A stretch of 48,115 nt of DNA from a virus: the IMG/VR virus record IMGVR_UViG_3300021197_001580, positions 1 through 48,115 of that record. The stretch is one strand, 5' to 3'. The number at the start of each line of letters is the position of its first letter. Within the stretch, counting starts at the first letter, position 1. This document shows, piece after piece, positions 1-48,115 of this stretch. Position numbers and translations under genes: made by a program. The notes beneath the pieces were generated by a model. That model saw only the letters and a list, made by a program, of their open reading frames with translations. It was not told the DNA's origin and searched no databases.

Positions 1-145
1 GCTGGGCAAAGGCACAGCGGCAAGTAGTAACGCGCCTACGAGAAGGACTGGTTTTCGACGTTGTAGAGAGGACAGGAGAACACGCCAGGATGACCAGAAA
101 CCTAGGACAAGAACACTCATATGTTATAACTCCGCGACTAAGAAC
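1..145. other. Left-end stretch without a convincing gene
   Basis: No convincing gene. A frame from 90 to 365 (91 codons) has a possible Shine-Dalgarno site far upstream, but its product has no recognisable pattern and it overlaps a better candidate at 146-352. If the window is a complete circular or permuted genome, this stretch joins the right end (47858-48115) and forms the divergent control region between the two transcription blocks. I see no strong sigma-70 promoter here. Confidence 0.3.
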
Positions 146-352
146 ATGTCAAGTAAGAATTGGGCTGCAAATACAAGTATTGCACATGCTACGAGGAAGT
201 ACAGACCTGACCTATCCATGCAAAAAAGTATACGAAAAGTTTACAAGTACGTCAACGAGAATAAAACGTACATGCAACGCAAAAACTTACACCTGCACAC
301 CTATACTTTTTGTGATTTCCCGGCTAAACTTAAACGTAAGTTCAACAGATGA
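146..352 (+). CDS. Small basic protein, hypothetical
   Basis: A 68-residue product rich in Lys, Arg, Tyr and His (about residues 17-68), which would suit nucleic-acid binding. No family is recognised. The Shine-Dalgarno site is weak, so this is a tentative gene. The stop is TGA followed by C, a context known to be leaky, and the same frame stays open for 85 more codons to a TAG at 608-610. Those codons have no canonical start except late ones. The local sequence looks more AT-rich than the structural genes downstream. Confidence 0.35.
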   Translation: MSSKNWAANTSIAHATRKYRPDLSMQKSIRKVYKYVNENKTYMQRKNLHLHTYTFCDFPAKLKRKFNR

Positions 353-610
353 CGTTACGAAGTAACAGAAACATCCGCAAGGACGCAGCGGTCGTCTAGA
401 CCAAGCGAGTACCGAGGACATGTTATATCAAAACGTATACGTTCACTAGCTGGAAGAGCTTTATTAACACTGTCTCGTTGGCTTCGTCCTACTCGCCCTC
501 TCATATGTCTATGGGCGCTCGCGGACGTGCTCGCTTGGCGCCTTGGGGGCGCCGCTGCGCACGCCACGCTCCGCAACTGCTTGCATTATTTAGTTGTATG
601 TTGTATATAG
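353..610 (+). other. Open frame without a normal start, continuing from the gene at 146
   Basis: This is 85 sense codons in the frame of the 146-352 gene, beginning directly after its TGA and ending in TAG. The second half is hydrophobic and Trp/Leu-rich and could be a membrane segment. There is no ATG; the only GTG lies about 27 codons from the end. It could be a read-through extension, a gene with an unusual start, or a chance open frame. The inverted repeat GGCGCC-N5-GGCGCC at 537-553 lies inside it. Confidence 0.2.
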
Positions 611-615
611 ATGCT

Positions 616-810
616 ATGCGCTGGAACGGAACTAAGCAATATGTCTCATACGAAGTGACTGCTCACCGTACGACAGCTCGTATGTTATGGATGCCTACTC
701 TATGCTATTTGCAGGGTTCATATCGAGCTGAGTACCGTTGGTTAGAGTATGCTTACATTGAGCAGATTTGGCGGGGCGGCAAATGGGTAGATCAAGGCTG
801 GACCAACTAG
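616..810 (+). CDS. Small aromatic-rich protein, hypothetical
   Basis: A 64-residue product rich in Trp and Tyr, with a charged C-terminus. ATG 616 was chosen because it sits just after the TAG at 608-610; ATG 598 and TTG 478 are in-frame alternatives. None has a good Shine-Dalgarno site. The stop is 3 bases before the next gene, which supports an operon. Function is unknown. Confidence 0.45.
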   Translation: MRWNGTKQYVSYEVTAHRTTARMLWMPTLCYLQGSYRAEYRWLEYAYIEQIWRGGKWVDQGWTN

Positions 811-813
811 CAT

Positions 814-1017
814 ATGAAGCATAAAAATAGACACGAAGAGATAGACTATCACGCCCAGACCTTCAACTTGCACACGCAGTTTCTCGAAGACATGATCTGG
901 GAGTCGAAGCGCAAGAACAACGCTGGTATCGTGCGCACGCTCGAAGACATGTCCGAGGCCGAGATCGTGGCCTTAGAGCAGCTATATGGCGCGAAGGTTA
1001 TACGACCTGATGGATAG
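814..1017 (+). CDS. Small charged helical protein, hypothetical
   Basis: A 67-residue, mostly helical, charged product with no recognised family. Its TAG overlaps the start of the next gene by 8 bases. Position just before the packaging genes makes a small packaging or regulatory helper possible, but nothing in the sequence proves it. Confidence 0.6.
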   Translation: MKHKNRHEEIDYHAQTFNLHTQFLEDMIWESKRKNNAGIVRTLEDMSEAEIVALEQLYGAKVIRPDG

Positions 1018-1567
1018 TGAGCTCGTAAACTATATAGGCGAGTTTCCAGAGGTCCCAGACGCACAGAGACCGCGCAAGCTCTATGTGAACTATGCGGTGC
1101 CGCCGAGTATCGAGGCCACGGTCACTGATAAGGGCTGGCAAGTGCAAGATATTCGCTTGCTGGACGAGCTCGAAGCTGTTGCGGCCACACTTGAGGGCGT
1201 CAGAACGGGCAGTATTGCGCTAGATGGCCGAATTCAGCGCTTCTTAGAGCTCGAACAGCGCATATATGAGAAGGGCGGAGTCCCAGACGCGGACGATAGC
1301 GACATCAAGACCCCTGTCGAGGACTTATTGGGCTTCAATCAGCGCCCAGATGTCAATCTGGCCACTGGTGAGACCAAAACTAACGTTAAGATCAAGAAGA
1401 AGCGTAAGGGGCATGGCCTGCTCGTAGGCAACGCGGTCAAGAACCGTATCAAGCAGCTGCGTAAGGCCGGCCAAGAGAAAGACGCTAAATGGATAGAGTC
1501 AAAGCTCGCAAAGGGTGATAAAATATTATCATCAGAAGCCCCGACAGTGAAAAAAGGTAAGAAATAG
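1010..1567 (+). CDS. Hypothetical protein, candidate small terminase
   Basis: A 185-residue product (from ATG 1010; ATG 986 is an in-frame alternative). It has a long helical centre (about 60-95) and a strongly basic C-terminal third with several KKxRK-type clusters. It lies two genes upstream of the large terminase, the usual place for the small DNA-recognition subunit, and the basic tail would fit DNA binding. I see no clear helix-turn-helix, so the small terminase role is an inference from position only. It ends one base before the next gene. Confidence 0.7.
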   Translation: MDSELVNYIGEFPEVPDAQRPRKLYVNYAVPPSIEATVTDKGWQVQDIRLLDELEAVAATLEGVRTGSIALDGRIQRFLELEQRIYEKGGVPDADDSDIKTPVEDLLGFNQRPDVNLATGETKTNVKIKKKRKGHGLLVGNAVKNRIKQLRKAGQEKDAKWIESKLAKGDKILSSEAPTVKKGKK

Positions 1568-1568
1568 A

Positions 1569-1952
1569 ATGGCCAATAATGTTCGCTTAGCGCTGAAAGC
1601 AGTGCTTAGTACAAATACCGACTATACTGCACCTAATAGCCAGATCAGGGCCTTAGAATGGACTGGCACCCCCACCGAGTTCAGAGGGCCTAGCGTTCAG
1701 AGCGTTGGCACCTCTAGTGAGACCTTAGTGGCTGCGAATGCGCTGGCTTCGGCCTCGCTTATCTATGTGCGTAACCTTGACGCTACGAACTTCGTAACGC
1801 TCATCTTCAGCAATGACGCGGGCAGTGTCACGCATAAGCTCGCTGCTGGCGGTACGGACTTCATCTGCACAACTGACGTCGTATCTACGGCCGCAGTTAC
1901 CTGCACGGCTGATACGGCAGCGTGTCTCGTTGAATTCTTCCTACTGAGCTAA
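1569..1952 (+). CDS. Small beta-rich virion-like protein
   Basis: A 127-residue Thr/Ser/Ala/Val-rich protein with alternating hydrophobic strands, typical of a beta-sandwich virion or decoration protein. It resembles in style the proteins at 9169, 9560 and 11220. AAGGTAAGAA serves as Shine-Dalgarno and the spacer ends in ATAGA directly before ATG, a leader pattern repeated elsewhere in this phage. It sits between the presumed small terminase and TerL, an unusual place for a structural gene. Confidence 0.75.
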   Translation: MANNVRLALKAVLSTNTDYTAPNSQIRALEWTGTPTEFRGPSVQSVGTSSETLVAANALASASLIYVRNLDATNFVTLIFSNDAGSVTHKLAAGGTDFICTTDVVSTAAVTCTADTAACLVEFFLLS

Positions 1953-1954
1953 GT

Positions 1955-3880
1955 TTGACACCTATCGAAGCGCTGGATAAAGCGCGTGAAATCGTGCGCC
2001 AAGGTACGGGCAAAGAGCCTGAGGAGCACAATACCGAGAACTTCTTGGAGTTCGCGGACTTAGTCACGCAAGTCTTGCAATATGGCTGGACCAAGCAGCA
2101 GCGCGATGAGTGCCCTTGGCTACCTGAGTTTGCTCTCACCTTCAAGAAAACGAAGGATGACTTCTCTAACATGGTATCGAGAGATCCCATGATGCTGTAT
2201 ACGCCGCGGAATGATGTAGCCCTTGAATTCCATAAAAGCCCTGCATTCCTTCGATACTTCCGCGCAGGCAACCGAACCAGCAAGACGCAGTCGGGCGTGG
2301 CCGAGCACTACTGGCTGACGACAGGCCAGCACCCATATCGCAAGTTCCCTCAAGAGGTGAACAGCTCGTTCATCGTAGCAGGCCTTCCCTTCACGAAGTA
2401 TGCGCCCATGGTCTTCGAGGCCAAGTTCATCTCTGGTGGCGGTGCTGAGGGCGACAATCCCCTTGCGCCCATGTTCCCTGAGGGCGGTAAATGGCTCTAT
2501 CACTACGATGCGCGCAAGTATATCATCACGATCGCATGCCCTAAGTGCGCTGAGAAGGGCATGGCCCAGCGCTGCACCCACAAGAAGCGCAAGATCGCCC
2601 TGTTCTCGTCTGAGAGCTCGGTCGACATTATGGAGGGCTTCGCGGCTTCTATGGCCCATTTCGATGAACACGTGGGCGAGGAGTTCTATACTGCGGCCAG
2701 ACAACGCATTGCGTCAGTCAAGGGCAGTTGCATGATCGTGACCGGTACGCCGCTCCATGGGCCCGAGAGCTGGGAGACGCGCTTGCTCGCCGATAGGGCT
2801 GATGGCAACCCAGCTGAGAATAAGGTAGTAAAAGGCGACGCTAATAGCGCGCCCTACGTCACGATGCACCAGGTCAGCCAATATGACGGCAATGTCGTCG
2901 ATAAGACCTTCATTGACATGCAGATCGCTGACATGGACGATTTCGAGATCTCAGCGCGTATTATGGGCATACCAGCGCCTTTGGCCAAGAATCCGGTCTT
3001 TGATCGCCATATCCTCATGGCGCTCTCGAAGCGAGCTCGTGGCCCTGAATATGTCAAATTGGACATCAAGCCAGGCGAGACCTTAGAGCACGCAGTATAT
3101 CCTACCGATATCGAGGCCTTCGAATCACATCCGCCCATGAAGAACGATCGGAGCTTTACGGGCCTTAGGGTGTGGGAAAGGCCTTTACCACGCACTCAGT
3201 ACATCATTGGCATCGATACAGCAGCAGGCCTGACAGGGCGCGATGCTAGCTGTGCAACCGTGTTCAGGGTCTTCCCAGATGCTGGCGGTAGGCACAAGTT
3301 CAGGCAGGTCGCGCAGTTCCATGGTTGGGCTGGCATCCATGACTACGCCGAAGAGTGCAAGAAGCTAGGCCTTTGGTACAATAGTGCCCTTCTGATCGTG
3401 GAGCTTACCGGTGGCCTTGGGCGCGCTGTGGTTGAGCACCTTAAGCGGCATCTCTTCTACTCGAACATTTTCCGCGATACGTCGCAGCCCGAGCAGTTCG
3501 AGCCGGGCCTGAGTTCGCGCTTGGGCGTCGATACGAACGCGGGTACGAAACCAGCTATGGTGGCTGTCTCTCAGCAGCTCCTGAAGGAGCGTAGGCTGGA
3601 CATCCCATGTGCGGATACCATCCGAGAACTTACGGCCTTTGAGCAGGAACGTACGGAGTCTGGGCTCAATGTGCGCTATAGAGGCGCTGCAGGCAGCCAT
3701 GATGACCGTACGATGTCCTTGATTATTGCTATCTCTGTGGGCGCCACAAGTCCGATGATCTATTTTGACCCTGAGGAAATCGTGATAGAATCGAGAGGAA
3801 AGCAGTATTCCGAGGAATGGCAGGAATTGCATGACGAGATCAAGCGCACATCAGCCGAGCATGGTAACCCTTTCGCGTAG
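1955..3880 (+). CDS. terL: Terminase large subunit (packaging ATPase-nuclease)
   Basis: The packaging motor that cuts concatemeric DNA and drives it through the portal. The 641-residue product starts at TTG 1955, two bases after the previous stop. The ATPase half has a P-loop at about 105-111 (GNRTSKT, with Ser where Gly is usual before Lys), Walker B FDEH at 236-239 and a GTP coupling motif near 264. The nuclease half has the RNase H-like acids D421 (IIGIDTAAG), E483 (LLIVELTG) and a late HDD near 590. A Cys/His cluster (C195, C198, C207, H209) lies between Walker A and B and may bind zinc. The portal follows two small genes later. Confidence 0.96.
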   Translation: MTPIEALDKAREIVRQGTGKEPEEHNTENFLEFADLVTQVLQYGWTKQQRDECPWLPEFALTFKKTKDDFSNMVSRDPMMLYTPRNDVALEFHKSPAFLRYFRAGNRTSKTQSGVAEHYWLTTGQHPYRKFPQEVNSSFIVAGLPFTKYAPMVFEAKFISGGGAEGDNPLAPMFPEGGKWLYHYDARKYIITIACPKCAEKGMAQRCTHKKRKIALFSSESSVDIMEGFAASMAHFDEHVGEEFYTAARQRIASVKGSCMIVTGTPLHGPESWETRLLADRADGNPAENKVVKGDANSAPYVTMHQVSQYDGNVVDKTFIDMQIADMDDFEISARIMGIPAPLAKNPVFDRHILMALSKRARGPEYVKLDIKPGETLEHAVYPTDIEAFESHPPMKNDRSFTGLRVWERPLPRTQYIIGIDTAAGLTGRDASCATVFRVFPDAGGRHKFRQVAQFHGWAGIHDYAEECKKLGLWYNSALLIVELTGGLGRAVVEHLKRHLFYSNIFRDTSQPEQFEPGLSSRLGVDTNAGTKPAMVAVSQQLLKERRLDIPCADTIRELTAFEQERTESGLNVRYRGAAGSHDDRTMSLIIAISVGATSPMIYFDPEEIVIESRGKQYSEEWQELHDEIKRTSAEHGNPFA

Positions 3881-3886
3881 GTAATA

Positions 3887-4267
3887 ATGGAACTAGTTCT
3901 CTTTGCAGGCATCAGCGTATTGCTGACCGTGGCCTTATCGATCAACACCTACATGGGCCTACAGCATGCCCGCGGCGAGAGCACGAGAGTTGCTGCTATG
4001 GCCACAGAGGCTATGGAGCTCATCAAGGCCGAGTCCTTAGAACGCAAGGTAGAGCAGGACGCGCGCCGAGACGAGCACAAGGTCTATCTCGCAGCCCAGC
4101 TCGACGCTATTGACGCGACCAAGAACAAACCGACATCACCAGAAGAACTACTCGATTTCGACCCTGAACATCCCGTACAGCTCTATGAGGGCGAGAACGG
4201 CAAGTTTTACGAGCGCGGCCAGCTAGAGAACTTAGATGGCACGCCCTTCGATATGGATAGCATGTAA
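3887..4267 (+). CDS. Small membrane-anchored protein, hypothetical
   Basis: A 126-residue product with one N-terminal transmembrane helix (about 2-24), then a charged helical stretch (about 28-75) and an acidic C-terminus. Topology suggests a single-pass inner-membrane protein with a coiled-coil body. The stop overlaps the next start (TAATG). It lies between TerL and portal; its role is unknown. Confidence 0.8.
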   Translation: MELVLFAGISVLLTVALSINTYMGLQHARGESTRVAAMATEAMELIKAESLERKVEQDARRDEHKVYLAAQLDAIDATKNKPTSPEELLDFDPEHPVQLYEGENGKFYERGQLENLDGTPFDMDSM

Positions 4268-4440
4268 TGTACGAACAGCCCCCAATGCAGCCACAAGCAC
4301 CGGAAGAGGAGCAGGAGCAGGACGCCTCTGAGGTCCGAGACCAGCTCCAGCAGCTCTTGCTTGAACAGCACCGCAAGCTCATGAGCCGCTCTAAGCTATG
4401 GCAAGAGCAGGCCCGCCTGATGAAAAAGCAGGTCTTTTAA
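4267..4440 (+). CDS. 57-residue Gln/Glu-rich helical protein
   Basis: A short gene with TAATG overlaps on both sides (start at 4267, stop TAA 4438-4440 shared with the portal start). The product begins with a Pro/Gln/Glu segment and continues as an amphipathic helix rich in Gln, Leu and Lys, likely a coiled coil. Its position between TerL and portal and the tight coupling support a real gene. Function is unknown. Confidence 0.75.
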   Translation: MYEQPPMQPQAPEEEQEQDASEVRDQLQQLLLEQHRKLMSRSKLWQEQARLMKKQVF

Positions 4441-6767
4441 TGCCCCAGGACATGGACTCAGTTGACCCAACCGGCATTGCCGATGGGTACATCCCAGCAG
4501 ATACACAGTTCACGCAGGAAGAGGACTACGACAAGCTCTCTGCGTCTGTGACTGCGCTCTATCATCACGCCCACGAGCATAGGCTCATCTTCGAGCGCGA
4601 GTGGGAGCTCTTCCGTCTGTACTTGAAGGGCGAGCAGCTCTTGCTCCGTGACCGCGAGACGGGCGATATCGTTCGCCTAGCGCATCAGGACAACAAGCGC
4701 CTTTACAGCCTGAACAACCAGCTTAGGGTCGCGCATCGTTCGCTCGTGGGCAAGATGTCGCGCATCAATCCGTCCTTCGATGTGCTGCCAGCTACGATGG
4801 ACTATGACGAGCGCCATGGTGCCGAGGTCGCTGAGGCCTGGCTAGAGCTCTTCAGACGCAAGCAGAAGATGAACATCAAGTTCATCGAGATGAACGAACA
4901 GTCGAGTTCCACAGGTACATCGTGCGCTCAGCTCTATTGGGACCCAGGCGCTGGCCGTAGGATGGCCTTCTGTGAGACTTGTGGGTCATCTGCCGAAGAG
5001 GATATGATTGGCGAGCCCTGCGCTTCCTGTCAGGTCCAGAACGAGATGGAGGCCACACAGCAGAACATGGGCCTTATGGAGAAGTACGCAGGCGAAGAGC
5101 AAGAGTTTAGTGCTCTCGTTCAGCAGGGCATTATGGACCCTGAGATCGACCAGGCCCCGATGATGCCTGAGCCTATGGAGCCAGCACCGCCTCCGCCCAT
5201 GGAGCCGGCCTTCGAGGGCGATGTCTGTACGCGCGTGCTTGATATTCGCGATGTCTTCATCGAGCCTGGTGTGTTCGATGTCGAGGACTTCCGCTATGTC
5301 ATCATTCGTACAGTGGCGCCAGTTACGGAGCTTCGCAAGCGCTTCCCTGACTATGCCCTGCAGATCGACGCTGACGGCAAGCTCTCGACCGATAGGACCG
5401 CACAGCTCAGCTATACTTCGACCGATAATGGCAGCGCGTCCGAGTATTACAACGACCACAACTATGTATACGAATACCACGAGATGCCCACGACCAAGTA
5501 CCCCAAGGGCCGGATCGTATACATCGTCAATGACATCGTGGTCGAGCATATCGACGAAAGTCCATACTATGACCTGGGCCGACTGCCGTTCTACTTCTTC
5601 CGATGGACGCTGAATGCGGGCGAGTTCTGGGGCGAGAGCTTCATTGCTCAGGCCTGGCACCGTCAGAAGGAACTCAATCATATCGAGACCATCCAGCGCG
5701 AGTATGCTGAGCTCATCTCGCGCCCTAAGATCATGAACCCGATTGGGAACAGGGTCACGGCTGACGAAATCACAGCGACCACGGGCCAGATGATTGGCTA
5801 CAATGCCGCTGTGGGGCCTCCAGAGCCCATGATTCTGCCCACGCTACCCGTAGAGGTCTTCAATCGCTCTGTACAATTAGGGAGCGATATTCGTATGCAG
5901 GCTGCAATTACCGAGAACGAGTTCGGTATGACGCCGACTGACCCCAATGGCCGCGCTATGGCCATCATTGAGGCCGAGGCTGACCAGCAGTTGGGCCCGA
6001 TCACACAGAGGAACTTAGAGGAGTGGCGCTCGCTGCATAGCGGAGCTCTCTTGCTTGCCAAGGACCATTACTCACCTGAACGTATGTTCACTGTGGCTGG
6101 CGAGTCGCATGGCGCCAAGACCTACTCTTTCGAGGACATGGACTTGAAGGCCGGTTGGGACCTGCTGATTGAGCCTGATGACGGCCTTAGCAAGAATCGT
6201 GCCGTTCGACTGCAGCAGTCCATGGACATGCTCAATGCGGGCGTATTCATGGAAGAGACCCCTATGGGCCCGATGCCAGACATCAAGGGCTTCAAGGACG
6301 CAGCTAAGATCACATTGCCAGGTACTGGGCCCGACACTAAGGGTACCGAGTATGCCGCTGCTGAGGGGGCCTTGAAGCGCTTAGAGCAGGGCGAGATGCC
6401 TCAACCGCAGATCTTTGACGATGCTGTCATCTTCGAGGAAGTTTATCGGGGCTGGCTACGTGGCCCAGGACGCAAGCCTGATGCTGACCCGAATCTAGTC
6501 CAGCTCGTGACTGAGATCTGGATGTGGTACGGCGAGCTCGCTATGGCCGGTATGCCTCCAGGACCATTCCCAGGAGGCCCAGAGGGCGGAGGAGGCCAGG
6601 CCTCTCAAGCAGGCTCAGATCAAAGCGCTCCAGGCGGCAGTACGAACAACGCAGGGCATGTAGGCACAAATCAGCAGGGTGTAGCTGGTGAGGCCGAGCA
6701 GCAGGTAGGTCAGGCCGACCAAGCAGCTGAGGGCGCCGCAAGAGGAAATGCACCACATGAAGGCTAG
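4440..6767 (+). CDS. Portal protein
   Basis: The dodecameric head-vertex channel through which DNA enters and leaves. The 775-residue product starts at ATG 4440 (TAATG overlap); an in-frame ATG 14 codons upstream is less likely. Length, the helical N-terminal part, a central stem-like region and position between terminase and scaffold match podovirus portals. An insertion near 178-197 carries C178-x2-C181-x12-C194-x2-C197, a zinc-ribbon pattern, followed by a Met/Pro/Glu-rich linker. The last 65 residues are Gly/Gln/Ala-rich and probably disordered. The call rests on overall pattern and context. Confidence 0.9.
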   Translation: MPQDMDSVDPTGIADGYIPADTQFTQEEDYDKLSASVTALYHHAHEHRLIFEREWELFRLYLKGEQLLLRDRETGDIVRLAHQDNKRLYSLNNQLRVAHRSLVGKMSRINPSFDVLPATMDYDERHGAEVAEAWLELFRRKQKMNIKFIEMNEQSSSTGTSCAQLYWDPGAGRRMAFCETCGSSAEEDMIGEPCASCQVQNEMEATQQNMGLMEKYAGEEQEFSALVQQGIMDPEIDQAPMMPEPMEPAPPPPMEPAFEGDVCTRVLDIRDVFIEPGVFDVEDFRYVIIRTVAPVTELRKRFPDYALQIDADGKLSTDRTAQLSYTSTDNGSASEYYNDHNYVYEYHEMPTTKYPKGRIVYIVNDIVVEHIDESPYYDLGRLPFYFFRWTLNAGEFWGESFIAQAWHRQKELNHIETIQREYAELISRPKIMNPIGNRVTADEITATTGQMIGYNAAVGPPEPMILPTLPVEVFNRSVQLGSDIRMQAAITENEFGMTPTDPNGRAMAIIEAEADQQLGPITQRNLEEWRSLHSGALLLAKDHYSPERMFTVAGESHGAKTYSFEDMDLKAGWDLLIEPDDGLSKNRAVRLQQSMDMLNAGVFMEETPMGPMPDIKGFKDAAKITLPGTGPDTKGTEYAAAEGALKRLEQGEMPQPQIFDDAVIFEEVYRGWLRGPGRKPDADPNLVQLVTEIWMWYGELAMAGMPPGPFPGGPEGGGGQASQAGSDQSAPGGSTNNAGHVGTNQQGVAGEAEQQVGQADQAAEGAARGNAPHEG

Positions 6768-6783
6768 CTAATATCTCTATCTC

Positions 6784-6794
6784 TGATAGAATAA
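6784..6794 (+). promoter_or_regulatory. Possible extended -10 promoter before scaffold/capsid
   Basis: In the 66-base gap after the portal gene, TG-A-TAGAAT matches an extended -10 element (five of six bases of TATAAT). No good -35 is visible. Downstream lies an inverted repeat ATGCA-N5-TGCAT at about 6809-6823 and then the strong Shine-Dalgarno GGAGG of the scaffold gene. A boost of capsid-gene transcription here would make sense, but the match is weak and TAGAAT recurs at other gene starts. Confidence 0.3.
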
Positions 6795-6833
6795 CAACTA
6801 TTCGATTAATGCACGTAATGCATTGGAGGTTAT

Positions 6834-7853
6834 ATGAGTTCAGCAGGTTTTGCGTCTTCAGAAGAAGTCAGTTCCATGGCGCTCGAAGAGCTTTTTGACG
6901 GTGAGGCGGAAGCGGATCCAGTCGAAGGCGAAATCGACGCCGAGGCATTGTTTGAGGGCGATGAGCCCGCAGCTGAAGATTCACTGATTGATGAACTTAT
7001 AGACGACCCAGAGGCAGATGCCGAAGAGTTCCAAGACGACACTCTAGGACCGGATAGCGTTGATTCTGTTGAAGCGGAGGCTGCAGAGCCCGAGCCGTCA
7101 GAGCGCGAAAATGACCGCATCAGATCGCTGAGCGAGCGGGCTACAGCTGCTGAACATCAGGTAGAACTGATGAATCAGCAAATGCAGTTCCAAAACCAGC
7201 AATTTGAACAGCAGGCCGCCGCCAGAGCTCAGAGTTTTGAGGACAAGCTTCTTGCTCTGCAGACGCAGATTGCAGACTCACAGAAACCACGTCTCGAAGA
7301 CATGAGCCCGGCCGAACGCTACCAAGCGGAAACGTTGGCTAAGGCAGAGCGCGCAGCAGATGCACGCTACAGTAAGCGCTTCGAGGCAATGGACGGTGAG
7401 CTGCAGCGCTTGCAGCAACTCAGGGATACAGAAGCACGGAACGCAAAGCATGCCAAAGACATGCGTGTGCTCGAAGATGAAGTCGATGCCGTAGTTACTA
7501 AGCTGCATGCCGGATATAGCGATGAGCATAAACAAGCTCTGGCCGTGTCTGACAAGACCATGCTGATGAACTACGCGGCAGTTAACGGGTTGCGTCCCGA
7601 GGCGGCTATGGAGGGCTTCGTAAAGTGGAAGCAGCAGATTGCTTCTGCTGAGATCGCTCAACGAGGCCGAGTAAATAAAGCAAGACAAGCTAAGAACAAG
7701 AAAGTACCAGCAGCAGGCGCAAGACGCGCTTCGAGTGGTCCAGGGGCTGCTAAGCCTCCGCGGCCATCATATGCAGACATTAAAGCTGCTGGGTACGAGA
7801 ACTCATTAGAATGGGCTGCCGCGGGATCTCCTCCGGTACCTAAAAGGAAATAA
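6834..7853 (+). CDS. Scaffolding protein
   Basis: An assembly chaperone that templates the procapsid and then leaves or is degraded. The 339-residue product has a very acidic N-terminal third (Glu/Asp-rich to about 95), a long Gln/Glu/Ala coiled coil (about 96-210) and a basic C-terminus that could contact the coat. GGAGG stands 6 bases before ATG, the best ribosome site in this block. The position between portal and major capsid is the classical one for scaffolds. Confidence 0.88.
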   Translation: MSSAGFASSEEVSSMALEELFDGEAEADPVEGEIDAEALFEGDEPAAEDSLIDELIDDPEADAEEFQDDTLGPDSVDSVEAEAAEPEPSERENDRIRSLSERATAAEHQVELMNQQMQFQNQQFEQQAAARAQSFEDKLLALQTQIADSQKPRLEDMSPAERYQAETLAKAERAADARYSKRFEAMDGELQRLQQLRDTEARNAKHAKDMRVLEDEVDAVVTKLHAGYSDEHKQALAVSDKTMLMNYAAVNGLRPEAAMEGFVKWKQQIASAEIAQRGRVNKARQAKNKKVPAAGARRASSGPGAAKPPRPSYADIKAAGYENSLEWAAAGSPPVPKRK

Positions 7854-7854
7854 A

Positions 7855-9099
7855 ATGGCAGGCGTAAATATCGCCAATAACGGGTTGACTCTAACCCGGT
7901 ATCTGACTGAAGTGACTGAGACTCTCAATCACGAGAGTAAGGCGCGTAGTCTTACACGTAAAAACGATAAGTGGACCGGTGCTCATATTGAGTGGCGTGT
8001 GCATACTGGCCGAACAGGCGCGATTAAGTACACCGAAGACGGCGGTACTTTCCCGACTCCCAACGCCCAGAAATACCAGCCCGCAAAGGCCACCCGTAAG
8101 TTCTCTGTTGGCAAGATCCAACTGACTGACGGTGTTATGGCTACTGCGTCGGGCAATAAGAATGTCGCTCGCGACGTCATCCGTTCTGAAGTGGACGGCA
8201 TGATGAGGGACATGCTGAAGTACGAGAACTGGCACTTCTTCCGTGATGGTACTGCTAGTGTTGGTACTCTCATTGATGCAGGTCTGGCTTCTGGCGCAAC
8301 TGATATTGCTGTTGACGACGGACGTTTCTTGTCGAACTTTGCCGATGGCGGCAGTGACGGCATGGAGCTGGAAGTACGTGACTCTAGTGCATCCTTTGCT
8401 TCTCTGGGCACTGTAAAGGTTAAGGACGTTGAACAGTCGCTTAATGCCTCCAACCAAGCTCTGGTTAACTTTGATGCTCTTCTGGCTGGCTCAGCTGCGG
8501 ACGATATTCTTGTCCCTAAGGATAGCTATAATATTGCCTTGACTGGCTTGGATTCTTTGATTGCTGACTCTGGTACTTTCCAGACCATCAACACTGCGAC
8601 CTATCCACGGTATACCAGCCATGTGCTGGATAACAGTGGTACGAACCGTGCACTGACTCCTTCGTTGTTCCGCCAAATGTTGGCTGGGCTGAAGCAGAAG
8701 GCCGGTAGTGATGCTGGTAAGGGCCTTAGTGTTCTGACCAACAACTGGCAGGCGATTAACGTTGAAGAGCTGTATGAAGGCGAGCTCCGCCTGACTCCTA
8801 GCTCTAAGGTCGGCGGTCTGTCCGTGGCGTCCTTTCAGTCCTCTTTGGGCCGAATTGACATCATGCCTGACGTTGATGCCCCCTACAACACGATGTTCTT
8901 CGTTGACTTCAACGAGGTCTATCGTGCGGTGCAGAAGCCTTTGGCTTGGCGTCGACAGGGTGGTTCGATCTTTAAGCGCTCTGATGTCTCTGGTGTTCAC
9001 ACAGCGACTGCTATTGAAATCTGTGACTTGTACATCAAGGCGCGGCACACTAGCGGCAAGCTGCAAGACCTCAGCGAAGATCCTTCTATCGCATACTAA
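7855..9099 (+). CDS. Major capsid protein
   Basis: The coat subunit of the head, 414 residues. Length, Ala/Gly/Ser/Thr balance, an N-terminal arm with long helix and position directly after the scaffold all fit a HK97-fold coat protein. Start is one base after the scaffold stop, with AAGGAAATAAA as Shine-Dalgarno. I assign the fold by context and composition; no single diagnostic motif is visible. Confidence 0.9.
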   Translation: MAGVNIANNGLTLTRYLTEVTETLNHESKARSLTRKNDKWTGAHIEWRVHTGRTGAIKYTEDGGTFPTPNAQKYQPAKATRKFSVGKIQLTDGVMATASGNKNVARDVIRSEVDGMMRDMLKYENWHFFRDGTASVGTLIDAGLASGATDIAVDDGRFLSNFADGGSDGMELEVRDSSASFASLGTVKVKDVEQSLNASNQALVNFDALLAGSAADDILVPKDSYNIALTGLDSLIADSGTFQTINTATYPRYTSHVLDNSGTNRALTPSLFRQMLAGLKQKAGSDAGKGLSVLTNNWQAINVEELYEGELRLTPSSKVGGLSVASFQSSLGRIDIMPDVDAPYNTMFFVDFNEVYRAVQKPLAWRRQGGSIFKRSDVSGVHTATAIEICDLYIKARHTSGKLQDLSEDPSIAY

Positions 9100-9168
9100 T
9101 CAATAGGCGGGGCGAGGGGGGTCCGAGTTGACGTGACCTCTCTTGTCTTTGCCTATAAGAGGAAAAAT

Positions 9169-9546
9169 ATGGCAGCTGGAATTAATGGTCGTCAATTAGG
9201 GCCTTTGGGCACCGAGCTTGGCGCACCCTCATTCGTACTCTCTACTGCTACGGTAGCAGGAACAGCGGCGTACACGTTGGTGGCTTCGGCCCCTTACGCT
9301 TTTCGCGTGGTTGATGCCTGGGTAGTCATGACGGGGGCCGGTGCGTCCAGTGACACTTTTACTGTTCAAAAGGGCAGTGATGATATTACTGACGCGGTCG
9401 ATGTGTCGTCTGCGGGCGATACAGATGTTGTGCGCTTCGGTGAGATCGATGATGCTTACCACGAACTTCAAAAAGGCGACGCACTTAAAGTCGCTACTGC
9501 GTCTGGCGCAGTGGGCATTGTGTACGTTCTTTGCGTCGCAATTTAA
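9169..9546 (+). CDS. Beta-rich head decoration-like protein
   Basis: A 125-residue product that starts at ATG 9169 with AAGAGG as Shine-Dalgarno; an upstream in-frame GTG at 9133 lacks a good site. It is rich in Ala, Val, Thr and Gly with short strand-like segments and no charged helix, typical of capsid decoration or stabilising proteins placed just after the coat gene. A 69-base gap before it contains TTGACG and TATAAG, but 20 bases apart. Confidence 0.78.
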   Translation: MAAGINGRQLGPLGTELGAPSFVLSTATVAGTAAYTLVASAPYAFRVVDAWVVMTGAGASSDTFTVQKGSDDITDAVDVSSAGDTDVVRFGEIDDAYHELQKGDALKVATASGAVGIVYVLCVAI

Positions 9547-9559
9547 AGGATAATATAAT

Positions 9560-9886
9560 ATGGCAAACTCAGTCACATCGAGTGATGTAGTTCAAACAGA
9601 ACCCAACTCGGTACAAAAGATTGTGGCCGCGTTTGATACGGCCGGTACAGTACTGTCTCAGGCAATGACTTTTGATCACGAGCCTGATGAGTATTGGGCT
9701 GTTCTAACTAGTGGCAATGATGCTGATGAGATCGCTGCTATCGAGCTTGCGTTCGATACCGCAAATGGCGAAGTCGACTTGCTTGTAGAGGTGATTAGCG
9801 GCGGAACTGTTGCTCACACGTACACTGTTTTCTTGAAGTGGTACGCGCAGGCTGAACAAGATCAGTCGTCCGTAACAATCAGCTAA
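9560..9886 (+). CDS. Small beta-rich virion protein
   Basis: A 108-residue product, acidic and beta-rich, preceded by AGGATAATATA. Together with the gene before it, it forms a small capsid-associated pair. A terminator hairpin follows at 9909, so these genes close the scaffold-capsid transcription unit. Exact role (decoration, head fibre or stabiliser) cannot be told. Confidence 0.75.
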   Translation: MANSVTSSDVVQTEPNSVQKIVAAFDTAGTVLSQAMTFDHEPDEYWAVLTSGNDADEIAAIELAFDTANGEVDLLVEVISGGTVAHTYTVFLKWYAQAEQDQSSVTIS

Positions 9887-9908
9887 TAGAATAGTAAAAA
9901 TAGAATAT

Positions 9909-9945
9909 GGGGGCCTGCCTTCGGGTGGGCCTCCCTTTCTGCGTC
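9909..9945 (+). terminator. Rho-independent terminator with TTCG loop
   Basis: An 11-base-pair stem (left arm 9909-9919, TTCG loop 9920-9923, right arm 9924-9934; G-C pairs with three G-U type pairs) is followed by a T-rich run CTTTCTGCGTCTT. UUCG tetraloops are typical of strong bacterial terminators. It stands between the highly expressed capsid genes and the appendage genes, and would lower expression of the latter. Confidence 0.8.
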
Positions 9946-9957
9946 TTAGAGGTCTTG

Positions 9958-11220
9958 ATGGTAGCAGGTGGTAGGAATAGTTCCGGCCTCCATAATAGGA
10001 ATGTGGCGCCACGAGCTGGCCTGCGTCCTCATAAGCTCGACTTCTCCTACGCGACTGCGGCCGCCTTCCTTACTGACAAGGCCGCTGAGGGCTATAACAG
10101 CATAGCTGCTGAAGATGGTGACCTCTATTACGACACAACCGACACATGCTGGAAGTACCACGATGGCACTGCTTGGCGCCAGATGGGCCACCAATCCGTC
10201 CTACTATCGACTAACGTCAGGGTCAACGAGCGCACAGATGATGACGTCACTTTTACTCTATCCGCAGGTTCCGAGGGAGCTTTTACTGCTTCCGGCCTAG
10301 AGGGCGTAGGGACGATCACTATCCAGGGCGCATGGACAGAGGCCACGGGTATCACAGGGGCCTCCTCAGGTACCGCTGGGGCCGGATCCTCCTCCACGAC
10401 GCTTAACAAGCCCGCTGCGGCGTCTAACTGGGTTGCCGGGGCCTTACGTGGTAAGTTCCTTGTAATCAGCTCAGGGGGCGGCTCAGGAGCTGTGAGGCCT
10501 ATCATTACGAACACTACCGGAGCAGTCACCGTACACGCCATTACGGGCATGGATGCGACCTCGGTCTTCGAGATAGCCGATCCTGGTACCACCTTCAGTA
10601 CCATCACAATCGACCGCTGCACGCCCGCTATCAAGTTCATTGCGTGCGAGGTGACCCGAGTGTTGGTCACAGACAGCACTGAGGTGCAGTTTAATGGCCT
10701 TTCCTGTGACGATAGTAATGCTGCCGGTAGCATCCTAGTAGAGCGCGGAGGCAAGTTCACGCTCGATGACAGCCTCCTAGAGGGCGCTGCGAGTCTTATA
10801 GTCAATCAGGCCCAGCAGGTGCATACAGAGGATACGGTGCTTGACACGGGCACTGTAAAGTATGTAGGATGCAACAAAGTTACTACGGAGATCGATGCTG
10901 CCGATGCTGCCTCTACCCCAATTCTATTCCAGCGATGTCCGGAAGTTAACTGCGGCGCAGCGTCGTCGGATAACACGGGCTCGGGCGTACAAGCTGAAGG
11001 CTGCAATTATTTCACTCCTTCTGGCACTGGTCTTACAGGAAGCGGCAACTCAGCATACGGGCTCTATCTCGCTGGTGGAGGGTATTATGAAGCTACTGGT
11101 GCAACCATAACGGGCGATACGAACGACTTCTTTCTTTCTCGATCTGCCGATACCTGGGCGAATCTAGCTACCGATGAGTCCTTTGGGGACCTCGGTACAA
11201 GCATAGTAATAGTGACCTAA
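9958..11220 (+). CDS. Appendage or fibre protein with beta-helix-like body
   Basis: A 420-residue product. ATG 9958 has AGAGGT 5 bases upstream; an in-frame ATG at 9907 lies before the terminator hairpin and is rejected. An N-terminal phage-fibre style segment (DGDLYYDTTDTCWKYHDG, about residues 47-64) is followed by Gly/Thr/Ser-rich short strands and repeated turn-like motifs, which suggest a right-handed parallel beta-helix (pectate-lyase-like) domain. It could be a tail spike or head fibre. The stop overlaps the next start (TAATG). Confidence 0.75.
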   Translation: MVAGGRNSSGLHNRNVAPRAGLRPHKLDFSYATAAAFLTDKAAEGYNSIAAEDGDLYYDTTDTCWKYHDGTAWRQMGHQSVLLSTNVRVNERTDDDVTFTLSAGSEGAFTASGLEGVGTITIQGAWTEATGITGASSGTAGAGSSSTTLNKPAAASNWVAGALRGKFLVISSGGGSGAVRPIITNTTGAVTVHAITGMDATSVFEIADPGTTFSTITIDRCTPAIKFIACEVTRVLVTDSTEVQFNGLSCDDSNAAGSILVERGGKFTLDDSLLEGAASLIVNQAQQVHTEDTVLDTGTVKYVGCNKVTTEIDAADAASTPILFQRCPEVNCGAASSDNTGSGVQAEGCNYFTPSGTGLTGSGNSAYGLYLAGGGYYEATGATITGDTNDFFLSRSADTWANLATDESFGDLGTSIVIVT

Positions 11221-11639
11221 TGGCTAATTTCCCTGACGAGATAATGCGCTTCTCTGCTGAAGTAACGACAGAGGGCAACTTCAATATGGCTGGGCGCTTT
11301 CTGCCCTATGGCTTCGTTCATGGGAATACAGACAATGACGCCATCACGCCGAGCACTACGCAAACGCAAGCAGCGGCCACGACTCTTGATACGTTCTGGA
11401 GCTATATAGCCACAGTTGCCAACGCTAACGACTGCGTGAAGATCCGTGCTGACTACAGCGGCCTTTCTGCTATCGTTATTGTAACCAATGGCGGGGCTAA
11501 CATTCTCGACATCTTTCCCGGCGTAGGGCATCAGATCGATGCTCTGGGCGCCAATAACGCTTATAGCCTGGCTGCAGGTAAGACTATCGTGTTTCGCGCG
11601 ATAAGTGCCACAGCCTGGGTCTCGATCAGCTTCGTCTAA
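11220..11639 (+). CDS. Small beta-rich virion protein
   Basis: A 139-residue product whose C-terminal half (strands with a PGVGHQIDALG turn, then FRAISATAW) resembles small structural domains seen in many phage appendage proteins. TAATG overlaps on both sides tie it to the beta-helix protein before it and the glycosidase-like protein after it, so the three are probably parts of one appendage. Confidence 0.72.
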   Translation: MANFPDEIMRFSAEVTTEGNFNMAGRFLPYGFVHGNTDNDAITPSTTQTQAAATTLDTFWSYIATVANANDCVKIRADYSGLSAIVIVTNGGANILDIFPGVGHQIDALGANNAYSLAAGKTIVFRAISATAWVSISFV

Positions 11640-12700
11640 TGGTAGTGCGAGTAGCAGCTCATACGGCAGGCACATACCATGTGACCACACCAGGCACAGG
11701 GAGCTTCCTGCTCGATGGCACAGAGCTCATCAAGGACCTGGGCTTTGGGGGCGTGAAGTACTTCATGTCTGACAAGTACGCCTCGCAGGACTACACTTTC
11801 GATACATGGGGCGCTGCTCCGACAACGCTCAAAGAGCTTGCACAGAAGTCACAGTTCGCGACAGCATTCGGTGATAGCACACTCAAGCACTACCTGCTGA
11901 ACTGCTTCACCTTCGTGAATGATGGCACCAGCGATCTTTGGCGCTTTGGCTTCCAGGACCAAACGAGCTTCCTTCAGGATGAATATGACGAGATCAAGGA
12001 GCTGGCCGAGCACCTAATCACGACATACGCGAATACTGGGAAAACCTTCGTTATCCAGAACTGGGAGGGCGACTGGGCCTTGATGGGCACATTTGTTGCT
12101 GCTGACCACGCCTTCACGACCAAGAAAGAGACTGACTATATGGTGGCCTGGCTCCAGACCAGGCAGCAGGCAGTCGAGGATGCGCGGCGCAATCTGGGCC
12201 AGACCGGCGTGACAGTTAAGTGCGCAGTCGAGGTCAACCGTATCGTGGATGCCATGACCAGCCCAAACATGAGACGAGTACTACATGATGTCCTGCCTAG
12301 GCTGTCACCTGATCTAGTGAGCTGGAGCGCCTATGACGGCATCTACAACCTGGGCGATACGGCCGGCGAGGGCACATTCTACACAAGCGAAGCGCGTTTG
12401 ATCTCTAAGCTGCAGACCAAGCTAAACGCGGGCGTGAACTTCTTGCAAGACCTTACAGACGCGGAAGTGTACTTCGGCGAGTGGGGTGTGGCTGAGAATG
12501 ACCTCCCTGTGGGCTACTCGGACGGCAATGTTATCGAGGCCGTGTACGACGTAGCGACAGATCTTGAACTCCCATACGACACTTATTGGCAGGTCTTCGA
12601 CAATGAGGGCACACCTCCTTCCAACAGTGGCTACTGGCTTTATGACGACAATGGCGATCTGACTGAAGCGGGCACTAAATACCAGAGTTTGTTAGCATAA
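11639..12700 (+). CDS. Putative TIM-barrel glycoside hydrolase (appendage enzyme)
   Basis: A 353-residue product with the look of clan GH-A hydrolases: a candidate acid/base E143 in NWEGDW and a candidate nucleophile E281 in YFGEWG, 138 residues apart, with conserved-looking aromatic strand ends (VSWSAYDG near 227, YWQVFDNE near 316). Such an enzyme would cut a surface or capsule polysaccharide during adsorption. The N-terminal 20 residues resemble a structural connector. Coupled by TAATG to both neighbours. Family number cannot be assigned by eye. Confidence 0.68.
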   Translation: MVVRVAAHTAGTYHVTTPGTGSFLLDGTELIKDLGFGGVKYFMSDKYASQDYTFDTWGAAPTTLKELAQKSQFATAFGDSTLKHYLLNCFTFVNDGTSDLWRFGFQDQTSFLQDEYDEIKELAEHLITTYANTGKTFVIQNWEGDWALMGTFVAADHAFTTKKETDYMVAWLQTRQQAVEDARRNLGQTGVTVKCAVEVNRIVDAMTSPNMRRVLHDVLPRLSPDLVSWSAYDGIYNLGDTAGEGTFYTSEARLISKLQTKLNAGVNFLQDLTDAEVYFGEWGVAENDLPVGYSDGNVIEAVYDVATDLELPYDTYWQVFDNEGTPPSNSGYWLYDDNGDLTEAGTKYQSLLA

Positions 12701-13329
12701 TGGATTACCCTTCTAGAGACGTTTGTCAGGCACTTCGTAAGCTCAGCCCGAACCTCCGCCTAGCATGGCATGGGGCCAGGGACAGGTTCGCTATCGTGCA
12801 GCTCTATCACATCTCGGACTGTGGTGATATCGACGACCCTCACACCTTCCGAGAGTACTGGAACGTCACGACCGTAACAGGCCCTACTGGCACTGAGCAC
12901 CGCGAGAAGATCGACCGAGGCCACATCTTCAACTCCTGGGGCGGTACTACCCCTGATTGGAACCCTCTCCAGCGTGTGCCTATCTTTGTGACCGAGCTCG
13001 AAGGTGTAGAGGCCGCAGACGGCACAGCACTCAATCGCTACGATGTCATGGGCTGTAGCGACAAGTTCAGGGCCACGATCAGGCACTGGCTCCGGCCGCC
13101 TGATGAGGTGCGCGAGGAGTCCATTGATGAACGAAACAGACAATACGCACGCGACGCAGACGCCCTCACTAGGGACATGACCGATCACTGGTGGTGGCAG
13201 GGCAACCAGACGGGCTCAGCTAGCGTGAACATCGCTAAGAAGCACGCTGACAAGGTCGGACATCGCGCACTCCACGAGCCTCACCGCATGGTGAAGGTCA
13301 AGGACAGCGAACGAAAGCGCAAAGGATAA
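12700..13329 (+). CDS. Phage structural or connector protein, unknown family
   Basis: A 209-residue product, charged, with an N-terminal mixed domain (about 1-135, several Trp and His) and a basic C-terminal tail rich in His, Lys and Arg. TAATG overlap with the gene before; two bases before the next. It lies directly before the adaptor-like connector, so a neck or tail-attachment role is possible. I do not recognise the family. Confidence 0.7.
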   Translation: MDYPSRDVCQALRKLSPNLRLAWHGARDRFAIVQLYHISDCGDIDDPHTFREYWNVTTVTGPTGTEHREKIDRGHIFNSWGGTTPDWNPLQRVPIFVTELEGVEAADGTALNRYDVMGCSDKFRATIRHWLRPPDEVREESIDERNRQYARDADALTRDMTDHWWWQGNQTGSASVNIAKKHADKVGHRALHEPHRMVKVKDSERKRKG

Positions 13330-13331
13330 CC

Positions 13332-13982
13332 ATGGATCTCGCTGAACTACGCGACCAGCTCGCCTTCTCGCTCAATCACAATGACGGGCAGACCGATCAG
13401 GACTTCTCGGACGCTCGTCTGAACGATAACATCAATTGGGCTTATCGGCGCGAAGTGCGCGGGGCCAAGCTTGAAGGTGTTCGCAGCTACTTTACGAAGA
13501 ACGACTCATTCACATGGGCAGCTGATGCGGTGACGCAGACGCTACCTCTTAACTTACGACGCAAGCAAATAGTGGTGTTCAAGGACATCACTAGCAACGA
13601 TCCCGGCCAGAAGCTCACAGTTTCGGCTGACGGGGCACGTGGCGGTGTACACTGGGTGGATAACAACACCTTGCAGTGGGGCACGTCAGGACCTGGGGCA
13701 ACTAAGACAATTCGTGCGTTCTATTTGGCAGATGCAGAAAAGCTCACAGATGATGCTGATGAGCCTGAACTCATTCCTGAAGAGATGCACGAGTTAATTG
13801 TCTGGTCAGCGGCTGTCTATCTCAGAACGGTTGCTGATGAATTTGCCCCTCCTGGCTGGTTGGCTGCATTGACTGAAGCCCGGATGGACTATCACAAATA
13901 TGTGTCCCGCGGACGCCCATATGATGACGAGCCATGGATTCGTTATCGTGACGGTGATCTTGACGAGGATGCCGTTGTCTAG
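13332..13982 (+). CDS. Head-tail adaptor-like connector protein
   Basis: A 216-residue product beginning with LAELRDQLAFSLNHND and a DARLNDNINWAYRR helix, a pattern common in podovirus adaptor proteins (P22 gp4-like and related families) that bind under the portal. The middle is beta-rich; the C-terminal part is a long helix typical of ring connectors. It precedes the propeller-like tail protein, as in P22-type neck modules. Confidence 0.72.
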   Translation: MDLAELRDQLAFSLNHNDGQTDQDFSDARLNDNINWAYRREVRGAKLEGVRSYFTKNDSFTWAADAVTQTLPLNLRRKQIVVFKDITSNDPGQKLTVSADGARGGVHWVDNNTLQWGTSGPGATKTIRAFYLADAEKLTDDADEPELIPEEMHELIVWSAAVYLRTVADEFAPPGWLAALTEARMDYHKYVSRGRPYDDEPWIRYRDGDLDEDAVV

Positions 13983-13990
13983 GAGTTGTT

Positions 13991-14881
13991 ATGGCTGAGT
14001 ATGTGAATATTAGAAATAAGAGCAATGTTGTTCAGAAGGCTGTCATTGATGAGGTCGAATTCATCTTGCAGCCTGCGGGCGAGAAGGACTCTGAGAAGCT
14101 GGTGCTTAAGCGCATCGGTCAGGCCTTCATGGAGCAGAGCTTGGGCTATGTGGAGTTTGTCGATGACGACCTCACAGGCACTAAGGCCTCATTTAAGCTA
14201 GACACTGATGTGTGGCTGGCCAACATGACGGGCGACCCTGATGCTAGCCCTACCGTGCCTAAGCGTGAGATGGTGAATCGGCGCGAGACAACTATCCAGG
14301 TAGAGAATCCTTATGCCCTGGCTCGTCCACTCAAGTGGAAGAAGCCTGGCGGTCAGCACGTCTTTCAGAACGAGCACGGTGAGTGGACGGGCCATAACCT
14401 GTCTCCTACGCCCATCGAACTGAAGCCCTACACGCGTATGAAGTACCCTAAGGTGGTCTCTGACTTCATCCTTCGGCGCCTAGGTAATCAAGAAGCCATG
14501 AAGCGTGGCCTGGCTCTCAAGTCACGCGCGCCTACTGAGTTCGAGCCTGACATCAGCTGGGAGCTCGACGACATGCGGCTTTATCTACGTATGATGGATC
14601 CGGCCGCTGAACTGGGGCAATCAGAGTATGAAGTCAAGCAGATTCACAAGCATAACAAGCTAGCTAAAGAACAGGCTATTCTGGCGGCTAAGGAGCTCTG
14701 CCTACGGCGCTGCTTCTTCCGTCTGGTCAATGTTAAGTACAATCTTCCTACGCGTGAGCAGTTCCTTGCACGTAAGGGCGCCTTCATCGACGAGGTCCCA
14801 GAAGAGAGTGCCGCAGCCATCGTTGCCGAAGGGCAAGCAACCATCAAGAAAGCAGCCAAAGGTAATGCGGCGAAACTATAA
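13991..14881 (+). CDS. Virion-associated protein, unknown family
   Basis: A 296-residue product with an N-terminal beta-rich region (1-120), a middle mixed part, a helical C-terminal half and a final Ala/Lys-rich tail. GGAGTT precedes the ATG by 4 bases. Located between the adaptor and the nozzle-like protein, it is probably part of the neck or tail. The last 17 bases overlap the next gene. Confidence 0.7.
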   Translation: MAEYVNIRNKSNVVQKAVIDEVEFILQPAGEKDSEKLVLKRIGQAFMEQSLGYVEFVDDDLTGTKASFKLDTDVWLANMTGDPDASPTVPKREMVNRRETTIQVENPYALARPLKWKKPGGQHVFQNEHGEWTGHNLSPTPIELKPYTRMKYPKVVSDFILRRLGNQEAMKRGLALKSRAPTEFEPDISWELDDMRLYLRMMDPAAELGQSEYEVKQIHKHNKLAKEQAILAAKELCLRRCFFRLVNVKYNLPTREQFLARKGAFIDEVPEESAAAIVAEGQATIKKAAKGNAAKL

Positions 14882-17093
14882 GAAGTGGCGTCAGAATGAC
14901 TTCCGGGGCGGTGTAAACACTGAGCCGGAGAACGCCAAGGCTAATCAGGTCCTCGACGCTCGCAATGTGTGGGCGCCGGAGGGCCGTCTTGTGCAACGTC
15001 CTGGGTTTAAGAGTGCGGGTGCTCTTCCTCTACCTGTAGGGCTTCCAGCTGACGGAACTATAGCGTTTCAGCATGCTTGGTATATCTATACTACAGGAAT
15101 GCTTTTCACTGGCTCTGATCCAGGGCTTGTGGATAATGATGCCTCTCATTGGCCAGGGGCAGGGGGTGGAGGAGTAGCATGGACCGAAGGCGACTATTTC
15201 TACTTTGCGCCTAACACTGATATCGATGTCACTGCACTGGCTAGCTTTAGTATCGATAGCCTAACTATTGCACATTCGATTACTGACCCTGATGATGTAG
15301 CAGCTGGAGCACGTTGGCAGTACTACAACGGCACTGAATGGAAGACCATCTATGGAGAGCATATGGTGGCAACTAACTTCTCTACGGGCACGGGTATAGA
15401 TCTCGTATCGAAGCCAGAGAAGCTTTCCTCGGGTATGTTTGAGGGCACGAATTTAGTTGTCTTTGGTGAGATACCTTCTGACTGGGCGAAGACTACTGTA
15501 GCGTCTACATCACGTTATTGGTTGAGGCTTAGCACTACTTCGGTAGGCACTACAGGTGCCTATGATGCCTTAGCGGGCGGAGGCACTACTATTGTCGCCA
15601 ACAGTCTTGACGGCTATACACTCACCGATGAGGCCTTCTGGGGGGCGCAGGTCGCTAGGACCGCGCGCACTCAGCGTATATATGGAATCTATAATGGCCT
15701 GCTCTATGTGCTTGATAGTCCTTCAGCGCGCAATGCGGCTGAGTATGATCTCAGCGCGGAGCTTCATAAGGCAACATTCGCCCCCTCAATAGCATCAGTG
15801 CCGCAGTTCGAAGACGTATATCTAGCCTACAACCACCGTGTGTTCCACATGCCTACAGGAGTAGGCGTGGGCGTCAAGACAGGCGAGCTGCAAGGCGTAG
15901 CCATTGATGAGGTCACTGCTCAGGTTGAGAATGACGAGGCCTTCGTAGGCGAGACGACTGTAGGCACAGTGACTACCAAGGCTCTATTTAACAGAGATCA
16001 GGTGCCGCAGCTCGCAGCCTGGCCTGAAGCTAACTTTACGACGTTCTTCGACAATCGCTTGTGGTGCGCTAATATCAAAGGACAGCCTAACACCATTCGC
16101 TGGAGCGGGTATGCGCCGTTTCATCGAGTATGGCCTGAAGAGTCCAATGAGATTCTGATGGAGGACGATGATAGCGAGATCACAGGCATGACCTCGCTTG
16201 GTGAACATCTCCTGGTGTTCAAGAACGACTCGATCTGGCGCATGGTTTCTCTGGGCGAAGGTCCCATTGACTCCGCTGGACGTGGCGGCCTGGGGCTATA
16301 CAACCCAGTTAAGGTCATTAGCGGTGTTGGATGCGTGGCCGAGAGCACAATTCAACGTACGCCAGCTGGCCTCATCTTCCTGCACGAGGATGGGGTCTAC
16401 CTGTTCAACGGTGTGCAGGCACAGAAGATCAGCGGCGATGTCGATACGATCATGAGCAACCTAACAGAGGGCGCGAGACAGCGCGCTTCGTCAGTGCACT
16501 GGTCAACGCAGAATTGTTACATCATCTCCATACCTACAGAGGGCGAGAGCACAAATAAGCTTACGCTGGTGTATGACTATAAGCATGGCTCTTGGTGGGT
16601 GTGGGATAACTTTGATGCTGCCAGCTGGATCTCCTGGGAAGATGGCACTGACAATGAGCAGATCTTCTTCATAAAGAACAACGGCACTGTCTTCAAGATG
16701 GGCGACAGTTCTTGGGGCGACAATCAAACGGCCACGACAGCCTACATCAAGACGCATAGACTGGGCCCATACGACGACATCAAGAAGGTCGTGCGGCAGG
16801 TACGTGTCAACGGTAGCAACCAGACCAATAGCCTGATTGTAGAGGTCGAGCCTGACGATGCTGCGGGCCGAGCGACTAGCGGCACTATGACCACGAGCGA
16901 TACCAACGAGGCCAAGTTCGGTACAGCGGTCTTTGGTACGGCTGCATTCGCCAATCCTAGACGACGTGAGAAGAAGCTTATGTTCCGCGAGAGCTGTCAG
17001 TGGGCTACGGTCAAGGTGACGAATAGCCAAGCAGGTGGCCAGCTAGAGGTGCAGGATATCTCTGTGGGCTGGGTTCCGAAGGGTGAGCGTTAG
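14865..17093 (+). CDS. Tail nozzle / stabilisation-like propeller protein
   Basis: A 742-residue product. ATG 14865 begins the typical start NDFRGGVNTEPENAKANQ (about residues 9-26), seen in phage stabilisation and tubular-tail proteins (P22 gp10 / T7 gp12 type). The middle has repeated strand-Trp/Gly blades including NRLWCANIKGQPNTIRWSG (about 392-410), typical of the beta-propeller of these nozzle proteins. It would form the hexameric tail tip through which DNA passes. An in-frame upstream ATG (14730) lies deep inside the previous gene and is rejected. Confidence 0.8.
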   Translation: MRRNYKKWRQNDFRGGVNTEPENAKANQVLDARNVWAPEGRLVQRPGFKSAGALPLPVGLPADGTIAFQHAWYIYTTGMLFTGSDPGLVDNDASHWPGAGGGGVAWTEGDYFYFAPNTDIDVTALASFSIDSLTIAHSITDPDDVAAGARWQYYNGTEWKTIYGEHMVATNFSTGTGIDLVSKPEKLSSGMFEGTNLVVFGEIPSDWAKTTVASTSRYWLRLSTTSVGTTGAYDALAGGGTTIVANSLDGYTLTDEAFWGAQVARTARTQRIYGIYNGLLYVLDSPSARNAAEYDLSAELHKATFAPSIASVPQFEDVYLAYNHRVFHMPTGVGVGVKTGELQGVAIDEVTAQVENDEAFVGETTVGTVTTKALFNRDQVPQLAAWPEANFTTFFDNRLWCANIKGQPNTIRWSGYAPFHRVWPEESNEILMEDDDSEITGMTSLGEHLLVFKNDSIWRMVSLGEGPIDSAGRGGLGLYNPVKVISGVGCVAESTIQRTPAGLIFLHEDGVYLFNGVQAQKISGDVDTIMSNLTEGARQRASSVHWSTQNCYIISIPTEGESTNKLTLVYDYKHGSWWVWDNFDAASWISWEDGTDNEQIFFIKNNGTVFKMGDSSWGDNQTATTAYIKTHRLGPYDDIKKVVRQVRVNGSNQTNSLIVEVEPDDAAGRATSGTMTTSDTNEAKFGTAVFGTAAFANPRRREKKLMFRESCQWATVKVTNSQAGGQLEVQDISVGWVPKGER

Positions 17094-17701
17094 TGGGTAG
17101 GCTACCTGGGGGTAGAGGCCCCAAGCTAGGCGAGGACGCTCTGGCTGTGCAGAATGAGAGCTATGCTCAGCGCAGGGATAATCGCCCTGGACAGCGAGCG
17201 CTTATGCTCAGTACCATGTCTGCTGCGCAGGATGTAGCCACCATAGGAGGCACTGCAGATAAGCTGTACATGCAGGCCTGTCAGCCGTTAGTGCAGGGCC
17301 TTAAAGCTACTCATGTGCGGGTAGGCGTGATTACGGCCTCAGCGTCTACTACTATGGATATAGGACTATATTACCTAGATACGCACAGCTTTAAGGCCGT
17401 GCCCAATACGCAAGCTACAGTCAGCACAGCCGCTACGGGCGTGATTACCCACAAGCTGACCGCTCCTGCCCTTGTGCTGGCAACTACACAGTACTTCGTA
17501 GGGCTGCGCTTCAGTAGTGCTGTGCCTCGAATAGCAGGAGTTACGCCCCAGGCCTCCTCAGCCATGCTTAGCATGCTGACATCAACTACATCGCATACTG
17601 TGCTGCCATCTGGTATCAATGCTAATCTGTTCGATAAAACCACGAATAATAAGATTTACGGCATTAGTTACCTATCGACAACTGCGGCCGAATTGCTATA
17701 A
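17093..17701 (+). CDS. Beta-rich virion protein
   Basis: A 202-residue Ala/Thr/Ser/Leu-rich product starting at GTG 17093 (TAGTG overlap with the nozzle gene). The N-terminus is basic and flexible; from about residue 45 it is a beta-sandwich-like domain. Likely a small tail or fibre-attachment protein. No family recognised. Confidence 0.72.
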   Translation: MGRLPGGRGPKLGEDALAVQNESYAQRRDNRPGQRALMLSTMSAAQDVATIGGTADKLYMQACQPLVQGLKATHVRVGVITASASTTMDIGLYYLDTHSFKAVPNTQATVSTAATGVITHKLTAPALVLATTQYFVGLRFSSAVPRIAGVTPQASSAMLSMLTSTTSHTVLPSGINANLFDKTTNNKIYGISYLSTTAAELL

Positions 17702-17715
17702 AATAAGGACATAGA

Positions 17716-18294
17716 ATGGCTTTTACCGTTACGAATACCTTTGCTGATGCCGCTACAATTGAAGCTGCGGACCTCAATACGAACTTCACAGACGTAGAGA
17801 CTGCGCTTAGTGGCCTAACCACTGAGAATCTATCAGGTTCTGCCGCAATCACCGCAAGCCAGATCGCGGATTCCAGCTACGGTTCAGTGATTACGCTAAG
17901 TATGGCTGGCGGCGTGGCCTCAAATCTAACTACTGGATCGTTCAGCCTGGTAGGCGGCATCGCGGACGGCACAGCTCGTACATACACTATCGTGGGCATC
18001 GAGAGCATGCTGTACTTAGGTACTGGTGGTTCTGAGGCTGTGACAACTGGACCTACGTTTGATTTAAAGTGGGGCGATCACTCGGGCGGCTTTACTGATA
18101 TCATTGGCTCTAGCGGTGTCGCTATCGAAGCAGGCAACGGACAAACGAAATACACAGGGTTCACTTCTACTGTGACCACATCAGCGTCGGTTCCGCGTGC
18201 GTTTGTGCTTGATTGCACAGGCGCATTGACCGGGACACTGACTGATATCTCATCTTGGCAGCTTAGCATCATGCTGACTGCCGACATCTTCTAA
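17716..18294 (+). CDS. Tail fibre-like protein
   Basis: A 192-residue product. The N-terminus (residues about 1-50) has the pattern of short phage fibres: VTNTFADAATIEAADLN and a following helical segment with repeated Asn/Thr, ending in SAAITASQIAD, which usually trimerises. The rest is a beta-sandwich tip that could contact a receptor. AAGGACATAGA forms the ribosome site. Confidence 0.75.
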   Translation: MAFTVTNTFADAATIEAADLNTNFTDVETALSGLTTENLSGSAAITASQIADSSYGSVITLSMAGGVASNLTTGSFSLVGGIADGTARTYTIVGIESMLYLGTGGSEAVTTGPTFDLKWGDHSGGFTDIIGSSGVAIEAGNGQTKYTGFTSTVTTSASVPRAFVLDCTGALTGTLTDISSWQLSIMLTADIF

Positions 18295-18312
18295 GACTAA
18301 TAGGATACGAAT

Positions 18313-19023
18313 ATGGCTTTTGAGTTGCTCAAAAACCTTGGAGCGAGTGTTGCCACAGGACAGGCATATACTCCAGGGAAGAGCGCCGCGGATATCATTA
18401 AGACGCACAAAGGTAAGGGCGTAGTTGCGGCATCTGATGAACGTGCAGAGAAGCGTAAGAAGAACATGGCTTATGGGCAGGCGTTTGCTGGCAACGATCA
18501 GCCGGGGCCTGATTATACGCAGCAGCGAGAAGAGGGTGCTGCGGGTATTAAATCTATGTATGGCGATATCATGAAAGAGCATCAAGCGCGCTGGGGCGGA
18601 GCAGGCGGCCAAGCGAATCAATTGATGGGACAGACGACGGCCATGCAGCGCATGGCAGGTGCAGCAGCCAGTCGCATGGGCGGGGGCGTTGGTGGCGGTT
18701 TTGCCGGTGCTATGCGCGGAGGCTTTATGGGCGGCATGGATCAGTATGCTAATGCTCTCAATAAACACGAGACTGGCTCTGGGCGTATCCAAGCTGACAT
18801 GGCCGAGAAGCTTCTAGCCAATACACAGCGCTACGAGGGTTTCGAGCGACAAGATCAACGCGACAAAGAGCGACGCGAACAGGAACTAATTAATTCACTT
18901 ATCGCAGCAGGCGATGTCGAGGGCCTTCAGCAGTACTTTGGCGGTGCCGGGCAAAGCGTCGGGGGTAGTGTAAGCGCTCAGGGTGGCGGAGTACGCGGCG
19001 CTGGGAAGGTCTACGGGAGCTAA
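18313..19023 (+). CDS. Ejection-type internal virion protein 1
   Basis: A 236-residue product, Gly/Gln/Ala-rich, with Met- and Gly-rich central stretch (about 105-145) and charged helical part (about 150-205). These features fit small proteins stored in the capsid and ejected before DNA. It opens a group of four such genes (18313-23887) in order of rising size, as in podoviruses with a three- or four-protein ejectosome. Its TAA is followed within two bases by the next ATG. Confidence 0.68.
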   Translation: MAFELLKNLGASVATGQAYTPGKSAADIIKTHKGKGVVAASDERAEKRKKNMAYGQAFAGNDQPGPDYTQQREEGAAGIKSMYGDIMKEHQARWGGAGGQANQLMGQTTAMQRMAGAAASRMGGGVGGGFAGAMRGGFMGGMDQYANALNKHETGSGRIQADMAEKLLANTQRYEGFERQDQRDKERREQELINSLIAAGDVEGLQQYFGGAGQSVGGSVSAQGGGVRGAGKVYGS

Positions 19024-19024
19024 T

Positions 19025-19585
19025 ATGCCACAATCGAATATGAGAATGCTGCAGATGCTTGCGGCGCAGAAGTCGCAAAAGCGTCACCAGGAGTACGAGA
19101 AGGCTGTTAAGCAGCAGGAGTATGAGTCCAAGATGGCCGCAGCTCCTAGTATGTGGAGCACAGGGGCTTCTGGTATGGCACTCGGAGCTAGTATCGGTAG
19201 TATGTTTGGGCCTGGTGTAGGTACAGCAATCGGTGCAGGTATCGGTGGAGTAGCTGGGCTAATTGGTGGAGGTTTCGCTGAGGGCTCTGCTAAATCTGAT
19301 CTAGCAGAAGAGTACGGTCAGGATTACGATTTCATGTCTGACTCACTTGCGCCAGGCCGTGATGATGTGACGCCAATCTTGCAGGGCGCAACAACCATGA
19401 TGTCAGCAGGAGCTGCAGCAAAGCGTGGGCCCAAGGACAAGCTTCTTGAGCAGATGGCTGCGGGTTCGCCAGCAACCAAGGCTAGTTCGCTACTAGCCCC
19501 CATGCCCACAGAGCCAGCTTACGGGGCGCAGCGCCTACCTACAGGCCCTATGGACGCTCAACAGCACCTGCGGCCACGACGATAA
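19025..19585 (+). CDS. Ejection-type protein 2 with glycine-zipper membrane segment
   Basis: A 186-residue product starting at ATG 19025. Residues 1-45 are helical and basic; about 55-90 contain a glycine-zipper run (GTAIGAGIGGVAGLIGGG) typical of proteins that insert into or cross membranes. The C-terminal part is Pro/Ala-rich. This pattern fits a pore-forming ejection protein acting on the host envelope. An upstream in-frame start at 18983 lies inside the previous gene and is rejected. Confidence 0.7.
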   Translation: MPQSNMRMLQMLAAQKSQKRHQEYEKAVKQQEYESKMAAAPSMWSTGASGMALGASIGSMFGPGVGTAIGAGIGGVAGLIGGGFAEGSAKSDLAEEYGQDYDFMSDSLAPGRDDVTPILQGATTMMSAGAAAKRGPKDKLLEQMAAGSPATKASSLLAPMPTEPAYGAQRLPTGPMDAQQHLRPRR

Positions 19586-19586
19586 C

Positions 19587-20387
19587 ATGGCGGGCCCAGA
19601 TCTAGGCTCGACAGTATACGCTAAGATGATGCTACTGCGCCAACAGCAGAGCGCGCAGCGTATCGAGCAAGCGAATCAAGAGCAGGCTATGGCCTCCCAG
19701 GCCCATGGTGCCGTCAACAAGTATCTCCAAGACCTTGAACAGCAAAAGGTGCAAGAGGACATCAAGGCCAAGACCGCCGAAGACAAGCAGTTCCTCGAAG
19801 AGTACAAGGCCCGCGAGAAGAAGTCGGCCGCTGAGAAGACCGAAGCTGGGCGTGAGAAGCGCTCAGCACGCAGCGAAGAAGGCCGTCAGCAGCGCTGGGA
19901 AACTGACCGCGCTGTCAAGGCCGAGCAAGAGGAGTACGAGCGTACGCAGGACAAAGCTAGGTTCGATCAGCGCGAACGCCATGCTAAGGTTTACGGTAGC
20001 GCTGTAGGTAGCAAGACGCAGTCGCGCCGACTCGCAGCTGAGAAGTACCAGGTGCAGCAAATCACAGGCGGCCTGCCTAAGATCCTAGAGGGCGCCGAGA
20101 AGCAGATGCTGAAGACCATCAAAGGTCTAGCGCAGAGTGTGACTTATCGTGTGCCTGGAGCAGCTGAGGAACGTAAGCAGGCGCAGCAAGTAGCCAAGCA
20201 AATAGGCCAGCTACGCGCCAAAGAGGACGAACTGCGGCGTGGCTTCGGTGGAGGCCTCTTTGATGAGAGAGTGTATCGCCAGGAGATCGAGTCCATCGCA
20301 GAGCAGTACGAGCAGCTACGCGGCTATATTGAAGCTGCTCCAGAAGACGACACAGACGACGGTGACGTTACTATGGACGAGTTCTAG
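19587..20387 (+). CDS. Ejection-type coiled-coil protein 3
   Basis: A 266-residue product, almost wholly charged helix: Gln/Glu/Lys/Arg-rich coiled coil from about 8 to 155, and a second helical part with an acidic C-terminus (EDDTDDGDVTMDEF). Such long soluble coiled coils occur in podovirus internal proteins. Start is one base after the previous stop. Confidence 0.7.
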   Translation: MAGPDLGSTVYAKMMLLRQQQSAQRIEQANQEQAMASQAHGAVNKYLQDLEQQKVQEDIKAKTAEDKQFLEEYKAREKKSAAEKTEAGREKRSARSEEGRQQRWETDRAVKAEQEEYERTQDKARFDQRERHAKVYGSAVGSKTQSRRLAAEKYQVQQITGGLPKILEGAEKQMLKTIKGLAQSVTYRVPGAAEERKQAQQVAKQIGQLRAKEDELRRGFGGGLFDERVYRQEIESIAEQYEQLRGYIEAAPEDDTDDGDVTMDEF

Positions 20388-20395
20388 CTAATAGC

Positions 20396-23300
20396 ATGGC
20401 TCCTCGTGATCCCACTATACCCGGCTGGCCGCTATCGAATATGGGCTGGCAGGATCCAAGCGACAAGTATGAGATGCAGCGCGCCTTCAATCGCAAAGGT
20501 ATCGCTGAGGCTCAACAAGAGCAGTGGAAACGTTTCGGTCTAGAAGGCCAATTCATACAGAGCGCTTCGAAGAAGGGCTTGCTCTCGCCTGAGGATGCGG
20601 AGAACATCCGTACGCAGCTCGCGGACACTCACCCTAATTGGCTAGACGTCAGTGAAGACGAGCGCGAGAAGCTCTTCAATTCGCGTGCTATCGAGTGGCT
20701 AGAACGTAAGGGCCGCGTAGAGGCCAGCGCTGAGAAGGCCTTCCATCAGGGTGGCTTCCTTGGGCCTGACGACATCACATCCACGCCCGAGACTGACTTC
20801 CTAGGACAGAAGCGCTTCAAGACTACAGAGAACCGCGCGTTCATTGAGACGCTGCGGGCACACGAAGACGAGATCGATCTACCCCAGGCCCTGATGGCAG
20901 GGTCTCAGAATCTCCCTCCAGAGCTGATGGCTGAGTTCCAAGAGCGGGCCAAGGGCTCGTTTATGCCTCCTGAGAAGTTCGAGAAGTCGCGCTTCATGTC
21001 GTTCTTGGAGACTCCCGGCCGCGCCGCCCAAGCGGGCAAGGCCCGGGAGACATCAATCCAGGCCAGAGGGCAGGCCCCGCTCACTGAGCACGAGCTCCAG
21101 ACAGTCGAGGCTGAGCTAGGCCTAGAGACGATCTACGAGCGCGCCGAGCGTACAGGGCCTTCGGCTTTCATGGGCGGCACCATGCCCGAAGAGAAGATCG
21201 ACGTAGCACCTACACGACAGTCAGGCGCGCCGCAAGCTACCATGCCTGAGGCCAGCTTCAAAGAGGTTGGTGGGGCCATGTGGGACGCAGCACTAGCAGG
21301 CTCAGACAATAAGGAAGATCTGGCTGAAGAGCTTTATAAGGTCAAGGACTTCTACGCCAAAGAGTCTATGCGCATGGCTAACATGCGCGCTAGGCAACAG
21401 ACATTCACCTCACGAGCAGACAAGGTGGCCTTCGTAAAGAAAGAGGCCATGCATATCCTTAACGACGTGGTCCCGCATCTAGAGCAGCGTGCCCTCGATA
21501 ACCCAGAGGGCTCACGATTAGCATATCAATTCGTCGGCGACTTCCTAATGGATCCGACAAGCGCAATTCTAGGCACCGCCAAAGCCGCGGTCAAAGTGGC
21601 AAAAGAGCTCCCGTTCGTGGGGGCGATAACGGAGCTGGGCCTGGAGGCGACGAAGAGCTTGTCGAAGACCGGAGCTCTGAGGGCTTCCGGACACCCCTCG
21701 GGACAGTATTTGGCCGACACACTCCTAGCGGCAGCTGATAAGGGCCAGGCTACATCGCAGGCCGTAGAGAAACTAGCGGGCCAGGCCGAGAAGGCTGCCA
21801 AGAAGCTGCCTAAGGATCTGCGTGAGCCCTTCTATCAGCTCCTATCAGGTGAGAAGACTCTTGAAGAGCTGCCCGCGCGCCTAGCAAAGCAGCTCGAAAA
21901 GAAGAACCTGACCAAGCGGGTTGAGCAGTACAAAGAAGCCATGACTGGTATGTACGAGGCTGGGGCTGAGTCAGGCGCATTGCAGCGTATCACTGACAGA
22001 GGCCAAGTGGAGCTCGCAGGCCAAGTACCTGACTACGTACCGCGTAAGAAGTTCGAAGCTACTGCAGCGCCTGAAGAGGAGGTTGCAGCAGCTCTAGGCC
22101 TGCCAGCAACAAAGAAGGGTAAGGGCAAGATCGCCTCAGGTGCCGAGCAGGCACGACAAGACTCTGCTCGTCCCGCAGTAGCTGACGTTGAGGCACAACT
22201 CAAGGTGTCACTACCAGCACAGAAGCGCGCTATTGCTGTCGGCACAGAATTCAAAGAGATGAAGAAGGCCCTCAAAGCGTCAGGCATGGAGCTCTCTGAG
22301 CACAGCCCGCAGACCTTCGCAGCTATCGCCAAGACTACCAAGGAGACAGGCAAGGCCGCTAAGGCCGTCATGCGTGAGGGCTTTAATGTGCAGGGCGTAC
22401 CTATGGCGCCGCTCTCAGAGCAGGCGAGCAAGGAATGGCTGCGTATGACCTCTGCGCCTGGCCAGAAGCTGTCACAACAGCAAGTGTTCTTGCCTAAGCC
22501 ATTCACGCAACGAATCGAAGAACTTGTGCCTACCATGGGCAACCAAGAGAAGCATGTGGCTTTGGTCGCTGCGGACGTAGCTAATGAGTATCTGGCTAAG
22601 CCTGCCATGTCACTGTGGCGCTCGGGCGTGCTCAGCGCCTCGGGCTGGCACTACTTCCTCACGCAGGTACAGGGCGACATTGGGCTCAACGTGCTCGCTA
22701 ACGGCCTGAAGGGATTGAACCCTGAGGTCAATGGCAAGGCACTAGCTGCTGCAGTTATTGATGCTGCTGTGGACGGCTCGAAGAGCAAGACTGCGGGCAA
22801 GATCAAGTACAAGCTGCCTTCGGGCGAAGAGACCACTATCGCTGGCGTACTCGACATCATGAAAGAGTACGGCCTCAAAGAGATGAACACCGAGCGCTTC
22901 GGTAAGGCCATGCAGACAGGCAAAAGCATTGGAGGCGTTCCTAATATATTTGCAGCAGGAGCTAAGGCTGCTCAGTGGGCGACATTGCAGCCCTTGTTCT
23001 TTAAGGCTGCGGCCATACCTGATCAGGTCTACCGTATCTCGACGTTCATGAACAACCTGAAGAGCCTCAAGCACGCTGACATCACGCGGGCTGTGCAGCT
23101 GACCTCGGACCTTAGTGGTAACTTTAACCGTATGACCAAGTTCGAGAAAAAGGTCATGCGCGAGGTTGTGCCCTTCTATAGCTGGAACAGGTTCTACTTG
23201 CCGTTTGCAGTCAAGCAATCGATCAAGCACCCCAATCGCCTCAAGGTCATGGAGAGGACCAAGGACTATCTAGAGTCCAAGTACTTCGCTGCAGAAGCGC

Positions 23301-23887
23301 CAGCCTTCGAGGAAGGCACTCCTGAGTGGCAGAAGGGCCAGGGCATGATGACTGCGCCCAAGCGCTGGCAGAAGGACGTCCCCTCAGGCTCATTCGTGAC
23401 CATGCGCGTAGAGACCCCAGCGTCTGCTTTCGCTATGTTCGACCGTCCCGTCATGGACTTCGCCAACCCGGCTGTACATGCCATGCTGTTCAATCTCATG
23501 GGCTATGACCCTGAGTCGGGCATGGTGACCCAGTCAGGTGAGGAGATAGTCACCGATCTGTCCAAGATGTACGACAACCTGGGCCCCAAAAAGATGAGCA
23601 AGAAGGCCATGGGCAAGCTCCTCGATACCTGGGGAGGGCCCTCTAAGGCCGCTATGCACAGCTATGAGCTGATGATGCGGCAGGGTCAGTTCGAGCAGGC
23701 CGGTGAGTTCATGGGCAGACTGGCTGCATCGCGTCATCTGGGCCCATTTGAGAAGCTCGTGTTTGATAACCCTGTAGGATCGGGTGGTATTGTCGATCTG
23801 TACGGTGTTACGCCTGACTGGGCCGTACGCGAGAAGGCCAAGAAGGCCGCAGAAACACTTAAGAAAAAGCCCTCGGCTGTTAAGTAA
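20396..23887 (+). CDS. Large internal virion (ejection) protein
   Basis: A 1163-residue product, the largest in the window. N-terminal half is charged and helical with no visible enzyme motif (I see no lysozyme or transglycosylase E-S pattern). The C-terminal half (about 740-1000) has helical segments with amphipathic and aromatic character (FYSWNRFYLPFAVKQS near 927), resembling the conserved C-terminal region of large polyvalent phage proteins. Its place at the end of the ejection group and before the fibres supports an internal virion protein that helps move DNA across the envelope. Confidence 0.75.
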   Translation: MAPRDPTIPGWPLSNMGWQDPSDKYEMQRAFNRKGIAEAQQEQWKRFGLEGQFIQSASKKGLLSPEDAENIRTQLADTHPNWLDVSEDEREKLFNSRAIEWLERKGRVEASAEKAFHQGGFLGPDDITSTPETDFLGQKRFKTTENRAFIETLRAHEDEIDLPQALMAGSQNLPPELMAEFQERAKGSFMPPEKFEKSRFMSFLETPGRAAQAGKARETSIQARGQAPLTEHELQTVEAELGLETIYERAERTGPSAFMGGTMPEEKIDVAPTRQSGAPQATMPEASFKEVGGAMWDAALAGSDNKEDLAEELYKVKDFYAKESMRMANMRARQQTFTSRADKVAFVKKEAMHILNDVVPHLEQRALDNPEGSRLAYQFVGDFLMDPTSAILGTAKAAVKVAKELPFVGAITELGLEATKSLSKTGALRASGHPSGQYLADTLLAAADKGQATSQAVEKLAGQAEKAAKKLPKDLREPFYQLLSGEKTLEELPARLAKQLEKKNLTKRVEQYKEAMTGMYEAGAESGALQRITDRGQVELAGQVPDYVPRKKFEATAAPEEEVAAALGLPATKKGKGKIASGAEQARQDSARPAVADVEAQLKVSLPAQKRAIAVGTEFKEMKKALKASGMELSEHSPQTFAAIAKTTKETGKAAKAVMREGFNVQGVPMAPLSEQASKEWLRMTSAPGQKLSQQQVFLPKPFTQRIEELVPTMGNQEKHVALVAADVANEYLAKPAMSLWRSGVLSASGWHYFLTQVQGDIGLNVLANGLKGLNPEVNGKALAAAVIDAAVDGSKSKTAGKIKYKLPSGEETTIAGVLDIMKEYGLKEMNTERFGKAMQTGKSIGGVPNIFAAGAKAAQWATLQPLFFKAAAIPDQVYRISTFMNNLKSLKHADITRAVQLTSDLSGNFNRMTKFEKKVMREVVPFYSWNRFYLPFAVKQSIKHPNRLKVMERTKDYLESKYFAAEAPAFEEGTPEWQKGQGMMTAPKRWQKDVPSGSFVTMRVETPASAFAMFDRPVMDFANPAVHAMLFNLMGYDPESGMVTQSGEEIVTDLSKMYDNLGPKKMSKKAMGKLLDTWGGPSKAAMHSYELMMRQGQFEQAGEFMGRLAASRHLGPFEKLVFDNPVGSGGIVDLYGVTPDWAVREKAKKAAETLKKKPSAVK

Positions 23888-23892
23888 CGATT

Positions 23893-23901
23893 TGCTATAA
23901 T
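23893..23901 (+). promoter_or_regulatory. Extended -10 promoter
   Basis: TG-C-TATAAT is a perfect extended -10 element in the short gap after the large ejection gene. The -35 region is weak, as is usual for this class. Transcription from about 23908 would feed the small virion gene, the LamG fibre and the lysis cassette, giving them a start separate from the capsid genes. Confidence 0.6.
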
Positions 23902-23924
23902 AAGACGAATAGGAGTCTAATAGA

Positions 23925-24350
23925 ATGTCCCCCCGATTTACCCAATTCAAAGAGCTACGCACGGTCGACGTGTTCGATGCTGTTACGCTGGCAGCTGACC
24001 GTACGACCACGTTCAGCGCCGAAGGCTTCAATATGATGACCTGCTGGTGCACTTATACGCATCACTCTGATGTCACAGGCCTTACGCTAGAGGTCGCAGG
24101 CAGGCCTTCGCATGATTCCAACTACTTCAAGTATCTGGAAGAGAATCAGGCCGCTAATGAGATCGACCTTAATGTACTGAACGGGCGTCAATACGATCTG
24201 CTGCATACCGCACTGGTCTCGACCTCAGTCTATCGCTTTGCTGTAGTGGTCCCTGTGGGTGGGGATAGCATGGTACAGCTGACATTGAATGGTACTGGTA
24301 CCAATGCGGCTGCTCTCATGACCATGTCGGTCACCCTGACTAATCAATAA
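23925..24350 (+). CDS. Small beta-rich virion protein
   Basis: A 141-residue product, beta-rich with scattered aromatic and Thr residues, resembling small tail-fibre accessory or receptor-tip domains. AGGAG stands before a TAATAGA spacer and the ATG. It sits 3 bases before the LamG fibre gene and may be its partner. Confidence 0.72.
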   Translation: MSPRFTQFKELRTVDVFDAVTLAADRTTTFSAEGFNMMTCWCTYTHHSDVTGLTLEVAGRPSHDSNYFKYLEENQAANEIDLNVLNGRQYDLLHTALVSTSVYRFAVVVPVGGDSMVQLTLNGTGTNAAALMTMSVTLTNQ

Positions 24351-24353
24351 ACC

Positions 24354-26363
24354 GTGGCTCATAAGTTTAGGGATAGGGGCCGTCTGCGTGGTGGTGGGCA
24401 CCCTCATACTGCGTGGCGAGCCAAGCCATCAGGCTCAGCTGCGCCTACTTTCGAACTGTTCAGGTCGGGCGAAGTGCATGGTCCGACCAAGCTAGATACC
24501 GACCTCACGATCAATGGCAGCACCATTACGGGCAATACGTACATTGGCACCGATGCTACGACGAGCACTTGGAATGCCAACAGTGGCTCGGCAGGCAACT
24601 TCGCCATTGCGGGCAGTAACACCGATCCTGTCGTGGGCGTATTCGGGCCATTCTCCGATGGCACTACGGGCGCTAGAGCTGTTGCAGGCGCCAACAAGTA
24701 CTACAGTCTCACAGGTGGCATGCAGGTCGGTACGAATGACTTCGTTATTGAGTGGGTCAGTGCTACTGCTACAGCGGCCGGCGTGCGTACGTTTAGTACC
24801 AATACTGGTGGCGGCACATACATCGAATTCTTCAACGATGTCGCGGCCAAGCTCCAGGTCAATTCTGGAGGCACTTTCGAGGACTTCGATGCTACGGTAG
24901 GCGCGCAGGAGATCAATCACTACCTCTATTTCCATGACGCAAGCGGTAGTGGCCGTATGTACGTCAATGGGACAGCTGCTGATACTGAGGACGTGTCGGC
25001 CATGGGCACGCTCTCTGGCGGCGGCAATCTCTCACTCTTCGACGATGCTATTGGCTCTGGGAATTCGCCCGATAGCTGCCTGTACTGGTTTGGTTGGTGG
25101 GACTTCGGTGCAGGTGGCTTGGGCGCTTCCGGGCATGACCAGGACACACTTGCTGCTGAGCGCTTCTACAAGCTGAGCGGCATCTGGCCCCACGCAGCTA
25201 TCGGCACTAAGGCGCCTACTGTCAACACGCGAGGCAGTATTGCCTACGCGGACTGTTACCTCAGCTCTGTGCGCAAGATGGTAGCGGTGGGCGATAACTG
25301 GATGCGCGTTGTTACTCGTAATGATGGCAGCTCTAGCCTCACGGGCGTTCTGAACGAGCGCTCGTCTACGAATCTCATCGTACAATCGAACGACCTGGGC
25401 ACCACGTGGACAGAACTTGACGCTGGCGACTCACTAGGCACGGGTATTGCGGCTCCTGCGGCGCTTGAACTGTCGAACGCTATGATTGCTGATGCCACTG
25501 ACGGCTCGCATGGGCATTCTCAGGCAGTCACACTCACAGCCACGACGTATGTATTCAGCTGCTTCGCTAAGGAGGGCGACCAGACGCACCTCTATTTGAG
25601 TGACGATACTGTGGCGAATGCTACGGGCTACTTCAACCTCAACACTGGCGCACTAGGCACTATTGGTGCGGGCGCTACGGGTTACATTGAGGACTGGGGT
25701 GAGGGCTGGTATCGCTGCGCTATCGCCTTCACTGGAACAGCAGCAAGCCACACGCTCAAGGTACAGACAGCAGAGGGCGATACAGACATCACTTTCGCGG
25801 GCGATGGTAGTACAATCAACACACATGTCTTTGGTGTGCAGTGCGAGGCTCGTGCGTACCCTACGAGCTACATCGCTACGACTACAGGCACTGTAACGCG
25901 CTCTGCCGACGTGCTCTACTACAAGGGCGATGACGGTAACGTTACGAACAATCAAATCGGTACCGTGGTGTCGAGCTTCCTGCTTCCGAACTTCAACAAC
26001 ACGGGCGACAGGACGCTGTGGCAAATCAATGATGGCGGCAGCAATAACGATAAGATCTCGGGCTATGTCCATGACGGTACTGATGCGGGCCGAACAAGTG
26101 TAGCAGCTACGGGCCTTAGTGGGGGCGATGCAGTTATCGCTGGCGACGTATCGGATGGTACAATTCACGAGCATCGCTCAGTGTGGCAGACAGACAACCT
26201 GACGACCTATATAGACGGTACGGGCGGTACAGCAGATGATGATGTAGGCATCCCTGACGACCTCGACCGCATCCACATTGGCGATGACCGCACAGCGGCG
26301 CTTGAGACCGAAGGCATCGTGGGCAATATCAAGATTTACGACAAACTAAAGCCGGCAGGATAG
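24354..26363 (+). CDS. LamG/concanavalin-like fibre or receptor-binding protein
   Basis: A 669-residue product starting at GTG 24354 (no clear Shine-Dalgarno; coupled to the gene 3 bases before). A basic N-terminal arm (1-30) is followed by beta-jellyroll segments resembling concanavalin-A-like lectin folds at about 80-280 and 520-665. The centre has the phage carbohydrate-binding style ERSSTNLIVQSNDLG (about 341-355) and ARAYPTSYIATTTGTVTRSA (about 499-518), both common in marine phage tail proteins. A receptor-binding role is likely. Confidence 0.75.
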   Translation: MAHKFRDRGRLRGGGHPHTAWRAKPSGSAAPTFELFRSGEVHGPTKLDTDLTINGSTITGNTYIGTDATTSTWNANSGSAGNFAIAGSNTDPVVGVFGPFSDGTTGARAVAGANKYYSLTGGMQVGTNDFVIEWVSATATAAGVRTFSTNTGGGTYIEFFNDVAAKLQVNSGGTFEDFDATVGAQEINHYLYFHDASGSGRMYVNGTAADTEDVSAMGTLSGGGNLSLFDDAIGSGNSPDSCLYWFGWWDFGAGGLGASGHDQDTLAAERFYKLSGIWPHAAIGTKAPTVNTRGSIAYADCYLSSVRKMVAVGDNWMRVVTRNDGSSSLTGVLNERSSTNLIVQSNDLGTTWTELDAGDSLGTGIAAPAALELSNAMIADATDGSHGHSQAVTLTATTYVFSCFAKEGDQTHLYLSDDTVANATGYFNLNTGALGTIGAGATGYIEDWGEGWYRCAIAFTGTAASHTLKVQTAEGDTDITFAGDGSTINTHVFGVQCEARAYPTSYIATTTGTVTRSADVLYYKGDDGNVTNNQIGTVVSSFLLPNFNNTGDRTLWQINDGGSNNDKISGYVHDGTDAGRTSVAATGLSGGDAVIAGDVSDGTIHEHRSVWQTDNLTTYIDGTGGTADDDVGIPDDLDRIHIGDDRTAALETEGIVGNIKIYDKLKPAG

Positions 26364-26364
26364 T

Positions 26365-26589
26365 ATGGACCCGGAAGAACGACTAGAACAGAAGATTGAC
26401 ACCGTCGTAGGTGCCGTGCATGAACTTGACCTCAAGCTGGCCAAGATTGAGGTACACCTGGACGACCGTGAAGCCTTGGAGCTGCGCGTGACCACAATCG
26501 AGAAGAGCGTGGCCAAGTATGTGAACTACGGCTCGGGTATGCTGGGCCTGATGGGGCTCATTATTACCGTGCTGAAGGTGCTCGACTAA
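26365..26589 (+). CDS. XhlA-like holin-associated membrane protein
   Basis: A 74-residue product: coiled coil (about 5-50) and then one C-terminal transmembrane helix (about 52-72). This is the layout of the XhlA family, which associates with holins. It opens the lysis cassette; the TAA of its stop overlaps the next ATG (TAATG). Confidence 0.68.
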   Translation: MDPEERLEQKIDTVVGAVHELDLKLAKIEVHLDDREALELRVTTIEKSVAKYVNYGSGMLGLMGLIITVLKVLD

Positions 26590-26819
26590 TGCAGCTAGGG
26601 CGCACTAATGTCCTGGCCCTAGCAGTGCTTGGGATCCCTTTCCTTTTGGCAACACTTGGGGTAGCCTTCGGCTATCTCACAGGAGGTGAGTGGCATGAGC
26701 TCACAGTTATCGAACTCGGGCTGGCTGAAACCTATCTCCTGGGCGGGGCGGCGCTTAAAGGCATTCGTGCTCTGGCTGAGCGCTACCCTACGAAAGGTCA
26801 AGATGAAACAGCTCCTTAG
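26589..26819 (+). CDS. Candidate holin
   Basis: A 76-residue product with a clear transmembrane helix at about 8-28 and a second, weaker one at about 42-60, then a charged C-terminus. Size, topology and position before the endolysin fit a class II holin that times release of the amidase. It overlaps the next gene by 17 bases. Confidence 0.62.
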   Translation: MQLGRTNVLALAVLGIPFLLATLGVAFGYLTGGEWHELTVIELGLAETYLLGGAALKGIRALAERYPTKGQDETAP

Positions 26820-27069
26820 TGGCCTACTTCTTGCAGCAAGTAGCCTAGCTCTGCTGGTTATTGGCCGTCTACTGGCGCGTAAAGCAGCTGGTGACGATGC
26901 CAGGGCCAAGCGTAACGCTAACATCCCTCTAGCTGAGCGGGCCAAGCGCCTGAAGAAGAAGCAGGTAGCCGAGCGTATAGCTGACGCCAAAGACCAAGCA
27001 CTGAAGGAGTCTAAAGATGTCTCTGATACCATTGACCTTGCTGACTATCTTAACGGCAAACGTAGGTAA
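26803..27069 (+). CDS. i-spanin-like membrane protein
   Basis: An 88-residue product: N-terminal transmembrane helix (about 3-24), then charged helical body rich in Lys/Arg/Ala/Asp (25-88). This resembles inner-membrane spanin subunits, which link to an outer-membrane partner in Gram-negative lysis. AAAGGTC precedes the ATG; an in-frame start further upstream (26686) lies inside the holin gene. The 3' end overlaps the next gene by 53 bases in another frame, as spanin pairs often do. Confidence 0.58.
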   Translation: MKQLLSGLLLAASSLALLVIGRLLARKAAGDDARAKRNANIPLAERAKRLKKKQVAERIADAKDQALKESKDVSDTIDLADYLNGKRR

Positions 27070-27388
27070 AGCACCTACATTACCCCCATGGCCGACAGAC
27101 CTACCAGCTGCCCGTATCAATGAGCAGAACGAGACTGTCCTGCCCTACGAGCTGTCCATTGAGGTCACTCTACGCTTGGCGCTCCTGGAGCGGTACCCAG
27201 AGCTCTGTCAAGTGGCGCTGGATGAGACCCAGGACTACCTCCAGCTCAAATACGAGGCCGACTTGAGTCAGCTACAGTACGAGCACGACGTGGAGATCGC
27301 AGGTAAATGGGCCTGGTGGGAGGTCGGAGGCGTGGGCCTAGCTGCCCTTCTAGCTGGTGTAGGGATAGGCTTCATTGCAGGTCTTTAA
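27017..27388 (+). CDS. Secreted/membrane lysis-cassette protein, possible spanin partner
   Basis: A 123-residue product with an N-terminal signal-like segment (about 2-19), a Pro-rich stretch (APTLPPWPTDLP, 19-30), a helical periplasmic part and a C-terminal Gly-rich transmembrane segment (about 103-122). AAGGAG stands 7 bases before ATG. The layout recalls unimolecular or outer spanins, but the lipobox Cys is missing, so it is not a normal lipoprotein. It begins inside the previous gene and ends inside the endolysin gene. Confidence 0.62.
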   Translation: MSLIPLTLLTILTANVGKAPTLPPWPTDLPAARINEQNETVLPYELSIEVTLRLALLERYPELCQVALDETQDYLQLKYEADLSQLQYEHDVEIAGKWAWWEVGGVGLAALLAGVGIGFIAGL

Positions 27389-27878
27389 TACCATAGCTGA
27401 GTGCAGCCTTGACGGCTGGCCTTCTCGCCTCAAGCGCACGCCCGATCGTATCAAGTACATCATCATTCACCGCAATACTGTAGCCAGGACTGGTGTAGGT
27501 GTGGCCAATTGGTTCCACAACAAGGACCTGAAGGGCGTAGGGCCTAGGATGCCCTACCACTTCTTCATCGGTAAGGACGGCCGCGTGGAGCAGTGCGTCA
27601 AACTGTGCTATCGGACCAATGCAGCGGCCGGATTTAACACTGCAGGCATCCAGATCGCCCTCGACGGGGACTTCCGTAAGCACCAGCCAACTACAGCACA
27701 GCTGAGAGCTCTTGCAGGGCTCTGTGTGCGCCTGAAACAGCAATACCCTACCGCGACCCTCGCTGGGCATACAGAGCTCTCTAAAAGCAAGGTATGGCCT
27801 AACAAGGTATGTCCTGGCAAGCACCTCGAAGTCGACCAGCTACGGCTGCTGTTTGGACTCGAAGGAGACATAGAATAA
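27375..27878 (+). CDS. N-acetylmuramoyl-L-alanine amidase endolysin
   Basis: The cell-wall lytic enzyme, which cuts between MurNAc and the peptide stem. The 167-residue product is of the T7 lysozyme / PGRP type: zinc ligands H32 (IIIHRN), H132 (AGHTEL) and C146 (VCPGKH), with K144 two residues before the Cys exactly as K128-x-C130 in T7. YHFF at 61-64 and a RTNAAAGFNTAGIQIAL stretch (80-96) complete the family. No signal peptide, so export depends on the holin. Start is TTG 27375. Confidence 0.93.
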   Translation: MQVFNTIAECSLDGWPSRLKRTPDRIKYIIIHRNTVARTGVGVANWFHNKDLKGVGPRMPYHFFIGKDGRVEQCVKLCYRTNAAAGFNTAGIQIALDGDFRKHQPTTAQLRALAGLCVRLKQQYPTATLAGHTELSKSKVWPNKVCPGKHLEVDQLRLLFGLEGDIE

Positions 27879-28576
27879 TGACCGAACCCGCCTCACGTCT
27901 CATGTGGGATAGACTCTTACGTGATATAAAAGCGAACGAGAAGAAAGAAAGATCTTCACATACACGTTTATCAGCCACTTATCCAGACGTGTTAAACGAG
28001 CAGTTCAGTACGCGCGATGCTCCATATGTATATCGAGCTGATAAAGATGACCCAGCTGTAACAACCAAAGAGCCCGCGTTTCATGCGTACGAGTCCTGGG
28101 GTGATGTGATCCCTTTTGCTTCCAATAGTGCTATGGGTTTCCCTGTAACGAAGGATCGAGCCCGTGCGTCTGGGCGCCTAGAGGACCCTGAAATGCAGCG
28201 GTACGTAGAGCGTACTACGTTCGATGCGGATCCTATGGCAGTCACGATGAGCACATTCAATGATGATTTACTTCATGCGCCTAATTATGAACAAGTTGAA
28301 ACTCCTCATAGCACATATATAGACTTTGGCGAGGGCGCAGAATGGCCTGAATTCGCTCCACCTACACCCTTTAGACGCAGAGGTGGCACAGAGCCTGACC
28401 TTCCCGAAGAGCTGGGCTATAACTACAAGGATACACTCCCATATCCTACACCTCCGGGCGGATTTAATGGCCTACCAATGCCCTTCCCTCCCGCGGAGGA
28501 GCCTATGGAGCTAAACAGTCAAGAATTCGCTGATCATATCGACCGTATGCGCAGGTTGCAAGGTATGAGCGAATAG
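27878..28576 (+). CDS. Pro-rich hypothetical protein
   Basis: A 232-residue product with a charged N-terminus and a Pro/Tyr/Phe/Asp-rich, probably extended, C-terminal half. ATG 27878 follows AAGGAG and the repeated leader ATAGAAT. Its one-base stop-start overlap with the endolysin ties it to the lysis group. It may be a late virion-associated or lysis accessory protein; no family is recognised. Confidence 0.68.
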   Translation: MTEPASRLMWDRLLRDIKANEKKERSSHTRLSATYPDVLNEQFSTRDAPYVYRADKDDPAVTTKEPAFHAYESWGDVIPFASNSAMGFPVTKDRARASGRLEDPEMQRYVERTTFDADPMAVTMSTFNDDLLHAPNYEQVETPHSTYIDFGEGAEWPEFAPPTPFRRRGGTEPDLPEELGYNYKDTLPYPTPPGGFNGLPMPFPPAEEPMELNSQEFADHIDRMRRLQGMSE

Positions 28577-28591
28577 TGTACGTTCCAGGGC

Positions 28592-29329
28592 ATGAAAAGA
28601 ATCCTCGTTGTTCCGGACTGTCATCACCCCTTTGTCGACGAACTTGCTTGGGCCCTATTTCTGAAATGCGCCAAAGCCTGGAAACCTGATTATTGTGTAA
28701 TAATTGGGGACTTCGCCGACTTCTTCAGCGTAAGCTTCCATACCAAGAGCCCTGCCGTGCGTTATGACCTAGAGAGTGAGGTCAATGCTACAGTGGATGC
28801 GCTAGCAGACTTAACGTCTGCACTTCCTAAGAAGTGTAAGCGTATTTTCATCGCAGGCAATCATGAGTACCGACTAGAGCGCTACTTATCAGAGAAGGCG
28901 CCAGAGCTGTTCAACACAGTCAGTATCCCTAAGGTGTTGCAGCTCAAAGAGCACGGCTGGAAGTACGTGCCTTACAAAGAGACTCATCGCATCGGGCAGA
29001 TTCACTTCACTCATGACTTGGGGCGGAGTGGCAAACATGCGGCAGCTCAGTCTCTGGCGGACTTCGGCGATAACATCGTCATTGGTCATACGCACCGTGG
29101 CAATGTTGTGTATGGTGGCACGGTCTCAGGCAAGACTCATGTGGGTATGTCAGTGGGCTGGCTCGGCGACACTGACGACATCGACTACATGCACAAGGCC
29201 AAGGTCAATCGCGACTGGCAGCATGGTTTCGGCACCATCCACATGGAGCCCAACGGTACAGGGCACGCCCAGTTCATCCCTATTGTGAACCAGCGCTGTG
29301 TCGTTGATGGGAAGCTGTACAAGCTATGA
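28592..29329 (+). CDS. Calcineurin-like metallophosphoesterase
   Basis: A 245-residue product with all motifs of the dinuclear metallophosphoesterase fold: D9-x-H11, GD 39-40, GNHE 89-92, H141 (FTHD) and GHTH 165-168. Such enzymes cleave phosphoesters in nucleotides, cyclic nucleotides or DNA ends; phages use them for nucleotide or tRNA-end handling and signalling breakdown, so the substrate cannot be told. Its end overlaps the next ATG (ATGA). Confidence 0.9.
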   Translation: MKRILVVPDCHHPFVDELAWALFLKCAKAWKPDYCVIIGDFADFFSVSFHTKSPAVRYDLESEVNATVDALADLTSALPKKCKRIFIAGNHEYRLERYLSEKAPELFNTVSIPKVLQLKEHGWKYVPYKETHRIGQIHFTHDLGRSGKHAAAQSLADFGDNIVIGHTHRGNVVYGGTVSGKTHVGMSVGWLGDTDDIDYMHKAKVNRDWQHGFGTIHMEPNGTGHAQFIPIVNQRCVVDGKLYKL

Positions 29330-29532
29330 GCGCGGGCATGAAGTGGCAATGCGCCCTATGTGAGGACGTCATCCAGAGCAAGTTCAGGCATGACTTTGTG
29401 CGCTGTAAGTGCGGAGCCGTCTTTGTGGACGGTGGCGGAGACTATCTACGCTCTGGGTGGGACACTGACATGGGCGCCGACATCAATACCTTGCGTCCTT
29501 ACGAAGAGCCCTCGGACGACGTCAAAGCCTGA
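29326..29532 (+). CDS. Small zinc-ribbon protein
   Basis: A 68-residue product with two Cys pairs, C-x2-C at about 9-12 and C-x-C at about 27-29, a compact zinc ribbon, then an Asp/Gly-rich tail. ATGA-coupled to the phosphoesterase. It is the last gene of the rightward block; its final 34 bases overlap the end of the leftward gene at 29499. Confidence 0.75.
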   Translation: MSAGMKWQCALCEDVIQSKFRHDFVRCKCGAVFVDGGGDYLRSGWDTDMGADINTLRPYEEPSDDVKA

Positions 29533-29780
29533 TGCAGGTGCACCGCGAGCGTCTGCAGCTGTGAGTGGTCTAGCTCGATCTCACCGAACACACACGCGGC
29601 CTCTACTAGCTCGTGTATGAATACTTCTTCTTTAAGCGTCTGCAGCATATCTGACTGTACTCTGATACGCAGCCTCTCGTGCTCGTAAAGGCCTACCGCG
29701 TCCTCTGTTTGGGCTAGCTTCGGGTCCATCACCACTGTAATTGTGTGGCCGCCCATGCGAACTTTATGCGGTATCTCCAT
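29499..29780 (-). CDS. Small HExxE metallopeptidase-like protein
   Basis: A 93-residue product beginning with an IPHKVRMGGHTITV strand and carrying IHELVEAA at about 55-62 (H56, E57, E60), typical of small phage zincin-like proteins of unknown substrate. Its start overlaps the end of the polymerase gene by 17 bases. Its 3' end overlaps the last rightward gene tail-to-tail. Confidence 0.72.
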   Translation of the reverse strand: MEIPHKVRMGGHTITVVMDPKLAQTEDAVGLYEHERLRIRVQSDMLQTLKEEVFIHELVEAACVFGEIELDHSQLQTLAVHLHQALTSSEGSS

Positions 29781-32103
29781 ACGGTTCTAACTCCAGTAGA
29801 TTCTTGCCTATCTCAACATCGATAGGGAATTCGATATCAAAGCCCTCATACGAGATGGTCTGATACATGTGTTTATTGAGCAGACCGGCTAGCCGCTCAG
29901 GGTCTGGCCCTTCAAGGTAGGCCGCATCGTGGACTTGGGCGATTATGCCTTCCTCGCCCCAGCGAATCTCCTTGTCGAGAGCAACTAAGGCCCTATTCAT
30001 AAGTGTACCGGCGAAGCCCTGGACTGGGAAGTTCAAAACTTGGTTAGGGTCCACATGACCACCATGGAAGTACTCTCGGCGCCCTGAGAGCTTCTCTTCG
30101 ATAAAGCCCTGTGATTCCGCGAGCTTAATCTGGGCCAGCTGCCAGTGCCGTATGGCTGGATGGGCGTTAAACCACTTCTTACGTAGGCCTTTGAGCTGCC
30201 AAATAGTCAGCTTGGGATAGCTTTCGGCCAGCTTCTTCCAGACTGTGGTGACATCTGTACTGATGTTGTAGTTGAAGCTGAACTCGACTGCTTTTGCTAG
30301 GTTTCTTTGGCCTTTAGTCACTATACCTGTATTGAATAGCATCTTGGCCGTGATTGTATGCACATCCTCGTTGTTTGCGTACCATTCGAGTAATAAGGGG
30401 TCCTGAGCCAGCGCAGCCACAATGCGCAGCTCCATCTGACTGTAGTCGGCGGCCACAATCCAGTTCTCAGGCCTGCGTACAACGGCCATATCACGCATCT
30501 TCTTGGGCCAGTTCTGGAAGTTAGGCTCCTTAGATGACCAGCGCCCTGTAACGGTGCCCCAGGGCTTCCACTCGGGCTGAATGTATGTTTTTTCCTTTAG
30601 ATCTAGGCCGTCCACATATGTCGCAAGTAGCGTGTAGGGCTTCCTAATGGCTAGTATGGCCCTCGCGCAGGCCGACGCGTAGGCGTCGACGCCTGCAGCT
30701 CTGCTCTGCAGTGCCTGGGCGTCCAGGCTTGGCTGATTGGTCTCTGCTGAGCGCGTAATAACAGGGCAACCCAAATCCTCGAAGAAGAGCTTACTGAGGC
30801 ATCTGGCCTGGCCATTGAGTCCTGGGCGATATTTGCCGTTCACGAGGGCCTTGAACTGCTCACGAGCCACGTCTACGCGCTTCTGCAGCTCTACGCGGTG
30901 CTCTTCGCGCTTATCTAGATCGATCTTGACGCTGTGCAGCTTCATGCGCATGGCTATGCGGCTATACAGCATGAGATCGTCGAAGAGGGCCTGCCCATTA
31001 TGTGTATCTTGCAAGCTCTTCTTGAGCTTCTTGTAGAGTATGGCCGTCATGTAGGCGTCTTTGCCGTTGTAGAACATCAGCTCGTTGCGAGGTCCATCTG
31101 TGAAAGCCCTGAGCCCTGTATGCTTGTACTTGGCCTTAGCGTGGGCTTTGAAGGCCGTCTTCCAGCGCGGCATATGGAAGTAGCAGCTAGAGGCAAAGCC
31201 CAGATCGTGGGCTATCTGGGGCGCTACAATAGCATGCGCCAGGAGCGTATCGAAGTAGTAGTTGTCCATCGCATAGCCCTGGGCTTCGAGCCCTACGACG
31301 TCGTGCATGCCATTATGGGCGATGGTGGGCAGCTCTTTGAGTATGGCCCTGGCCGTCTTCTCTAGGCCCGGGTCCTGGATCGGCCACCATAGCGTGACAG
31401 TATTCTGGCCATTAGAAAACCCAATGCACAGAATAGGCGCCGTTAGCGGGTCCGAGCCCGCAGTCTCAATGTCGATGGCCACGGGCTCCTTGGCCTCATA
31501 AATGGCATCTAAGGGGCGCTTGAGATCTTCGAGGGCGTAGGTACTCGGATCGTCATACGGCAGCGCAGGCCACTTCCAGGGCCTCAGGGAGCCCCTATTT
31601 AGGTGCACTGCTCGGTTAATCCACAGCCTGAAGACCGGCAGCATGGCCGCATTGCCTGGCCAGGGCATAGGAATAACCTGAATACCGTGCATACCCTCTA
31701 AAGGTGCACCCATCCAGTTCTTGACCTCACCAATGCCTACGGTAGATAGGAAGGCCTGCCGTCCAATAGCACACGCTGTCCTGATATTGGCCCTCTTCAG
31801 CTCGCGCTCTAGTCGCGGTTTGCACGCTAGCATGGCCTTCTTCTCTTCTTTGGCCGTAAGGACGCGGTCAGGCTTGCATAGGATGGCGGAGGTTAGGTGC
31901 GCGGAGGTAGACGTAGCCTTGAGGGCGCGACGTACGTGGTTGCCGAAATGCCCCGCGAATGGCCTTCCTGCGTTCTCTTCAGCGCTGCCTGGCTGGTCTG
32001 CTATGATGGCTAGGGATGAGCTGGCTGAGCGCGGTGGGACCGGATTGCACTTGATGGGGCATGAGTCGCACTTGGCCCCAAACTTCTTAGGGTCGTAGCT
32101 CAC
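29764..32103 (-). CDS. Family A DNA polymerase with N-terminal UDG-like [4Fe-4S] domain
   Basis: The phage replicase, 779 residues, start GTG 32103 (GTGA overlap). Residues 1-165 look like a family 4 uracil-DNA glycosylase: C12-x2-C15 and C76-x17-C94 fit the iron-sulfur pattern, and DQPGSAEENAGRPFAG (36-51) matches the glycosylase GEQPG...GRPF motif, but the usual HPS motif is replaced by MPWPGN near 145-150, so activity may be lost. The 3'-5' exonuclease has D211/E213, D268 and D349. The polymerase has TGRWSSKEPNFQNWP (519-533), motif A D553 (AADYSQMELR), motif B R600/K604/Y612 and motif C VHDA (D726). The usual Glu after HD is Ala. UDG-PolA fusions are known in SPO1-like phages. Confidence 0.95.
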   Translation of the reverse strand: MSYDPKKFGAKCDSCPIKCNPVPPRSASSSLAIIADQPGSAEENAGRPFAGHFGNHVRRALKATSTSAHLTSAILCKPDRVLTAKEEKKAMLACKPRLERELKRANIRTACAIGRQAFLSTVGIGEVKNWMGAPLEGMHGIQVIPMPWPGNAAMLPVFRLWINRAVHLNRGSLRPWKWPALPYDDPSTYALEDLKRPLDAIYEAKEPVAIDIETAGSDPLTAPILCIGFSNGQNTVTLWWPIQDPGLEKTARAILKELPTIAHNGMHDVVGLEAQGYAMDNYYFDTLLAHAIVAPQIAHDLGFASSCYFHMPRWKTAFKAHAKAKYKHTGLRAFTDGPRNELMFYNGKDAYMTAILYKKLKKSLQDTHNGQALFDDLMLYSRIAMRMKLHSVKIDLDKREEHRVELQKRVDVAREQFKALVNGKYRPGLNGQARCLSKLFFEDLGCPVITRSAETNQPSLDAQALQSRAAGVDAYASACARAILAIRKPYTLLATYVDGLDLKEKTYIQPEWKPWGTVTGRWSSKEPNFQNWPKKMRDMAVVRRPENWIVAADYSQMELRIVAALAQDPLLLEWYANNEDVHTITAKMLFNTGIVTKGQRNLAKAVEFSFNYNISTDVTTVWKKLAESYPKLTIWQLKGLRKKWFNAHPAIRHWQLAQIKLAESQGFIEEKLSGRREYFHGGHVDPNQVLNFPVQGFAGTLMNRALVALDKEIRWGEEGIIAQVHDAAYLEGPDPERLAGLLNKHMYQTISYEGFDIEFPIDVEIGKNLLELEPYGDTA

Positions 32104-32360
32104 TCTTTGATTAGCTCAGCAAGTTCACAGTCGGGGGCACAGTCCGTATTGCGTCCGTTGTAGTCTTGCTTGCACAGTATGCAGAACTGGAGGCCACTCA
32201 TAGGCATATCCCACTGCAAGTCTTCCAGCATCACTCGCCGCTTCTCGGACAGCTGCTGTACCTGCTGAAAGCGCTCAAATAGCGTGTCCCACATAGCTGC
32301 CATATTGGCTAGCTCCTTGTCCTGTCGAGCAATCAGCTCTGCTGTGGTTTCTTTAGGCAT
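32100..32360 (-). CDS. Small coiled-coil/zinc-ribbon protein
   Basis: An 86-residue product starting at ATG 32360, with GGAGG 8 bases upstream; in-frame upstream starts lack a site. A coiled coil (about 5-50) is followed by a Cys cluster (C59, C62, C73, C77) that looks like a zinc knuckle. GTGA-coupled to the polymerase, so it may be a replication accessory. Confidence 0.72.
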   Translation of the reverse strand: MPKETTAELIARQDKELANMAAMWDTLFERFQQVQQLSEKRRVMLEDLQWDMPMSGLQFCILCKQDYNGRNTDCAPDCELAELIKE

Positions 32361-32649
32361 GCAGCACCTCCGCTCCGACAGCATAAAACCGCTCTGCCTC
32401 GTCGCCAAAATGCGGTCTTAGTCGCTCTACCCTGGTAGCGCATTCCTGTTCTGCGCCAGCTTTAGTTCGATGTAAGCTTATGGGCGTGTTCGGGCCGCAC
32501 TCGATAACGCACCATATCTCCGCCCGTTCGCACCCATCGATCAGGCGATCGGCGTTGTTGTGGAGCCAGGCTGGGAATTCGTCAGGCTCGGCCGCGTAAG
32601 CCTGCAACCGACGACCCTCTGCTAGCCAGTCATCTTTGTCTTTAGTCAT
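32353..32649 (-). CDS. Hypothetical protein
   Basis: A 98-residue acidic product with several Trp and Cys. ATG 32649 is chosen because GGAG lies 6 bases upstream; an upstream in-frame TTG (32661) would remove that site. It overlaps the next gene by 8 bases and is the first gene after the terminator at 32659-32702. No family recognised. Confidence 0.7.
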   Translation of the reverse strand: MTKDKDDWLAEGRRLQAYAAEPDEFPAWLHNNADRLIDGCERAEIWCVIECGPNTPISLHRTKAGAEQECATRVERLRPHFGDEAERFYAVGAEVLHA

Positions 32650-32658
32650 TGTGTTCTC

Positions 32659-32702
32659 CAAAAGAAAACCCCAGGAGCCCGCTCGTGGCTAGGCTCCCGG
32701 GG
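32659..32702 (-). terminator. Rho-independent terminator in the replication operon
   Basis: On the minus strand a stem (CCCC, one mismatch, GGAGCC-type pairs; arms 32691-32702 and 32669-32680; 12-base loop) is followed by TTTTCTTTTGG. It lies between the ssDNA-binding-like gene and the polymerase group, so it should cut transcription of the polymerase relative to the recombination genes. No promoter fits in the few bases downstream; read-through must feed the polymerase. Confidence 0.8.
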
Positions 32703-32728
32703 CAGTAGCATAAAGCAGGAAGAAGACC

Positions 32729-33307
32729 TTACGCTACGAAATCTTCACAGATGACCTCTTCGCCGTCAGGAGCTTCGCCCGACACACGAACGATCTCAGG
32801 ATAATCCTTGTCGTTGCGCTGCACCTGGAAGAACAGAGTGTCATCTTCAAAGGAATCTGGGTCATTCCAGCGCGATACCATCTCTTTAACGATCTTGGTA
32901 TTGAGCTGTGTACGGAACTCGCTAGCTTCCTCATTGGTCATGACAGTGCCATCAGGCAACACGAACTCAGTACCTTCGCGCTTAGGAAAACGCGGGAACT
33001 GATCAGCATTGACTGCATTCAGGTAGCTGTGACAGAACCCGCCTGTATTGGGCGCAGTGTGGCCCTCATGTTCAGGGTTGGCCACAGGCAAGATGATACG
33101 ATAGTCCGTCTTGTACTTGGTCGGCTCCCCTTCGGCGTCAAGTACTGAGATAGGTACGTACATCATAAGAGAGCCCGTCTTGGCCAGCTTTGTCGTGGCC
33201 TTAGCTTGCACGATGCCCTCATACCAGCCATTCTTCAGAACCTTACGGCGCCCCATCGACGCGACATCTGCTTCATTGAAGTTGATTGTTTGTGGTACTG
33301 CATTCAT
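32729..33307 (-). CDS. DUF669-like, candidate single-stranded DNA-binding protein
   Basis: A 192-residue product with an early KNGWYEGIVQAKATTKLAKTG stretch (about 25-45) and strand-rich body like DUF669 proteins, and an acidic C-terminal end (GEEVICEDFVA) typical of phage ssDNA-binding proteins. The start overlaps the RecA-like gene (ATGA). In many phages a DUF669-type protein lies beside a RecA-like ATPase and nuclease; that context supports ssDNA binding. Confidence 0.62.
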   Translation of the reverse strand: MNAVPQTINFNEADVASMGRRKVLKNGWYEGIVQAKATTKLAKTGSLMMYVPISVLDAEGEPTKYKTDYRIILPVANPEHEGHTAPNTGGFCHSYLNAVNADQFPRFPKREGTEFVLPDGTVMTNEEASEFRTQLNTKIVKEMVSRWNDPDSFEDDTLFFQVQRNDKDYPEIVRVSGEAPDGEEVICEDFVA

Positions 33308-34134
33308 TTAGTTTCTCCATAACTGTTAATCTTTTTAAATAGAAGTCCCAGGTGTGCTGGTTCTTTGTCGGCAAGGAACGGAAATCGTCCACCACCTTCA
33401 AAGCCTTGTCCTCCCCTAGGCAAAACATAATGCTCCATGAGCTGCTGACCCTTAACCTTTTTGGCAAGGACCGGCCAGATATACGATACCGCAGCTTTCC
33501 AGAGGGTTGCCCCTCCGCCTGTAATAGCTGCCACAATATCGCCTCCTGTCGCCAAGTTCTGGGCCTTAGCCCTAGTGGCCGCTTCAGTGCTCTCTACTGC
33601 TGCATGCACGGTCTTAGTGTGCGCAATCAGTATATACGAGCAGTCGAGCGACCGCATGAACTTCTGCAGGACCTGATGCTTGAGCTTGACATTGTTGTAA
33701 AGCGCCATCGAGTCCTTCTTCTCTGGATAGACACCACCATAGTGCCCGACCAGAGCATGGTCATAGCTTGTGAGCGTGTCGATGATTACCACATTCACCT
33801 TGCCGCTCGCAACTGCTTCGGCCGTATATTTCATGGCCTCCTTCAGTTTCTTCTGCAGGTCTTGGAAGGTCTTGCACTTGGTGAAGTCAATCACGGGCGC
33901 ATTCAAGTTCAGATAGGTCAGTGATTTACTGCCCTCTTCGTCGAACTGCCAGATCAATGTGTCCTCTAGATTGGTCAGCTCCTTGGCGGGCAATACATCA
34001 GGACACTGCGCACTGTATGTCGCTGCAGCCACAGTCTTGCCTGCCTTGGGCGGCCCAATCAGCATAATCCGATCCGTGTTGTTAATGTCTACACTCATCT
34101 CTACCATGTCTTTGCTCATTTCGACCAAACCCAT
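33304..34134 (-). CDS. RecA-like P-loop ATPase (Sak4/AAA_24 type)
   Basis: A 276-residue product with Walker A GPPKAGKT (27-34) and Walker B VVIIDT (D119), of the size and pattern of phage single-strand annealing/recombination ATPases (Sak4-like). A GAGGTG site stands 5 bases before ATG 34134. Neighbours are a RecB-type nuclease upstream and the ssDNA-binding-like protein downstream, together a likely recombination or replication-restart module. Confidence 0.8.
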   Translation of the reverse strand: MGLVEMSKDMVEMSVDINNTDRIMLIGPPKAGKTVAAATYSAQCPDVLPAKELTNLEDTLIWQFDEEGSKSLTYLNLNAPVIDFTKCKTFQDLQKKLKEAMKYTAEAVASGKVNVVIIDTLTSYDHALVGHYGGVYPEKKDSMALYNNVKLKHQVLQKFMRSLDCSYILIAHTKTVHAAVESTEAATRAKAQNLATGGDIVAAITGGGATLWKAAVSYIWPVLAKKVKGQQLMEHYVLPRGGQGFEGGGRFPFLADKEPAHLGLLFKKINSYGETK

Positions 34135-34283
34135 CGAAGCACCTCACTCTCTAAGTTAAAGTTATAGCGATCAAACGAGAACCAGTTAAAGTCAACAATG
34201 ACGCGATTGTACATTAGCGCACTTTTAGAGCATTCAACTGCGTTACTACGAGACACTGCCTGGTTCAGTTCTTTTATGTTCAT
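34116..34283 (-). CDS. 55-residue hypothetical protein
   Basis: Starts at ATG 34283 with AGGAAG 8 bases upstream and an ATGA overlap with the nuclease gene; ends 19 bases inside the RecA-like gene. Phe/Trp/Asn-rich C-terminal part. No family recognised; possibly a partner of the recombination proteins. Confidence 0.6.
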   Translation of the reverse strand: MNIKELNQAVSRSNAVECSKSALMYNRVIVDFNWFSFDRYNFNLESEVLRWVWSK

Positions 34284-35101
34284 GTTGATGGCTTCCTGTC
34301 GCAAGCGCCTGTTTCATAGTGCGGGCAGACTTTGCCCCAATCAAAGCACGCAGTCAACTCTACATGACCGAGTTTATGTGTCGCGTACTTCCGCTGGTAG
34401 TAGGGCACCAAGATACTCATGGCCTCATGAACGTCTAGTGCTGGCACCGCGATGGTGTAGAACTTGACCTCCTTGTTGCGTACGATGCAGTCAGCAATCA
34501 TGCCCAGCACAGGCTCGTCCGGGTGCAGGTAGTTCCACAAAGCCGGGTATAGCATGAATTGTGTGTCTACCGAGTAGCGAAAGACATCAGTATTACCCGT
34601 ACGCTTCTTGGTCTTGAAGTCCCATATCCAGCGCCCAGGCTGAATCTCAGCCAGCTCAGGCCGCGTCTCGGCCATAGCGTCAATGTGCTCTTGTGTAATG
34701 TTAACGAGCATATCCATACGCGCTGTGATAGGAATACCAAAGGCCTCATGTAGGGCGTGCTTCTGCTCGTCGTTCGAGGGCAGTTGCTGCTCTATCGATA
34801 TGACCTCTAGGTCTGTGGGCTTGTAGCGCTCAGTGTAGGCCGTGAACAGTCGCATAGCCTCGCCCGCAGCCCAGCTGCTAGCAGTCACATCACTATCAGG
34901 CAGCGCAATCTCGTTCATCTTCCCTGGGTACCAGTACTCCATAAGCGTATGGAACATGCGCCCAACGCTTGCATCGGCGCCTGAACCACTGCCAAGCTTC
35001 TTATCGAGTATGGTCTTGCGTCCGCATGGATTGGTATAGAGGGAGTTACCTGTACCGCTTCCGCCCGTGTCCTTGTCCTCTAAGATCTTAAGTGAAGTCA
35101 T
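34280..35101 (-). CDS. RecB/Cas4-type PD-(D/E)XK nuclease
   Basis: A 273-residue nuclease with the RecB-family order: H51 (GRMFH), D130 (ARMDML), DFK 161-163 and Q181-x3-Y185. One Cys near the N-terminus (C26) and three near the C-terminus (C252, C259, C267) recall the iron-sulfur staple of AddB/Cas4, though the spacing (x6, x7) is not canonical. It probably resects DNA ends for the RecA-like ATPase downstream. AGAGG precedes the ATG by 8 bases. Confidence 0.82.
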   Translation of the reverse strand: MTSLKILEDKDTGGSGTGNSLYTNPCGRKTILDKKLGSGSGADASVGRMFHTLMEYWYPGKMNEIALPDSDVTASSWAAGEAMRLFTAYTERYKPTDLEVISIEQQLPSNDEQKHALHEAFGIPITARMDMLVNITQEHIDAMAETRPELAEIQPGRWIWDFKTKKRTGNTDVFRYSVDTQFMLYPALWNYLHPDEPVLGMIADCIVRNKEVKFYTIAVPALDVHEAMSILVPYYQRKYATHKLGHVELTACFDWGKVCPHYETGACDRKPST

Positions 35102-35255
35102 AGAAGAATCCTCTCATCTGTACTCGAAGTAGTTCATACATGTTGCGGCCGTACGCGTCTCCGTGTCCTGATGCTCGCGCCAACATTGGATGTATACGGT
35201 GTACCTGTATGTAGACCGGACCCATAGCGTCAATTAGGTCTTTATTTGTAAACAT
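35088..35255 (-). CDS. 55-residue hypothetical protein
   Basis: ATG 35255 with GAGG 5 bases upstream; it overlaps the nuclease start by 14 bases and the next upstream gene by 14. Mixed helix with His/Met/Arg; no family recognised. Confidence 0.6.
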   Translation of the reverse strand: MFTNKDLIDAMGPVYIQVHRIHPMLARASGHGDAYGRNMYELLRVQMRGFFYDFT

Positions 35256-35406
35256 GTTCGCCTCGTCTGAGCGTGTCGTGTATATGCGCCTTAGCACCGC
35301 TGCTGCGGTCCCATAACTCGTCCCACATAGCCCATATAGGTGAACTGTACTTCACGTACCCAACCAGATTGGTGTAAAGCTTTGTCCTAAGATGCTCGTT
35401 ATTCAT
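35242..35406 (-). CDS. 54-residue protein with W-D-E-L-W motif
   Basis: A very small gene (ATG 35406, TAA 35242-35244) that overlaps the helicase end by 8 bases and the next gene by 14. The product has LRTKLYTNLVG and then AMWDELWDRSSG, a pattern also seen in the small protein at 43762. Weak Shine-Dalgarno (GAAG). Function unknown. Confidence 0.6.
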   Translation of the reverse strand: MNNEHLRTKLYTNLVGYVKYSSPIWAMWDELWDRSSGAKAHIHDTLRRGEHVYK

Positions 35407-36760
35407 AATCATCTTCAACGTACCCCTCTGTTACGTCGTGCAAGGCCGCAAGCCACTCATCTTCGCTGTCCGGCTCCAATGATAGCAAGCGCTGCACGCC
35501 TAGTTCTTTCTCATTTGTGTCCACGATGGAGCTAATCGACTCCATCTTCTCCTGTACCAACATAGCTATACGCTCTTCGATAGTTCCTGCATAGACAAGA
35601 AAGTCGACGATGGTCTTTTCATCTGTGCCCAGGCGGTCAAGACGTCCCAGTGCCTGAATTACCGTCTCGGGACGATAGTACAGTTCGGCGAATAGGGCGC
35701 GATTTGCTATCTCCAAACCGTTGATACCAATCCCCACGGCGTGCATCGTCGCTACCAGGAGCCCACCGGAGCGCGTCCAAGAATCGATCGTCGCTAGTCT
35801 CTTGTCGGGCGACATACTCCCAGTAATCGTGTACTCCGATGGGATACGTTTCGCCAACTCTCTGCGGTGGGTGAAAATAACGGCGTGGTTCGTCTCCTCC
35901 ATTGCTTCCTTTGCCCATTCTTCAATCTCCTTTGTCTTCTTGTCTGCGCGTTTGTGCAGTTCCTTTAATACGTCGGTCGGAATGCGTCCGATGTCAAGGG
36001 CTTCTTTGTCACCTATCTGTAGAAGGCGCACAGTGAACGCTGGGAGTAGATGCGCGACCTCATCCTTAGTCACACGTGATGACACTGCAGCCAGCCGATG
36101 CCGCAGCTCATCTAGATGCACCTCGTTAACGCCTTCCCACTTGATGCCGTAGCCCTTGGGATTGAAGCCCAGCGAGTAGCGCTTGTTGAACTCGTAGGAG
36201 GCCTTGCCGTTCTGCTGCAGCTTGCCCCAGCGTCTGGGCCAGATGATGTCGAGCTGATTGTAAAGGTCAGTGACTCGGTCAGGCATCAGTGTAGCAGTCA
36301 GGCCTAGGATAGCGCCCTTGTGCCTGCGCGCTATGCCCTTGACGGCCTTGCTCTGCTTTGATGAGGGCGACTTGAGCTTATGCAGCTCGTCTAGCACGAT
36401 GAGGTCCCAGCCCTTCTGCGCCACGTTGTGGGCGAGGTCATAGGACACGATCTGTACTGTGGCCGCGTAGGCCTTACGCTTGCGCTCTAAGGCGGGCTTA
36501 CTAAGACCCTTCTCACGGTCGCGCCCTATGCTGATGATAGAGGCCTCTTCTGGAAAGCCCCACTTGGCCAGCTCTCGAAGCCAGCCAATGCGCACCACTG
36601 CAGGGCAAACTATCAGGACGCGCTTGGCCCCTACCTGCTTAGCAAACTCTATTGCTGTGCGCGTCTTGCCTAGGCCCGTGTCGAAGTTAATTACCCATCG
36701 ATGGGCCGGAGCAGACAACGCAGTGTCAATAGCCTCTTGCTGGTAAGGGTGTAGCTTCAT
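35399..36760 (-). CDS. SF2 (SNF2/DEAD-like) helicase
   Basis: A 453-residue helicase with Walker A DTGLGKT (27-33), box II DELH (124-127), motif III TAT (155-157) and motif VI QALGRLDRLG (near 378). Length and early MKLHPYQQEAI motif match phage SNF2-type helicases used in replication or recombination. Its start overlaps the 58-residue gene (ATGA). Confidence 0.9.
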   Translation of the reverse strand: MKLHPYQQEAIDTALSAPAHRWVINFDTGLGKTRTAIEFAKQVGAKRVLIVCPAVVRIGWLRELAKWGFPEEASIISIGRDREKGLSKPALERKRKAYAATVQIVSYDLAHNVAQKGWDLIVLDELHKLKSPSSKQSKAVKGIARRHKGAILGLTATLMPDRVTDLYNQLDIIWPRRWGKLQQNGKASYEFNKRYSLGFNPKGYGIKWEGVNEVHLDELRHRLAAVSSRVTKDEVAHLLPAFTVRLLQIGDKEALDIGRIPTDVLKELHKRADKKTKEIEEWAKEAMEETNHAVIFTHRRELAKRIPSEYTITGSMSPDKRLATIDSWTRSGGLLVATMHAVGIGINGLEIANRALFAELYYRPETVIQALGRLDRLGTDEKTIVDFLVYAGTIEERIAMLVQEKMESISSIVDTNEKELGVQRLLSLEPDSEDEWLAALHDVTEGYVEDDYE

Positions 36761-36933
36761 CCATGCTTCATCCAGCGGCCCACGCGCATAACATACGAAC
36801 CTAGACGGAACAGTAAGTTAAAAGGCATGAGCACATAAATTTTACGTAGTCCTGGGCGGTGCCCCTTAAACTTGTACTTAAAGGCGTAGCCGTGCATGAA
36901 CGGGGCAGAGCTGTTTTTTGGTCTAAATAACAT
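36757..36933 (-). CDS. 58-residue basic protein
   Basis: ATG 36933 overlaps the stop of the virion-like gene (ATGA) and its TGA overlaps the helicase start (ATGA), so coupling on both sides supports it. Product is basic (many Lys/Arg/His) with a hydrophobic centre (VLMPFNLLFRLGSYV). Function unknown. Confidence 0.68.
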   Translation of the reverse strand: MLFRPKNSSAPFMHGYAFKYKFKGHRPGLRKIYVLMPFNLLFRLGSYVMRVGRWMKHG

Positions 36934-38135
36934 CATTGTGGCGTCACCGGGGTAAGAGACTTAACTACAACCAAGTCGTATGCGATGTCAACTTGTGTTG
37001 CACCACCGCCTGACGATGCTATGGCATCCATCCATAGATCGGTCTTCTCAGGGAACTCAGGAAACACAGCAAACTCAATGTTCTCCGTGCCTTCGAGGGC
37101 CAAAGTATCGTGCACAATACGCGGCGCAGTAAATGGCGTGGTCACATCATCTGCGTTCTGCCGCTGCCAGAAGCGCACCTCTGCGGGCTTTGATGCTTCG
37201 ACCTCCATCGTAACGCGCCGTAAGTAGGCCTTATGCCCCGCAGGTACCGTGTACATGGACATTTCGGTCTGGCCCTTGCCCGCTTGAATATCTGCGAGCA
37301 GTTGATTCGTGGACGTGTTTTCGATCAGGATGTCGCCCGTATTGTTGCCGCCATAAGCGCCGCTGTCCGTCACATACGCACGATACACTCGGCGGAACGT
37401 CGCAGTAGTCGAAGAGCTTGCGGACGAGCCCGCCAGTGTGATCTCTTCTTCAACCGGATCGAAGTTCGTATCAAGCCCTTGCACTATGATCTTCTGCGCA
37501 CCAGTACCCGCTGCAGTATCGTTTGTATTCCCACCAGACCTTACGCGAACAGTCTCAGCCGCTGTAGGCCACGTGTAAGTACCGCCTGCGTCCCAGATAT
37601 CCTCGAATGATGCGGTCCCAACGTCTGAATTGTCACCAAACTTGTGTACCGTGAAGCGGTCAGCAAACAGCCCCGCGGAAACATCGAGGTAAGGGTCATT
37701 GGTCGTTCTGGTAAGCTGCACGTCATTGACACGCGAGATGGTCTGGTTAGGCGAGCTGACAAGGAACGGTGAGCGCGACTCGTGGAACGACTGCTGTATG
37801 CGCAGCGCGCCCTGGTTCGTACTGCCGTTAATTACGCGAACGCGGAAGTAGTGCGTGACGATGCCTAGGCCATGCACACTACCTGAGCCAATGGTCTGAT
37901 CAATATCGATCTGCTTGACGCGGTCGAAGTTCGTGCCGTCTTCGCTGAATTGCATCTGGAGCGTGCAATCCTGATCAGTCTCTATGGTCACAAAGACGCT
38001 TGCGAACTTTCGCGCGTCGATCGTGGGCCCGAGCAAGTCGTCGTCGGCATCAAGAGGAGTAGAGTAGGTGTAAACTATGCAATTGCGGTCTTCGTCGGGG
38101 GACCAATCCAGTCTAGTGGTCGTAATCGTAGCCAA
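36933..38135 (-). CDS. Virion-like beta-rich protein on the replication strand
   Basis: A 400-residue product that starts at TTG 38135 with AAGGAT 6 bases upstream. Its composition (Thr, Ser, Asp, Val), absence of charged helices and blocks such as SFEDIWDAGGTYTWP (about 169-183) and YRAYVTDSGAYGGNN (about 246-260) resemble phage virion structural proteins, not replication enzymes. It lies between a terminator and the helicase, with its own promoter-like -10. A head-fibre or structural protein on the opposite strand from the virion block is unusual. Confidence 0.78.
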   Translation of the reverse strand: MATITTTRLDWSPDEDRNCIVYTYSTPLDADDDLLGPTIDARKFASVFVTIETDQDCTLQMQFSEDGTNFDRVKQIDIDQTIGSGSVHGLGIVTHYFRVRVINGSTNQGALRIQQSFHESRSPFLVSSPNQTISRVNDVQLTRTTNDPYLDVSAGLFADRFTVHKFGDNSDVGTASFEDIWDAGGTYTWPTAAETVRVRSGGNTNDTAAGTGAQKIIVQGLDTNFDPVEEEITLAGSSASSSTTATFRRVYRAYVTDSGAYGGNNTGDILIENTSTNQLLADIQAGKGQTEMSMYTVPAGHKAYLRRVTMEVEASKPAEVRFWQRQNADDVTTPFTAPRIVHDTLALEGTENIEFAVFPEFPEKTDLWMDAIASSGGGATQVDIAYDLVVVKSLTPVTPQ

Positions 38136-38155
38136 GTGAATATCCTTGTTGTTGT

Positions 38156-38184
38156 ATTATACATATTGTAGAACGTAGAAAAGC
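38156..38184 (-). promoter_or_regulatory. Promoter for the virion-like gene and recombination block
   Basis: On the minus strand TATAAT (38161-38156) is a perfect -10, 17 bases from a weak -35 (GCTTTT, 38184-38179) that overlaps the U-tract of the terminator. The transcript would start about 38149, just before AAGGAT and the TTG start at 38135. Confidence 0.55.
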
Positions 38185-38214
38185 CCCGCCCATGGGATTG
38201 ACCATGAGCAGGGC
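38178..38214 (-). terminator. Strong Rho-independent terminator
   Basis: A 13-base-pair stem on the minus strand (arms 38214-38202 and 38195-38183, with two G-U pairs), 6-base loop and a TTTTC tail. It closes the early unit that comes from the right end. The -10 box described at 38156-38161 follows directly, so this is a terminator-promoter junction. Confidence 0.85.
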
Positions 38215-38223
38215 AGGTAAGTG

Positions 38224-38406
38224 TTATAGGTAGAAGCTGTTGTGCCAGACGGTTAGATTCCAAAGGTCCTCATCGAGCATACGCTTCAGATTGAAGTCTC
38301 GGGTGCCCCAGTAGGGACCGTCCCGCAGTATCTTCCCCATTAAGCGTATGCAGACCTCGTCACTATGAGCCTTAGGCCTAATCTTGAACTTGTCGCCAGC
38401 CTTCAG
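38224..38406 (-). CDS. 60-residue protein with apparent CTG start
   Basis: The frame LKAGDKFKIRPKAHSDE and onward reads as a real small basic protein and ends in TAA 38226-38224, just before the terminator. No ATG or GTG lies at its head; CTG 38406 has GGAGGAGA about 4 bases upstream. An internal ATG near codon 23 would give only 38 residues. The start is therefore probably CTG, translated from inside the previous gene (overlap 29 bases). Function unknown. Confidence 0.5.
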   Translation of the reverse strand: MKAGDKFKIRPKAHSDEVCIRLMGKILRDGPYWGTRDFNLKRMLDEDLWNLTVWHNSFYL

Positions 38407-38779
38407 GGGTCTCCTCCCGCGCTTTCTTCACGATGAAGAGTCCATTGCCCTTTGCCTTGTTCTTAAGCAGCCGCTGAGTCTTGTGTCGGTCTGGCGCAGA
38501 GGCAGGCTTAGCATGACGCAGATACGCCTCTTGACCTGCCACTTGCAGATAGCACACAAGTGGGTCGTCAGTGCCGTAGAACTTAGCCTCAGCTGCGTTC
38601 ACGTAGTGGTGATGCCCACTCTCGCTATGCGCAACCAAGAGCCTCTTCTGCTCGTCAGCCTTGACTTCCTTAGCCCCTTGAGGCAGCTCAGTGACACCTT
38701 CAAGATCAGCACGAATGATACACACCTCTCCGTGAAAGCTAACTCCATTGTTGTCTACAATTTCTTCATCAGACATCAT
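38378..38779 (-). CDS. Hypothetical protein, 133 residues
   Basis: Starts at ATG 38779 after AGGAGACA. The product has an acidic N-terminus, a His-rich turn (ESGHHHYVNAAEAKFYG, about 53-69) and a basic C-terminus. The His cluster might bind metal. No family recognised. The preceding gene ends 4 bases into its start. Confidence 0.7.
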   Translation of the reverse strand: MMSDEEIVDNNGVSFHGEVCIIRADLEGVTELPQGAKEVKADEQKRLLVAHSESGHHHYVNAAEAKFYGTDDPLVCYLQVAGQEAYLRHAKPASAPDRHKTQRLLKNKAKGNGLFIVKKAREETPEGWRQVQD

Positions 38780-38967
38780 TGTCTCCTTTTTGTTGTTTGG
38801 TCTAATATTTCTCTACGCAGCGTACGGCCCATATCAAACCCACCTACGTCGCGCCATAACGCTTGATCTAGCTCATCGTACCACTCACTAGTATCACATA
38901 GCTGCGAGTCGAGTTTTTCTAGCAATACATCGAAAAGCCCATATCCACCATATGAGCCCAAACTCAC
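38776..38967 (-). CDS. 63-residue hypothetical protein
   Basis: Starts at GTG 38967, overlapping the stop of the DUF6745-like gene (GTGA). Gly/Tyr-rich N-terminus and an acidic WYDELDQALWRDVGG stretch (about 29-43), close in style to the DELW motif of other tiny proteins here. Overlaps the next gene by 4 bases. Confidence 0.62.
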   Translation of the reverse strand: MSLGSYGGYGLFDVLLEKLDSQLCDTSEWYDELDQALWRDVGGFDMGRTLRREILDQTTKRRQ

Positions 38968-39932
38968 GTGCGCACAAACCCGCCCTTGATCAGATCCACA
39001 TCAATCTGATGCGCTAGGGCCTGAGCTTCAAGGGCTGTATTGGCTTCATGTGCAGCATACAGGGCGAACTCACGCCCAGTGCTCTCCTCTAGAACACGCA
39101 AGAACTTACATGGCCCATGATCTGGCAAGTCGACCTCGACCAGCGTACCAATCTGAGGATCAGGGTCCTTGTCAATGATCTTAGGATTCAGCTGTTCAAT
39201 GACCGTGTGCCAGCCCAAGATCTCGGCCAAGCATCGACGCTGCTCGATGTTGGGGTGAGTCAGGGCCAACGATGGGTCAATGTTCTCTTTGTCCTCGATC
39301 CACTCAGCTGGGATGCGCTGGCCATGCCATGCATACATCTTGAAGTCATCACGATACGCCCAGTAGGGCCCATGTTCGGCATGGCCATTATCGTTCTCAT
39401 CGGCCAAGATAACACATGGGCGGTCTGACATGATGCAGACATCGCTTAGCATCCACCACCAGCCAGCATTCTCAGCCACCTGGAGATGACCTTCAATGGA
39501 CGGCCCGTCATAGGTCACTGGTAGATGCTTCAAGACGAAGTCCCAGTGAGCAAGCCAATACAGATCCTGCTGTCCATGAGCTGCGCGCTCAAGCATGGGC
39601 CGGCTGGCTGTGCGTAGCTTGCGTTGGTCTTCTTCTGACGCGGCATCGTAGATCTCTTTGGTGAACTTCTCGTAAGGCCCGAAGATCTTACGCAATTCAC
39701 CATCTGGGTCTTGTTCGACCAGTGCTGCCATAAGCATACCAACGAATGGACTGCTCGTCCACACCACAGGAGGCATGGGCTCTTCGACCATCTTGTAGGC
39801 CTTGGCCGCGCCTTCCTCGGCCAGCTCTTTGTTAGCTGTCTCTGTGCTGGTAGCTAAGGCCCGATACTTGGTGCGGTACTCCTTGAGGATTGCCCATTTC
39901 TCGTCCGGCATGCTGTCAATTGTCTCTGTCAT
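38964..39932 (-). CDS. DUF6745-like protein
   Basis: A 322-residue product whose C-terminal half (about 190-315) matches the layout I know for DUF6745: PYWAYRDDFKMYAWHGQRIP (about 190-209), then a helical NIEQRRCLAEILGW segment, a beta strand pair with VEVDLPDHGPCKFLRVL, and a helical tail. In bacteria this domain is found in large proteins of unknown function. The phage version is shorter. It is probably a soluble cytoplasmic early protein. Recognised from memory, not by search. Confidence 0.62.
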   Translation of the reverse strand: MTETIDSMPDEKWAILKEYRTKYRALATSTETANKELAEEGAAKAYKMVEEPMPPVVWTSSPFVGMLMAALVEQDPDGELRKIFGPYEKFTKEIYDAASEEDQRKLRTASRPMLERAAHGQQDLYWLAHWDFVLKHLPVTYDGPSIEGHLQVAENAGWWWMLSDVCIMSDRPCVILADENDNGHAEHGPYWAYRDDFKMYAWHGQRIPAEWIEDKENIDPSLALTHPNIEQRRCLAEILGWHTVIEQLNPKIIDKDPDPQIGTLVEVDLPDHGPCKFLRVLEESTGREFALYAAHEANTALEAQALAHQIDVDLIKGGFVRT

Positions 39933-39955
39933 TGTTCTGTCCTTTTCCTTGTGTT

Positions 39956-40285
39956 TTAAAACTTCTTACCGTGTTTATAGTCTCGTCCGCGATTGTAGTC
40001 AAGCTTTGCTTCCATGGCACCTACGATATCTAGGCCGTCATGCTCTGCCCAATCTAGAATACGTATTACCACATCGGCCAACTCTTCTTCAAGTGAAGAA
40101 TACGCTTTTATTTTATCACTTGGTGGATTGCCTGCGCGCGCGCCTTCGAGGGCCTCACTCAGCTCACTGTGTGTCAGCGCAATGATCTCGCCCGTGTTGC
40201 GTGGCTCATCCCACCAGCCCTTCTCCTTGGCCACTTCATGTATGGCCCGCTGCCAGGCCGGTATGTCACTCTTTGTTGATGCCAT
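39956..40285 (-). CDS. MazG-like nucleotide pyrophosphohydrolase
   Basis: A 109-residue all-alpha product with the MazG metal motif: EIIALTHSELSEALEGAR (about 33-50; E40 and E44 types) and EEELADVVIRILDWAEHDGLD (EExxD pattern, about 66-86), ending in a basic YKHGKKF tail. Such enzymes clear (p)ppGpp or non-standard nucleotides. ATG 40285 with GAGG 7 bases upstream is preferred to the TTG two codons before. Confidence 0.85.
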   Translation of the reverse strand: MASTKSDIPAWQRAIHEVAKEKGWWDEPRNTGEIIALTHSELSEALEGARAGNPPSDKIKAYSSLEEELADVVIRILDWAEHDGLDIVGAMEAKLDYNRGRDYKHGKKF

Positions 40286-40436
40286 CTTCAATCCTCTCCT
40301 TCAGTTCAATAGGTATCATCCAGCAGTTCTTGTATCGGTCCCAGTAGACGCCTGGATACTGCGTCAAGTTGAGGGCCTCAGTTGCGCCCGTCAACTCATA
40401 GAACCAAGGTGTTCGGGCGCTAAGCTGCCAGTTCAC
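40266..40436 (-). CDS. 56-residue protein resembling a helicase N-terminal module
   Basis: Starts at GTG 40436 (GGAAG about 9 bases upstream) and overlaps the MazG-like gene by 20 bases. The product NLTQYPGVYWDRYKNCWMIPI (about 23-43) resembles the short domain that precedes SNF2/HARP helicases. As a stand-alone protein it may be an adaptor for the helicase at 35399. Only a style match, not a proven homology. Confidence 0.58.
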   Translation of the reverse strand: MNWQLSARTPWFYELTGATEALNLTQYPGVYWDRYKNCWMIPIELKERIEDGINKE

Positions 40437-40599
40437 TGTATATAGCTTCCGACAGGTTGCCGTGTAGCTGAGCGCTCAACGCCCACTTTAACTTCCCATA
40501 AAAGGTGTCATGCATAAAAGGCCCATAGCCTAGCTGTTGCTTAAGGGCAGCGTGCATGAGCCGGCGCATACTTAGGCTGCTTAGATCATTACTTCCCAT
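40420..40599 (-). CDS. 59-residue basic helical protein
   Basis: ATG 40599 with AGGAG 7 bases upstream and TAG 40422-40420 within the next gene (17-base overlap). Basic, Met/His/Lys/Leu-rich helix. Strong ribosome site and tight packing support it. Function unknown. Confidence 0.68.
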   Translation of the reverse strand: MGSNDLSSLSMRRLMHAALKQQLGYGPFMHDTFYGKLKWALSAQLHGNLSEAIYSELAA

Positions 40600-40617
40600 A
40601 TCGATGCTCCTACCAGG

Positions 40618-40866
40618 TTAATACTGCGGGCCCAGGTGTTCTGAGGCGCAATCACGACGCATGCGGTCCACCTCTGCATAGACGATATCGCAGACCACAT
40701 TGTAAATACGCCGCTGTGTAAGGTCATCAAACTTCTCCAGTAGCGCGTCCAGCGGAGGCCAGGCGTCGTTCGCCTTGGCCTCGCCGGGAGTGATACGCTC
40801 ATAAATGACGCCGTTGTAGTGCCCTTTGGTGCCAGTAGATACCTTCTTCTTCTTCTTCCTAGTCAT
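40618..40866 (-). CDS. 82-residue basic protein
   Basis: Lys-rich N-terminus (MTRKKKKKVS) that could bind nucleic acid, followed by a mixed helical body with acidic patches. AGGAG stands about 10 bases before the start. A second frame at 40581-40802 overlaps and is less protein-like. Function unknown. Confidence 0.65.
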   Translation of the reverse strand: MTRKKKKKVSTGTKGHYNGVIYERITPGEAKANDAWPPLDALLEKFDDLTQRRIYNVVCDIVYAEVDRMRRDCASEHLGPQY

Positions 40867-41053
40867 CTCTTAACATCTCCTGTTCAAGTGTAAGCGTAAG
40901 ACCTCCAATGGGAGTAATACTATGTTGCATCTGCCTTTTCAGCTCCCATCGAAAAGCATACGCCAATGTCTGCATCTGCATCAACTGGACTGCGCATTGG
41001 CCCCCGACTATAAAGTTGTTTCTAATCAAGCGGGTCGCCTTCTTGCTGTCCAT
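40859..41053 (-). CDS. 64-residue helical protein
   Basis: ATG 41053 with GGAG 6 bases upstream; longer in-frame starts lie in the previous gene. The product has a basic N-terminus and then Met/Gln/Leu-rich helix. It overlaps its neighbours by 8 and 32 bases. Function unknown. Confidence 0.6.
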   Translation of the reverse strand: MDSKKATRLIRNNFIVGGQCAVQLMQMQTLAYAFRWELKRQMQHSITPIGGLTLTLEQEMLRDD

Positions 41054-41285
41054 CCTCTTCTCCTTTCTGCAGCACGAGCTTGTGGCGGCTATCGCCCATC
41101 TCTTCGACAATGAGTGTGACCTCGCCATCGAGCTGCCGACGCAACATCGTGCGCGTGTCAATCTCTAGCTCACCGCCGACCTCTTCAAGTACTCCTGCTA
41201 GAAGTACTTCCATTGAGCGCATGCCCACCTGGAGTTCGACAATCTGCCGCTTCAGTTCTTTCTTACTCACGTCTTTATCTTTCAT
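41022..41285 (-). CDS. 87-residue helical protein, possible coiled coil
   Basis: Charged helix with heptad-like Leu/Val (DVSKKELKRQIVELQVGM, about 5-22), a middle acidic part and a Gly/Glu-rich C-terminus. ATGA overlap with the gene before it. Function unknown. Confidence 0.62.
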   Translation of the reverse strand: MKDKDVSKKELKRQIVELQVGMRSMEVLLAGVLEEVGGELEIDTRTMLRRQLDGEVTLIVEEMGDSRHKLVLQKGEEDGQQEGDPLD

Positions 41286-41476
41286 GGTGAACTCATGCTC
41301 ACGCTATCTTGCCACGTCCAGCCTATATCGTGCTTCATCTCCTCAACTAAGGCGGTACCAAGTCTACCTTGTGTAAAATAAACAAAGCTGGCCCTGACCT
41401 GACTCTCAAGCTGCACAATCATGTGGCGATGGAGCGCCTCGCAATGCATAACAATAAGCTTTTCATCGTACTTCAT
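41282..41476 (-). CDS. 64-residue hypothetical protein
   Basis: Starts at ATG 41476, 4-base overlap with the RepA-like gene (ATGA) and ATGA overlap with the next. Product has HRHMIVQLESQVRASF helix and a Trp-rich tail. Function unknown. Confidence 0.62.
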   Translation of the reverse strand: MKYDEKLIVMHCEALHRHMIVQLESQVRASFVYFTQGRLGTALVEEMKHDIGWTWQDSVSMSSP

Positions 41477-42489
41477 GGTTTTACTCCAAAGCCACGGCCG
41501 CGCACGACCATAGCGCCATCATCCATCAGTCTCTTCAAGATATCCTCCACAATGTGCTGCTCAGGTATAGCCCAGGCAGTGCTTAAGCTCTTCTTGCTGT
41601 AGCGCTTATCGGGCAATAGCTTCGCCAGACAAGAATCAATCAGTGCCTCATCTACTACATCTAGCGCATCTACCAACTGCAAGTCTAGCTTGACTTGAGG
41701 CTTCTCCTCATCTTTGATGAACCACCAGCTGGCCTTGTAGAACAGATCGCCGGCCTCGTTCGACCGCACAATCCACTCGATGCTCTTCTTGTTAGTCGGG
41801 TTAGGCTTCACGTGCAGATGCACATCGTAGCCGCCCGAGGTCGCAGTGCTGCCGCGCAAGGCCTGGTCAGGATCATACTCGCCCTGATCATCCAGGCTGA
41901 TCTTGCGCGAGTGATGCACTAGCACCACAGCACAGCCATTGGCCCTGATTGCATCCACGCTGAGCAGCACCTTGTTGATATCTTGAGAACTGTTCTCATT
42001 ACCTGTGTGTGACTTGCTGAGCGTATCAATCATGACGCACTGGATGTTCTTCTCTTGCACAAACTTACATATTTCGGCCACATCGCGCGGTACGTCCAAT
42101 CTATGGCCCGACATGTGGCTAAAGTAAAAGTTCCTACTTACCTCTTCGATGGGCACACCCAGGCCCGTCTCAATCATGCGCATCCGGTTCGCAGTGGCCT
42201 TACCAGGCGATTCAAGCTCTATGACCCACACGGGCACGCCCTCAGTTTGAGTGGGCTTGAAGCCGAACTCTGAGCTACCGTGGGCCAGCGCAAAGGCCAT
42301 CGAGAAGAGTGTCCAGCTCTTATACGAGACCGTAGGCGCGCCTGATACAATAGTCAGGCCCTGGTACATGATAAAGTCCTCAAGCAGCCATGTAGGCACG
42401 GGCAGAGACTCCATATACTCTACCCAAGCGTTTAGTGTCCATGTGTTCCGCGGAAACAGTCCTGTGTCTTGTCCTTCTGTATCAGTCAT
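41473..42489 (-). CDS. RepA-like AAA+/RecA-fold ATPase with winged-helix tail
   Basis: A 338-residue product from ATG 42489 (ATGA overlap; ATG 42507 is the longer alternative). Walker A GAPTVSYKS (50-58) has Tyr in place of Gly before Lys, a variant known in RepA-type helicase-primase ATPases. E91 (VIELE), Walker B D155 (VMIDT) and VVLVHHS follow. The last 60 residues form a winged helix (SKKSLSTAWAIPEQHIV). Likely a replication ATPase that opens or loads at the origin. Confidence 0.8.
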   Translation of the reverse strand: MTDTEGQDTGLFPRNTWTLNAWVEYMESLPVPTWLLEDFIMYQGLTIVSGAPTVSYKSWTLFSMAFALAHGSSEFGFKPTQTEGVPVWVIELESPGKATANRMRMIETGLGVPIEEVSRNFYFSHMSGHRLDVPRDVAEICKFVQEKNIQCVMIDTLSKSHTGNENSSQDINKVLLSVDAIRANGCAVVLVHHSRKISLDDQGEYDPDQALRGSTATSGGYDVHLHVKPNPTNKKSIEWIVRSNEAGDLFYKASWWFIKDEEKPQVKLDLQLVDALDVVDEALIDSCLAKLLPDKRYSKKSLSTAWAIPEQHIVEDILKRLMDDGAMVVRGRGFGVKP

Positions 42490-42656
42490 TTTCGGGTCCA
42501 CTCCCATAACTCTGTCCCTAGTACATAGGAGGCAAAAGGACGGAGCAGGAGGTTAGGTCCTCGGACACAAAGATGGCCACCAAATAGTGGCTCTAACTGC
42601 GCTATAGTAACCCGCCTCAGTATGTTCTGCGCCTCTATATCAGGTTGCTTTGTCAT
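42486..42656 (-). CDS. 56-residue hypothetical protein
   Basis: ATG 42656, TGA 42488-42486 (ATGA overlap with the RepA-like gene and 4-base overlap with the lipoprotein gene). Leu/Arg/Glu-rich helix and C-terminal ELWEWTRK. Coupling on both sides supports it. Function unknown. Confidence 0.66.
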   Translation of the reverse strand: MTKQPDIEAQNILRRVTIAQLEPLFGGHLCVRGPNLLLRPFASYVLGTELWEWTRK

Positions 42657-43135
42657 TTGCAGTATACCTCCGCATCCAGCTCACGATATTCGCGCACGGC
42701 CTGCCACAGCTCAGTCTGTTGGTGCTCACCGTCCGAGTCGCCATGCAAGAACAGCATCAGATGCGTCAGCTCATGTGTCAGAGAGGACTGATAGATACAC
42801 GACATGTACACCAGTGTAATCAGACCCTTAGGATGGGCTACTGTAGGTGTGTTGAACAGGCCCAGAGCTACCACAGGCACCTCGCCCTCACGATAGCGCT
42901 CAACCAAGGGCTCCTGCACGCGCACAACGAGACCATCAAGTGCTTCGTCGTCCTGGTCATATAGATCGCCCCAGGTCTCATCAATGATGCTCTCAACGGT
43001 GTCTTGGGCCCATTCGCGCTCCTCAAACACGAACTTGACCCCGTGACTGGTCGTAAAGCTGCCACTTGCGCATCCTGCAGATGAACTGCACATTACACAC
43101 AAAACAAGGTACAATACTAAAGATGTCCACTTCAT
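42653..43135 (-). CDS. Lipoprotein zinc metalloprotease
   Basis: A 160-residue product from ATG 43135 (AGGA 7 bases upstream). An N-terminal signal (MKWTSLVLYLVLCVMCSSS) ends in lipobox SAGC, Cys 22, so it should be a membrane-anchored lipoprotein. HELTH (H121-E122-H125) with a later H138 and E142 is a zincin site. An early-expressed, envelope-anchored protease might modify the cell surface or exclude other phages. Substrate unknown. Confidence 0.8.
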   Translation of the reverse strand: MKWTSLVLYLVLCVMCSSSAGCASGSFTTSHGVKFVFEEREWAQDTVESIIDETWGDLYDQDDEALDGLVVRVQEPLVERYREGEVPVVALGLFNTPTVAHPKGLITLVYMSCIYQSSLTHELTHLMLFLHGDSDGEHQQTELWQAVREYRELDAEVYCK

Positions 43136-43189
43136 TGCTTCATCCTGCCTTTCTTTGGTCATGCACTAAGTGCGCGGCCAATTATGTTG

Positions 43190-43399
43190 TTACCGCTGGC
43201 TCTTTAGTAACTCTAGATCGACGCTGTCCAGCATGTCACCAAGATCATGAGCTTCAATTGCCTCCTGAAGCTGATGCAGAGCCCACTCAGGCATTGTTGG
43301 ATCTAGGGGTTTTGCCTGAACCATAGCCCCTAGCTCTTCTTCTAGCATCTTAATGATGGCCAGTAGCACCATCTCGTTGTCTGTCATATCAAGTGTCAT
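43190..43399 (-). CDS. 69-residue acidic helical protein
   Basis: Acidic, Leu/Glu/Met-rich helix throughout. AGGAGACAGACA stands before ATG 43399. A 54-base gap separates it from the lipoprotein gene. Function unknown. Confidence 0.66.
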   Translation of the reverse strand: MTLDMTDNEMVLLAIIKMLEEELGAMVQAKPLDPTMPEWALHQLQEAIEAHDLGDMLDSVDLELLKSQR

Positions 43400-43410
43400 T
43401 GTCTGTCTCC

Positions 43411-43551
43411 TTAAAAGTGCTCTAATTCAGCTCTTAGTTCGAGTTCCCGGTCCATAAACCTACTCAGCCCAAGACGCAGCCATACAGAAAAAGGAGTCTG
43501 TGTCCACAGTACGTCAAGCGCCGTCAGCTGCTCTTTCCTAACGTTCTTCAT
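43411..43551 (-). CDS. 46-residue hypothetical protein
   Basis: ATG 43551 preceded by GAGGAG at 8 bases, TAA 43413-43411. Trp/Leu/Arg-rich (WLRLGLSRFMDRELELRAEL). Stop lies 2 bases after the previous gene end. Function unknown. Confidence 0.6.
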   Translation of the reverse strand: MKNVRKEQLTALDVLWTQTPFSVWLRLGLSRFMDRELELRAELEHF

Positions 43552-43553
43552 TC

Positions 43554-43772
43554 TCAAGCTCCTCTCTTTGCTAGCAGCGTACTCAGCACGCCCTTCCTAG
43601 TTGCTACATCGGCCCAGGCCTTCCGCGCGTTCTCATCGCACATCTCGGCCATATCCACAGCCTCAGTGACTGCGATGTCGGCAAAGTATATGTCCGAGTC
43701 AGTCACGGCCTCATCATACTCGATAGTCTCCACTTTGATGCCCATCTTGTGTAGTAGTTGTTCAAGATTCAT
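43554..43772 (-). CDS. 72-residue acidic protein
   Basis: Acidic protein (Asp/Glu-rich centre, one Cys at 45) with AGGTGG upstream. It is separated by two bases from its downstream neighbour and overlaps the previous gene by 11 bases. Function unknown. Confidence 0.64.
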   Translation of the reverse strand: MNLEQLLHKMGIKVETIEYDEAVTDSDIYFADIAVTEAVDMAEMCDENARKAWADVATRKGVLSTLLAKRGA

Positions 43773-43938
43773 CTTTAATCATCCACCTGCGCACGGCCAG
43801 CGTTAAACTGTCGCTATTAGCTCCAAAGAGTCGATTCCATAGCTCGTCATATTGTCGACCCTCAAGTGTATAGGACAGCTGTACTCCTACACTATAACGC
43901 AAGTCACTATGCAGTTCACTCCTCTTAATCAGTCCCAT
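43762..43938 (-). CDS. 58-residue protein with DELW motif
   Basis: ATG 43938 with GGAGG 7 bases upstream; it begins inside the regulator gene. Product carries LHSDLRYSVGVQLSYTLEG and then YDELWNRLFG, the same layout as the protein at 35242. Overlaps the next gene by 11 bases. Function unknown. Confidence 0.65.
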   Translation of the reverse strand: MGLIKRSELHSDLRYSVGVQLSYTLEGRQYDELWNRLFGANSDSLTLAVRRWMIKDES

Positions 43939-44627
43939 TGCCAATCCTCCGCGTGTTCAAGGTAAATCTCTTCAGCTGCACCATCTACAACCAGTAGGTC
44001 GGCCAGCTTATCGACTGGTGTCACTGCTCTCAATGCTTCAGGGCCCTTGATCTTCTTGACCTTGGTGTCCTTGATGCGCTCTAGCGCCTCGATATCGCAC
44101 TTCATGATATGTGATGCCGCGGGCACAGACACAAAATACTGAGCCAACTGCGCTTCTTGCACATCTTCAGCCGCAGCCTTGACTTGGGCAGTGTAAGCGT
44201 TGTTCTTGTACAAGAACTGACGCATAGCTATCATCATAAGCGCGCCCTTAGAGCAATTAGTGCGAAATGCCACGGCCTGCAGGTCATCAAGCTCAGTCTT
44301 AGGCACCATGAACGACATCTTAGTGAATTGGCGCTTGTATTGGCTGTCAGCTCGCTTGAATGAGCGCACAGTGGGCGCCTTCTCGTATGAGATGTTCTCG
44401 GTCATCCATCGGTACATGCGATCAGCCTCCTCAGGCCCAGGCAGCTGCTTGCCCCCCAAGTACCTATTCAATAGGTCACGACTAATACCTATCTGCTTGG
44501 CCATGAGCACCACAGTTACACCGCGCTGTCGCTGCACTAGACGCAACTTACTCGCAATAACCTCTGCAGTCTCCTTCTGCAGGCCCACAAGCGCAGCATG
44601 TAGGGTTGTCTGCCTCTTATTCTTCAT
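43929..44627 (-). CDS. Transcription regulator, HTH plus ribbon-helix-helix
   Basis: A 232-residue product with two DNA-binding regions. Residues about 25-80 form a Cro-type helix-turn-helix (VVLMAKQIGISRDLLNRYLGG at 39-59). Residues about 100-143 resemble a ribbon-helix-helix (beta strand KMSFMVP, then TELDDLQAVAFRTNCSKGAL). The remainder is helical and charged. ATGA overlap with the gene before it. Position early in the operon suits a regulator of the early-to-late switch or a host modulator. Confidence 0.75.
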   Translation of the reverse strand: MKNKRQTTLHAALVGLQKETAEVIASKLRLVQRQRGVTVVLMAKQIGISRDLLNRYLGGKQLPGPEEADRMYRWMTENISYEKAPTVRSFKRADSQYKRQFTKMSFMVPKTELDDLQAVAFRTNCSKGALMMIAMRQFLYKNNAYTAQVKAAAEDVQEAQLAQYFVSVPAASHIMKCDIEALERIKDTKVKKIKGPEALRAVTPVDKLADLLVVDGAAEEIYLEHAEDWQWD

Positions 44628-44812
44628 GACTCAGTCCACTCGCGTAGCTCCCTACGAAGTTCCCACAGAGGCATGCCCGCTGGGCGGCGATCAATCTTCC
44701 AGCGCAATTCTCTAGCTATGTCGTGGCCAAGTGGGACCCATTTAAGCTTGTTTATGGTCTGCATCACATTAAACATCAGCTTAAGCGAACGCATGTCATT
44801 AATTGCCCTCAT
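44624..44812 (-). CDS. 62-residue basic protein
   Basis: ATG 44812 preceded by GAGGAGAGG; longer in-frame starts lie in the neighbouring gene. Basic (Arg/Lys-rich) with Trp and His; overlaps neighbours by 4 (ATGA) and 14 bases. Function unknown. Confidence 0.64.
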   Translation of the reverse strand: MRAINDMRSLKLMFNVMQTINKLKWVPLGHDIARELRWKIDRRPAGMPLWELRRELREWTES

Positions 44813-44993
44813 GCTCAACCCTCTCCTCAAGTTCCCAGTCACAGTCATCGCCCAAGCAACTATATGAAAAGTCCTCATTCCCGTTATAATACAATGTACG
44901 TACAAGTAGCTTTGTATCGCACTTAGGGCACACTGTGCGCCTATACTTGCGCTGATACCACTTGTACCACCTGTGCACGACCCAATTAGTCAT
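44799..44993 (-). CDS. Zinc-ribbon protein
   Basis: A 64-residue product: basic aromatic N-terminus, then CPKC at 22-25 and C-x4-C at 46-51, followed by an acidic tail. A classic small zinc ribbon that could bind DNA, RNA or RNA polymerase. ATGA-coupled to the gene before it. Confidence 0.72.
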   Translation of the reverse strand: MTNWVVHRWYKWYQRKYRRTVCPKCDTKLLVRTLYYNGNEDFSYSCLGDDCDWELEERVEHEGN

Positions 44994-45196
44994 AGGTCAT
45001 GCTCCTGCATCCATTCATCAAAGGCCGCTTCCATAGCGTCGCCAACTTTAGCTCTCAACGCGTCAAAGTCATGTACTCTGCACTTTTGTGTGCGCATCTC
45101 CTCAATGCATGCTAGACAGCCAAACGCAGGATTGTTCTCATGCTGGCCTGCATCGTGCTCGTTTTCTAACCGTGTGTTATGTTCCGCTAATGACAC
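44990..45196 (-). CDS. 68-residue Cys/His-containing protein
   Basis: GTG 45196 with GGGAG about 5 bases upstream. The product has C-x2-C (27-30), C39 and several His, possibly metal-binding, in an acidic helical context. Overlaps the next gene by 4 bases and the previous by 20. Function unknown. Confidence 0.62.
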   Translation of the reverse strand: MSLAEHNTRLENEHDAGQHENNPAFGCLACIEEMRTQKCRVHDFDALRAKVGDAMEAAFDEWMQEHDL

Positions 45197-45365
45197 TGTG
45201 CTCTCCCTTGCGTATGTAGCCGACTTCTTCCATGAAATAGGCCGCCAGTGCTAGTGCGCACCGCTCAGCCTCGCCCTCTGTGAGGTCATGCCACTTGATA
45301 TCAGCCTTCAGTTGCTCTGTCCATGTCTTCATTATGTACAGGTCCAAGGTTTCCTTTTCTTGCAT
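45177..45365 (-). CDS. 62-residue acidic protein
   Basis: ATG 45365 with GGAGG 6 bases upstream, the best site of the local starts. Helical with Trp/Leu/Ala. Its first 65 bases overlap the end of the next gene in another frame. Function unknown. Confidence 0.63.
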   Translation of the reverse strand: MQEKETLDLYIMKTWTEQLKADIKWHDLTEGEAERCALALAAYFMEEVGYIRKGEHSVISGT

Positions 45366-45741
45366 TCTCAACCTCCATGCGCAGCCTTGCGCGCTCTTTA
45401 CTATGTAGATATCGCCGTCTCACACCAAGATTGGCCGAGTCCTCAATGAGCCTATCCAAGTTCATTGATGAGCCCTTGGCAACTACCATGTATGACCACA
45501 CACCGTCAATGTGCTCGCGTACGCTCATACGCGCTCGTGCCAAGGCCTGCGTGTAGGTCATGTTCTCAGCGCTGCCTAGTGGCTCTAGCTCGCGCACAAC
45601 AGAGCCTGCAACGTAACTATACACATACAGGTCCCAGTCCTGGGCCACGTCTAGTGCGCTCTTATCCGAGTAAAGAGGCCTATTAGCTGTTTTCTTGCTA
45701 TAGTTGTAATACCTAGCAGCTGATTTGTTTTCATTGTTCAT
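45301..45741 (-). CDS. 146-residue hypothetical protein
   Basis: ATG 45741 (ATGA overlap). Tyr/Asn/Arg-rich N-terminus, then a charged helical body with a strongly basic patch (RRRYLHSKERARLRMEVENARK, in pieces at about 107-128). No family recognised. It may bind nucleic acid. Confidence 0.66.
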   Translation of the reverse strand: MNNENKSAARYYNYSKKTANRPLYSDKSALDVAQDWDLYVYSYVAGSVVRELEPLGSAENMTYTQALARARMSVREHIDGVWSYMVVAKGSSMNLDRLIEDSANLGVRRRYLHSKERARLRMEVENARKGNLGPVHNEDMDRATEG

Positions 45742-45956
45742 TTGAACCACACTGCAACAAAGCCCAAGCACGTCATAAAGAACAGCAGCAGCTGACGCGT
45801 TATGATACGGTCAACACGCTTCATTTCCTGAACCATGCCGCGCATAGTCAACAACTGTGTCTCTGACAATGCCGTAAGCGTCATATTGACCTTGTCTTCG
45901 GGCGTGGCCGCATCATATTGCGCCTTAAACGCCTTCACTGCTTCATTATCATCCAT
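45738..45956 (-). CDS. 72-residue tail-anchored membrane protein
   Basis: A helical N-terminal part (about 1-50) and one C-terminal transmembrane helix (about 52-71, RQLLLFFMTCLGFVAVW). AAGGAGG is an ideal ribosome site. Topology would place the soluble part in the cytoplasm. An early membrane protein of this size could be a superinfection-exclusion or anti-holin-like factor. Confidence 0.7.
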   Translation of the reverse strand: MDDNEAVKAFKAQYDAATPEDKVNMTLTALSETQLLTMRGMVQEMKRVDRIITRQLLLFFMTCLGFVAVWFK

Positions 45957-46122
45957 TTGCTACCTCCTTACATACGGCCAAGATTGTGCTCGTGGCCAAG
46001 TGTGTGAATTCCTTATCGCTTACAATGCGCGTAAGCATGAAATTGGCCCAGCAGTCTTGATGCATGGCATGTGACTTCGCATGGGCTTTCCAATATCGCG
46101 CCGTTTGATGTAGTTTACTCAT
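45949..46122 (-). CDS. 57-residue His-rich protein
   Basis: ATG 46122 with AGGAG about 10 bases upstream, TGA 45951-45949 overlapping the next start by 8 bases. Product has several His and Lys residues in a helix. Function unknown. Confidence 0.62.
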   Translation of the reverse strand: MSKLHQTARYWKAHAKSHAMHQDCWANFMLTRIVSDKEFTHLATSTILAVCKEVANG

Positions 46123-46309
46123 CTTCTTCGTTCTCCTTTCGCATGTCTCGGTCAGTCTTTAAAGTACGTAAAATGGCCATTTCAGCCTCTCTGAGGCTAT
46201 CAACAACAGGCATTAGGTGTAACTTCTCATAACTGCGCTGAGCTAGCTCTAAAGCCTTGCGTAGCATCTGAGCGTGCTCACAGTTGCAATAGTCAGGATG
46301 CTTACTCAT
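46115..46309 (-). CDS. 64-residue helical protein with CNC-H cluster
   Basis: ATG 46309 with GGAGG 9 bases upstream (ATGA overlap). N-terminal HPDYCNCEHAQ may bind a metal; the rest is charged helix. Function unknown. Confidence 0.64.
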   Translation of the reverse strand: MSKHPDYCNCEHAQMLRKALELAQRSYEKLHLMPVVDSLREAEMAILRTLKTDRDMRKENEEDE

Positions 46310-46734
46310 CGCAATGAACCTCCGTTTGCGGCCTTAGCCTCTGCAAGCTCTATTTGCTCATCTTCAAGTCGCTCTTTCTCTTCTTCGTTCCACTCGGCTT
46401 CCTTGTCATCTAGTTCAGACTCAAGTCCACTGGCCCACAATTCAACTCCCATTGAAACATAATATACGGCCATACCAGCCCAAGACGTGCCAGTAGGAGG
46501 TGGAATCAACTCGACATACACTCCCTCTAGCTCGTCTAGAATATCATCGCCATGTTCAGACATAGTCTTAAGCGCCCACCAGTACGTTACAGCAGGCATA
46601 TAGGCCCCACTAGCACATCCACCTTGCACAATGGCTTGCACGTCATACACAGTGATATCCTGCTCAATCCATTCTGGCACATCAATGCCTAGCTCTTTGA
46701 CTTCCTTGTTGCCGAATTCGTCCTCAGTCGTCAT
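46306..46734 (-). CDS. 142-residue hypothetical protein
   Basis: Acidic protein with a Trp-, Val- and Pro-containing middle (YVELIPPPTGTSWAGMAVYY, about 73-92) and a long Glu/Lys helix at the end (about 105-140). No family recognised. Confidence 0.64.
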   Translation of the reverse strand: MTTEDEFGNKEVKELGIDVPEWIEQDITVYDVQAIVQGGCASGAYMPAVTYWWALKTMSEHGDDILDELEGVYVELIPPPTGTSWAGMAVYYVSMGVELWASGLESELDDKEAEWNEEEKERLEDEQIELAEAKAANGGSLR

Positions 46735-46943
46735 TGTCCTAGCTCCTCTCTAAGTTCAAGACACATCAAATCATGGTCGCTCATGAGGGGCAAGCCCAAA
46801 GTTGCGTCCATTGTCGGGGTCTGAAGGGCGTGGTGCGTGCTCTCAAGCTCGCCCAATACGCCCTCTAAGTCGCCCACAATGTGCACAACCTCTGCGTTGT
46901 GTGCGACAATGTTCTTGGTTTTATGTGTGTGTGTTCTAGTCAT
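46731..46943 (-). CDS. 70-residue hypothetical protein
   Basis: ATG 46943 with GGAGG 8 bases upstream; an upstream in-frame start at 46970 is less supported. His/Thr-rich N-terminus, then helix. ATGA overlap with the next gene. A 98-base gap lies upstream, holding no strong promoter that I can see. Confidence 0.6.
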   Translation of the reverse strand: MTRTHTHKTKNIVAHNAEVVHIVGDLEGVLGELESTHHALQTPTMDATLGLPLMSDHDLMCLELREELGQ

Positions 46944-47041
46944 GTTCATAGCCTCCATGCACCATATCATTGCAATAGGTGTACCAATGCATCTAAGAGG
47001 CTATTAGAGCCATTTAACGCACTGCGGCTATGACATCTATG

Positions 47042-47200
47042 TCAATCGCTATGAAAGACTTGCATAGCTTGGATGAGGTCGCGCCTGTAGTGTGGATGCA
47101 ACTCCCAAAAGAGGAGACGGCGTAGCTCGATGTTCATTGTAGTCCCGAACGACGCCCACAGAACCTTCTCTAGGCTCGTTTTAAGTTCTTTACTACTCAT
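47042..47200 (-). CDS. 52-residue hypothetical protein
   Basis: ATG 47200 overlaps the previous gene by 8 bases. Product: helical LKTSLEKVLWASFG, then RRLLFWELHPHYRRD. Shine-Dalgarno is weak. Function unknown. Confidence 0.58.
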   Translation of the reverse strand: MSSKELKTSLEKVLWASFGTTMNIELRRLLFWELHPHYRRDLIQAMQVFHSD

Positions 47201-47375
47201 TGTATAAAGCGTCCACTATAGTTGAGTAGTCAGATAGGCGCACAGAATACGCGCCCTCGGCCCAGATGCGGTCCATGAGACGATAACCTACCTGCGCTTC
47301 AAGCTGCGAGCGTGCTCGCCCTAGCGTAGCGTGCATAGGATGACGAAACGCGTCCATTACGTCCTTATGCAGCAT
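47193..47375 (-). CDS. 60-residue hypothetical protein
   Basis: ATG 47375 with GGGGAG about 9 bases upstream. Product LGRARSQLEAQVGYRLMDRIWAEG (in pieces) is helical and basic; style similar to other tiny proteins here. Overlaps its neighbours by 8 and 11 bases. Function unknown. Confidence 0.6.
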   Translation of the reverse strand: MLHKDVMDAFRHPMHATLGRARSQLEAQVGYRLMDRIWAEGAYSVRLSDYSTIVDALYNE

Positions 47376-47514
47376 CGTGTGTTTCTCCCCTCAACTCGTC
47401 CGCAAGCGCCCAAACCGCTCCTCTGATACCTATGCGCCCCGCGAGCGAATTGGTCAACGCAATACAGAACCGCGGGTCCATCCCAGATATTAGTGAGTGC
47501 CAATTGTACTGCAT
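47365..47514 (-). CDS. 49-residue hypothetical protein
   Basis: ATG 47514 with GAGGAG about 8 bases upstream, TAA 47367-47365. Helical, with Trp and Arg. Overlaps the next gene by 11 bases. A sigma-70-like promoter lies just upstream (47535-47563). Function unknown. Confidence 0.62.
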   Translation of the reverse strand: MQYNWHSLISGMDPRFCIALTNSLAGRIGIRGAVWALADELRGETHDAA

Positions 47515-47534
47515 ATGTGCTCTCCTCTGAGCCC

Positions 47535-47563
47535 AATATGCGCGCGCTCTATGTGCGTGTCAA
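47535..47563 (-). promoter_or_regulatory. Sigma-70-like promoter, third copy of a repeated element
   Basis: On the minus strand TTGACA (47563-47558) is followed after 17 bases by CATATT (47540-47535). The segment GCACTTGACACGC-CAT is clearly related to the two sites at 47871-47885 and 48049-48063 but has lost the -12 TTGC. The transcript would start about 47528, next to the ribosome site of the 47365-47514 gene. Confidence 0.45.
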
Positions 47564-47581
47564 GTGCGTTGGCCGCGTTAG

Positions 47582-47857
47582 CTATACTTGCCCGTTTTGC
47601 TTAAGAAAGCCGTGTGTGCTCTTGGCCCCAAGCGTGCTGAACACGGCGAACACTTCGACCGGTTCCAACTCCTCATTAAGGACCTCGACTACTTCCGCAT
47701 ACGCGTCGAGCTGCCATCCGTCAATGTACGCTTGCGCGCCGTCGTGTGTGTGGAAGTGCATGTAATTGCACTCATAATTGGCCTCGTCATTGCGCGCGGC
47801 CCGGCGCTGTGCGTTGAGTGTGCTACGTGCGGCGAAGTATGCGTTGTTGTGATTCAT
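47582..47857 (-). CDS. 91-residue hypothetical protein
   Basis: The first good gene of the leftward block. Ala/Arg/Asn/Tyr-rich N-terminus (possible RNA/DNA contact), His-rich YMHFHTHDGAQAYIDGW (about 32-48), then acidic strand-helix part. The start is just downstream of the sigma-54-like site at 47871-47885 (predicted +1 about 47859, almost leaderless). Function unknown. Confidence 0.62.
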   Translation of the reverse strand: MNHNNAYFAARSTLNAQRRAARNDEANYECNYMHFHTHDGAQAYIDGWQLDAYAEVVEVLNEELEPVEVFAVFSTLGAKSTHGFLKQNGQV

Positions 47858-47870
47858 GCCGCCCTAGAGT

Positions 47871-47885
47871 GCAATGAGCGTGCCA
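47871..47885 (-). promoter_or_regulatory. Sigma-54-like promoter, copy B
   Basis: Minus-strand TGGCAC (47885-47880), 5 bases, TTGC (47874-47871), then A. This matches the RpoN consensus TGGCACG-N4-TTGCW in full. It lies between the stop region of a possible 24-codon frame and the 47582-47857 gene. A sigma-54 promoter would need an enhancer-binding activator from the host. Confidence 0.55.
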
Positions 47886-48048
47886 AGTGCTCTCCTGGCC
47901 CCATACGTACAGTGCTGCGCTGCGTCATGCGACATCCATGTCAATGCGCTATGCAATCTTTGCGATGTAAGTCCGTGTGTGTGCTGTGATGCGCGCGCGC
48001 ATGCGTACAGGCGGTCTTCTATGTGGTCATGCTACTACCATCGCTCAC

Positions 48049-48063
48049 GCAAGAACCGTGCCA
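48049..48063 (-). promoter_or_regulatory. Sigma-54-like promoter, copy A
   Basis: Minus-strand TGGCAC (48063-48058), 5 bases, TTGC (48052-48049), then G. Upstream it shares GGGCCCAGAGG-type sequence with copy B. Predicted start of transcription is about 48037. It would drive the leftward early block. Confidence 0.55.
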
Positions 48064-48115
48064 AGTCCTCTGGGCCCGGGGAGGGTACGTATTCTTTTTA
48101 AGATGGATACCATTC

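Follow-up and report, generated by a model that had tools for sequence, protein, structure and literature searches.

The head of the leftward replication arm in a 48,115-nucleotide stretch of viral DNA (the whole stretch analysed, called here the window) probably carries sigma-54 (RpoN) promoters of the -24/-12 type together with enhancers, a reading given a probability of about 0.8. The fuller version, in which sigma-54 promoters, palindromic enhancers and a host enhancer-binding protein would jointly drive the arm, is also considered well probable. The arm served by the promoters (29764 to 46734, minus strand) encodes a DNA polymerase (29764-32103), a Sak4-like ATPase (33304-34134), an exonuclease (34280-35101), a helicase (35399-36760), a primase/helicase-like protein (41473-42507) and an HTH_31 protein (43929-44627). 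Given these replication genes, the promoters named P1 to P3 head the replication arm, and its expression is presumed to be early.

All three promoters are on the minus strand: P1 (48048 to 48064, TTGGCACGGTTCTTGCG) with a predicted start at about 48037, P2 (47870 to 47886, TTGGCACGCTCATTGCA) with one at about 47859, and P3 (46971 to 46987, TTGGTACACCTATTGCA) with one at about 46960. Each has GG at -24 and GC at -12, as in the consensus forms TGGCAC-N5-TTGC or TTGGYRYR-N4-TTGCW. The initial annotation had reported TGGCAC-N5-TTGC twice on this strand, 178 bp apart, and both copies are present (47885-47871 and 48063-48049); as it had also stated, there is no further exact match in the window. Its count of two holds for the exact form, but it overlooked P3, which lies about 900 bp deeper into the same leftward arm than P2 and differs from TGGCAC by a T in place of C. 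P3 is situated between small ORFs that are separated by about 100 bp, and P2 and its palindrome are in the right end of the window, correctly described earlier as gene-poor.

The pair of exact TGGCAC-N5-TTGC matches is in itself only modestly unlikely, because 4 of 300 dinucleotide shuffles reach at least two (shuffle mean 0.15), and with up to two mismatches allowed the pattern occurs in the window at chance-level frequency. P2 and P3 are the only complete matches to the longer form, TTGGYRYR-N4-TTGCW, on either strand of the window (at 47886 and 46987, minus strand), a result reached in 0/300 dinucleotide shuffles. P1, the copy at 48064, deviates from it solely at the last base, which is G and not A/T. 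The first leftward ORF past P1 and P2 (47582 to 47857, minus strand) encodes 91 aa with no family match, and the predicted start of P2 is only 2 nt ahead of its ATG; this putative 2-nt leader is a weak point of the sigma-54 reading. Past P3, an ORF at 46731 to 46943 (minus strand; listed as 46731-46970) has its ATG 8 nt after GGAGG.

P2 and P3 are each preceded by a palindromic candidate activator site on the minus strand, at 47931 to 47944 (TTGACATGGATGTC) and 47031 to 47045 (TTGACATAGATGTCA) respectively. Both putative sites are centred at about -77, a possible enhancer position for a sigma-54 promoter. GACAT-NN-ATGTC occurs exactly twice in the whole window, paired with P2 and P3, and the distance from palindrome to promoter is identical in the two cases (58 bp upstream, start to start). 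Not one of 300 dinucleotide shuffles holds even a single pair of palindrome and promoter at most 150 bp apart. CATAGCG precedes both TTGACATGGATGTC and TTGACATAGATGTCA by a few bases, and the upstream ORF 47042-47200 has a stop codon that overlaps the P3 palindrome. In the notation of the general class, TGACA-N4-TGTCA, the P2 palindrome reads TGACA-N4-TGTCG. The corresponding place for P1 falls past the end of the record (48115), and when the record end is joined to the start no palindrome is found at the position expected for P1.

In the proposed mechanism, P1, P2 and P3 would be occupied by host sigma-54 holoenzyme in the closed state until a host enhancer-binding protein, composed of an AAA+ domain and a Fis-type HTH, bound the palindrome and opened the sigma-54 polymerase. 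P3 would re-prime the leftward arm some 900 bp further in, and P1 would be a third promoter with its enhancer place outside the record. A search of the window for a Sigma54_activat (PF00158) domain found none with E values up to 10; the activator would therefore come from the host, whose physiology would switch the arm. The sigma-54 interpretation in the initial annotation has gained support at the sequence level from the palindromes at a fixed distance, from the third unit P3, and from the recurrence of the arrangement in other phages and ahead of chaperone genes, in a phylum for which sigma-54 control of chaperones has been published.

A Cytophagaceae genome has the composite of palindrome and promoter at a dnaK gene, and TGACA-N4-TGTCA plus promoter was sought in its phylum (Bacteroidota as defined by GTDB; 345 genomes). 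The strict composite is found in 3/345 genomes, with four matches where we estimate about 0.07 by chance, and the reversed control composite is found in 0/345. All three loci (L058, L059, L060) directly precede dnaK or hsp20-dnaK, the hsp20 genes being named by eye, and in each a second palindromic site is about 20 bp from the first. The palindrome class of the window matches that before these genes. In the taxonomic class of G122, a dnaK-bearing genome, 2/98 genomes match, and a more relaxed palindrome gained nothing in Bacteroidota. The tandem TGACA-type palindromes at L058-L060 are a candidate activator site of the Bacteroidota sigma-54 chaperone regulon. In Flavobacterium psychrophilum, 5'-end mapping has assigned sigma-54 promoters to groESL, dnaK, grpE-dnaJ, htpG and clpB (PMC9723704), and in Bacteroidota and Planctomycetota the targets predicted for sigma-54 are enriched in chaperones (PMC12316311); the passages of these two papers used here name no activator site for the regulon.

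In a phage contig of 27% GC (G005 48962-52220, locus L046), a sigma-54-type promoter with tandem TGACA-type palindromes directly precedes dnaK, which is followed by a gene that we assign as probable dnaJ. Its DnaK is 58% identical to the DnaK of Lak phages. What the phages share with the Bacteroidota regulon is the composite, which in the bacteria stands before dnaK or hsp20-dnaK and in this phage before dnaK. The window differs from that regulon in that its arm is without a chaperone gene and its host is probably not of the Bacteroidia.

The identity of the activator is the weakest step. It is tentatively proposed to be a host activator of the stress/chaperone type, or else a paralogue sharing its half-site. 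That phages of several phyla share an enhancer-sigma-54 module read by a host chaperone/proteotoxic-stress activator is a more doubtful proposition. We give even odds to genuine sigma-54 promoters with an activator unrelated to chaperones, such as a type IV pilus regulator or another two-component regulator of the NtrC class. The composite matches 3/195 Myxococcota genomes, ahead of non-chaperone genes, and 1/369 gammaproteobacterial genomes, this being the centre genome only, where it seems to head a short RNA; the gene starts of the window, moreover, are unlike those of Bacteroidota-type phages. Against such an activator stands the strict composite in the Bacteroidota phylum, which is found only ahead of dnaK or hsp20-dnaK. 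PilR-type regulators have the half-site TGTC, and a literature search found no PilR-type site for comparison with the palindromes. In a different phylum, near L041, 0/46 genomes match.

Downstream of the composite at the gammaproteobacterial locus (L040 509-700, from a MAG) there is a short stretch in which a hairpin resembling a terminator and a T-run occur, and the promoter perhaps heads a sigma-54-dependent small RNA. With a looser pattern, scanning genomes yielded 31 loci, where our estimate of the expected number is about 14. As a regulon this list was rejected, many of its loci being inside ORFs or otherwise explicable; among them are nifH promoters of Hydrogenophilales/Tepidiphilus, for which NifA is probably responsible.

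Each of the three genomes with dnaK behind the composite encodes 3-6 strong activators. All three share an activator of the single-domain kind, which combines AAA+ with a Fis-type HTH and lacks a receiver; the Cytophagaceae genome encodes its best full-length counterpart (42% over 406 aa), and this protein is a candidate for reading the palindrome. Single-domain activators are located at L093 880-2019 and L088 793-2070. By a rough count, the fraction of genes with a Shine-Dalgarno sequence is 0.61 in the window, against 0.00 (6 genes) in L107 and 0.19 in G005, contigs resembling Bacteroidota phages that served as the comparison set. The Shine-Dalgarno-rich genes of the window therefore point to a host probably of another lineage than the class Bacteroidia, and this host may rely on a different activator that shares the half-site. 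Among annotated phages, the closest capsid relatives of the window are mostly from Actinobacteria phages (21-26% identity), and that phylum effectively lacks RpoN (PMC12316311); this weighs against the sigma-54 reading, but a similarity so distant does not predict the host.

The composite is also found in other phages. A scan of IMG/VR for GACAT-NN-ATGTC plus promoter returned six stretches, of which L009, L010 and L011 clearly share the architecture of the window, and later scans added the phage stretches L045, L046, L066, L107 and L108. The contigs bearing it range from 27% to 61% GC. The generalised phage site is TATGACA-N4-TGTCATA. It commonly occurs as tandem copies at intervals of about 20-23 bp, and the centre of the nearest full site is mostly at -66 to -88, with closer ones too in L045, L010 and L066. 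A single control region of L009 holds five copies of the site; the three in L108, which has the promoter form TGGCAT, are centred at -119, -99 and -77, and in L107 two separate promoters are each preceded by such sites. Neither of the contigs behind L011 and L046 has a perfect ATGACA-N4-TGTCAT or a TGGCRY-N5-TTGC other than the paired ones. Because the phage contigs were retrieved by the composite itself, one copy per contig is the selection criterion, and independent evidence comes only from exclusivity, from context and from copies in tandem. The counts from the scans are not decisive by themselves: a control with an everted palindrome found 4 loci compared with 8, and two of those 4 hold a true-type site. 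None of eight tested phage records has a Sigma54_activat (PF00158) domain at E up to 10.

The window is linked to G001, G003 and G004 by distant structural or polymerase similarity only. No close relatives by DNA polymerase or major capsid protein were found in IMG/VR, a megablast of window positions 24001-48115 against phages gave no match, and the module is absent from the annotated distant relatives L003-L005. The exact palindrome variant of the window plus promoter has no match in IMG/VR or GTDB genomes.

The palindromes, and perhaps the TGGCAC repeats as well, could alternatively be operators for the phage HTH protein (43929-44627), which would be a repressor or an activator, the fit to sigma-54 being incidental. 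An HTH_31 protein is indeed encoded in the window, and L009 and L010 crowd many palindromes into a single control region in the style of phage operators. However, the identical pairing of palindrome and promoter precedes bacterial dnaK genes and is found in phages with little protein similarity to the window, with the -24/-12 spacing kept throughout. The initial annotation had itself offered a phage-specific operator that fits the consensus by accident; because the composite recurs in dissimilar phages and before host chaperone genes, this alternative is disfavoured and considered unlikely.

Several further stretches from the scans were set aside: L006 and L008 (identical in sequence), L007 and L047 resemble chance matches in coding DNA, and L065, L067, L069 and L070 are located inside long open frames. 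In L107, two perfect tandem palindromes are found at 5587-5621 inside an apparent ORF (5367-5921), with no promoter nearby. The promoter at L045 12484-12590 (G004 31234-31340) points into a short stretch where a hairpin and a T-run occur, and beyond it is a leftward gene resembling the small subunit of terminase; no obvious gene is downstream of the promoter, which may thus give a short RNA or be a false positive. At L072 6368-6436, sites like TAGACA-N4-TGTCTA lie about 32 bp apart ahead of TTGGCACGCTTCTTGCA, and this variant is perhaps another activator specificity in a phage.

A -35/-10 sigma-70 match coincides with none of P1, P2 and P3. The only sigma-70-like match in the region (47563-47535) is of a kind found at chance frequency. 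That the sigma-54 matches are accidental and the operon is read from sigma-70 promoters is very improbable: the shuffle result for the exact pair and the chance-level frequency of the relaxed pattern are in its favour, whereas the equal spacing to the only two palindromes of the window (0/300 shuffles), the recurrence with tandem sites in other contigs and the chance frequency of that lone sigma-70-like match speak against it. The latter match, TTGACA-17-CATATT at 47535-47570 (minus strand), shares bases with a weaker, third copy of the repeat seen at P1 and P2 and could be a housekeeping promoter inside the arm.

Considered as sigma-54 promoters, P1 to P3 resemble known enhancer-dependent ones in the -24 GG, the -12 GC and their usual spacing, in the palindrome at about -77 of P2 and P3 and, in other phage contigs, in the tandem sites. 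These predicted promoters differ from typical sigma-54 systems in heading a phage replication arm and in that the activator gene is not phage-encoded. Phage early genes are usually described as transcribed from promoters that host sigma-70, the housekeeping sigma factor, reads, and hence as on by default. The promoters of the window share with these their place at the head of an early/replication arm and differ in having no -35/-10 match at P1-P3. The window promoters also agree with the Desulfovibrio sigma-54 consensus tGGcacg/tTGC (PMC4641369). Another link between phages and sigma-54 was proposed for Pectobacterium phage Q19, which has a putative sigma-54-like protein (PMC7693777); that case differs in resting on a weakly supported protein similarity, with neither promoter nor enhancer. 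The elements themselves are thus of a known kind, and the new part is their use and recurrence in phages. No phage operon under enhancer-sigma-54 control was found in the open-access literature searched, subscription journals being mostly outside the scope of the search, and this absence is weak evidence of novelty.

If the early operon is gated by an enhancer, infection would depend on a single host activator and on the physiology by which that activator is controlled. If, in addition, the activator is of the chaperone type, early phage transcription would be licensed by the stress state of the host, and phage genes would be co-induced with chaperones that the phage needs. Such phages may be searched for by a DNA signature, TGACA-N4-TGTCA about 50 bp ahead of TTGGCAC-N5-TTGC, and the same palindrome is a candidate binding place for the activator of sigma-54-dependent chaperone genes in Bacteroidota-type bacteria. 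Among the other proteins of the replication arm, that at 36933-38135 matches phrog_8198 and that at 38964-39932 matches phrog_31813 / DUF6745, both families of unknown function.
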